Part shown: piece by piece, positions 1 to 31,207 of the stretch | How the letters are laid out: the number at the start of each line of letters is the position of its first letter | How positions within the stretch are numbered: the first letter of the stretch is position 1 | Source: a virus | Direction: 5' to 3' (one strand) | Length of the DNA: 31,207 nt | Virus record (IMG/VR): IMGVR_UViG_3300046451_002337 | Location: 1 to 31,207 of that record | The notes under the pieces: model-generated | Told to the model about the DNA's origin: nothing | Database searches by the model: none | What the model saw: only the letters and a program-made list of their open reading frames with translations | Made by a program: the position numbers and the translations under genes

Positions 1-44
1 ACCTTTCTTAAGGCTGTATCTTCTGGCGCGGTTTTCTTTTCCAT
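1..44 (-). CDS. 5' end of the next late gene, cut by the window edge
   Basis: An ATG on the minus strand (A at 44) opens a frame reading MEKKTAPEDTALRK that runs off the left edge. It begins 16 nt after the stop of the preceding K/E/P-rich gene, on the same strand, as expected for the next gene of the late operon. Only 14 codons are visible, so no function can be assigned. A tape measure or tail-assembly gene would be usual at this position in tailed phages, but that is position-based inference only. Confidence 0.55.
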   Translation of the reverse strand, partial: MEKKTAPEDTALRK

Positions 45-60
45 TGCGCCTGTTGCTTAT

Positions 61-1020
61 TTACCCCTTCTTAGCCTCTTCCTTTGGTTCTGCCTTAGCC
101 TCTTCCTTTGGTTCTGCCTTAGCCTCTGCCTTAGGTTCTTCCTTAGGTTCTTCCTTAGGTTCTTCCTTAGGTTCTTCCTTAGGTTCTTCCTTAGGTTCTT
201 CCTTTAAGTCTGTTTCTTCGCTCATCTCTTTAAGCACTGCATCAAAGTCATCTTGCTCTTGGACTCCGCTCATGTACCATATAGTAGCTATCGTACTAAG
301 CCTGTCTATTGAGTTAATAAAAATATCATCTTGATCCTCGTCCGCTTCCTGATAAGACAAATATTTTTCTTCATAATCTGAACCCGGAAATAACGGGACT
401 TCTTCAGCATCATCGCTATCCCCCTTGATGTAATAAGCTAAATGAAGGAGAAACCATGTTATGGTTTTATTTCTTGCCTTAACGTCTGCGGTATGATCAA
501 AAATAGAAGCTTGAGCAGCCTCGAAATCAGCGAGCTGTTTTCTGATTACAGCCAAGTCTGAAATTGATTTCTCAAGTCTCTCGGATTCATCATTACTCAT
601 TGCGTCTCTATCTTTTGAGCTATACCTAATTACATTTTGCTGCTTTTCGAATAATTGCAGATATAGTTTAGCAAAGTTCATTTTATCGTCTTCATTTAAA
701 GATCCGCCGATATCTACTTGTTTTTTTGCTAACATTGCTCTTGTAAGCAATCCCATTTTTATAAATTTATTTAACCATATACTGTAAAACATATCGCCGT
801 CTTCTACTTGAGTTCTAGTAGGCTTTTTTAGAAAAACCTTTACTGGCGTTTTCTCCACGGTAGTCTTTATAACTGTCTCTTCTACCTTCTCAATTTTTCC
901 GGTTTCTTTGTTTTTCTTTTCTACTTCCTTTATCACTTCTTTTTCGATCTCGTTTTCGATATCAATACTAAAATTATAAAGTTCTCTTTTTTTCTTTTCC
1001 TTTGTTTTCTTTTCTTTCAT
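61..1020 (-). CDS. Hypothetical tail-region protein with K/E-rich ends
   Basis: 319 aa, very charged. Residues 1-60 are rich in K and E. A globular-looking middle (about 60-240) contains KPTRTQVEDGDMFYSIWLNK and GLLTRAMLAKK, and the C-terminus (about 275-319) is a low-complexity EEPK/EAKAEPK array. A good Shine-Dalgarno run (AAGGAAAAGGAA) lies just upstream of the ATG. The gene lies downstream of four tube-like paralogues and ahead of the next late gene, the slot where tail assembly chaperones are often found. That role is a guess from position and I cannot match the middle domain to a named family with certainty. The highly acidic and basic repeats suggest a disordered tail that may bind other proteins. 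Confidence 0.8.
   Translation of the reverse strand: MKEKKTKEKKKRELYNFSIDIENEIEKEVIKEVEKKNKETGKIEKVEETVIKTTVEKTPVKVFLKKPTRTQVEDGDMFYSIWLNKFIKMGLLTRAMLAKKQVDIGGSLNEDDKMNFAKLYLQLFEKQQNVIRYSSKDRDAMSNDESERLEKSISDLAVIRKQLADFEAAQASIFDHTADVKARNKTITWFLLHLAYYIKGDSDDAEEVPLFPGSDYEEKYLSYQEADEDQDDIFINSIDRLSTIATIWYMSGVQEQDDFDAVLKEMSEETDLKEEPKEEPKEEPKEEPKEEPKEEPKAEAKAEPKEEAKAEPKEEAKKG
71..204 (-). repeat. 12-bp tandem repeat encoding EEPK units
   Basis: A 12-bp unit (TTAGGTTCTTCC on the plus strand) is repeated nearly perfectly about six times at roughly 130-204. Diverged copies encoding EAKAEPK continue down to about 71. It is in frame within the C-terminal tail of the 319-aa protein, so gain or loss of units changes tail length without a frameshift. 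Confidence 0.85.
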
Positions 1021-1030
1021 TTCCTTTTCC

Positions 1031-1318
1031 TTATTTAATTGTTAAATTAAATTGATCTAATTGACCAATTATTTCGCGTAAAGCGTCGTTTCCATTGTCC
1101 AGTATTTTCTTCCTCAAGAATTCCATCCTCGATTCGTCCCAATAATCTGCCTGATTAATTAGCTCAACATTATTCGGTAATGCATGTTTTAATTTTGCAT
1201 AATTACTTCGATGTTGATCGTGCATATCTTCCATTATAATTAGAAATGATTTATATAAATTTATAACATTTCTATTTACCTGAAAGCCCAATAATTCCTT
1301 TAACTTACCTTGATCCAT
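1031..1318 (-). CDS. Hypothetical small late protein
   Basis: 95 aa, predicted mostly alpha-helical, with motifs NVINLYKSFLIIMEDMHDQH and NALREIIGQLDQFNLTIK-like helices. No recognised family. It sits between the tube-like paralogues and the K/E-rich protein on the same strand. Unlike most late genes it has its own well-spaced promoter directly ahead (TTGAAA, 17 bp, TAATAT) ending 5 nt before the ATG, so its message may be leaderless or nearly so. Confidence 0.7.
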   Translation of the reverse strand: MDQGKLKELLGFQVNRNVINLYKSFLIIMEDMHDQHRSNYAKLKHALPNNVELINQADYWDESRMEFLRKKILDNGNDALREIIGQLDQFNLTIK

Positions 1319-1323
1319 AACAT

Positions 1324-1352
1324 ATATTATGAATACTTGGCGACTTTTTCAA
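1324..1352 (-). promoter_or_regulatory. Putative promoter of the 95-aa gene
   Basis: On the minus strand, TTGAAA (1352-1347), a 17-bp spacer and TAATAT (1329-1324), then 5 nt to the ATG at 1318. The geometry resembles the leaderless promoters of the accessory region (6 nt there). It lies between the stop of the preceding gene (1353) and this gene. Confidence 0.5.
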
Positions 1353-2135
1353 TTATAGATATTGAATAATTGAAGCCGAGTTGATTTCGTCTTGCTCAGA
1401 GGATACCGTAGAGGTTCTTTCTTGCATGTGTCCGAAAATGCTTAACGATCCTAAACTTTGATCGTCACAGCCAAATGCTGATATAGTATAGTTTTTAGGA
1501 GGCAAGACGCAAGAATCAGTTGATGTCATTAATTGCCCAGCTAAACCTTCTCCTTCGACATTAATGGTTATTTGGCCTTCTGAGAATATGATAGTAGGAA
1601 CTACCTCTCCTAGTAAATGATACTCTTTATAAGATTGAGAGAATGACCAGTCAACCGAACTAATGTTTTCTAAATTCCCAATATTACTAAATCCTCCTAG
1701 AACTATATTTTCTGAAGTAATTGGATTCAACACCGGGCTAGAGGGTGCAGGGGAAGCTCCCACAAACAAGCTGCCAAAATATTCGAAAGACCTTGATACC
1801 GTAATAGGCTCTCCAACCTTTATACTTACCGACATGCTGGTCATTATGGATGGAGATGGAGCCGAATATGGGCCAAATTGAACAGATACATCTTGATCAT
1901 TATTGCCTTTCAATGTATTGAAAATACTCAAATCAGTCGTTAGATATGAATCAATATTAATTTGCCCTTTTGGCACTTCTGTATTAAAGACTGCGCTAGA
2001 CCCTTTTACACCTAGCGATAAAGCAGTTTGTAAATTTAACCCTTCAGAGAGATTAACTGAATTACCGTATACCTCATCAGCAGAAGAGTCTCCATATGTA
2101 ATTATGACTGGAAAGTTTTTATAACAATTACTCAT
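1353..2135 (-). CDS. Tail-tube-like structural protein, paralogue 4
   Basis: 260 aa from the ATG at 2135, which overlaps the upstream TGA as ATGA. A TTG two codons earlier is possible but less likely. Beta-rich, with an N-terminal pattern (YGNSVNLSEGLNLQTALSLG) and a core motif (VDWSFSQSYKEYHLLGEVVP) that align with the next two upstream genes. Those genes have FLNFSYSFSQSFDVNYSISG and YSLSLSIDRDPVYKMGD at the same place. This marks a tandem family of tube-like proteins. Role inferred: tail-tube or tail-decoration subunit in the virion. No enzyme motif is seen. Confidence 0.75.
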   Translation of the reverse strand: MSNCYKNFPVIITYGDSSADEVYGNSVNLSEGLNLQTALSLGVKGSSAVFNTEVPKGQINIDSYLTTDLSIFNTLKGNNDQDVSVQFGPYSAPSPSIMTSMSVSIKVGEPITVSRSFEYFGSLFVGASPAPSSPVLNPITSENIVLGGFSNIGNLENISSVDWSFSQSYKEYHLLGEVVPTIIFSEGQITINVEGEGLAGQLMTSTDSCVLPPKNYTISAFGCDDQSLGSLSIFGHMQERTSTVSSEQDEINSASIIQYL

Positions 2136-2950
2136 GGACAATCCTCATCTTTTACGTACTTCTGCGTTATGGTAATACTCTCAATAACCTCCGAACCCGG
2201 AGCGGTGGAGATAGAGCGCTCTGTTAAATACCCCGACATAGGTAGATCGCTTACGTGATTGCCGCATAAATTATATAAATTAACCTCCGCAATTCTTGCC
2301 GTAAGCCCGGTCTGCCCGTCCTGAGAGAGACATAGCCCTGATGATCCAGTCATAGCAGTCTTATCAAAGTCAATGTCTGACATTAAAACTTCTAATGATA
2401 AATCTTGAGAGCCTCCATTAAATACAACCTTACTTGGCTGCTCCCCTGATATAGAGTAATTAACATCAAATGACTGACTAAAAGAATAGCTAAAATTTAA
2501 AAATCTACTAACCCCCAACGAATCTAATTGTCCGCTAGAGGAAGCTCCGTGAGCAGGAATAATTGTTACGTCGCTCTTTGAAGGGCTACCGCCGCTGGTC
2601 ATTTGTCCGTAATAATTGTATGTGGCCGAACCTTTTATTATAGAAGAAGGATCTCCATTTACCGAAAAAGAAGTAAGTAAAGCTTTTTTCATGATGAATG
2701 GTCCGGCCCTTACTTCACTAAAGGCTGCAGATCCATAGCTATTCTTTATATTACTAATCTCATTGCCGGTAGTTATATAAAAATCAATAGAAAAGGTTCC
2801 CTCTGGAGGGGCTGAAGCTATAACGCCTTGTGATTTCGTTCCGAGTGCGCTAAAATATTCTAAATCTATACTTTCTGATATGGATATTGATTCTGCAAAA
2901 TAGTCTTGACTGCCCACCGAAGCCTTCATATTCTTAAATTGAACGCTCAT
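2132..2950 (-). CDS. Tail-tube-like structural protein, paralogue 3
   Basis: 272 aa, beta-rich. The N-terminal half has SISISESIDLEYFSALGTK and a PEGTFSIDFYIT strand that match PKGQINIDSYLT in paralogue 4. The C-terminal half has the family core FSYSFSQSFDVNYSISGEQP and ends in a VIESITITQKY strand comparable to the SSSEQDEINSASIIQYL-type ending of its neighbour. The ATG overlaps the upstream stop (ATGA at 2947-2950) and the gene's own stop overlaps the next ATG, so the three genes are probably translationally coupled. Virion structural role inferred from paralogy with the larger tube protein at 3886-4974. Confidence 0.75.
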   Translation of the reverse strand: MSVQFKNMKASVGSQDYFAESISISESIDLEYFSALGTKSQGVIASAPPEGTFSIDFYITTGNEISNIKNSYGSAAFSEVRAGPFIMKKALLTSFSVNGDPSSIIKGSATYNYYGQMTSGGSPSKSDVTIIPAHGASSSGQLDSLGVSRFLNFSYSFSQSFDVNYSISGEQPSKVVFNGGSQDLSLEVLMSDIDFDKTAMTGSSGLCLSQDGQTGLTARIAEVNLYNLCGNHVSDLPMSGYLTERSISTAPGSEVIESITITQKYVKDEDCP

Positions 2951-3804
2951 GAGAACACTGCTCCTAAATCTTCAATTTCACTATAATTACTTTCATAGGA
3001 TATGCTCGCTGTCATATTTGATCCTATTGATGCCGAAACGCTAGAATCTTTAATTTTTGAATCAGCTAATGTAAAAGTTTGTATAGTTACATTTTCGCAG
3101 GTTTTCAATTCTATCGATAAATCATCAATAAAGTCATTAGAACAAATCGCGTCAAGTAAATTTTTACTTTCATAATCATTCACCAACATATCAAAAGATG
3201 TTGTTATCTTAATAGGCGTACTTAAATTAAACTGACTAGGAATAAACATATCACCCATTTTGTATACCGGGTCTCTATCTATAGACAAACTTAAACTATA
3301 AGACTGTATTCCGTTAGTAGACCCAAACGGAGTGGTTAAAATAATAGAGTTAGCGATTGCTGGGGTTGCACTTATATTAGTATAACTTCTCGATTCACTG
3401 TTGATCTTCCCAACCCCCCCATAAGCGCTCATTGAAAAATCAGCAGTAGCAATTTCACCTATAGAGCAAGAAGAGTCATAACCATTAATGTAAGACTTTT
3501 TAAAATTAAATACTTTATCAAATGATTCATTTTTACCATATATTAAATATCCATCAATAGATGAATTAAATAATAATGTAATTGGATCATTTTGTTCTAC
3601 TATTAATCGATTAACAGAAATCTCACCAACCAAAGACCCTTCTATTTCGCTACCCACAAATTCGTACCCAGCAGCTAACATATCAGAATTCGGTATAGAC
3701 CAACTACCATCAAAAGACTGAACTCCCTTGACCTCGCTCGCCGTAGAGCCTTCCTCGCCAATAAAAACTTGATGATCTGAATAATAATTTCTTCCGTAAG
3801 CCAT
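2947..3804 (-). CDS. Tail-tube-like structural protein, paralogue 2
   Basis: 285 aa, beta-rich, with S/N/I-rich composition. It contains VQSFDGSWSIPNSDML near residue 28 and the family core QSYSLSLSIDRDPVYKMGD at about 165-182. The core is close to SLDLPLSRTPLNRIGN of the tube protein just upstream: both have a D/R-x-P-x-x-(K/R)-(M/I)-G turn followed by a phenylalanine-rich strand. It is the first gene after a strong terminator, so its transcription needs read-through or its own promoter. None is clear in the 20 nt between hairpin and ATG. Inferred structural tail component. Confidence 0.75.
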   Translation of the reverse strand: MAYGRNYYSDHQVFIGEEGSTASEVKGVQSFDGSWSIPNSDMLAAGYEFVGSEIEGSLVGEISVNRLIVEQNDPITLLFNSSIDGYLIYGKNESFDKVFNFKKSYINGYDSSCSIGEIATADFSMSAYGGVGKINSESRSYTNISATPAIANSIILTTPFGSTNGIQSYSLSLSIDRDPVYKMGDMFIPSQFNLSTPIKITTSFDMLVNDYESKNLLDAICSNDFIDDLSIELKTCENVTIQTFTLADSKIKDSSVSASIGSNMTASISYESNYSEIEDLGAVFS

Positions 3805-3822
3805 ACCTATATGGTATTACAC

Positions 3823-3855
3823 AAAAAAGCCTCTGAGTAGAACCCAGAGGCTTTT
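3823..3855 (-). terminator. Intrinsic terminator after the main tube gene
   Basis: A perfect 11-bp stem (AAAAGCCTCTG / CAGAGGCTTTT) with a 9-nt loop, followed on the minus strand by a T run. It lies 31 nt after the stop of the 362-aa tube-like gene and ahead of the three smaller paralogues. It probably sets a high tube-protein to minor-paralogue ratio. Confidence 0.9.
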
Positions 3856-3885
3856 AAAGTTATAATGATTTACTTAGCTGTTGTC

Positions 3886-4974
3886 TCAAGTTGTTCCAGA
3901 AATGAATACTCCATTACCGGTATCACTTGGACCACCAATTTGAGTACTGAAGGTTAGATCTACAGATTTATTATCTCCAATTGTGGAGCTCATGTTCTGT
4001 GAGTCTAATTGAGCAGACTTCATTGTGTAAACTACGCTAGTCCCTCCTCCGCAACGATTATTCATTGTGATTGTGATGTCACGAGTAGAAGCCTCTGAGC
4101 AAATAAGCTCTTGTAAAGTTCCTGATGAAAGATCTGTTAAGTTAGCGGATACGCTTAATGTCGCATTGATTGGAAAGTCAAGCTCTCTTGAGAATGGGAA
4201 AACATTCCCGATTCTATTCAAAGGAGTCCTGCTTAAAGGCAAGTCAAGGCTAAAGTTTTGAACGTTTGCTGTGGATTTTCCAACAGCTGTCATTCCGGGC
4301 AAAATAGCTCCACCCATTTGAAGATTACTAGCTCCAAAGTTAATAGTAACATCTCCGGGGCGAAGCGCTGCAGCTGATAAAACTCCCGTGGTAGACACTG
4401 GAATATTTACCGTACCTCCTAATGGAGTACCATCTTCAACGTCAATTGCTGGATTTGGAATTCCGCTACTTGCTGTATCAAAACGAAGATTTGAAGCTTC
4501 CACAGAAACGCTAGCAGAAGGAATGTCTCCAACCGAAGCTGTCATTCCGTAACTAGTAATGTAACCGTTACCTATTCCGATAGCTCCGTTAGTAGTTCCA
4601 GCTCCATAGTTAGCAGTTCCATTAGAAGCGTCTTCGCCTTCAGGAACTGTTAATATGAAATAATTTTTCTCAGCTTCAACAGTGTTTTCTTTCATAATTC
4701 CTGAAAGAGCACTGGTTGATCCATCAATAGTAAAACCTAAGTTTTTTTCATTTATTCCATCTACTACAAAGTAGGTGAAATCTAAGCTTACTGTGGGGGA
4801 TTCAATTACTTCGCGACTTAAAGCTGCTAATTTACCGAACTCGTTTACATCAGTCCTTGTTACCTCAACAGAATGAGATACGTCTTGGATACGATGTAAC
4901 TGAGTTGGCGCTGCGACTCCAGTCTTCCCTGCGTAGAGGGCTTCACTTTGATATATAATACGTTTTCTAGCCAT
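3886..4974 (-). CDS. Probable major tail (tube) protein, paralogue 1
   Basis: 362 aa, beta-rich and low in cysteine, the longest member of the four-gene family. The N-terminus has HRIQDVSHSVEVTRTDVNEF, then a V-S-L-D-F-T-Y strand, a pattern I associate with tail-tube proteins of large tailed phages. The core SLDLPLSRTPLNRIGNVFPF is shared with the paralogues downstream. It has a dedicated terminator and is placed after the neck genes, both of which fit an abundant tube subunit. No contractile sheath gene is visible in the window, so a siphovirus-like tail is possible but not shown. The exact fold needs structure prediction. Confidence 0.7.
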   Translation of the reverse strand: MARKRIIYQSEALYAGKTGVAAPTQLHRIQDVSHSVEVTRTDVNEFGKLAALSREVIESPTVSLDFTYFVVDGINEKNLGFTIDGSTSALSGIMKENTVEAEKNYFILTVPEGEDASNGTANYGAGTTNGAIGIGNGYITSYGMTASVGDIPSASVSVEASNLRFDTASSGIPNPAIDVEDGTPLGGTVNIPVSTTGVLSAAALRPGDVTINFGASNLQMGGAILPGMTAVGKSTANVQNFSLDLPLSRTPLNRIGNVFPFSRELDFPINATLSVSANLTDLSSGTLQELICSEASTRDITITMNNRCGGGTSVVYTMKSAQLDSQNMSSTIGDNKSVDLTFSTQIGGPSDTGNGVFISGTT

Positions 4975-5032
4975 AATAAAGATATTTGTTCATTTTAGTA
5001 TACAGTTAAAAGCAACAAAAGAGAACTTTTAT

Positions 5033-5935
5033 TTACAACTCTAGCTTGGGAAGTCTAGGAGTGCTTAATGTAAAATCTACAAATCCAATTCTCATGTTCC
5101 TAGGTATGTTCATTGCAGAGCTCGATGAGTCATATAATTTCGTACAACTCACCTTGTCTATGAATGCATAATTAGCTCCGCTTATTTTTTCATTATAAAG
5201 TTTTAGATAGTCATATGGGGGTTCTTTTATATGAAAATACTCACCAAATGGGAACTCTTCAAAATCAATCATAGGCACACAAACTTCAGAAGAGTCTCTA
5301 AATAAAGAAAGAGTAGCGTCTAATGTAAAATTATCATTAGCTATAACTACAGCTCTTAAATTGCTTTTAGTATCCTGCATGCCTCCAAGAGCGAATGGTT
5401 TATTAGTGCTTGAATTATAGCTTATAAACGCAGCAGGAACAGTGTAATTTAAAGAAGACAGCCCGGTTATTGATTGCAGAAAAGTCTCGTCATTTTGATC
5501 TGCCAAAAGGAAGTCCGAATTAAATAAAAGCTCTTCTTCGCTTTCGTTTGTTATATAACAATTCACTGTCTTTCTGTCAAAATTTCCACTAATCGCTAAA
5601 TTAGTTCCAACCGCAGAGTTCATAACAACCCTGCCTTGATCAAAATCAATCATCAATCCAGTTGTGTCAGAAGGGTTTTGGTCTACCAGTGTATATGAGT
5701 TTCCAAATGAACCCCCACTAATATAAACTCCAGAAGGAACCCCTGTTCCATTTGCTACGAATTGCCTATCCGGACTATAATATGCTATTTGATTAATAGG
5801 AATATCGACACTATTGCTTGAGTAGTAAAACTGTTGACTAATCCCTGTCTCTGTTGCTTCTGCGTATCTGGTTAGCCTATCATCAAACCACAAATAAAAA
5901 CTACTCAATACCTTATGATCAAATTGCGGCTTCAT
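5033..5935 (-). CDS. Hypothetical virion protein between neck and tube genes
   Basis: 300 aa, aromatic and beta-rich (SSFYLWFDDRLTRYAEA near the start, NRGFVDFTL-like strands near the end). No enzymatic motif, signal peptide or membrane helix is seen. The start overlaps the upstream stop (ATGA, 5932-5935), so it is coupled to the preceding neck-type gene. Position between head-tail connector genes and the tube gene suggests a tail terminator, adaptor or baseplate component, but the family is not recognised. Confidence 0.7.
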   Translation of the reverse strand: MKPQFDHKVLSSFYLWFDDRLTRYAEATETGISQQFYYSSNSVDIPINQIAYYSPDRQFVANGTGVPSGVYISGGSFGNSYTLVDQNPSDTTGLMIDFDQGRVVMNSAVGTNLAISGNFDRKTVNCYITNESEEELLFNSDFLLADQNDETFLQSITGLSSLNYTVPAAFISYNSSTNKPFALGGMQDTKSNLRAVVIANDNFTLDATLSLFRDSSEVCVPMIDFEEFPFGEYFHIKEPPYDYLKLYNEKISGANYAFIDKVSCTKLYDSSSSAMNIPRNMRIGFVDFTLSTPRLPKLEL

Positions 5936-6537
5936 AATCTTTTTAAGCTTGATTCGATATTTCTAAGCATTTCATCTAAAATTCTCGTCATGTATTCTGC
6001 CGGATTAGAATTCATTTGTTGGCTACTAAGCTCTCCGTCTATTTGTACCGCACTGCCAGATCTACCTTTCTTATGATTTTTAGTATACAGATACTGTCCT
6101 AATCCGCTAAGACCTCGCTCCACAGCATCTACCCAATTGTCAGTAGACCAAGGCATTGGAGCTATTGCTTTTATCTGCTCTATAGTAGGCACTGAAAAAC
6201 TTAACGTAAAGGCTAGGATATTTCTTTTTTTTCTTATCGTCCTGATCTGTATGGATTTAGCAAGCAAACTCCTTAAAGGGGAGATTGGGTCGCTGCCAGA
6301 TTCAAACCCTATAAAGGTAAATAAATTACCATACCCTCCTAGAGTATTAGAGGAGTTTGAAGCGCTAGGACCACCATCTATTTCTTTAGTAATCTCATGA
6401 CTCTCGAAACTTTTTAATAGTTGTTGTCTTTCTTTATCAAACGCGCTCCTTATTCTTTGCTCTACTAAAGGTTTAAATATTTTATATCCTTTTTGCGCTA
6501 TTTCGGCATTAAGCCCTCTCATGTTAATTCTAGCCAT
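5932..6537 (-). CDS. Probable neck or tail-completion protein
   Basis: 201 aa. A basic N-terminal helix (MARINMRGLNAEIAQKGYKI) precedes a central G/F-rich segment (GGYGNLFTFIGFESGSDPIS), a basic IRTIRKKRN stretch, and a C-terminal helix ending in SSLKRL. One of the few late genes with a textbook ribosome site, AAGGAGGTCA, about 6 nt before the ATG. The ATG overlaps the upstream TAA by one base. Gene order (capsid, small genes, this, tube) and size fit a head-tail completion protein. This is a position-based assignment. Confidence 0.65.
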   Translation of the reverse strand: MARINMRGLNAEIAQKGYKIFKPLVEQRIRSAFDKERQQLLKSFESHEITKEIDGGPSASNSSNTLGGYGNLFTFIGFESGSDPISPLRSLLAKSIQIRTIRKKRNILAFTLSFSVPTIEQIKAIAPMPWSTDNWVDAVERGLSGLGQYLYTKNHKKGRSGSAVQIDGELSSQQMNSNPAEYMTRILDEMLRNIESSLKRL

Positions 6538-6983
6538 TAATCTGACCTCCTTAAGTATATAGTATAAAATTTAACCTTGAAAGGTCCGACTTTTGAAGGG
6601 TCGCTAACAATCCTGAAGATCTCTCCGTCTATTTCAATCTTAGAAGCTTTAGTAAAAAGTACGTAACCAGCTTCGTCAATTTTTACTCTAACAGAACCCT
6701 CGCCCATCTGAACGTTGACTTGTGATCGAGTTCCGGGCAAGTCCATTTCCTTTTGCTCTTGCTGGTAAAGTATTCTTGCTTTTATTATAGATCTAGTGAC
6801 TTTTGACCTAGTGCTCTGTTCATTTTTTATCCTTGAGTATAGAGCGTTATAAGTACCATTAGTAGCTACAAATATTTCGTTCTCTCTTTGGAATACTACT
6901 ATATCCCTAGAAAAGGTATCATGAATATCATCAAATACATTTCCTATTGCATTTTTATCCGAGTCTGGTATGAGGGAGCCCAT
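6537..6983 (-). CDS. Probable head-tail connector protein
   Basis: 148 aa, mixed alpha/beta. It has ENEIFVATNGTYNALYSRIK in the first third and short strands such as GSVRVKIDEAGYVLF, DGEIFRIVSDPSKVGPF and KFYTIYLRR at the end. It is packed with one-base overlaps between the two other neck-sized genes. Size and place match connector or stopper proteins of tailed phages. No named family can be assigned by eye. Confidence 0.65.
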   Translation of the reverse strand: MGSLIPDSDKNAIGNVFDDIHDTFSRDIVVFQRENEIFVATNGTYNALYSRIKNEQSTRSKVTRSIIKARILYQQEQKEMDLPGTRSQVNVQMGEGSVRVKIDEAGYVLFTKASKIEIDGEIFRIVSDPSKVGPFKVKFYTIYLRRSD

Positions 6984-7456
6984 TATGCATTGTCACAATT
7001 TCCAGAAACTAAACCTCCGTCAGTTCCAGCTGTCTGTCTAGGCATCGCCTGATAAGAGTTATAGGAGTATACTAAATCTTTTAGTTGCGCTGAAGAGTCT
7101 TGGGATAAATTCATATAACTTCTTGAAGTATCTATCTTGTTACTACGAACAATCGTAGTGTCCCCTTCTGTCAGTCTCGTCCAATCCAAACTCCCAGTCG
7201 AACCTCCAATTAGTACTGATCTAGACTGCTTATTATAGTAATCCTTAAGGTACAATTGAGTCAAAATACTTTCCTCTTCTTGAAGGAAACTATCTCCAGT
7301 CCCAAAACTCTGATAAGTTAAATTATTAAATTGTCCTACATTAGCTTCCAGCCATCCAGATATCGACTCGATCCGAAACTCTCTTTCGAGTTGAGTTGGA
7401 GCATCTCCAAACTCATTATCATAAACTCTAGTTGCTATTTCGCCAATGCTAGACAT
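6983..7456 (-). CDS. Probable head-tail adaptor (gp6-like)
   Basis: 157 aa. The start SSIGEIATRVYDNEFGDAPT leads into a helix with ESISGWLEANVGQFNNLTYQ, then an acidic helix (QEEESILTQLYLKDYYNKQS) and a short C-terminal helical tail. A helical protein of this size directly after the capsid block is typical of adaptor proteins that ring the portal, such as HK97 gp6 or SPP1 gp15. The match is by layout only. Confidence 0.6.
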   Translation of the reverse strand: MSSIGEIATRVYDNEFGDAPTQLEREFRIESISGWLEANVGQFNNLTYQSFGTGDSFLQEEESILTQLYLKDYYNKQSRSVLIGGSTGSLDWTRLTEGDTTIVRSNKIDTSRSYMNLSQDSSAQLKDLVYSYNSYQAMPRQTAGTDGGLVSGNCDNA

Positions 7457-7457
7457 T

Positions 7458-7847
7458 TTACATACCTTCTTGAGAAATCTTTAATATATTAGCCGCCGCA
7501 TTGCTTGAGGGATCAATCAATGGTTTATTGAATCCTATATTATATCCTGCGCCCGCGCCTGCATGAGATTTAAATGCTTTTGTGATTTTGTTCTTAAGTA
7601 CTAGTTTGTTACCGCTTGGTAATATCCCAATTTTAATTGCAAAAGTCTGTAGATCAGTAATGCTCATCTCGTTGATTTTTTCTGCGAGCAATTCCTTACT
7701 TGTCGTACCGAACGGGTTGGTTTGCTTCACCCCAAGAAGATCTTCTAAATCTTTAATTTTTTCGATTTCACTTTTTCCATCGGCTACATTAAGTGATTGT
7801 ATTTTTGCTACCTTAGTTTTGGGGGATTTATTTTTTTTGATTGGCAT
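7458..7847 (-). CDS. Small basic protein with SAP-like helices
   Basis: 129 aa. A lysine-rich N-terminus (MPIKKNKSPKTKVAKIQ) is followed by LLAEKINEMSITDLQTFAIK and IGILPSGNKLVLKNKITKAF. Helix-turn-helix spacing with L-x-x-x-A-x-x-x-G-I and a later K-x-x-L-x-x-K-I resembles SAP-type nucleic-acid-binding helices or Rho N-terminal-like repeats. It is the first gene after the capsid terminator and has its own sigma-70-type promoter. It may bind DNA at the portal vertex or act during assembly, but the function is not known. Confidence 0.65.
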   Translation of the reverse strand: MPIKKNKSPKTKVAKIQSLNVADGKSEIEKIKDLEDLLGVKQTNPFGTTSKELLAEKINEMSITDLQTFAIKIGILPSGNKLVLKNKITKAFKSHAGAGAGYNIGFNKPLIDPSSNAAANILKISQEGM

Positions 7848-7872
7848 AATAATAATTGATTAGTAATACTAT

Positions 7873-7900
7873 ATTATAACTGCATATACACAAAAATCAA
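7873..7900 (-). promoter_or_regulatory. Sigma-70-type promoter for the neck genes
   Basis: On the minus strand, TTGATT (7900-7895), 16 bp and a perfect TATAAT (7878-7873), about 25 nt before the ATG at 7847. It lies directly after the capsid terminator, so neck genes can be transcribed independently of the capsid message. Confidence 0.65.
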
Positions 7901-7912
7901 CTTTCAGAGAAT

Positions 7913-7943
7913 AAAAAAACCCGCCCCCTAAAGGGCGGGTTTT
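7913..7943 (-). terminator. Intrinsic terminator after the capsid gene
   Basis: An 11-bp perfect stem (AAAACCCGCCC / GGGCGGGTTTT) with a 6-nt loop and a T run on the minus strand, 23 nt after the capsid stop. GC-rich core in AT-rich DNA. Isolates the capsid message from the neck genes. Confidence 0.93.
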
Positions 7944-7965
7944 AATAAGTGATCTGATCTTATAA

Positions 7966-9081
7966 TCAGTGTCCAGAGACAACAACACCGGTTAACACAC
8001 GGTTATCAATAACCATGCGGCCCTCTTCAAGAGAACCATAGTAACCAATTTTTTGTTGACGAACGCTGTATTGATCATCAGCAGAGAGAGAGAACTCGGA
8101 TCCGCTTTCAGCATCAGTAGCAACCGCACGAATCAAAGATTCGCGAGAACGGTCAATACCCATAACTAAATCGTCTCCAGCTGCAAAACTAACCGCACCA
8201 GCAACATTGCTAGAAGATTGGAACTGCTCGAAGAGGCGACAGAATTTACGGTTCGGTCCTAACTCATTAAGCTCCATAAGCCCAATACCATAAAGCTCAG
8301 GTACGCCACCATTGGTGAATACGCTAGAACGGTATGATTCAGGAGCAGCGATGTCGTTATTAGCGGCAACGTTATTGCTCTTTGTGTTTACTGGGTTATA
8401 AGCCATTGCTCGAAGGTCTTCCATAGTTTCAGGAGAAACAAGGAGGTCTGTAATTCCCTTAATAGCTCCATCAGGAGTTCCACCCGTCCAAGCAGTATTA
8501 ATACGCTTTGCAAGAGTGATAAGAGAGTTAAAGTCGGCCAAGGTAAATCCTATACCACTAGATACTTGATCCTTAACATGAGGCTTATTATTAGTAATGC
8601 CATCAGCCAAAGAGCCGAGTAAAAGATTAGCGGAGGTAGATTCTTGCTTAAGCAAAACTTCTTGTGCAATTCTAGTAAAAGATTTGCCAACTACATCAAG
8701 GCGAGACTGAGCAGCATAACGACGATCAAAGCTAATTGCGCTATCGAGACGATAGGTTGTAAACTTTAATTCGCTAGCTGTCGGAAGTACTTGGTTGGTA
8801 GGAAGCCCACCGGGAACCGTAGTACTATAAACCTTAATATAATCATCAGCATTGATATCATAATAGAGATCAAGCGGAAGACTAGGATTGCTATCAGCGC
8901 TAAACTGGAATGCAGTAAACAAGTTACTCAAAGTAGGAGCTTGATTAATCACTTCAGCGAGAACGGGGCCCATGAATTCAGCCAAAGCGGCTTGAGCTTC
9001 ATAAGCTACGTCACGATTGCGCGAAGCCATTGCTTTTACAAGCTCGACTTGTTCTTCTGTACGTTTAAGAGTAATATTCAT
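7966..9081 (-). CDS. Major capsid protein
   Basis: 371 aa. It starts with a helical, charged N-arm (about 1-45, EEQVELVKAMASRNRDVAYE) and continues with LSNLFTAFQFSADSNPSLPL. Central segments such as TASELKFTTYRLDSAISFDR and QEVLLKQESTSANLLLGSLA are typical of the long helix and P-domain region of HK97-fold capsid proteins. Later segments include MDRSRESLIRAVAT-like strands. It lies after portal, protease-scaffold and decoration genes, in classic head order, and is followed by a strong terminator. There is no Shine-Dalgarno site. Codon choice appears more GC-rich and even than in its neighbours, as expected for the most abundant protein. HK97 fold is inferred, not demonstrated. Confidence 0.9.
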   Translation of the reverse strand: MNITLKRTEEQVELVKAMASRNRDVAYEAQAALAEFMGPVLAEVINQAPTLSNLFTAFQFSADSNPSLPLDLYYDINADDYIKVYSTTVPGGLPTNQVLPTASELKFTTYRLDSAISFDRRYAAQSRLDVVGKSFTRIAQEVLLKQESTSANLLLGSLADGITNNKPHVKDQVSSGIGFTLADFNSLITLAKRINTAWTGGTPDGAIKGITDLLVSPETMEDLRAMAYNPVNTKSNNVAANNDIAAPESYRSSVFTNGGVPELYGIGLMELNELGPNRKFCRLFEQFQSSSNVAGAVSFAAGDDLVMGIDRSRESLIRAVATDAESGSEFSLSADDQYSVRQQKIGYYGSLEEGRMVIDNRVLTGVVVSGH

Positions 9082-9098
9082 AATATTTTTTCTATAAA

Positions 9099-9749
9099 TT
9101 AGCAGTTAATACGAATTACAGCGTATTTCCCAGCGTTACCAGCAGCGCCGGTTCCAACTGAAGATCCGGCGAATTGATCGTCAGAAACACCACGATTAAC
9201 ACGTTGACCAGTAGCCAAAATTTGACCAATGTTATTGGCATGATGACCTCCAGAGTGACCACTGATTTTACCAGCGTTATTCGATAATCTCACGAAATGT
9301 CCAACTTGCTGAGTTCCGTCAAGAACTGTAGCAGTATCAACAGTGACGATTCCTTTACCAAGAACAGGAACAGCTTCACCGGTCAAGACCGATTGTGTTT
9401 CCAATTTCTTTTGTGGGTAATAAAGAAGTTTTTCATCGTTTTCATCTTTCAATGCGGTTTGGAATAAAGTAACTCCAAGGCATGAATCTCCAGCACTTGC
9501 TGCTGTGACTTTTAATGGGACAACAGGGTACTGATTGCGTCCAATGAAAGGATAGTCCGTCTTACCGAGGTAAGAATTACTTTCGTATCCAATGGGATCA
9601 GCGCTGAAATCCCCAGCACTTACTTTAACGAAAACGCCTGCGTCACCTTTGCCACTGTCACTAACTTTATCGTTAGAATCAGTATTTGCAAATAAGTTAA
9701 CAACGTCTTCCTCAGCGTACTGACGGAATGGTAATAATCTAATAGCCAT
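9099..9749 (-). CDS. Probable capsid decoration or head-stabilising protein
   Basis: 216 aa, beta-rich, glycine-rich and without Cys clusters. MAIRLLPFRQYAEEDVVNLF opens the protein. Mid-protein strands include VLTGEAVPVLGKGIVTVDTA, and a glycine-rich C-terminal part contains HSGGHHANN. A beta-barrel-like head protein immediately ahead of the capsid gene (17-nt gap) usually decorates or stabilises the shell, as lambda gpD or similar proteins do. The codon use resembles that of the capsid gene, suggesting high expression. Function inferred from order and composition. Confidence 0.72.
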   Translation of the reverse strand: MAIRLLPFRQYAEEDVVNLFANTDSNDKVSDSGKGDAGVFVKVSAGDFSADPIGYESNSYLGKTDYPFIGRNQYPVVPLKVTAASAGDSCLGVTLFQTALKDENDEKLLYYPQKKLETQSVLTGEAVPVLGKGIVTVDTATVLDGTQQVGHFVRLSNNAGKISGHSGGHHANNIGQILATGQRVNRGVSDDQFAGSSVGTGAAGNAGKYAVIRINC

Positions 9750-9751
9750 AA

Positions 9752-11374
9752 TTAATATTTAATGTTTATGTTTTCTTTAGAGAAAGCTTGTGTAAATTTT
9801 TGACGAAGAGATGCATCTTTAGTTGAGGCTGCTTCGTTGTTGTTAGAAATACTAGCAGAAGACTCTTCTTCTACGGATTCTAAAACTTCTTCAGCGACTT
9901 CTTCAGCGACTTCTTCGGTTTTTTCAGCGACTTCTTCGGTAGAGGCTTCGCTCGTGGATAAACCTTCAACTCTTTTCTGCACTGCTGCTTCAAGTTTTTC
10001 GTTGAATAATTTTTCCTGTTCTTCAATATGAGCTTTTGTCTTGTGGTTCCACATGACTGTTAGCTTTTCTTGATAAGAAGCAAAAGCTTCTTCTGTGTTT
10101 TCGATATCTGAAATTTCAGAAGCTACGATTTTAAGGTCTTCTTCATTCAAATCAAAAGCTTCTGTAACAGATGCCATTCTTGAGTTAAAGAGGTCCTTTG
10201 CTTCGCGCAAACGCTTTTCTTCGGCCAGTTCGTTCCATTGTAATTCAGTAGCTGTTAATTTTTCCTTTAGGCCTTCAACTTCTTGAGAGAGGGCTTCATG
10301 GCGCTCGGTAGCCTCGGAAATAGCTTTTTCTTTCTCAGCTTTTTCGTCTGACCATTGAACGTCTTTTTCTTTAATAGCATCCATCATAACTTTAGAAACG
10401 CTAGCGACGGCTTCTTCGAATTGTTGACTGTCGCCAATTTTTTCCGAGAGCATGCCTTCGATTTGTTTTAGTAGATCTTGAGTATCCATAGTTAGTTTGT
10501 TTGTTGTGTTTACATCTTTTTTATGTAAAAGGGAAGTTTTATTTTGAGTTTCTTTTGCTTGGTGATACGAATCCATGTTGTTTACATGAAATTTTTCTGC
10601 TTGAGTTTTGTCTTTTTTAATTAAAGTCTTTTCTTGGTTTTCTACTATCACCCCTTCAACTTCTGCGGCTGGATTAGAGGTAAAGCCTATTCCAAGTGGG
10701 TAAATATCTCCGACTACTAATCGGTTGACTAAAGTTCCATCTTCCATTTGCCCTTCTCCGTCATAGGCTCTTAGGTATTTTTGAAGCTCCTTTATCTGAG
10801 CTTCGTTTGTAACGATCTCGGCTTCTCTTAAGTCATTACTTCCTACAGCTATATAATAATCATTAAAGCCAATTTCCCAGCTAGCTGATATTAAATTATG
10901 AAATTCATCACCAGAACCTGTCTTTTCTAGCATTGCCGCAAAATCTGGATTTACAATCTTATAGACTAAAGCTCCCAGAGAAATATTAAATGGATCATTA
11001 TCGTCTCCTACTTGATCAGCTTGTAAAAGTTCGCTTGTATTAATATCACTAAATGAAGATGAGACTATGTGTCCTACAACCTTTTCTTTATTGTGTTCTA
11101 TATTAGTTGGCTTATGTATGAAGTATTCAGATACTGCTAGTGCTGTCTTAGTATCTATTCCGTCTCCATTTTTATTAAACTTATTAACTACTGCTGCATT
11201 GAAAGCTACTCCGAGCAAATCAATATTCTTAGTTAGGTCTACATCTTCAGGTATTAAAGGTTTTAAATTATCTAATGAAGCTTTACTTATATTAAATCGC
11301 TTGCAGGTTCCATCAACACATGAGGCTGATATTTCATTAGAAAAAGAACTTATATACTTAAATGGCGTACTCAT
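9752..11374 (-). CDS. Prohead protease fused to scaffold protein
   Basis: 540 aa with two parts. Residues about 50-245 look like a prohead serine protease. KPTNIEHNKEKVVGHI carries the likely catalytic His94, ISASWEIGF carries the likely Ser (163 or 165), and LGIGFTSNPAAEVEGV closes the domain. Residues about 296-470 are a long charged coiled coil (KEKAISEATERHEALSQEVE and similar), and 475-510 are very acidic (EEVAEKTEEVAEEVAEEV). This is the layout of a self-cleaving protease-scaffold. An in-frame ATG at 10489 (Met296, MDTQDLLKQIEG) follows a linker and could start a 245-aa scaffold-only product, as lambda C/Nu3 does. It lies between portal and capsid genes. Confidence 0.82.
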   Translation of the reverse strand: MSTPFKYISSFSNEISASCVDGTCKRFNISKASLDNLKPLIPEDVDLTKNIDLLGVAFNAAVVNKFNKNGDGIDTKTALAVSEYFIHKPTNIEHNKEKVVGHIVSSSFSDINTSELLQADQVGDDNDPFNISLGALVYKIVNPDFAAMLEKTGSGDEFHNLISASWEIGFNDYYIAVGSNDLREAEIVTNEAQIKELQKYLRAYDGEGQMEDGTLVNRLVVGDIYPLGIGFTSNPAAEVEGVIVENQEKTLIKKDKTQAEKFHVNNMDSYHQAKETQNKTSLLHKKDVNTTNKLTMDTQDLLKQIEGMLSEKIGDSQQFEEAVASVSKVMMDAIKEKDVQWSDEKAEKEKAISEATERHEALSQEVEGLKEKLTATELQWNELAEEKRLREAKDLFNSRMASVTEAFDLNEEDLKIVASEISDIENTEEAFASYQEKLTVMWNHKTKAHIEEQEKLFNEKLEAAVQKRVEGLSTSEASTEEVAEKTEEVAEEVAEEVLESVEEESSASISNNNEAASTKDASLRQKFTQAFSKENINIKY

Positions 11375-11402
11375 AATATAGCACTACTTAAATTAATAAA
11401 AA

Positions 11403-11828
11403 TTAATATTTAGGCTTTTTTGATGATTCACTATCATCGCCTTCTTTGCTTTCTTTCTTTTCACCTTTTTCTTTGTCCTTGTCTCCGGTTTTTTTATCTC
11501 CGTCTTCTTCATCTTTTTTCTGAAAAGGAAAGCCTGACTTTTTTTTCTTGGCTTCTATTTTTTTTACGATCTCTGCTTTTGTTTCTTCAGACAGATTAGA
11601 ATCAGATAATAGGGAAATTGATCTCTCAATTTCTTCTTGACTCGAAATTGGAAAGTGCCTCAAAGACCTAGGTATTGTCCTGCCAGTATGATCCTTTTTT
11701 CCTCCAGCCTCAATGTAGGCAAAATTCTCATCCGTTAATTGATTAAGTTCTGCTTGCGACTGCCTGAGGCCGAAGATATCAGTAAGACTTTTAGAGTCTT
11801 TAATGTTTTTTGAAAAGTCTAGTTCCAT
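11403..11828 (-). CDS. Small head-module protein with charged tail
   Basis: 141 aa. The core contains KKDHTGRTIPRSLRHFPISS and LSEETKAEIVKKIEAKKKKSG, a pattern (RSLRH-(F/L)-PI, then a short helix, then a K-rich helix ending KKxG) that recurs in phage head modules beside protease genes (DUF6582-like in my memory). The last 40 residues are a K/E/D low-complexity tail. It sits between portal and protease-scaffold genes. Its role is unknown. A head-assembly helper is plausible. Confidence 0.65.
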   Translation of the reverse strand: MELDFSKNIKDSKSLTDIFGLRQSQAELNQLTDENFAYIEAGGKKDHTGRTIPRSLRHFPISSQEEIERSISLLSDSNLSEETKAEIVKKIEAKKKKSGFPFQKKDEEDGDKKTGDKDKEKGEKKESKEGDDSESSKKPKY

Positions 11829-11864
11829 AGTTTTAAAAGTTATACAAATTAATACACAATCTTT

Positions 11865-13925
11865 TTACTTTTGAGAACCTTCTTGTGATTTCTTGCTATG
11901 ATAATAAATAGCCGAAGGGTAAAGCTCCATGTCGTTCTCATGAGATTCGTTTAATATCTCTGGCATTGGTAAGAGTTTTTCAATAAGGTTAAAGTCCTTT
12001 AAACACGCGCTCACCTGACCTTCCCATTCTGACTTTTCACAAGAAATTATAACCGTCTTGCAGAGCTCGTCTAGCAAGCCTTTCCTCTCTTTTGACAACC
12101 TCTTAACTCCTTGCCTTGACTTTAATTCTTTTTGAGCGAAAGAAAATAAACTTTCAGTATTGTATATGGTTTTTTGCAGGTCCTCTCTGCCAGCTAGTCC
12201 GGTCTTGCCGTTCTTGTTGGCTCCCGCTGGCCTGCCAGACTCTTGAGGTGTAGATTTTTTTTGATTAGGATTGCTTACTGAAGTTGGCGCCTCCGGTTGG
12301 CTTTTTTGTTCAATCTCAGATTGCTGCTCCATCTGCTCTTCACTTAAAGGGACTGGCTGTCCTCCTACTAAAGGAGTGTACAAACCTTTTTGCCTATCTT
12401 CTAGATATGAATCTTGACCTTCTCCTACCTTATCTGATTCTGGATAAAGCCCTGTTTTGATTGTTTGGATACCTTGCTCTGGAGTAAGAATTCCTAACTC
12501 CATCAGTCTAGTAGTGACTCTTTGTAATTGAACTTCATCTTTTAAATCAATCTCTTGGAACTTAACAAGCGGATACTTCCTGAAGCCTAAATTCTGGCAA
12601 ACTAGTTTTATTTGAGGTTGAAGAAAATCATTAATAAAAGCATTTCTAGCTTCTTTAAGTCTTTCAAGAAATATCTGAGCCTTAACTTGCGTGTTACTGT
12701 ATCTTTCGCTACCGACCACAACGTTCTGCAAAGCTTCCTTAATATCCTGATCTACTATTTGATATTTTTCTGGCCCTAATACTTTGTTTAAGTCCGGTAT
12801 TATAAACTCAGCTTTTGTCGTATAGTCGCTTACCAAAACACGCCCTATACTTTCATTTGAAAATAAAGATTGCATAGCTTGCAAGTTATGAGGATTAATA
12901 CCTCCCTTGTCAGGGCTATTACCCATGGTTATTAAAAGAATAACATTCTCTATAGTTCTAGTAACAGCTTGGTCTACTTTTTTCAACTCAAGCTTCCAAT
13001 TTAAATCATCCAAAACTGGATAACCAAAAGGAATAGCAAAAGGTTCATAATCTTGTTTTTTATAAAAAGAATAAATTAATTTATCTACATCTAAATTGAT
13101 AAAAATTCCATCATTCCCAAATTGCCCTTTTCTAATTGCCGCCTGATCCTTTGGGTCGAGACCGTCCATCACTTCTTTATCGTATTCAGTTTTTGGATCC
13201 TTAAGTCTTTCAAGTTCAAACTCAGAAAGCACCTTCCTGTAAACTTGCCCATTAAAATTAGAAGACTTTACCGTTGCTATATCATAAGGGTTTAATAAAA
13301 TATAACGAATAGGAATTTGTCCCGGCTTCATAAATTCTGAGCCATATATCGTAGACATCCTACCAAAATCTTCCTCTGTAAATTTAGTGTCAAGGCGATA
13401 CATAAATACATTCCCACTTCTATAATACTCCCTAAAATACTGATCCTTAACAGCCCATATCTTCACCTTCTGGAGCCACTTGTCTATAAAGTTTCTTGAT
13501 TTCTCAGTACCCCCTTGAAGGTGCAGTTCTGTATTTGCAAACTCCGACATTATGTCTATGACATTTCTGAAAATTGGGATATTAGCATAAGCCTTCTGAC
13601 ATAACATGATAGCGTCCCTAATGTCACATCCTGACTTTCCATAAGAGTAGGGCAACTCTCCTTCCCTAATGTTGGCGTACTTAAATGATTTTTTTCCTAC
13701 TGCCGCCGAGTTGGATCTAGTATTAGTTCTTGATGTTCCGCTTGAATTGTTTTCGCCAGTCCTTTCGTAATTTGCTTTTGCGCTCTGGGTATAATAGGCA
13801 TCCCCCCCTAAGGTTGGCTCCCATTCCTTAGATGACCCTTGAGACTGACTGATTAAATCTTCAAGATTATTCTTGTTAAACTTTTTCCAATATTCTGATT
13901 TCTTATTATATTTACGCTTAGACAT
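11865..13925 (-). CDS. Portal protein
   Basis: 686 aa. A disordered, polar N-terminus (1-90) precedes a conserved portal core with NIPIFRNVIDIMSEFANTEL, VKDQYFREYYRSGNVFMYRL and IRYILLNPYDIATVKS (wing and crown region). A long C-terminal helical segment (NVVVGSERYSNTQVKAQIFL) precedes a Q/S/P-rich tail with QEGSQK at the end. Dodecameric portals of large tailed phages have this length and layout. It follows the large terminase directly and precedes the protease-scaffold, the standard order. The ATG lies 5 nt after TATTAT, a possible weak promoter, and there is no Shine-Dalgarno site. Confidence 0.88.
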   Translation of the reverse strand: MSKRKYNKKSEYWKKFNKNNLEDLISQSQGSSKEWEPTLGGDAYYTQSAKANYERTGENNSSGTSRTNTRSNSAAVGKKSFKYANIREGELPYSYGKSGCDIRDAIMLCQKAYANIPIFRNVIDIMSEFANTELHLQGGTEKSRNFIDKWLQKVKIWAVKDQYFREYYRSGNVFMYRLDTKFTEEDFGRMSTIYGSEFMKPGQIPIRYILLNPYDIATVKSSNFNGQVYRKVLSEFELERLKDPKTEYDKEVMDGLDPKDQAAIRKGQFGNDGIFINLDVDKLIYSFYKKQDYEPFAIPFGYPVLDDLNWKLELKKVDQAVTRTIENVILLITMGNSPDKGGINPHNLQAMQSLFSNESIGRVLVSDYTTKAEFIIPDLNKVLGPEKYQIVDQDIKEALQNVVVGSERYSNTQVKAQIFLERLKEARNAFINDFLQPQIKLVCQNLGFRKYPLVKFQEIDLKDEVQLQRVTTRLMELGILTPEQGIQTIKTGLYPESDKVGEGQDSYLEDRQKGLYTPLVGGQPVPLSEEQMEQQSEIEQKSQPEAPTSVSNPNQKKSTPQESGRPAGANKNGKTGLAGREDLQKTIYNTESLFSFAQKELKSRQGVKRLSKERKGLLDELCKTVIISCEKSEWEGQVSACLKDFNLIEKLLPMPEILNESHENDMELYPSAIYYHSKKSQEGSQK

Positions 13926-13986
13926 ATATCATAATACACCGAAGTTGCCTAAAAGTCTAAGAAAAGTCGAAAGTTAACTTTTAACT

Positions 13987-15858
13987 TTACGCCACAAACA
14001 TTGGAGTGAATGTTGCCTGAACATTACTTTGCTCAACATTCATCATGTCGTAATATATTTTTATCATCCAATTCCCTAATACTAAAGCGGAGTAAGAGTC
14101 TTTCCTAGCCTTCTCTGGTCCGGTTGTTCTTTTTAGGTTGTCTGGAAGATCAAAGGTCTGCGTTCCATGCGCAGTAGTTTTAATTTGTATCAAAGCACAT
14201 TCCCCTTTTGTTTTTTCCATTAAGTCTATTTGATATTCTACTAGATCAATCATTTTAGCGGCAGCGCTTTGCTTTTCATCCTCTATACTTCTTAAAAATT
14301 TTAATTCCTTGATTGGTATCTTTTTATTTCTTTGCTTCTGGTAGTCGTCATTAACAGCTCTAGATCCAAAGAAAATTCGCTTGTGGTCAAAATTAGCTTG
14401 CAATAATTCATTAGAATTTCTAATCCATTGGGAAGTCGGCTTGCGCAAGATGCAGATTCTTTTTTTATCTAAGTTATATTCTAATTTAGCATCGCGCAAT
14501 GCCTGCTGATAATTTTCCAAATTATCAAGTTCTACACTAATAGTTTTAATCTCTAAGTTGTTTTGCTTGAAAAGACTGCTCTCATTGCAGGCGTTAAGGA
14601 ATTGCACTCCCCCGTTATAGTCTCCTACCATTGCTACTATATTAAAATTTGTTAACAAATAATGTAAATAGAAAATATGATCTTTCAGGCGAGCGCCTGA
14701 CATGGCGTAGTTATGAACTAAAGTGCCGTGCTGGTTCCCGTCATTAAGCTTGAAAACCTGAATGGCAAAGTCATCAGAGCTTTCGCTCTCTGCCCAACTA
14801 GGGTCAAAAGATAATAAATATTTATCAGATGGCTCTCCAGCGACCTCCACGCATGGGCTCTGGCCGTCAGGGACAGTACAGGAAGCCATTTTTGATATCT
14901 TAAAGTACCCAGAGCTATCATCAGTAAATACAGCGCCAAATTCTCTATCAAACTGACTCTGACTCATACTTGCTCTAGCTTGATTGATTAAATTTTGATC
15001 ATAAAGTTGCTGCGGAGCACAATCATAACTAAAATGCATAATAGTCCTGTGCGCAGTGCCTTTCTCCGGTATATCGCCATTTATTAATAATTCAAATTTC
15101 TGATATAATTTATACATATATTCAAATTTATACGAAGCGGAAGAAAGCATAATTAATTTATTGTTCGGCCAGACATGTCTGTCCACCTCTTTCATTTTTC
15201 CCTCTTTTATCATTCGAGTTTCTAAATTATACAAATCCTCCCTCTCGGTTGGATTTTCAACAACAGAAAGAAAAGGAACTATAACTTCGTTATAAATCCT
15301 TTCTGGCATAAGGAGAAACTCATCAATTATAATTCTATGAAATCGAAAACCACGAAGTTTCTCTCCGTCGCCCAAAGGTAATGCATGAATCTTGCTGGCT
15401 CCTATTTCTAAAGTCCACTGGTCATTAGCTTTTGATTTTCTAGTCACACATTGAGCTAGCATAGCTGCTTCTGGCTTATTAAGTATGTCTTCTATTTTCT
15501 TAAATATCATTTTTGCCTGACGGAAAGATTTTGATACGATACCAATTTCTACTCCTTGATTCAATAAGGCGTCAAGAAAAGCAAACACTCCAGTGGTAAA
15601 AGATTTCGACATTCCTCGACTCCATACTCCCATAAAATAATCTGATTCTAGCATTGCCTTGATTGCCATATGCTGAAAGGGAAAGAGCTTTACGCCACTA
15701 AGCATGTCCACTGCAAAAGTAGTATTGCCCCTCAAGAATTCATAAAGCAATAGTTTAGCTTCGTGCTCTTCTATGAAACCTTTCTTTGCTAAGATTTTTT
15801 GGTTGATATTCGAAGAGTACTTGATTCTCTCTTGTTGCTTTCCTTCTTCCCAGCTCAT
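13987..15858 (-). CDS. terL: Terminase large subunit
   Basis: 623 aa DNA-packaging motor. The ATPase domain has a Walker A variant WSRGMSKSF (79-87) and Walker B RIIIDEF (175-181, acidic pair D179 E180), with the coupling motif SSAS near 238-241. The nuclease domain has FDPSWAE (Asp351), VGDYNGG (Asp412) and a C-terminal KDSYSAL (Asp near 585), the three acidic residues of the RNase H-like fold. All key residues are present, so the enzyme should be active. The ATG overlaps the stop of the subtilase gene by four bases (ATGA), giving tight coupling. The portal follows downstream. Confidence 0.95.
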   Translation of the reverse strand: MSWEEGKQQERIKYSSNINQKILAKKGFIEEHEAKLLLYEFLRGNTTFAVDMLSGVKLFPFQHMAIKAMLESDYFMGVWSRGMSKSFTTGVFAFLDALLNQGVEIGIVSKSFRQAKMIFKKIEDILNKPEAAMLAQCVTRKSKANDQWTLEIGASKIHALPLGDGEKLRGFRFHRIIIDEFLLMPERIYNEVIVPFLSVVENPTEREDLYNLETRMIKEGKMKEVDRHVWPNNKLIMLSSASYKFEYMYKLYQKFELLINGDIPEKGTAHRTIMHFSYDCAPQQLYDQNLINQARASMSQSQFDREFGAVFTDDSSGYFKISKMASCTVPDGQSPCVEVAGEPSDKYLLSFDPSWAESESSDDFAIQVFKLNDGNQHGTLVHNYAMSGARLKDHIFYLHYLLTNFNIVAMVGDYNGGVQFLNACNESSLFKQNNLEIKTISVELDNLENYQQALRDAKLEYNLDKKRICILRKPTSQWIRNSNELLQANFDHKRIFFGSRAVNDDYQKQRNKKIPIKELKFLRSIEDEKQSAAAKMIDLVEYQIDLMEKTKGECALIQIKTTAHGTQTFDLPDNLKRTTGPEKARKDSYSALVLGNWMIKIYYDMMNVEQSNVQATFTPMFVA

Positions 15859-17066
15859 CTCGGTCTAGCTGGATCGTTGTTGTATCGCTCGTCCCAGTCT
15901 ATACCCCAGTCAACTGGTTCGTATTCCTCTTCAGCGTATTGGTAAATCACAATACCTAAACAAACTAAAGCAAAAACGCCAGCGACAATCCATGCGATAT
16001 TTTTCTTAACAAAAGAGCTCTCCTTTTTCGGAGGGGGCGTAGAGCTCGGAGGTTCTGTCTTTGGCTTGGGTGTTGTGGTGGTAGGCTTAAAAGTCGTGGT
16101 AGTAGGTTTAAGAGTGGTAGTGGTAGGCTTAAGAGTTGTGGTGGTAGGTTTGGAGCTTTCTCCTGTTATTAACTTTTCGATATCGACAACTCCATAACCC
16201 CAGTCGTTGTCTTTTCCGACATTACCCTTATCATTAGTATACTTCAGTAAATGTTGACGTATATCTTCGACTGTCTTACAGTCATTCTTTCCTGTCTCTT
16301 TTTCTTGCTTTCTATGTTTTGAAATCATTAAAGCGATTATAGCGGCCATGAATGGGCAAGCCATAGACGTTCCACTCAAGGAAGCATAAGAGTTTTTTAA
16401 ATAAGTACTATATATATTAGCTCCGGGAGCTGCCCAATCAACCTGTGAACCACGAGAAGAAAAGCCAGCAATTTTTCCATACTGATCAAAAGCGCCAACA
16501 GCAATTGTTTCTGGGAAAGCGGCAGGGTATCCGACTCCTGCAAATCCTGAGTTTCCAGCAGCGCATACTACTGGAATATTCATTGCATAAAGGTCTTTAA
16601 TGAATTCATGCATTGCAACAGAAGGAGTCGATCCTCCTAGAGACATAGATACTACATCTGGACGAAGCTCCTTAACAGCCTCCAAAGCTTTAGCTATTTG
16701 GCTATAACTTCCAGATCCGTTTTTATTTAAGGCCTTAAAACATACAGATTTGGCCTTAGGAGCTACCCCAACAAAACCTTGATTATTGTTTTTTGCGCAT
16801 ATAATTCCGACGCAATGAGTTTGGTGTCCATTATAATCATAAATATCTTCACCATCAACAAGGTTAGCTCCTGCTACCGCATTATCACCAATGTCTACGT
16901 GATCAGGCATTCCGGTATCTATAACAGCTATTGTCATTCCTTCTCCTTGGGTTACCTTCCAAGTGTTCGGGATGTTTGCGTATTTGAGACTCCAATCAAA
17001 AGATTGCGAGAAAGTAGTGGATATTTCCTCTACCTTGAAATCGGGTAATTTAACTTCTTGTTTCAT
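15855..17066 (-). CDS. Subtilisin-like serine protease with C-terminal membrane anchor
   Basis: 403 aa, family S8. The catalytic triad is visible: Asp50 in AVIDTGMPDH, His81 in NGHQTHCVG, Ser234 in SGTSMACP, and the oxyanion Asn172 in AAGNSG. The usual HGTH box reads HQTH. There is no N-terminal signal peptide. After the catalytic domain (about 28-300) come three or four KPTTTT(L/F) repeats (307-334), a P/K-rich stretch, one membrane helix (about 356-377, IAWIVAGVFALVCLGIVIYQ) and a short acidic-then-basic end. The topology would tether a protease by its C-terminus. It overlaps terL by four bases, an unusual partner. Possible roles are processing of a virion or host-envelope protein. Neither is shown. 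Confidence 0.9.
   Translation of the reverse strand: MKQEVKLPDFKVEEISTTFSQSFDWSLKYANIPNTWKVTQGEGMTIAVIDTGMPDHVDIGDNAVAGANLVDGEDIYDYNGHQTHCVGIICAKNNNQGFVGVAPKAKSVCFKALNKNGSGSYSQIAKALEAVKELRPDVVSMSLGGSTPSVAMHEFIKDLYAMNIPVVCAAGNSGFAGVGYPAAFPETIAVGAFDQYGKIAGFSSRGSQVDWAAPGANIYSTYLKNSYASLSGTSMACPFMAAIIALMISKHRKQEKETGKNDCKTVEDIRQHLLKYTNDKGNVGKDNDWGYGVVDIEKLITGESSKPTTTTLKPTTTTLKPTTTTFKPTTTTPKPKTEPPSSTPPPKKESSFVKKNIAWIVAGVFALVCLGIVIYQYAEEEYEPVDWGIDWDERYNNDPARPR
16063..16150 (-). repeat. 21-bp tandem repeat encoding KPTTTTL
   Basis: About four near-identical 21-bp units in frame in the subtilase gene, giving the Thr-rich linker between protease domain and membrane helix. Synonymous differences between units show the repeat is not brand new. 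Length may vary by slippage. Confidence 0.8.
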
Positions 17067-17072
17067 TTTTGT

Positions 17073-17996
17073 TTAATAGTTATCTAATAAGTATTGTATA
17101 TCAACATCCCATAAATTTTTACCATAATATAATAAATTAGGAATTAATAATTGTGAATTCGGGCGACTGCCCGAGAAAACAAATTGGCAATAGCCTTTAA
17201 ATTCATGAGTTAAAATTCGCATATTATGCCAAACATAAGAAAGATTAGATGAATAAGATCCATATTTATTATTCTTAATTATTTTATCTATACTACTCTC
17301 AGTAACTATATATAAAAAAGCATTGAATTGTTTCGCTCGTTCGAGCTCTTTTCTAAACCTTTGAAAGCCAACGCTCATGGTTCCTTTGAAGTCGCCTTCG
17401 CTTTTGCGGTCTACATAAGTATAAGTATAATCTTTTCCACCTATAGTATAATCACCAAAGTCAAGTTTATTATCTTTACTATTAAGAAAGAATAGAGGCT
17501 TTTGCTCTCTAGTGTCTATATGTATTACTGTTTCTTTTACTTTTTCGTTTTGTAATAAAAGATTTCGGTTAATACCTTTATTGTACATTGGTTCAATGCC
17601 AAGCCTTTGACAGGCTTGTCCGTAACCGCCGAAATTCCGTTTATATATATCTATTGGCGGTAATTTATTTATTTCTATTTCTATATGATTAGGGCAATAT
17701 TTACTTTTATTCTTTTCTACTCTTATTCTTAATTGATTTAATATATATTCTTTTATCTCTTCTTTGTTGTTTGATGTATTGCACCATTCTATCATTTGCT
17801 CTCTTGTAGAGAAGTCTGTATTAAAGTAATCTGATTTATTCTTGTACGGTAATAGATCTCCAGTGAGTTTATTATTTCGAGGGTAATACGTTGTATAATA
17901 CTCAGCTACCGTAAGATTATGAGCCTTTACATGTTTATGCAAAGCGTTGTCAGATTTAAATTCCTGATTACAGGCTTTGCAGATAGACTTTTCCAT
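17073..17996 (-). CDS. ERCC4-type nuclease with N-terminal C2H2 finger
   Basis: 307 aa. The N-terminus has a classic zinc finger C-x2-C-x12-H-x3-H (Cys6, Cys9, His22, His26). The C-terminal half has the XPF/ERCC4 nuclease signature: DTREQ (161-165), FGDYTI (180-185), VDRKSEGDF (195-203) and FRKELERA (214-221). The acidic residues and the DRK lysine are intact. The middle (about 60-140, with GGYGQACQRLGIEP) looks like a DNA-binding linker. A Shine-Dalgarno AGGAG precedes the ATG. Its place between a fibre gene and the packaging genes could mean a role in DNA processing at packaging or recombination, or a free-standing homing nuclease inserted in the operon. Both are inference. Confidence 0.85.
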   Translation of the reverse strand: MEKSICKACNQEFKSDNALHKHVKAHNLTVAEYYTTYYPRNNKLTGDLLPYKNKSDYFNTDFSTREQMIEWCNTSNNKEEIKEYILNQLRIRVEKNKSKYCPNHIEIEINKLPPIDIYKRNFGGYGQACQRLGIEPMYNKGINRNLLLQNEKVKETVIHIDTREQKPLFFLNSKDNKLDFGDYTIGGKDYTYTYVDRKSEGDFKGTMSVGFQRFRKELERAKQFNAFLYIVTESSIDKIIKNNKYGSYSSNLSYVWHNMRILTHEFKGYCQFVFSGSRPNSQLLIPNLLYYGKNLWDVDIQYLLDNY

Positions 17997-18034
17997 ATTC
18001 TCCTATAACTATTATAGAAGAAGTTTATGTATAT

Positions 18035-18117
18035 TTAAATATACAAAGCGGTAATTCTTAAATTCTCACCAGCAGGAATTAAAACCGGCATTTCATAGCT
18101 AGATGGATTTATTTTAT
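18035..18117 (-). pseudogene. Fragment of a second fibre-gene 3' end
   Basis: Between the stop of the 162-aa fibre-like gene and the nuclease gene, the minus strand encodes KINPSSYEMPVLIPAGENLR followed by ITALYI and a stop. It has no start codon and sits just downstream of a TGA. Its first 18 bp (18100-18117) are identical to 18513-18530 inside the intact gene, where they encode KINPSN. It appears to be a leftover alternative C-terminal cassette attached to the same N-terminal motif. Confidence 0.6.
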
Positions 18118-18126
18118 GTCAACTAT

Positions 18127-18615
18127 CTAGACAAAGAGTAGAGTTATACTGTCACATTTAGCAACACCCTTAACACAAACATAAATCTTATTGTCAACCA
18201 CAGCGGGGCCAGAAACAGCGGGCAGGCCCCAGTAGACACGAATGCCATCACCTGAGCCACCTCCGTCATAAAGGCTAAGGTATGGCACGGTAGCCCATGA
18301 ATAACTTCCTATATTATGAGGAATACTGTCCCCGGATGGAAAATGAATATATGCGTTGTTTGCACTGGAGGCTTCCATACCTAAAATAATAACGGTTGAC
18401 ACCCCCGGGGGTACGGTAATAGCGGTTCCGAGTGCGTTTACATTTCCCATAGCGCCAAATCCTCCACTTGTGAGAGTGTATCTATTGACAGTACCACCGC
18501 CGGAAACTAGATTAGATGGATTTATTTTATAGTTTTCGCCGTTATACGCGATAGCTACTTCTGAGGTTGCGGGTGCAGAGCCTGTGAGTGTCATTTGTGA
18601 AATTTTTGTTCCCAT
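18127..18615 (-). CDS. Probable short fibre or appendage protein
   Basis: 162 aa. It starts MGTKISQMTLTGSAPATSEV followed by IAYNGENYKINPSNL, a pattern frequent at the N-terminus of phage fibre-type proteins (KISQ..., T-rich, then a short value-passing strand). The rest is G/S-rich beta strands with a compact C-terminal part (KIYVCVKGVAKCDSITLLFV). It is followed by a fragment that shares its KINPS motif, suggesting exchange of 3' ends. Placement among non-head genes between sigma-type and nuclease genes is unusual. Host-recognition role inferred. Confidence 0.65.
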   Translation of the reverse strand: MGTKISQMTLTGSAPATSEVAIAYNGENYKINPSNLVSGGGTVNRYTLTSGGFGAMGNVNALGTAITVPPGVSTVIILGMEASSANNAYIHFPSGDSIPHNIGSYSWATVPYLSLYDGGGSGDGIRVYWGLPAVSGPAVVDNKIYVCVKGVAKCDSITLLFV

Positions 18616-18637
18616 ATACTATATATACACTTTTTTT

Positions 18638-19696
18638 TTAAATTACGTCGCCTTTTCTTAATCCAAGTACCCTAGCTTTCCAGTCGGGCATCAACTCTAA
18701 ATTGTCAGCTTCTTTAGATATTAATTCTTTTTGCATTTCTGCTATTTTAACCATAACCTTTCTTTCTTCTTCCTCTTGGAACATTTGTACTAGATTTAAC
18801 ATAGAGGCATTTTGACTCTGCTTGTTTTGTACTTTTTTTGCACGATCTCCATTGAGCCGAGTTATTAAGCTCTCCATTCGTTTTTCGCACTGGTTGTATT
18901 CCTCACTCTTAGTCTTTAACAATTCAGCTAATCTAACGGTCATGTCTCTTTGATCTTCGCATTCCTCAAACATTTGATTAAGCTTATCTATTGCTTTTTG
19001 GATGTTCATCAGATTGATATAATCAATACATACATTAATATATAAATTTAATTCATCTGATGTCAAGTCTGGCTTATCCCATGTAGCTCGTATGAATTCA
19101 GCTTCAAATAATTGTCTATCTTTTTTATTGGTATAATTACCTACTGTCAATATCAAACGGGGAGAGTTTAAAAACTTCATCAAGGCTTCAATGCCCTTCT
19201 TTACCTGCATTTGCATTTTCTCGGAATCGAGCTCTTGACTAGTCGCAATATTTACTAATTCAAGTATATCCTCAAATGTCTTGGCTGGTTTGTATTTTTC
19301 TCCAACTGCAGTATCCTTAGGGTTGACCTTGTCAGGCATATTCTTTTTTAAGAAATCAGCGACTACAATAGTCTCCTTGCTTAAAGGGGTAACGTCTTTA
19401 TCGGGGAATAATAATTTGGCAATGTCAAACGCTTTCATAGAGCCGTCCGCATGAGATAATATAAAATCTTTATTATCCTTGCTCAGGATGACTTGAGGGA
19501 CTAAAGCTCTTTTCGTCGTTTTGTACTTATAGTCTTTTTGCGCCATGTACGCCCGAACCGCCCTACCCTCCTTGGTCCTTCCGTCTAAATCCTCTCCCAT
19601 AAAAACCGCACAAGTCAATTCATTAAGGTTTGATATTTTTTTATAATTTTTATCTATAAACTCCTTATGCTCTTCAGTTAGTTCAATCTTTTCCAT
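18638..19696 (-). CDS. Hypothetical helical protein, possible small terminase
   Basis: 352 aa, almost all alpha-helical. Residues 1-60 (LTEEHKEFIDKNYKKISNLN) and 65-120 (SKDNKDFILSHADGSMKAFD, then IAKLLFPDKDVTPLS) look like two helix-turn-helix repeats, each followed by a basic segment. Residues 210-330 form a long coiled coil. Two DNA-binding repeats plus an oligomerising coiled coil, upstream of terL in the same operon, fit a small terminase subunit or a packaging regulator. No family signature is clear, so this is a proposal. Its start overlaps the end of the sigma-like gene by 14 bases. Confidence 0.6.
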   Translation of the reverse strand: MEKIELTEEHKEFIDKNYKKISNLNELTCAVFMGEDLDGRTKEGRAVRAYMAQKDYKYKTTKRALVPQVILSKDNKDFILSHADGSMKAFDIAKLLFPDKDVTPLSKETIVVADFLKKNMPDKVNPKDTAVGEKYKPAKTFEDILELVNIATSQELDSEKMQMQVKKGIEALMKFLNSPRLILTVGNYTNKKDRQLFEAEFIRATWDKPDLTSDELNLYINVCIDYINLMNIQKAIDKLNQMFEECEDQRDMTVRLAELLKTKSEEYNQCEKRMESLITRLNGDRAKKVQNKQSQNASMLNLVQMFQEEEERKVMVKIAEMQKELISKEADNLELMPDWKARVLGLRKGDVI

Positions 19697-20402
19697 AAAA
19701 TATATCTTTTGTTTTTAGAATTTTTTCAGCCCTAAGCTTGAATTGTTTTTTTAAATTTTTAATTTGTTTATACCCCGCTTTTCTGCCTTTTTCTGTAGTC
19801 TTGTATCCTAAGTTAGAAGCGACCTCTTCATCCGTTAAGTTCTTTACGAAAAGCATTATGTATATGTTATAGTTTTTTTCACTTAGAGCTGCTTTCATCT
19901 CTAAATGCAACTTCCTTTCTGCTTCTTCTATTTCAAAAGGATTGGCATCTTTATATTTTATTTCGTGAGAGTGATTCTCAATAGTGACCGCCATTTTTAT
20001 GTCATATGCAGCTTTCTTGGTTCTTTCCCATTTTGAGTATAATGGGCATTCACTGCATTGAGTTTTACTTTCAGTAAACCCACACAAACCAAACTCACCT
20101 TCTTCGGTAACACCACTTTGGTTAAAAGGGCAAGTAAGGCATGGTTTCGCGAAGTTACTATAGTGATTTCTTAAAATATTCTTAAACTGATTCGATATAA
20201 TTCTATTCAGCCAAGGTCTTAGAGGTCTTTCTTGATCCCATTGATCCCATTTTTTATGAAGGTGAGTTCTGATAATCTGCTTGACATCATCAAAGTCTAT
20301 CCAAGCTAAAGAGTTCAAGAACCACTTTCCTTTTCTCTTGTTTAGCTCTTCGTCAATAATCTCAAAGCGATCTTCGTATATGATTTTATTTTTCTTCTCC
20401 AC
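19683..20402 (-). CDS. RNA polymerase sigma-like factor with Cys cluster
   Basis: 239 aa starting at a GTG within the end of the zinc-ribbon gene. Residues 35-82 (FDDVKQIIRTHLHKKWDQWD, then RPLRPWLNRIISNQFKNILR) have the layout of sigma region 2. Residues 168-225 (LTDEEVASNLGYKTTEKGRK, then YKQIKNLKKQFK) resemble region 4 with a helix-turn-helix. Between them is a cluster of five cysteines, C88-x2-C91, C107 and C116-x2-C119, likely binding zinc. It would be expected to direct host RNA polymerase to phage late promoters, though no shared late promoter is obvious. It overlaps genes on both sides, so the trio is probably co-translated. Confidence 0.75.
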   Translation of the reverse strand: MEKKNKIIYEDRFEIIDEELNKRKGKWFLNSLAWIDFDDVKQIIRTHLHKKWDQWDQERPLRPWLNRIISNQFKNILRNHYSNFAKPCLTCPFNQSGVTEEGEFGLCGFTESKTQCSECPLYSKWERTKKAAYDIKMAVTIENHSHEIKYKDANPFEIEEAERKLHLEMKAALSEKNYNIYIMLFVKNLTDEEVASNLGYKTTEKGRKAGYKQIKNLKKQFKLRAEKILKTKDIFYGKD

Positions 20403-20766
20403 CGACTTCGTCAGGATCTCGCTTTGAGCTGCACTGTTGCATCGTGGATTTTACTACGTCTTCGCTTGGGTCGTATTTTGGTTTTGGTCTAGAGGAGGCT
20501 TTTTCGTAATTTCCTGACGAGTCTCGAGATCCTTCTGAAACAAGATCTCCGAAAGTGACAGGCTTGCCCCCAGAATTAAGAGAATATTCTAATTTAGAAA
20601 TACTAGGCAAGATATCTTGCTGTTCAATAACTTTAGTGTCTTGTTCTTTTACTGTTGCTTGTGAAACTTCTCCATCGAGAGAGGTTCCACAAGAAGAGCA
20701 AAATTTAGGCTTATTTAATGAATATTCATATTTAGCCCCACATTTAGTACAGTATTCAGTAATCAT
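20386..20766 (-). CDS. Zinc-ribbon protein
   Basis: 126 aa. The N-terminus has a clear zinc ribbon, YCTKCGAKYEYSLNKPKFCS followed by SCG, with two C-x2-C knuckles (Cys6/Cys9 and Cys23/Cys26). The rest is polar, disordered and rich in S, K and E, with FGDLVSEGSRDSSGNY in the middle. Directly upstream of, and overlapping, the sigma-like gene by 17 bases, which suggests a linked role in transcription, for example an RNA polymerase or sigma partner. That link is inferred from context only. Confidence 0.75.
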   Translation of the reverse strand: MITEYCTKCGAKYEYSLNKPKFCSSCGTSLDGEVSQATVKEQDTKVIEQQDILPSISKLEYSLNSGGKPVTFGDLVSEGSRDSSGNYEKASSRPKPKYDPSEDVVKSTMQQCSSKRDPDEVGGEEK

Positions 20767-20853
20767 ATATTTATATATAATAAAATATATATATAATTAT
20801 TTCAATACAAACTAATATCTATTAATTAATTAATTAAAGAATCCGCACGCCAA

Positions 20854-21873
20854 TTAAGTCACTCTAGTCAGAACTACCGTGGTCGCAGGGTTGCTGACTA
20901 ACGCAATAGTCATTGTGTCGCCTATAACATTAGTATTTGGAGTTGAACCTGTAAATGCCTGCGAGCTGCCGCCTACGGAAATAGTAAGGCTTAATGCGCT
21001 AGTATTGATATCCCACTCCCATGGCATAGTACTAGTACCTCCTGCCGTTCCATTTCCGTTAGTAATATGATTAGTTTTATTGCCTGCAAAATCAGACAAT
21101 CCATAATAAAAAGTCATACTAGGATATGAATTGCTAGTCCATTTTGTGCCCGGAAGCATAAAGCCCGAATGTTCTTGAACACGGACTTGCTTTGTAGGTG
21201 AAGCATTCTGTGGAACGGAGGTGCAAACTTTAACCGTAGTATCTATTGTATCAATACTTACCACTTTCCAGAATTTCTTCAAAGGCTGATCAAAAGGAGC
21301 TTGAGCATTAGCGTCAGTAATGCCATGAGTTATTTTGGTTTTGTTTACCGACCACACGGTTGTGCCCGCCGATAATATATAACCTTGATCCGTAAGCGAA
21401 CAAGCTGCAGTGCTTGTAGAGCCCGTGCCGTCAAGATGCATGTAGTAGTTAATCTGATTATCGGTGAAGTTAAAAGGCAGATAACTACCTACTATAAAAG
21501 CGTCATTCAAACTCGAAATGCCATAAGAATAAACTGGGTAACTTGTAGTAGCCGGCGCCGCTGGGCAAGTTTCCAGATCTATATCTCCATTAGTCTCCAT
21601 GAGCACGCATCCTTGACCTTCAGTTAAAATGCAACAACTTTCATCATTAAATTGCATTCCATAAAATTCACTCATTGCGTGAGGAGAAGAATAGTTTGCG
21701 CTGCCAGATAATTCGATTTCACAATCCTCAGCTGCTTGAAAAACCCCACTCACAGTAAGGGGTCTGGATATTGTTACGCCACAATAAGTCTCTATAAAAT
21801 TTGCTGGGCTATCCCCAGTATTTCCATCACCACTTAAGCGAATAGGCCCGCTAATTTTAAAATTAATTGTCAT
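20854..21873 (-). CDS. Hypothetical appendage-type virion protein
   Basis: 339 aa from the ATG at 21873 (MTINFKISGPIRLSG), which overlaps the upstream stop as ATGA. An open frame extends 23 codons further inside the GAF-like gene but is less likely. The protein is beta-rich and G/S/T-rich, with an unusual cysteine number in the first half (FNDESCCILTEGQGCVLMET and an ETCPAAPATTSYPVYSYGI stretch). No membrane segment or enzyme motif. Composition resembles fibres or head appendages. The family is not recognised. Confidence 0.65.
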   Translation of the reverse strand: MTINFKISGPIRLSGDGNTGDSPANFIETYCGVTISRPLTVSGVFQAAEDCEIELSGSANYSSPHAMSEFYGMQFNDESCCILTEGQGCVLMETNGDIDLETCPAAPATTSYPVYSYGISSLNDAFIVGSYLPFNFTDNQINYYMHLDGTGSTSTAACSLTDQGYILSAGTTVWSVNKTKITHGITDANAQAPFDQPLKKFWKVVSIDTIDTTVKVCTSVPQNASPTKQVRVQEHSGFMLPGTKWTSNSYPSMTFYYGLSDFAGNKTNHITNGNGTAGGTSTMPWEWDINTSALSLTISVGGSSQAFTGSTPNTNVIGDTMTIALVSNPATTVVLTRVT

Positions 21874-22463
21874 ACCAAATAACCCGCCACTACTCGAGCT
21901 TGCCTTTTCATGAAAGAAAGAGAATCTTCTAACCCCTCCCAATCCCTCATCGGCTCTTTTACATAATCAATACCCATAATTCCTATGATTTTTCCATTCA
22001 GCGTCTTTATCGGTACGTTATAAATACTTTTGATTCCTTTTCGCCTTAACATTTGATGAAACGCCTTGTCCATAACGTTATCGCAGTTTTTAAATATAAA
22101 AGATTCATTTTTTATTAAATTATTTATATAATTATGGTAATTTGAAATTCTATGATTTTGAGAAAATTCGCATTCAGAACTTATTCCTTCCTCAACTACT
22201 TCATGGGTGCAGCTGTATTTCTGCTGACCCCTTCCTGAGAAATAAGAATCTCCATTATGGAACTCCATAATATAAGCTCGGTCCCCTTTCATTTCCTCGA
22301 TCACATACTTGAGAGCAGTGTATACATTTGCATTTTGAGCGTTTTCTTTTATAACGCAGGTCTTCTCTCTTCTGTTTCGAAAGAAAAACTGACCGCCCAA
22401 CACACTAGCCAGAGTAGCTATCGCCGTTATGCCGGCTGCAATAATGGGCTCAAAGTCTATCAT
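21870..22463 (-). CDS. Membrane-anchored GAF-like domain protein
   Basis: 197 aa. One N-terminal membrane helix (about 8-27, IIAAGITAIATLASVLGGQF) is followed by a basic stop (RNRREK). The soluble part (about 45-197) has the GAF-like pattern DRAYIMEFHNGDSYFSGRGQ, then HRISNYHNYI, then KSIYNVPIKTLNGKIIGIMG followed by IDYV. The N-in, C-in or C-out topology is uncertain, but the basic residues after the helix favour a cytoplasmic domain. Similar membrane/GAF proteins occur in other phage genomes, to my knowledge without known function. The hydrophobic helix could also serve in lysis or in anchoring a sensor. Next to phoH and a structural gene. Confidence 0.75.
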   Translation of the reverse strand: MIDFEPIIAAGITAIATLASVLGGQFFFRNRREKTCVIKENAQNANVYTALKYVIEEMKGDRAYIMEFHNGDSYFSGRGQQKYSCTHEVVEEGISSECEFSQNHRISNYHNYINNLIKNESFIFKNCDNVMDKAFHQMLRRKGIKSIYNVPIKTLNGKIIGIMGIDYVKEPMRDWEGLEDSLSFMKRQARVVAGYLV

Positions 22464-22473
22464 ACAATAACTA

Positions 22474-23187
22474 TTACACTTTTTTCTTGAACGTTTGCTC
22501 TAATCTGCCAATAATGTATTTTTGTAGCTCACTTCTCAGGATATCCTCTTTAGTAAAACCAAAACAATGTATTCCTTTTTCTTCGCTCTCAGGATCATTG
22601 AATAATTTAAACATATCACTGTATCCGGTTCTTGATCCAATATCACTTTGCATGAAATCTCCACATATAAATAATTTGCTGTTTTTTCCTAATCTTGTAA
22701 TCAGGGTAGTTAATTCTTTAAATGTAAAATTTTGAGCTTCATCCGCGACTACTATTTTATCTTTCCAGCTAGCTCCTCTTAAATAATTTATTGGCATGGC
22801 TTGTATGCGTCCGCTTTCCATTAATTCGCTTCTGGCTGATTTTTCAGGAGGAAGCATCTCGATCAGCTTATCCTGTAATGGCGCCATGTATGGGTTGATT
22901 TTCTCTTCAACACTTCCGGGAAGCGCGCCAAGTCCCTTATCTCCGCTTTCTATTATCGTGCGAACATAAAACATATCAAGGTCGTCATTTGCGCTTAAAT
23001 GTCTAAGGGCTGCATAAACAGCCATATACGTTTTTGTTGAACCGGCAGGGCCACTTACAAACATAATGTTTGTCTCTTCCTGTAAAGCTAGAGCTAGGAA
23101 TAGTTTTTGCTTTTCGGTCAGCTTCAAGTTGTTAACCTTGAATGTTAATTTTAGTTGAGGTATCTCTACCTGAAGTTTTTTTGGCAT
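22474..23187 (-). CDS. phoH: PhoH-like ATPase
   Basis: 237 aa, single P-loop domain. Walker A is GPAGSTKT (46-53), Walker B is IVVADEAQNF (145-154), and a sensor-type strand LFICGDFMQSDIG follows. The N-terminus (LTEKQKLFLALALQEETNIM) matches the start of the PhoH ATPase domain. This short, single-domain version is common in phages of aquatic bacteria, where its function (RNA-linked ATPase or phosphate-related) is unsettled. It is the first gene of the long minus-strand late block and is divergent from the DUF2384-like gene. Confidence 0.93.
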   Translation of the reverse strand: MPKKLQVEIPQLKLTFKVNNLKLTEKQKLFLALALQEETNIMFVSGPAGSTKTYMAVYAALRHLSANDDLDMFYVRTIIESGDKGLGALPGSVEEKINPYMAPLQDKLIEMLPPEKSARSELMESGRIQAMPINYLRGASWKDKIVVADEAQNFTFKELTTLITRLGKNSKLFICGDFMQSDIGSRTGYSDMFKLFNDPESEEKGIHCFGFTKEDILRSELQKYIIGRLEQTFKKKV

Positions 23188-23244
23188 ACGAAATTAATCT
23201 AATTAAATATTAATACACGTTCTTATTTGAATTTGCGTTCTTTT

Positions 23245-23273
23245 TTGTTAAAATAAATTAATTGGTGTAAACA
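23245..23273 (+). promoter_or_regulatory. Possible promoter of the GTG-start gene
   Basis: TTGTTA (23245-23250), 17 bp, TAAACA (23268-23273), then 5 nt to the GTG at 23279. Close to the leaderless geometry of the accessory promoters but weaker at -10. It shares a 91-bp gap with the start of the PhoH gene on the other strand. Confidence 0.35.
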
Positions 23274-23278
23274 TATTA

Positions 23279-23536
23279 GTGAGCAATAAAATTAAAAAAG
23301 GTTCGATAAGCAAAAACGATCAGGATATAGAAGTCTCAATAGGCGAAAATATTCCTACGAAATATGAAATAATGAAGGCTATTGCTAAAAAGCACTCAGT
23401 TTACGAAGCGACGGTCTGGCTTAATACCCCAGTCCTAGAGCACCAAGGTAAAACCCCAGCAGAATTAATGATGGAGGGAAAGCTTGAAATAGTAAACTCA
23501 CTCATCGATGGAGCAAATGGAAAGTCGAATCCTTAA
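23279..23536 (+). CDS. DUF2384-like (MbcA/ParS/Xre antitoxin-type) small protein
   Basis: 85 aa with a GTG start. The C-terminal half reads ATVWLNTPVLEHQGKTPAEL and continues with a methionine pair, then EGKLEIVNSLIDG. This fits the toxin-binding domain of MbcA/ParS/Xre antitoxins (W-L-x-T-P, then G-x-T-P-x-E-L, then G-x-x-x-I/V). The N-terminal 45 residues are too short for a full Xre helix-turn-helix. RES-type toxins are the usual partner, yet the overlapping downstream gene (79 aa) does not look like one. It could be an orphan antitoxin that protects the phage or its lysogen against a host toxin. That is inference from the domain resemblance. Confidence 0.65.
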   Translation: MSNKIKKGSISKNDQDIEVSIGENIPTKYEIMKAIAKKHSVYEATVWLNTPVLEHQGKTPAELMMEGKLEIVNSLIDGANGKSNP

Positions 23537-23747
23537 TCTTTGTTGGGAATTTTCCCACGAAGTGCTTCTTGCAGACCCAAGGGATGATAGTCATCCTATC
23601 TTGATCATGAACTTACCTCTTAAGTTCGTAGATACGTTAGAATCCCGCCTGAGAGACACGGGATTCTATTGCACTTCATTCAAGCCTCACGGATTACAGT
23701 CCGTAATCGTAAGGTTTAAAAAAAGTTCTTTTACAGTAGATAGTTAA
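23508..23747 (+). CDS. Hypothetical small protein next to the DUF2384-like gene
   Basis: 79 aa (or 76 aa from the second ATG, MESRILN). It overlaps the upstream gene by 29 bases in another frame. Mixed alpha/beta pattern (HPILIMNLPLKFVDTLESRL, then GLQSVIVRFKKSSFTVDS). No toxin family is recognised. Its stop overlaps the stop of the convergent minus-strand gene by four bases. The overlap with the DUF2384-like gene implies co-expression. Confidence 0.6.
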   Translation: MEQMESRILNLCWEFSHEVLLADPRDDSHPILIMNLPLKFVDTLESRLRDTGFYCTSFKPHGLQSVIVRFKKSSFTVDS

Positions 23748-23986
23748 CTAACCACTTCTACTTCGGCCTTAGCTGCTTCCTCTGTTTCGGCTTGCTTTTT
23801 CTCGGCTTCTGTTTTTGCGGTTAAAATTCTATTTACTAATTCGCTTTTTTCTTCATCAGGTAGATTATCATAATATGATGTTGCCCGATTAATAGAATGC
23901 TCGCGCAATAGATTAATAATATTTGTGATATTCAAGCTGTTTAGAATATCGTTTGCAATTTGAGATATAACTTCATTTTTATCCAT
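23744..23986 (-). CDS. Small acidic helical protein
   Basis: 80 aa, helical. It has NEVISQIANDILNSLNITNI at the start, EHSINRATSYYDNLPDEEKS in the middle and a coiled, E/A/K-rich end (KTEAEKKQAETEEAAKAEVE). Transcribed towards the plus-strand pair and overlapping it by four bases at the 3' ends. A possible -10 (TATAAT) lies 5 nt before the ATG. Function unknown. Confidence 0.65.
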   Translation of the reverse strand: MDKNEVISQIANDILNSLNITNIINLLREHSINRATSYYDNLPDEEKSELVNRILTAKTEAEKKQAETEEAAKAEVEVVS

Positions 23987-24096
23987 GCCTAATTATATAT
24001 GAATTTCGGCGGTTTTCTAATTTTATTTCTACTTTTTCCCTTTTTTTACATGCTTTATTTATTTAATAATTTATTAATTAATTCATTAACCTCAGA

Positions 24097-24183
24097 TTTT
24101 GAAATGGGGTCCGATTTTTTTTCACTTGAAGTTTAAGAGAGTTTGGTCTTTTTTTGAAATAGGTGCCGATTTTTTTTCACTTT
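24097..24183 (+). repeat. 31-bp direct repeat with 56-bp period
   Basis: Copies at 24097-24127 and 24153-24183 agree at all but a few positions: TTTTGAAAT, then GGGGTCC or AGGTGCC, then GATTTTTTTTCACTT. A third partial start (GATTTTGAAATAA) lies near 24216. The spacing is about five helical turns, as for protein-binding repeats. Confidence 0.75.
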
Positions 24184-24333
24184 GTTTATTATTGTAAATG
24201 TTGTAATGTAATTTTGATTTTGAAATAAACCACCCCCCGCGTTATCTCATCCTATTAAAAAGTTGCACGATTCATTAAAGGGGTAGGGGGGCTATTGTGC
24301 AATAAAATAGTTGAAAGGTAATTGAAATAAAGT

Positions 24334-24362
24334 TTGCAATTAATTAAAAATACCCTTACATT
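24334..24362 (+). promoter_or_regulatory. Leaderless-type promoter 1
   Basis: TTGCAA (24334-24339), 17 bp, TACATT (24357-24362), then GTATAT directly before the ATG at 24369. With +1 seven bases after the -10 box, transcription should begin on the A of the start codon. Confidence 0.75.
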
Positions 24363-24368
24363 GTATAT

Positions 24369-24581
24369 ATGGAAATAACAATAGAACATTTAAATATAAC
24401 ATTAGAAAAAGAATTAAGAGATCTTGAATCTTTTAAAAAAGATCCTCAAAGTGAAGACTTAGAGGATGGGATTGCAACATTTGAATATGAAATAGGCAAG
24501 ACTAAAGAGCTAATTTTGGAACACATCGCACACAATGATTCCGAAAAAGAAATTGCCATGAAATTAATTTCCTCAATATAA
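24369..24581 (+). CDS. Small acidic protein, first gene of plus-strand accessory operon
   Basis: 70 aa, acidic and helical (LEKELRDLESFKKDPQSEDL, then FEYEIGKTKELILEHIAHND). No known family. The ATG is at the predicted transcription start, so translation probably begins on a leaderless message. It is followed 11 nt later by the next gene. The charge and size fit a phage protein that binds a host enzyme, but nothing shows that directly. Confidence 0.7.
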   Translation: MEITIEHLNITLEKELRDLESFKKDPQSEDLEDGIATFEYEIGKTKELILEHIAHNDSEKEIAMKLISSI

Positions 24582-24592
24582 TTGAAATAAAT

Positions 24593-24823
24593 ATGATAAA
24601 GAATAAAACATTAGAGCAAACAAGAAACGAATTAGATTTAGATCTCGATCTTGGCTTGGCATTGGCTGAAGCCGAAGGTAACTTAAACCACTTGGCACGC
24701 GAATCAAATTCATCCGATTGGCAAGGCACAATCACGCAAGGCATGACAATCCTTGACGCATTAAACGCGGTACAAAAAGCAAGAAAAGCTTTCCAAGAAA
24801 TAAAACAAAATAAAACAAAATAA
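24593..24823 (+). CDS. Small helical accessory protein
   Basis: 76 aa. It begins MIKNKTLEQTRNELDLDLDL and has a LDALNAVQKARKAFQEIKQN helix at the end. It is not preceded by its own promoter and follows the 70-aa gene after 11 nt, with no Shine-Dalgarno site (upstream TTGAAATAAAT). It shares the first codons ATGATAAAGAA with two leaderless neighbours. The end AAACAAAATAAAACAAAA is a short repeat that adds an N-K-T-K tail. Function unknown. Confidence 0.65.
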   Translation: MIKNKTLEQTRNELDLDLDLGLALAEAEGNLNHLARESNSSDWQGTITQGMTILDALNAVQKARKAFQEIKQNKTK

Positions 24824-24826
24824 AGT

Positions 24827-24855
24827 TTGCAATAACTTAAAAAATACCTTACATT
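24827..24855 (+). promoter_or_regulatory. Leaderless-type promoter 2
   Basis: TTGCAA (24827-24832), 17 bp, TACATT (24850-24855), then GTATAT and the ATG at 24862. Same sequence as promoter 1 from -10 onwards and at -35. Confidence 0.75.
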
Positions 24856-24861
24856 GTATAT

Positions 24862-25155
24862 ATGATAAAGAAAACAACACTAGAAGACTACCAATTAATC
24901 GATTCCGCAAAAGACATCTTTGAAGGAACTTTCTACTATGGCGACGATGTGGTGATCGCTCAAATCAGTACTGACTTAGTAACAGACTTTAATGACTTTG
25001 AAGTTTTTGCCGTTGTACTATCGGCACAACAATATGATAATAATGATCAGCCTACTGAGTTGACTATGACAAACAAAGAGATTGAAAAGTTTGTTGAGGA
25101 GGATATGATGGAGTTTTTTGAAGATTACTTGCAAGGTTTAGCCGAGTCAGTATAA
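24862..25155 (+). CDS. Acidic accessory protein
   Basis: 97 aa, strongly acidic (KEIEKFVEEDMMEFFEDYLQ near the end). The middle looks like beta strands (DDVVIAQISTDLVTDFNDFE, then VFAVVLSAQQYD). It begins at the predicted +1 of promoter 2. An acidic surface protein of this size could mimic DNA or bind a host protein, an inference only. An 18-aa hydrophobic peptide gene follows after one base. Confidence 0.68.
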   Translation: MIKKTTLEDYQLIDSAKDIFEGTFYYGDDVVIAQISTDLVTDFNDFEVFAVVLSAQQYDNNDQPTELTMTNKEIEKFVEEDMMEFFEDYLQGLAESV

Positions 25156-25156
25156 T

Positions 25157-25213
25157 ATGGACATCCTAACAATTTCCACAATAATTTTAACAATCGCATT
25201 AATAATCCTATGA
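25157..25213 (+). CDS. 18-aa hydrophobic micro-protein
   Basis: MDILTISTIILTIALIIL: after the aspartate every residue is hydrophobic or Thr/Ser, so it would insert in the membrane. The ATG is one base after the upstream stop and its TGA overlaps the next ATG (ATGA), so it is placed like a real operon gene. Alternatively its translation could simply couple the two larger genes. Two other short hydrophobic peptides of the same kind occur at 25837 and 28324. Confidence 0.45.
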   Translation: MDILTISTIILTIALIIL

Positions 25214-25518
25214 GAAAAGTAACAGAGCAAATTAAACAAGCATTTAATCAAGGCACATCCTTAAAGGTGGGTAACACACGAACAGACGGGCAGACCGTTT
25301 GGCTACATGGCAATGCCATTGTCAAGCGAGATCCCGACGGCTTGGTGCATTGGAGCTTGGCAGGTTGGAATACGCCCACAACACGCGAACGGGTCAACGG
25401 CATAGCAAATGCGGATGTTTGCCAATTTAAATTTAAGCCCGTACTAAATGGCCAAAAAATTGACCCACGCGATTGGTTCGCATCGCCTAATAAGTTGCCC
25501 GATCTTCTAGTGTTCTAA
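25210..25518 (+). CDS. Small conserved phage-type protein (HGN...AGWxTxTTR motif)
   Basis: 102 aa. The core VWLHGNAIVKRDPDGLVHWS followed by LAGWNTPTTRERVNGIAN is a motif I recognise from small early proteins in many phages (LHGN-x-I, then AGW-x-T-x-TTR-x-R-x-N). I know no assigned biochemical role for it. A basic N-terminus (MRKVTEQIKQAFNQG) precedes it. The composition is less AT-rich than its neighbours, suggesting a separate origin. It is the last gene before an intrinsic terminator. Confidence 0.75.
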   Translation: MRKVTEQIKQAFNQGTSLKVGNTRTDGQTVWLHGNAIVKRDPDGLVHWSLAGWNTPTTRERVNGIANADVCQFKFKPVLNGQKIDPRDWFASPNKLPDLLVF

Positions 25519-25544
25519 GCCCTCACATGGTTGACTTATACAAC

Positions 25545-25566
25545 AGCCCACTATGTGGGCTTTTTT
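25545..25566 (+). terminator. Intrinsic terminator, copy A
   Basis: AGCCCAC-TAT-GTGGGCT, then a T run. Ends the 24369-25518 transcription units. An identical hairpin ends the next group. Confidence 0.9.
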
Positions 25567-25602
25567 GTGCCCTATTCTGCCATAGGATAGTGCAATAAAA
25601 AC

Positions 25603-25618
25603 TTGGCACGAAACTTGC
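25603..25618 (+). promoter_or_regulatory. Sigma-54-type -24/-12 site, copy A
   Basis: TTGGCACGAAACTTGC matches the RpoN consensus TGGCACG-N4-TTGC with GG and GC exactly 10 bp apart. Transcription would begin about 12 bp on, at the edge of the first palindrome. No enhancer-binding activator gene is visible in the window. Confidence 0.6.
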
Positions 25619-25631
25619 CTGAAATATTCCC

Positions 25632-25711
25632 TAAGTCGTTGAACATCAAGGGTTTACGTAAAAATTTCGGCCGGCGGAGTTCCGTAAGTCGTTGACTAAC
25701 AACAACTTACG
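25632..25711 (+). repeat. Paired-palindrome element, copy A
   Basis: Two TAAGTCGTTG-headed imperfect palindromes start at 25632 and 25685, 53 bp apart. The first (TAAGTCGTTGA-ACA-TCAAGGGTTTA) pairs best as plus-strand RNA through two G-U pairs. The second is a 12-bp stem with one mismatch. A short CGGA/TCCG hairpin lies between them. Confidence 0.85.
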
Positions 25712-25801
25712 ACATAATTGATACAAGTTCCGTGCCAACTTCTTAAGAAAATTCCAACAGAATAGTGTAAGAACATAGTAGAAAGGTAAGTGAGAAAAAA
25801 C

Positions 25802-25830
25802 TTGCGTCTTGCCCATTTATCCCTTACATT
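25802..25830 (+). promoter_or_regulatory. Leaderless-type promoter 3
   Basis: TTGCGT (25802-25807), 17 bp, TACATT (25825-25830), then GTACAT and ATG at 25837. It lies just after the AGTAGAAAGGTAAGTGAGAAAAA box that is also found after copy B. Confidence 0.7.
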
Positions 25831-25836
25831 GTACAT

Positions 25837-25914
25837 ATGATAACCCACATAATAATACTTTCAATCGTCTTAATCATTGCTTTTTTTCAATACGATAAAA
25901 CCAAAAATAATTAA
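25837..25914 (+). CDS. 25-aa membrane micro-protein
   Basis: MITHIIILSIVLIIAFFQYD then KTKNN. One hydrophobic helix with a short charged tail, typical of small single-pass phage membrane peptides. Too short to be certain, but the ATG stands at the predicted +1 of a complete leaderless-type promoter, which supports it as a real gene. Possible roles include membrane-protein modulation or a holin-like helper, neither shown. Confidence 0.6.
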   Translation: MITHIIILSIVLIIAFFQYDKTKNN

Positions 25915-25922
25915 TAAATAAC

Positions 25923-25951
25923 TTGACTTCCACTCCTTTTACCCTTACATT
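25923..25951 (+). promoter_or_regulatory. Leaderless-type promoter 4
   Basis: TTGACT (25923-25928), 17 bp, TACATT (25946-25951), GTATAT, then ATG at 25958. The upstream bases AATAATTAATAAATAACTTGACT recur almost exactly ahead of promoter 5. Confidence 0.75.
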
Positions 25952-25957
25952 GTATAT

Positions 25958-26020
25958 ATGAACTTAACAGAAAGAGAAAAAATCCTACTAGCAATCGTTT
26001 TACCAAAACTTAAAAAATAA
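25958..26020 (+). CDS. 20-aa peptide gene
   Basis: MNLTEREKILLAIVLPKLKK: an amphipathic helix with basic end. Starts at the predicted +1 of promoter 4 and is followed one base later by the next gene's ATG. Might be a true micro-protein, or a short leader whose translation aids the gene behind it. Confidence 0.5.
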   Translation: MNLTEREKILLAIVLPKLKK

Positions 26021-26021
26021 C

Positions 26022-26195
26022 ATGAATAAAATACAAGTAAGAATAAAAGAATGGTCAACCCATACATCAGTAAAAATCTTTGATACAGGCACGGATCGCC
26101 CAAGGGTTCGGACTGCATCAAGTCAAACCCATCTTAATAAGATCATGAAAGACGAAGGTCTCAATCAATTCCGTTTTAATGTTGTCTTTCAATAA
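26022..26195 (+). CDS. 57-aa basic protein
   Basis: MNKIQVRIKEWSTHTSVKIF begins two strands. The rest (RTASSQTHLNKIMKDEGLNQ, then FRFNVVFQ) is a helix and a final strand, a compact beta-alpha-beta-sized fold. Strongly basic in the middle (RPRVR). It follows the 20-aa peptide gene after one base and precedes the next ATG by 4 nt. Antisense open frames over this stretch (for example 26118-26300) lack any promoter or operon fit. No family recognised. Confidence 0.55.
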   Translation: MNKIQVRIKEWSTHTSVKIFDTGTDRPRVRTASSQTHLNKIMKDEGLNQFRFNVVFQ

Positions 26196-26199
26196 AAAC

Positions 26200-26346
26200 A
26201 TGAAAAATTTAAAAAACGCTCTAAACAAAATAACCAACGCAAAGAAAATGAGAGAAACTTTTCTTGCAACTTGTAACGCAGAAATCAACACAGGAAACAC
26301 GCAGTTGATTATATGTTTCGGTCAGCCTAAAATAATTAATAAATAA
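26200..26346 (+). CDS. 48-aa basic protein
   Basis: MKNLKNALNKITNAKKMRET opens a basic helix. The second half, CNAEINTGNTQLIICFGQPK, looks like two strands. Third gene of the promoter 4 unit. Its last codons (ATAATTAATAAATAA) copy the sequence that follows the 25-aa gene at 25905-25920, so the promoter 4 and 5 upstream sequences appear to be duplicated together with the end of a gene. Function unknown. Confidence 0.5.
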   Translation: MKNLKNALNKITNAKKMRETFLATCNAEINTGNTQLIICFGQPKIINK

Positions 26347-26347
26347 C

Positions 26348-26376
26348 TTGACTTTTACCCTTTTTACCCTTACATT
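26348..26376 (+). promoter_or_regulatory. Leaderless-type promoter 5
   Basis: TTGACT (26348-26353), 17 bp, TACATT (26371-26376), GTATAT, then ATG at 26383. It begins right after the stop codon of the 48-aa gene. Confidence 0.75.
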
Positions 26377-26382
26377 GTATAT

Positions 26383-26643
26383 ATGATAAAGAATAACACT
26401 AAAACTTTCACAGGTAATGTTCACATCTCATCAAATGATGATTCAAAACTTCCTTTGTTTAATACCAATACGAATACATTCATTAACTCGGTAATGACTA
26501 ATAACATAATCGAAGTTCAAGCCGAAGACAAGAACGAAGCAAGAACAAAGATAAACAAGATTGCTAACAATCTTCAATCAAAGGTGACGCTCGGACATGA
26601 CAAGCAAGCCACAAAATACATTAATCAAATCTTTGTAAAATGA
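26383..26643 (+). CDS. Small N/K/T-rich protein
   Basis: 86 aa. An N-rich first half (KNNTKTFTGNVHISSNDDSK) is followed by EVQAEDKNEARTKINKIANN and a basic C-terminal helix. The VxAEDKNEAR-KIN segment looks like a beta-alpha unit in which a strand leads into a helix. Begins at the predicted +1 of promoter 5. Its TGA overlaps the next ATG. No family recognised. Confidence 0.68.
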   Translation: MIKNNTKTFTGNVHISSNDDSKLPLFNTNTNTFINSVMTNNIIEVQAEDKNEARTKINKIANNLQSKVTLGHDKQATKYINQIFVK

Positions 26644-26756
26644 CTAATCATAGCGAATACGAAAAAAAACTAATAATGGCAAAGACGAAAAAAGCCAAAC
26701 TAAACCCACCGAAATTCTCCCTCGCTGAAATATCTTTTTGGGGATGGAATAAATAA
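26640..26756 (+). CDS. 38-aa peptide gene
   Basis: MTNHSEYEKKLIMAKTKKAK then LNPPKFSLAEISFWGWNK. ATGA overlap with the upstream stop, then a basic helix and an aromatic end. It is the last gene of its unit before the copy B terminator. The antisense open frame 26644-26853 runs through the terminator and is rejected. Modest evidence, mainly the overlap. Confidence 0.45.
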   Translation: MTNHSEYEKKLIMAKTKKAKLNPPKFSLAEISFWGWNK

Positions 26757-26788
26757 CATGATCCTGCCGTATAATTAACTTATGCAAC

Positions 26789-26810
26789 AGCCCACTATGT
26801 GGGCTTTTTT
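26789..26810 (+). terminator. Intrinsic terminator, copy B
   Basis: Identical to copy A: AGCCCAC-TAT-GTGGGCT and a T run. Closes the 25837-26756 genes. Confidence 0.9.
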
Positions 26811-26846
26811 GTGCCCTATTCTGCCATAGGATTGTGCAATAAAAAC

Positions 26847-26862
26847 TTGGCACGAAACTTGC
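26847..26862 (+). promoter_or_regulatory. Sigma-54-type -24/-12 site, copy B
   Basis: Same 16 bases as copy A, with GG-N10-GC spacing. Confidence 0.6.
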
Positions 26863-26875
26863 CTGAAATATTCCC

Positions 26876-26955
26876 TAAGTCGTTGAACATCAAGGGTTTA
26901 CGTAAAAATTTCGTCCGGCGGAGTTCCGTAAGTCGTTGACTAACAACAACTTACG
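26876..26955 (+). repeat. Paired-palindrome element, copy B
   Basis: Halves at 26876 and 26929, 53 bp apart. Differs from copy A at one base between the halves (CGTCCGG instead of CGGCCGG). Confidence 0.85.
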
Positions 26956-27055
26956 ACATAATTGATACAAGTTCCGTGCCAACTTTGCATAAAAGTGCCG
27001 GCTGAATAGTGCAAAAAGATAGTAGAAAGGTAAGTGAGAAAAATCGCCAAATAGC

Positions 27056-27084
27056 TTGACACTACGCACATATACCGCTATGTT
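27056..27084 (+). promoter_or_regulatory. Leaderless-type promoter 6
   Basis: TTGACA (27056-27061), 17 bp, TATGTT (27079-27084), ATATAT, then ATG at 27091. Consensus -35. Confidence 0.8.
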
Positions 27085-27090
27085 ATATAT

Positions 27091-27261
27091 ATGATAACAA
27101 TTACATTGAACAAAAATTTTACAAACTGGCTCAACATCACCATGCTTGGCAAGCTAATAGATAACGCCATGAATTCAGCTAATGCGATGCAAATTGCTAG
27201 TAGACTACAAAGACAACACAAACAGGCAACAGGCGAAAGATTGCCGATTATATCACGATAA
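27091..27261 (+). CDS. 56-aa protein, NFTNW family member 1
   Basis: MITITLNKNFTNWLNITMLG begins the protein, then KLIDNAMNSANAMQIASRLQ and a basic end. It aligns with the minus-strand protein at 28046-28237 (MISIKQNANFTNWYQVFSFG, then RLIDELNQKSKAIYFAEGLA), sharing N-x-NFTNW, G-x-LID and the following helix pattern. Paralogy on opposite strands supports both as real genes although this one is under 60 codons. Starts at the +1 of promoter 6. Function unknown. Confidence 0.68.
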   Translation: MITITLNKNFTNWLNITMLGKLIDNAMNSANAMQIASRLQRQHKQATGERLPIISR

Positions 27262-27264
27262 CGC

Positions 27265-27293
27265 TTGACACCACCCACCTAATAGACTACCTT
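27265..27293 (+). promoter_or_regulatory. Leaderless-type promoter 7
   Basis: TTGACA (27265-27270), 17 bp, TACCTT (27288-27293), ATATAT, then ATG at 27300. It begins 3 nt after the stop of the preceding gene. Confidence 0.8.
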
Positions 27294-27299
27294 ATATAT

Positions 27300-27494
27300 A
27301 TGAACGAAAAACAAAGACTACAAGAAATTATCGACAATAACCTCGAAGCAGCTAATAATGGGTCAGGCTCGGCTATGATGCAATGCGTAGCCGCTCAAGC
27401 AGATCTTGATAGGATAGCACAAGCAGAAGCTGACGAACTAGACTTCCTTATCTCTTGTGCTCCTTTGCCCGATTCTAATATCCTAGTTTACTAA
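27300..27494 (+). CDS. 64-aa acidic helical protein
   Basis: MNEKQRLQEIIDNNLEAANN then a helix with AAQADLDRIAQAEADELDFL, and a short hydrophobic end (PDSNILVY). Acidic, likely a helical hairpin. Its ATG stands at the predicted +1 of promoter 7 and the next gene starts one base after its stop. Unknown family. Confidence 0.68.
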   Translation: MNEKQRLQEIIDNNLEAANNGSGSAMMQCVAAQADLDRIAQAEADELDFLISCAPLPDSNILVY

Positions 27495-27495
27495 T

Positions 27496-27741
27496 ATGGA
27501 AAAAGCAACTTGGATCTTGACTAAATTAGGTAACACAGGAATGCCTATAATATGCTCTAGCGAGCACCCCGACAGAACACCCGAAAAATACGATGTGAGA
27601 ATTGGGCAATCCTGTTTTGAAAAAAACTTTTCTAGTGGCAACCTTGTGAATATCGCGGATCACATAAGTCTTGCGGGCGGTTTTCCTGTTTTCGCATTCA
27701 AGGAATACTTAAGCGATGAGGGCATTAAAATACCCGCATAA
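27496..27741 (+). CDS. 81-aa accessory protein
   Basis: MEKATWILTKLGNTGMPIIC leads into EHPDRTPEKYDVRIGQSCFE, then LAGGFPVFAFKEYLSDEGIK. Predicted mixed alpha/beta, two cysteines, no known family. Second gene of the promoter 7 unit, followed by the copy C terminator 37 nt later. Confidence 0.65.
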   Translation: MEKATWILTKLGNTGMPIICSSEHPDRTPEKYDVRIGQSCFEKNFSSGNLVNIADHISLAGGFPVFAFKEYLSDEGIKIPA

Positions 27742-27778
27742 ATCAATTAACTAAAACACCTTAAAAGATATACAATTA

Positions 27779-27802
27779 AGCCGATAAAATATCGGCTTTT
27801 TT
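27779..27802 (+). terminator. Intrinsic terminator, copy C
   Basis: AGCCGATA-AAA-TATCGGCT and a T run. The stem differs wholly from copies A and B, but the sequence after the T run (GTGCCCTATTCTG) is the same. Confidence 0.92.
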
Positions 27803-27838
27803 GTGCCCTATTCTGTCGTAGGATTGTGGAGCAAAAAC

Positions 27839-27854
27839 TTGGCACGAAACTTGC
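27839..27854 (+). promoter_or_regulatory. Sigma-54-type -24/-12 site, copy C
   Basis: TTGGCACGAAACTTGC is retained exactly although the surrounding bases have diverged from copies A and B, suggesting selection on this site. Confidence 0.6.
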
Positions 27855-27867
27855 CCAAAATATCTTG

Positions 27868-27947
27868 TAAGTCGTTAAACATCAAGGGTTTACGCAAAAG
27901 TTTCGGGGGGAACAATTCCCTAAGTCGTTGATAGTCAACGACTTAGG
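27868..27947 (+). repeat. Paired-palindrome element, copy C
   Basis: Halves at 27868 and 27921, 53 bp apart. The second half is a perfect 13-bp stem, CCTAAGTCGTTGA-TAG-TCAACGACTTAGG. The outer pairs are CC/GG where copies A and B have CG/CG, a compensated change. The closing arm seen in A and B is absent. Confidence 0.85.
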
Positions 27948-27986
27948 TGTGTTTTTTGGCGGGAAATCCCTGAAAAATCCTGCTTT

Positions 27987-28059
27987 TTAGGTATTTGGGG
28001 AAAAATCATTTGTCTTTTGCTCTGTTTAGGGTATTTAGGGAAAAATCATTTGTCTTTTG
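27987..28059. repeat. Tandem duplication of a gene 3' end
   Basis: TTAGGTATTTGGGGAAAAAT... at 27987-28019 is repeated at 28026-28059 with two changes, period about 40 bp. The right copy contains the last codons and stop of the minus-strand gene 28046-28237, so the left copy is a duplicated fragment of that gene's end and downstream flank. Confidence 0.8.
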
Positions 28060-28237
28060 AACTTTTAACCTGTATAGCTTTCCCTTGTATGTTTATGTAA
28101 TTCTGCTTTTCTTGTTTGGCTAAACCTTCAGCAAAATAAATCGCCTTAGATTTTTGATTCAACTCATCAATTAGTCGCCCAAAAGAAAAGACTTGATACC
28201 AATTAGTGAAATTTGCGTTTTGCTTAATGCTTATCAT
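28046..28237 (-). CDS. 63-aa protein, NFTNW family member 2
   Basis: MISIKQNANFTNWYQVFSFG, then RLIDELNQKSKAIYFAEGLA, then a basic end with KAIQVKSSKDK. Paralogue of the plus-strand 56-aa protein at 27091. Likely co-transcribed with the 84-aa gene and the 26-aa membrane peptide upstream of it. The upstream gap is A-rich without a Shine-Dalgarno site. Function unknown. Confidence 0.68.
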   Translation of the reverse strand: MISIKQNANFTNWYQVFSFGRLIDELNQKSKAIYFAEGLAKQEKQNYINIQGKAIQVKSSKDK

Positions 28238-28243
28238 TTTGTT

Positions 28244-28324
28244 TTAATTGTTTGAGATAATATCTTTGTGCATCATATAAAATACAATAGCCCACGGCAA
28301 GAATAAAAGGATGTCGTAGCTCAT
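28244..28324 (-). CDS. 26-aa membrane micro-protein
   Basis: MSYDILLFLPWAIVFYMMHK then DIISNN. One membrane helix with a polar end. The ATG overlaps the stop of the 84-aa gene as ATGA and the gene ends 6 nt before the next ATG, a normal operon fit. Resembles the 25-aa peptide gene at 25837 in plan but not clearly in sequence. Confidence 0.55.
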   Translation of the reverse strand: MSYDILLFLPWAIVFYMMHKDIISNN

Positions 28325-28575
28325 TTGTAAACTCCTTTCATTTGGTCAGATACTTCTGTTCCTTGATCTTCTTCGTCAATATTCTCAGCGACATCCGTAC
28401 CAAGGAATTGAGCTTCGTCTTGAATGTCCGAGTTTGAAATGCCAAATAATCCATTCTCACCGATGACCTCCTCGGTCTTGACTTCTTCGACAAAACTCTC
28501 GACTGCTTTGTTAGTAAAACCTTGGCTTGCAAGGACTGCGTTTTTAATAAGGTTAATTCTTTCTTGTTCTTCCAT
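28321..28575 (-). CDS. 84-aa acidic protein
   Basis: MEEQERINLIKNAVLASQGF opens a helix. The rest is very acidic (EEVKTEEVIGENGLFGISNS, then AENIDEEDQGTEVSDQMKGV). First gene of the minus unit 28575-28046. A promoter ends 7 nt before its ATG. Unknown family. Strong acidity fits a host-factor binder or DNA mimic, without proof. Confidence 0.68.
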   Translation of the reverse strand: MEEQERINLIKNAVLASQGFTNKAVESFVEEVKTEEVIGENGLFGISNSDIQDEAQFLGTDVAENIDEEDQGTEVSDQMKGVYK

Positions 28576-28582
28576 AATATAT

Positions 28583-28611
28583 AATCTAGTTTAGTTTTGT
28601 TGATTAGTCAA
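28583..28611 (-). promoter_or_regulatory. Leaderless-type promoter 8
   Basis: Minus strand TTGACT (28611-28606), 17 bp, TAGATT (28588-28583), then 7 nt to the ATG at 28575. One base longer than the others. The -35 overlaps the stop codon of the upstream gene. Confidence 0.65.
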
Positions 28612-29005
28612 GCAATTCTTTTCTGAAATCATCTCTTAACTTTTGTAAAAGTCTGACCCATGACTTGCCATTGATTTGTGCGTCTCTCATGTGATTGCTT
28701 ACTGATAAAGGAGACTGCCAACCGAGAACATCGTCAGATAACTGAAGGGGAACATAATCGCCATTATCATCATAGATAGCAATTTCGTACTCGTTATCTG
28801 AAACATTTCCGTAGAATGATCCTCTTTGACCTTCGGGCATATCACTTGCAATAACTGAAATTGAAAAGCCATTGTCGAAGTCAAGCCTTGCTTGAACTGC
28901 ATTTTCCATGCTATGTGGTTGAAATTCAAGATCATCAAAAGACAAAAGTCTTAAAGCTGAAGATTGAAATTGTGAGACTGAGTTTGGTACTTCGTAATTA
29001 ATCAT
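28604..29005 (-). CDS. 133-aa accessory protein
   Basis: The start is placed at 29005 (MINYEVPNSVSQFQSSALRL) because a leaderless-type promoter ends exactly 6 nt before it. An open frame runs 38 codons further but through the promoter. Core VQARLDFDNGFSISVIASDM, then SDNEYEIAIYDDNGDYVPLQ, then DDVLGWQSPLSVSNHMRDAQ. The pattern (A-R-(L/I)-x-F-x-N-G-(F/Y)-x-x-S-V, then Y-E-(I/L)-A-(I/V), then DV-(I/L)-G) recurs in small phage proteins of unknown function in my memory. Confidence 0.72.
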   Translation of the reverse strand: MINYEVPNSVSQFQSSALRLLSFDDLEFQPHSMENAVQARLDFDNGFSISVIASDMPEGQRGSFYGNVSDNEYEIAIYDDNGDYVPLQLSDDVLGWQSPLSVSNHMRDAQINGKSWVRLLQKLRDDFRKELLD

Positions 29006-29011
29006 AAGTAC

Positions 29012-29040
29012 ATAGTAAGCCAGTTTTCTGATTATAGCAA
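29012..29040 (-). promoter_or_regulatory. Leaderless-type promoter 9
   Basis: Minus strand TTGCTA (29040-29035), 17 bp, TACTAT (29017-29012), GTACTT, then ATG at 29005. It defines the start of the 133-aa gene. Confidence 0.72.
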
Positions 29041-29071
29041 GAAAAAAGATCATTAATTTTGCATATAGTTG

Positions 29072-29153
29072 TAAGCTCTTGAATATCAACGAGTTATGAA
29101 AAAAAGCCTCGGGAGCCAATCCCCTAAGTCATTGACTTACAGTGACTTAGGGG
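29072..29153 (+). repeat. Paired-palindrome element, copy D
   Basis: Halves at 29072 and 29125, 53 bp apart. The first, TAAGCTCTTGA-ATA-TCAACGAGTTA, still folds with two single-base bulges. The second is a perfect 11-bp stem CCCCTAAGTCA / TGACTTAGGGG extended by GG/CC-type pairs, ending 1 bp before the stop of the next minus-strand gene. Same orientation as copies A-C although the flanking genes are on the minus strand. Confidence 0.8.
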
Positions 29154-29154
29154 A

Positions 29155-29376
29155 TTATTCTTCCATCATCCACTCGTCAAGGGCATAGGTGTCTAAATCC
29201 TCATCCTTATAGCTCGCCCCGTCGGGCGTTTCTGTCTGACAGCAAGCTTCTAGCTCGTTAGCTAAATCCTTGTAGTGAACAAATCTTCGAGCCATCTTGT
29301 AAAGCCCTTCGTCGTTAGCTAGCCATAAAGCCACATTCCAAGTTGCCCAATTCTTCCATCCGTTATATCCTTCCAT
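29155..29376 (-). CDS. DUF7249-like small protein
   Basis: 73 aa. YNGWKNWATWNVALWLANDE followed by GLYKMARRF, and a C-terminal TPDG...LDTYALDEWMMEE. The pattern YNGW-x-N-x-x-TWNVALW-x-x-NDEGLY, then TPDG and LDE-(W/M)-M-x-E, is a small phage-associated family (DUF7249 in my memory) of unknown function. A Shine-Dalgarno AGAAGGA lies about 8 nt before the ATG, unlike the leaderless genes. It is therefore probably translated as second gene of the 29572 unit. Confidence 0.75.
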   Translation of the reverse strand: MEGYNGWKNWATWNVALWLANDEGLYKMARRFVHYKDLANELEACCQTETPDGASYKDEDLDTYALDEWMMEE

Positions 29377-29380
29377 AGTC

Positions 29381-29572
29381 TTATCCTTCTATTAGTTGTT
29401 TAAATTGATCGTAAACTTTTTGCTTGCCACCTTTTAGGTCAAACTCGCCCTTGATGATGGAGTAGCAACTTCTACCTCTTGACATCTTCAAACCACTAAG
29501 CTCAAGCTTTAGCCCCCGAAGTAATGTTAAATATCTGAATCTTTCAATTTGTGTTGGTTCTGTTAATATCAT
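29381..29572 (-). CDS. 63-aa basic protein
   Basis: The start is placed at 29572 (MILTEPTQIERFRYLTLLRG) because a leaderless-type promoter with consensus -35 ends exactly 6 nt upstream. An open frame with a TTG extends 16 codons further. The rest is LKLELSGLKMSRGRSCYSII then EFDLKGGKQKVYDQFKQLIE, basic and helical. First gene of a two-gene unit with the DUF7249-like gene. Function unknown. Confidence 0.7.
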   Translation of the reverse strand: MILTEPTQIERFRYLTLLRGLKLELSGLKMSRGRSCYSIIKGEFDLKGGKQKVYDQFKQLIEG

Positions 29573-29578
29573 ATCCTT

Positions 29579-29607
29579 AATATAGTTTAGTTGTTGTTGT
29601 ATGTCAA
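29579..29607 (-). promoter_or_regulatory. Leaderless-type promoter 10
   Basis: Minus strand TTGACA (29607-29602), 17 bp, TATATT (29584-29579), AAGGAT, then ATG at 29572. The -35 overlaps the last codons of the upstream gene (29604-29849). The 6-nt gap happens to contain AAGGA, too close to the ATG to act as a normal ribosome site. Confidence 0.8.
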
Positions 29608-29849
29608 ACAATTTCTGCAATCATTTCTTTAATCTTTCTAACTTCATCTAGGTTTTGTTGAAGCAGATTGAGTTGTGCAAGTATGCCTTTATAGCCAACA
29701 TATCCGCCATTCATGTGACCCTGCCAAGCGTCGCCCACTTTCTTGAATGAAACATTCCAACCACAATGATAATCATATGCTTTTAGAATGCCGTTTGGCA
29801 AGAGTTCAAATGTTAGTTCTTTTCCGTTTGTTATGTCTTTTAATGTCAT
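29604..29849 (-). CDS. 81-aa accessory protein
   Basis: The start is placed at 29849 (MTLKDITNGKELTFELLPNG) from the leaderless-type promoter ending 6 nt upstream. The 28-codon upstream extension would cross the promoter. First half beta strands (LKAYDYHCGWNVSFKKVGDA), second half a helix (GILAQLNLLQQNLDEVRKIK). Possible two-part fold, small beta sheet plus helix. No family recognised. Confidence 0.72.
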   Translation of the reverse strand: MTLKDITNGKELTFELLPNGILKAYDYHCGWNVSFKKVGDAWQGHMNGGYVGYKGILAQLNLLQQNLDEVRKIKEMIAEIV

Positions 29850-29855
29850 ATATAC

Positions 29856-29884
29856 AATGTAAGGCATAAACCTAACTAAAGCAA
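29856..29884 (-). promoter_or_regulatory. Leaderless-type promoter 11
   Basis: Minus strand TTGCTT (29884-29879), 17 bp, TACATT (29861-29856), GTATAT, then ATG at 29849. From -10 to ATG identical to promoters 1, 2, 4 and 5 on the other strand. Confidence 0.78.
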
Positions 29885-29915
29885 GAAAAAAGATCATTAG
29901 TTTTGCATATTGTTC

Positions 29916-29993
29916 TAAGTCGTTGAGTATCAAGGGTTTAGGCTAAAAAGCCTCGGGCCTCAATTCCCTAAGTCGTTGATAACCAACTGTTTA
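29916..29993 (+). repeat. Paired-palindrome element, copy E
   Basis: Halves at 29916 and 29969, 53 bp apart. First half TAAGTCGTTGA-GTA-TCAAGGGTTTA as in copy A. Second half pairs with two G-U pairs and one mismatch. A GGCT-AAAA-AGCC hairpin lies between. The 36 bp before it (29880-29915) repeat 29036-29071 with three differences. Confidence 0.82.
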
Positions 29994-30022
29994 TGTAATT
30001 TTTATTGACTTATCCTATTGCC

Positions 30023-30055
30023 AAAAAAACCCCTCGGCTTTTACTGCCGAAGGGT
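30023..30055 (-). terminator. Intrinsic terminator of the DUF932-like gene
   Basis: Minus strand ACCCTTCGGC-7 nt-GCCGAGGGGT with one G-T pair, then a T7 run. It lies 24 nt after the stop of the 289-aa gene. Confidence 0.9.
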
Positions 30056-30078
30056 ATTTGGAAGATTTATGTTTCTAT

Positions 30079-30948
30079 TTAAACCTCTACTAATTCGTTT
30101 TCCGCAACCTCCATGTCAAGAACTTCCTCGACATGATTTTCAATATTGAAATCAACCTCCGAGTCAAGAACAGAATGCAGAGCGTCAGAGCGATTAGGCA
30201 ATGCCACAAGATTACCCTTGTAAATCTCAGTAAAAGCATTATATAAAGAATTCATATTGCGATCCTTGAATTCACTATGATCAGAAGATTCCCATTGGTC
30301 TACCACATCGATGATTTTAGACTTTGGCAAAGCCCCTGCCTTACAAGCCCGAATTACCAAATCATTAACATGAGAGTTTGAGAGATCAAAGTTTTTGTAA
30401 GCCTCGATTCTATTATCTTGACCATGCCAAAAACCAAATAGCTTACCCAAGGCACGATTGATCATAAAATCAAGATCGCTTAGAATGTTTCGGGTATGCC
30501 TACGAGCCAATTTAATAGTGTTAGTGAAAATTAAATTATCACAGACAAAAGGAGCATCACCTGCACACAATCCCGCAGGAAAAGTTTTATCGTGAGAATT
30601 ACGAAGACCTACAACGCAACCACGATCAGTGGCAACTCGATTAGGGTGATCAACTGCAAATAATCCAAAATAATGCTGATTGTTTCTAGCCAAGGAATGC
30701 ACCTCGTCTTGAATTTCAAAACCATTATCCAATAATGTCTTTCGAGTATCAACTACAAGATCGTGGTGGGGGATCGGTTGATGAGATACAGCGATCTCGC
30801 CTGTTCTCTTATTAGGTTTATTGCGGTATGATGGTAATGGAGTTGGTACGGCTTGAACTTGCTCAAAGTCTACTAGACTGCGATTACCTCCACAAATATT
30901 TAAATTAACTGATTTGCGAGGAGCGATATTGTTTTCTGTGTTATTCAT
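30079..30948 (-). CDS. DUF932-like phage protein
   Basis: 289 aa. The central part CVVGLRNSHDKTFPAGLCAG, then DAPFVCDNLIFTNTIKLARR and HTRNILSDLDF, matches the DUF932 pattern (G-x-RNS-x-D-x-x, then G-x-x-x-x-x-CDN-x-(I/L), then RH-T). Such proteins occur on phages and plasmids. Their role is unsettled. An N-terminal disordered part (about 1-55) and an acidic C-terminal tail (about 265-289) flank it. Its own leaderless-type promoter with consensus -35 and its own terminator make it a single-gene unit. Codon use is even and GC-richer than its small neighbours, suggesting good expression. Confidence 0.85.
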   Translation of the reverse strand: MNNTENNIAPRKSVNLNICGGNRSLVDFEQVQAVPTPLPSYRNKPNKRTGEIAVSHQPIPHHDLVVDTRKTLLDNGFEIQDEVHSLARNNQHYFGLFAVDHPNRVATDRGCVVGLRNSHDKTFPAGLCAGDAPFVCDNLIFTNTIKLARRHTRNILSDLDFMINRALGKLFGFWHGQDNRIEAYKNFDLSNSHVNDLVIRACKAGALPKSKIIDVVDQWESSDHSEFKDRNMNSLYNAFTEIYKGNLVALPNRSDALHSVLDSEVDFNIENHVEEVLDMEVAENELVEV

Positions 30949-30954
30949 AAGTAT

Positions 30955-30983
30955 AATATAGTATATGGTTATAGTTTTGTCAA
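30955..30983 (-). promoter_or_regulatory. Leaderless-type promoter 12
   Basis: Minus strand TTGACA (30983-30978), 17 bp, TATATT (30960-30955), ATACTT, then ATG at 30948. The strongest match to consensus of the set. Confidence 0.82.
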
Positions 30984-30986
30984 GAA

Positions 30987-31207
30987 TTAATTGCGATAAT
31001 TTATTTCTAAATTTGTTTCGTTAAGATGTTCGTATGCAGTTGCTTTTTCAGATATTGCTTTAAGTGTTTCGCCTATCATATCAAGGACTTTAAAGTCATC
31101 AATGTTAAGTTTTTCCTGCATGGGTTCGATAACCATATCAAACAAAACGCTCTGCATCGCTTGCATTACCTGTTCAGATGATGGTGATTCTTCTTGGTAG
31201 TCGTCAT
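30987..31207 (-). CDS. 3' part of an acidic accessory gene, cut by the window edge
   Basis: An open minus-strand frame enters from the right edge and ends at a TAA at 30987-30989, 3 bases before the -35 of the DUF932-like gene. The visible 72 residues read DDYQEESPSSEQVMQAMQSV, then FDMVIEPMQEKLNIDDFKVL, then EKATAYEHLNETNLEINYRN. Acidic and helical. No family can be named from this part. Confidence 0.7.
   Translation of the reverse strand, partial: DDYQEESPSSEQVMQAMQSVLFDMVIEPMQEKLNIDDFKVLDMIGETLKAISEKATAYEHLNETNLEINYRN

Follow-up and report, generated by a model that had tools for sequence, protein, structure and literature searches.

A paired palindrome of fixed spacing bounds the small-gene modules of a hypervariable region in large uncultured marine phages

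Marine bacterial viruses of one large uncultured group have a hypervariable region in which nearly every small-gene module is bounded by a paired palindrome. We analyzed this element in a window (the whole stretch of viral DNA under analysis, 31,207 nt) and in its relatives. Each of the five 78-nt elements in the window consists of two 25-nt imperfect palindromes placed exactly 53 bp apart, and the layout is named P1-core-P2 for the left palindrome, the centre and the right palindrome. We consider it somewhat probable (about 0.58) that the elements are protein-bound boundary sites that give homology for module shuffling, and that the array lies in a hypervariable early-type region of large lytic phages.

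The preliminary description had reported five copies, and their positions, the 53-bp distance between the left arms and the plus-strand orientation of all copies were confirmed (Table 1). The left arms read TAAGTCGTTGA with 0–1 mismatch, except for P1 of element D (TAAGCTCTTGA), and the right arms match less well (for example TCAAGGGTTTA and TCAACGACTTA). Matches to the arm at up to 2 mismatches numbered 26 against 9.6 expected. A weight model, trained mostly on relatives and in part on the window copies, recovered exactly five elements in the window (scores 59–85) and none in 60 dinucleotide shuffles of it. The sequence between the palindromes had been described as much changed, and the cores of A and B indeed differ strongly from those of D and E at a constant length. 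All five copies are present, but A and B are not independent because both lie within a 269-nt duplication (25531–25799 and 26775–27043, 94% identical). The gene strands were also as described, namely plus around A and B, convergent at C, and minus around D and E.

Table 1. Positions of the elements, modules and flanking features in the window.
Feature	Position	Strand	Remark
Element A	25632–25709	+	P1 25632–25656, core 25657–25684, P2 25685–25709
Element B	26876–26953	+	near-identical to A
Element C	27868–27945	+	between convergent genes; P2 a perfect palindrome
Element D	29072–29149	+	P2 adjoins stop end of minus-strand gene 29155–29376
Element E	29916–29993	+	
Module A–B	25710–26875	+	small ORFs 26022–26195, 26179–26346, 26383–26643
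Module B–C	26954–27867	+	small ORFs 27091–27261, 27300–27494, 27496–27741
Module C–D	27946–29071	-	ORFs 28046–28237, 28321–28575, about 28604–29005
Module D–E	29150–29915	-	ORFs 29155–29376, 29381–29620, about 29604–29850
TTGGCACGAAACTTG, left flank of A	25603–25617	+	inwards-facing
TTGGCACGAAACTTG, inverted partner right of A	25724–25738	-	
TTGGCACGAAACTTG pair at B	26847–26861, 26968–26982		
TTGGCACGAAACTTG at C	27839–27853		left copy only
Intrinsic terminator just left of A	25545–25561	+	
Similar terminator at B	26789–26805		
Similar terminator at C	27778–27798		
Similar terminator right of E	30055–30029	-	
Conserved array protein, 289 aa	30079–30948	-	

The ORFs of module A–B carry TTGACT-N17-TACATT promoters immediately 5' of the ATG. 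A part of module B–C (27031–27442) is 92% identical to a module at a different place in G013, a phage with 42-bp spacing. Module D–E is common to the window and G013, with 99% amino acid identity for the ORF at 29155–29376 (PF23907, DUF7249), and the cores differ. In regards to the flanks, the motif TTGGCACGAAACTTG gave 7 matches against 0.9 expected, and terminator-like sites numbered 11 against 2.7 expected; the conserved unit P1-core-P2 stands outside promoter and terminator. The sequence TTGGCACG-N4-TTGC beside A–C resembles a -24/-12 sigma-54 promoter; the copies on both sides face inwards, D and E have none, and in relatives the -12 GC is often missing.

The same element was found in arrays in an uncultured clade of large phages of roughly 200 kb. 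The conserved 289-aa array protein, which had no match in Pfam, PHROG or NCBIfam, served as an arm-independent probe for fetching relatives; 40 of the 52 loci obtained through it (window counted) carried at least 4 elements, many loci being near-duplicates and HSP counts not independent. Many matches of the first pattern search, which were tandem TAAGTCGTTGATA iterons and protein-repeat ORFs, were left out of the counts. A phage carries up to 15 copies, a number that tracks the module count, and each module border carries one element. In two sub-clades, borders of this kind carry another motif, and the border elements comprise the P-type, the AATCGCC type and the AATTATATGA type. The pattern was absent from 84,980 bacterial and archaeal genomes, and a host repeat or prophage origin was rejected on this ground, and a consensus query against named phages (INPHARED) gave no element match. 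One partial 31-bp match to a Bordetella plasmid was taken as chance. None of the papers found describes the motif, and literature matches to the bare 11-mer were, as far as checked, primers or unrelated.

The elements were intergenic in 335 of 336 cases, the remaining one lying within a gene, and an element was present between the genes at 73 of the 98 strand switches in arrays. Among loci with at least 5 copies (n = 78), 97.8% of elements had the modal spacing of their own phage, and this mode varied between phages from 40 to 58. A spacing of about five helical turns is therefore not general, since other phages use 41/42, 46–48, 50, 52 or 58 bp. Orientation was called with an unsupervised model for each spacing class, after a first caller had given mixed results, and calls on near-symmetric elements are error-prone. 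It was uniform in the 53-bp relatives of the window (7/7, 7/7 and 5/5) and in 41-bp phages (34/34), but more mixed in 47/48/50-bp phages. Free drift of spacing within a phage was not seen, and the claim that orientation follows the chromosome rather than transcription holds for the window and for the phages closely related to it. When unrelated elements that differ in spacing were compared, the arms were 0.76–0.83 identical and the cores 0.40; the dyad arms are kept better than the rest of the element, as for paired sites of a dimeric protein.

Module exchange at the elements, suggested in the preliminary description, was observed among relatives: in pairs of elements, one flank is 78–100% identical over 140–350 nt and the other shows no relation. 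Relatives differ by the gain, loss and order of modules, with the junctions within or next to elements, and some modules carry both flanking elements. One phage contains a 548-bp duplication of element, module and element that is 99.5% identical and whose ends lie 7 and 5 nt beyond the elements. Per bp, ends of homology were 2.7–2.9-fold enriched at element edges, compared with 0.7–0.8 in genes and 1.3–1.6 in other intergenic DNA. Only about a quarter of the ends lay within 30 nt of an element, and many lay in genes, partly because alignments decay. When only the left flank was homologous, identity was 0.69 in the P1 loop against 0.45 at random and 0.44 in the P2 loop against 0.37; when only the right flank was homologous, the linkage was the mirror image. 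P1 thus stays with the module on its left and P2 with the one on its right. Between the window and G013, homology breaks off where P1 ends and is restored where P2 begins, the cores being unrelated, and when spacing differs between phages each keeps its own core, which is not transferred. The linkage declines gradually across the element with no single fixed crossover point, which is the pattern expected from homologous crossovers.

One P1-core-P2 element marks each border of the independently transcribed modules, and we propose that a dimer of a putative protein would bind each palindrome, which would account for the conservation of arms and spacing. The elements, at roughly 80 bp, would provide short homology for exchange through the phage's own RecA/UvsX-like homologous recombination, and exchange of this kind would keep the direct-repeat orientation along the chromosome whatever the gene strand. 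A RecA family protein (RecA/UvsX-like) was found in 7 of 16 records, including G036, an apparently complete 200-kb genome. Homology linkers alone need neither constant spacing nor dyads, which implies a second function. A bolder and doubtful version is cassette exchange without a known recombinase, in which a putative dimeric phage protein would sit on both palindromes, might nick or cut the resident core, and would direct the capture, by homology, of P2-genes-P1 modules carried by co-infecting phages, the recipient keeping its own core. If true, this version would make the array a viral integron analogue based on homologous recombination.

The preliminary description had listed a recombination site flanking gene modules among its candidates; the exchange of modules was found, but a dedicated site-specific recombinase was not. 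Integron-like or resolvase-like sites, in which P1 and P2 are recombinase-dimer subsites and fixed-point cutting moves modules, would fit the paired dyads with fixed spacing, the direct repeats with one per module, the lineage-specific version shared by every copy in an array, the 548-bp duplication ending near element edges, and the folding of A and B as one long attC-like hairpin. This explanation is nevertheless unlikely. Tyrosine recombinases (PF00589) were found in 0/34 and 0/16 records, G036 included, with positive controls; serine recombinases or resolvases (PF00239) gave 0/16, with the control positive in 10/14 genomes; and Y1 transposases (PF01797) gave 0/16 with positive controls. 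A search for GIY-YIG gave one sub-threshold match and nothing more. Furthermore, linkage falls off along the full length of the element instead of breaking at a single position, the folded form lacks covariation, and the modules with both flanking elements also argue against such sites.

Integron attC arrays likewise hold small-gene cassettes, each with a lineage-specific site in uniform orientation, and attC sites have imperfect nested palindromes around a variable centre; unlike integrons, the arrays described here have no detected integrase and contain genes with their own promoters on both strands, and unlike attC, the elements show no covariation in the folded form and have a centre of fixed length that remains with the recipient phage. 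Serine-resolvase res sites share the two dimer-sized dyads, the fixed centre-to-centre spacing and the direct repeat, whereas here a phage has up to 15 copies, no resolvase was found, and the spacing varies from one relative to another and does not always correspond to an integral number of helical turns. The pdif sites of Acinetobacter plasmids are single 28-bp XerC/D sites in alternating orientation. The pdif (Xer) modules resemble ours in that genes are flanked by short sites with 11-bp arms, but the phage elements have two dyads and one orientation, and no Xer homologue was found in the phage.

A transcriptional insulator or bidirectional terminator between modules, with a hairpin core and a T-tract, appears improbable. 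The elements separate transcription units, 58-bp cores form C(TTCG)G hairpins followed by TTTT, and P2 of element C scores as a terminator; however, most cores lack a U-tract, covariation is absent, separate canonical terminators adjoin A, B, C and E, and the palindromic arms, constant spacing and chromosome-wide orientation are left unexplained. A structured RNA or folded molecule, also among the earlier candidates, is disfavoured because hairpins show no covariation: none was seen in any pairing scheme, and observed pairing equalled shuffled pairing for P1L:P2R and P1R:P2L in nearly all classes. Single elements do fold better than shuffles. The sole Rfam match, a snoRNA well below the cut-off, was taken as chance.

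Operator or activator sites, at which a phage regulator would act on promoters beside the elements, are equally improbable and already largely refuted. The dyads resemble dimer sites, promoter-like sequences flank A–C, and where a start-facing side matched a promoter, the -35 was in about half of the cases 26–31 nt from the element edge. However, stop-facing palindromes are conserved as well as start-facing ones (P1, 9.48 vs 9.38; P2, 8.67 vs 8.38 matches of 11), a test that rejected the operator array of the preliminary description. Elements also lie between convergent genes (49 of 295 borders), and their orientation is independent of transcription. In mycobacteriophage L5, each stoperator is a single asymmetric site that follows the direction of transcription, and the sites are scattered over the genome. 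They resemble the present elements as many copies of an intergenic motif with orientation bias that binds protein (binding here being putative), but the phage elements are paired dyads in a confined array, tied to the chromosome. A chromosome-level site read in one direction (replication, segregation, packaging or condensation), which would suit the uniform orientation and the two sites at fixed phase, is very improbable, as was the replication or partition site proposed earlier, because all nine copies in G036 lie inside 9 kb of 200 kb with one per module border, copy number tracks module number, and two sub-clades mark such borders with another motif.

The closest counterparts are the PeSLs (promoter early stem-loops), the "mobile regulatory cassettes" of T4-type phages (Arbiol et al. 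2010; Comeau et al. 2014; cited in PMC4503421). These motifs recur between genes of hypervariable regions and are believed to let small-gene modules be shuffled through homologous recombination. Our elements likewise recur between genes where modules of large lytic phages are shuffled, and the clade has RIIA/RIIB-like as well as RecA/UvsX-like genes, as do T4-type phages with PeSLs. PeSLs are composite promoter-terminators aligned with transcription. Unlike them, the motif described here is not an early promoter plus stem-loop terminator: only 59 of 346 stop-facing sides had a promoter match, its conserved part lies between terminator and promoter, it has two dyads at a phage-specific fixed distance, and it is independent of gene strand, occurring also between convergent genes. 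On our best reading, the elements resemble T4 PeSLs but are built differently.

Hypervariable regions hold most of the small phage genes of unknown function, whose gain and shuffling are mostly unexplained. Because one recognisable element marks the borders across this large clade of uncultured marine phages, such cassettes become delimitable, traceable between phages and testable. An undescribed protein-DNA system is suggested by the constancy of the spacing, the orientation tied to the chromosome and the core that stays in place.

The 31.2-kb window, a virus record, carries structural and packaging genes on the minus strand between 61 and 23187 and small ORFs on both strands from 23.3 kb onward. 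The five elements of the preliminary description, each a palindrome P1, a core, and a palindrome P2, were recovered at the exact positions with the P1 and P2 starts 53 bp apart in all five; no element was found in 60 dinucleotide shuffles of the window. A 269-nt duplication includes elements A and B, and intrinsic terminators separate from the elements adjoin A, B, C, and E. Sigma-54-like TTGGCACGnnnnTTG motifs point inwards around A and B and occur at C on the left side only; in relatives they were also found away from elements.

Coordinates of features in the window
Feature	Position	Strand
Large terminase	13987-15858	-
Subtilisin-like protease (Thr/Pro-rich repeat linker, predicted C-terminal membrane segment; adjoins terminase gene)	15855-17066	-
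ERCC4-type nuclease	17073-17996	-
PhoH-like gene	22474-23187	-
Cassette gene, PF23790 (Kyano_Gp96)	25210-25518	+
Elements A-E (starts)	25632, 26876, 27868, 29072, 29916	+
Sigma-54-like TTGGCACGnnnnTTG motifs	25603, 25724, 26847, 26968, 27839	
40-nt tandem repeat, two copies (TTTTAGGTATTTGGGGAAAAATCATTTGTCTTTTG...), immediately right of element C	27985-28064	
Cassette gene, PF23907 (DUF7249)	29155-29376	-
Conserved 289-aa array protein	30079-30948	

We scanned IMG/VR for two TAAGTCGTTGA arms separated by 27–57 nt, and at least 120 stretches matched. Among the matches listed, many contigs contained 3–15 copies with one layout in common: P1 as TAAGTCGTTGA-N3-TCAAgsACTTA, a core that is GC-rich in most cases, and P2 as TAAGTCGTTGA-N3-TCAAcgACTTA. 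Some listed matches (L006, L009, L120, and others) were unrelated viral contigs with 21–22-bp tandem iterons, TAAGTCGTTGATAnnnnTTTCG, which contain the same 11-mer as the element arms in a different context and are possibly replication sites or integrase arm sites. A stricter element pattern gave no match in 84,980 bacterial and archaeal species (one genome each), and the element consensus gave none in 50,697 named-phage records. When relatives were gathered with the 289-aa array protein, which avoids arm-based bias, at least 4 elements were present in 40 of 52 loci, the window counted. The phages of this clade are large (up to 206 kb) and encode RIIA/RIIB-like and RecA/UvsX-like proteins. Capsid protein comparison gave no cultured relatives, and terminase relatives in MAGs were labeled Flavobacteriaceae or Verrucomicrobiales or were unnamed.

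In 78 loci with at least 5 elements, 97.8% of the elements were within ±1 of the modal spacing of their own locus, and the mode varied across loci from 40 to 58 (mostly 41/42, 46–48, 50, 53, and 58). All nine elements of G036, a 200-kb genome apparently complete because its ends match, lie between 179.7 and 189 kb, and the seven of G037 (194 kb, 53-bp class) lie within 9 kb. Orientation was called with models learned blindly, one per spacing class; the calls, which carry error for near-symmetric elements, agreed along the chromosome in 34/34 (41 bp), 59/61 (46 bp), and 101/126 (42 bp) cases regardless of flanking gene strands. The 53-bp relatives of the window were uniform (7/7, 7/7, and 5/5), and classes 47, 48, and 50 were mixed. 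The proposed rule that orientation follows the chromosome is therefore strong, not universal.

With genes called by a simple dicodon model, 1 of 336 elements lies inside a gene and the rest are intergenic. The gene strand switches 98 times inside arrays, and an element lies at 73 of these switches; adjacent array genes with no element between them are nearly always on the same strand. Cassette genes often take their stop codon, TAA, from the palindrome; on start-facing sides with a recognised promoter, the −35 is most often 26–31 nt from the element edge. In the small array genes, a TTGAC-N17-TAnnnT promoter reaches to within a few nt of the ATG (25923, 26348, and 27056 in the window, plus strand, and similar), so the mRNAs of these genes look leaderless. 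PF23907 occurs also in cyanophages and enteric phages, which points to wide exchange of small cassette genes.

A site flanking gene modules, one of the candidates proposed earlier, agrees with the comparisons. Element pairs with one flank 78–100% identical and the other unrelated were found within and between phages, and the edges of elements were 2.7–2.9-fold enriched, per bp, in homology ends. Because near-duplicates are common among the loci, counts in this analysis do not stand for independent events. The phage G014 carries a duplicated 548-bp element-module-element block (copies 99.5% identical) ending a few nt beyond the outer palindromes. The window and G013, a 42-bp phage, have modules in common at 84–92% nucleotide identity in a different order and one protein at 99%, with terminases only 64% identical. 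Their homology continues up to where P1 ends, leaves out the core, and returns at P2 (25210–25658 and 25685–25840); module D–E gives the same picture. Pooled over the pairs that were homologous in the left flank alone, linkage persisted across P1 and half of the core, the half next to P1, and was gone at P2; right-flank pairs gave the mirror image. The core was never linked between spacing classes. Linkage fell off gradually along the element, a pattern more in keeping with homologous crossovers spread over many positions than with cutting at a single fixed point.

Tyrosine recombinases were found in 0 of 34 and 0 of 16 records, and serine recombinases and Y1 transposases in 0 of 16, with working controls; since all fully read genomes but G036 are possibly fragments, this absence is firm only for G036 and the families searched. 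RecA-family proteins occurred in 7 of 16 records. Between unrelated elements of different spacing, the arms were 0.76–0.83 identical and the cores 0.40, which suggests that the arms are recognised by a putative dimeric protein. Stop-facing palindromes were conserved as well as start-facing ones, which argues against upkeep as promoter operators and so against the operator array considered earlier. The conserved folded molecule was not supported, as no covariation pointed to a selected fold of the element.

The greater conservation of arms than cores, the absence of recombinases of the searched families, and the presence of RecA-family proteins lead us to favour boundary elements for module exchange by homologous recombination, with a second, putative protein-binding role. 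The short homology of the element would let phage homologous recombination swap modules, and protein binding would keep the arms and length constant.

The nearest known kind is the PeSL of T4-type phages (cited in PMC4503421); it shares with the elements the concept of a linker that recurs where modules are shuffled. In G030 (L132:9657–13413), a RIIB-like protein and a RIIA-like HATPase protein are encoded adjoining the array, resembling the hypervariable region of T4-type phages. PeSLs are not known to have four features of the elements: dyads in pairs, a spacing particular to each phage, an orientation independent of strand, and a resident core.

In the sub-clade of loci L176 and L181, the P2 left arm is altered to AATTATATGA in most copies (6–8 copies within 7298–16470) in a single orientation. 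The distant loci L189, L192, and L194 are without the TAAGTCGTTGA element and carry at least five to seven copies of another palindrome at module borders, AATCGCCnGCCGATT flanked by TTGGCACG (TTGGCAYGAAAATCGCCnGCCGATTTCGTGCCAA; 12275 and elsewhere in L192). These changes indicate that the principle outlives the sequence, a parallel to the lineage-specific attC sites of integrons.
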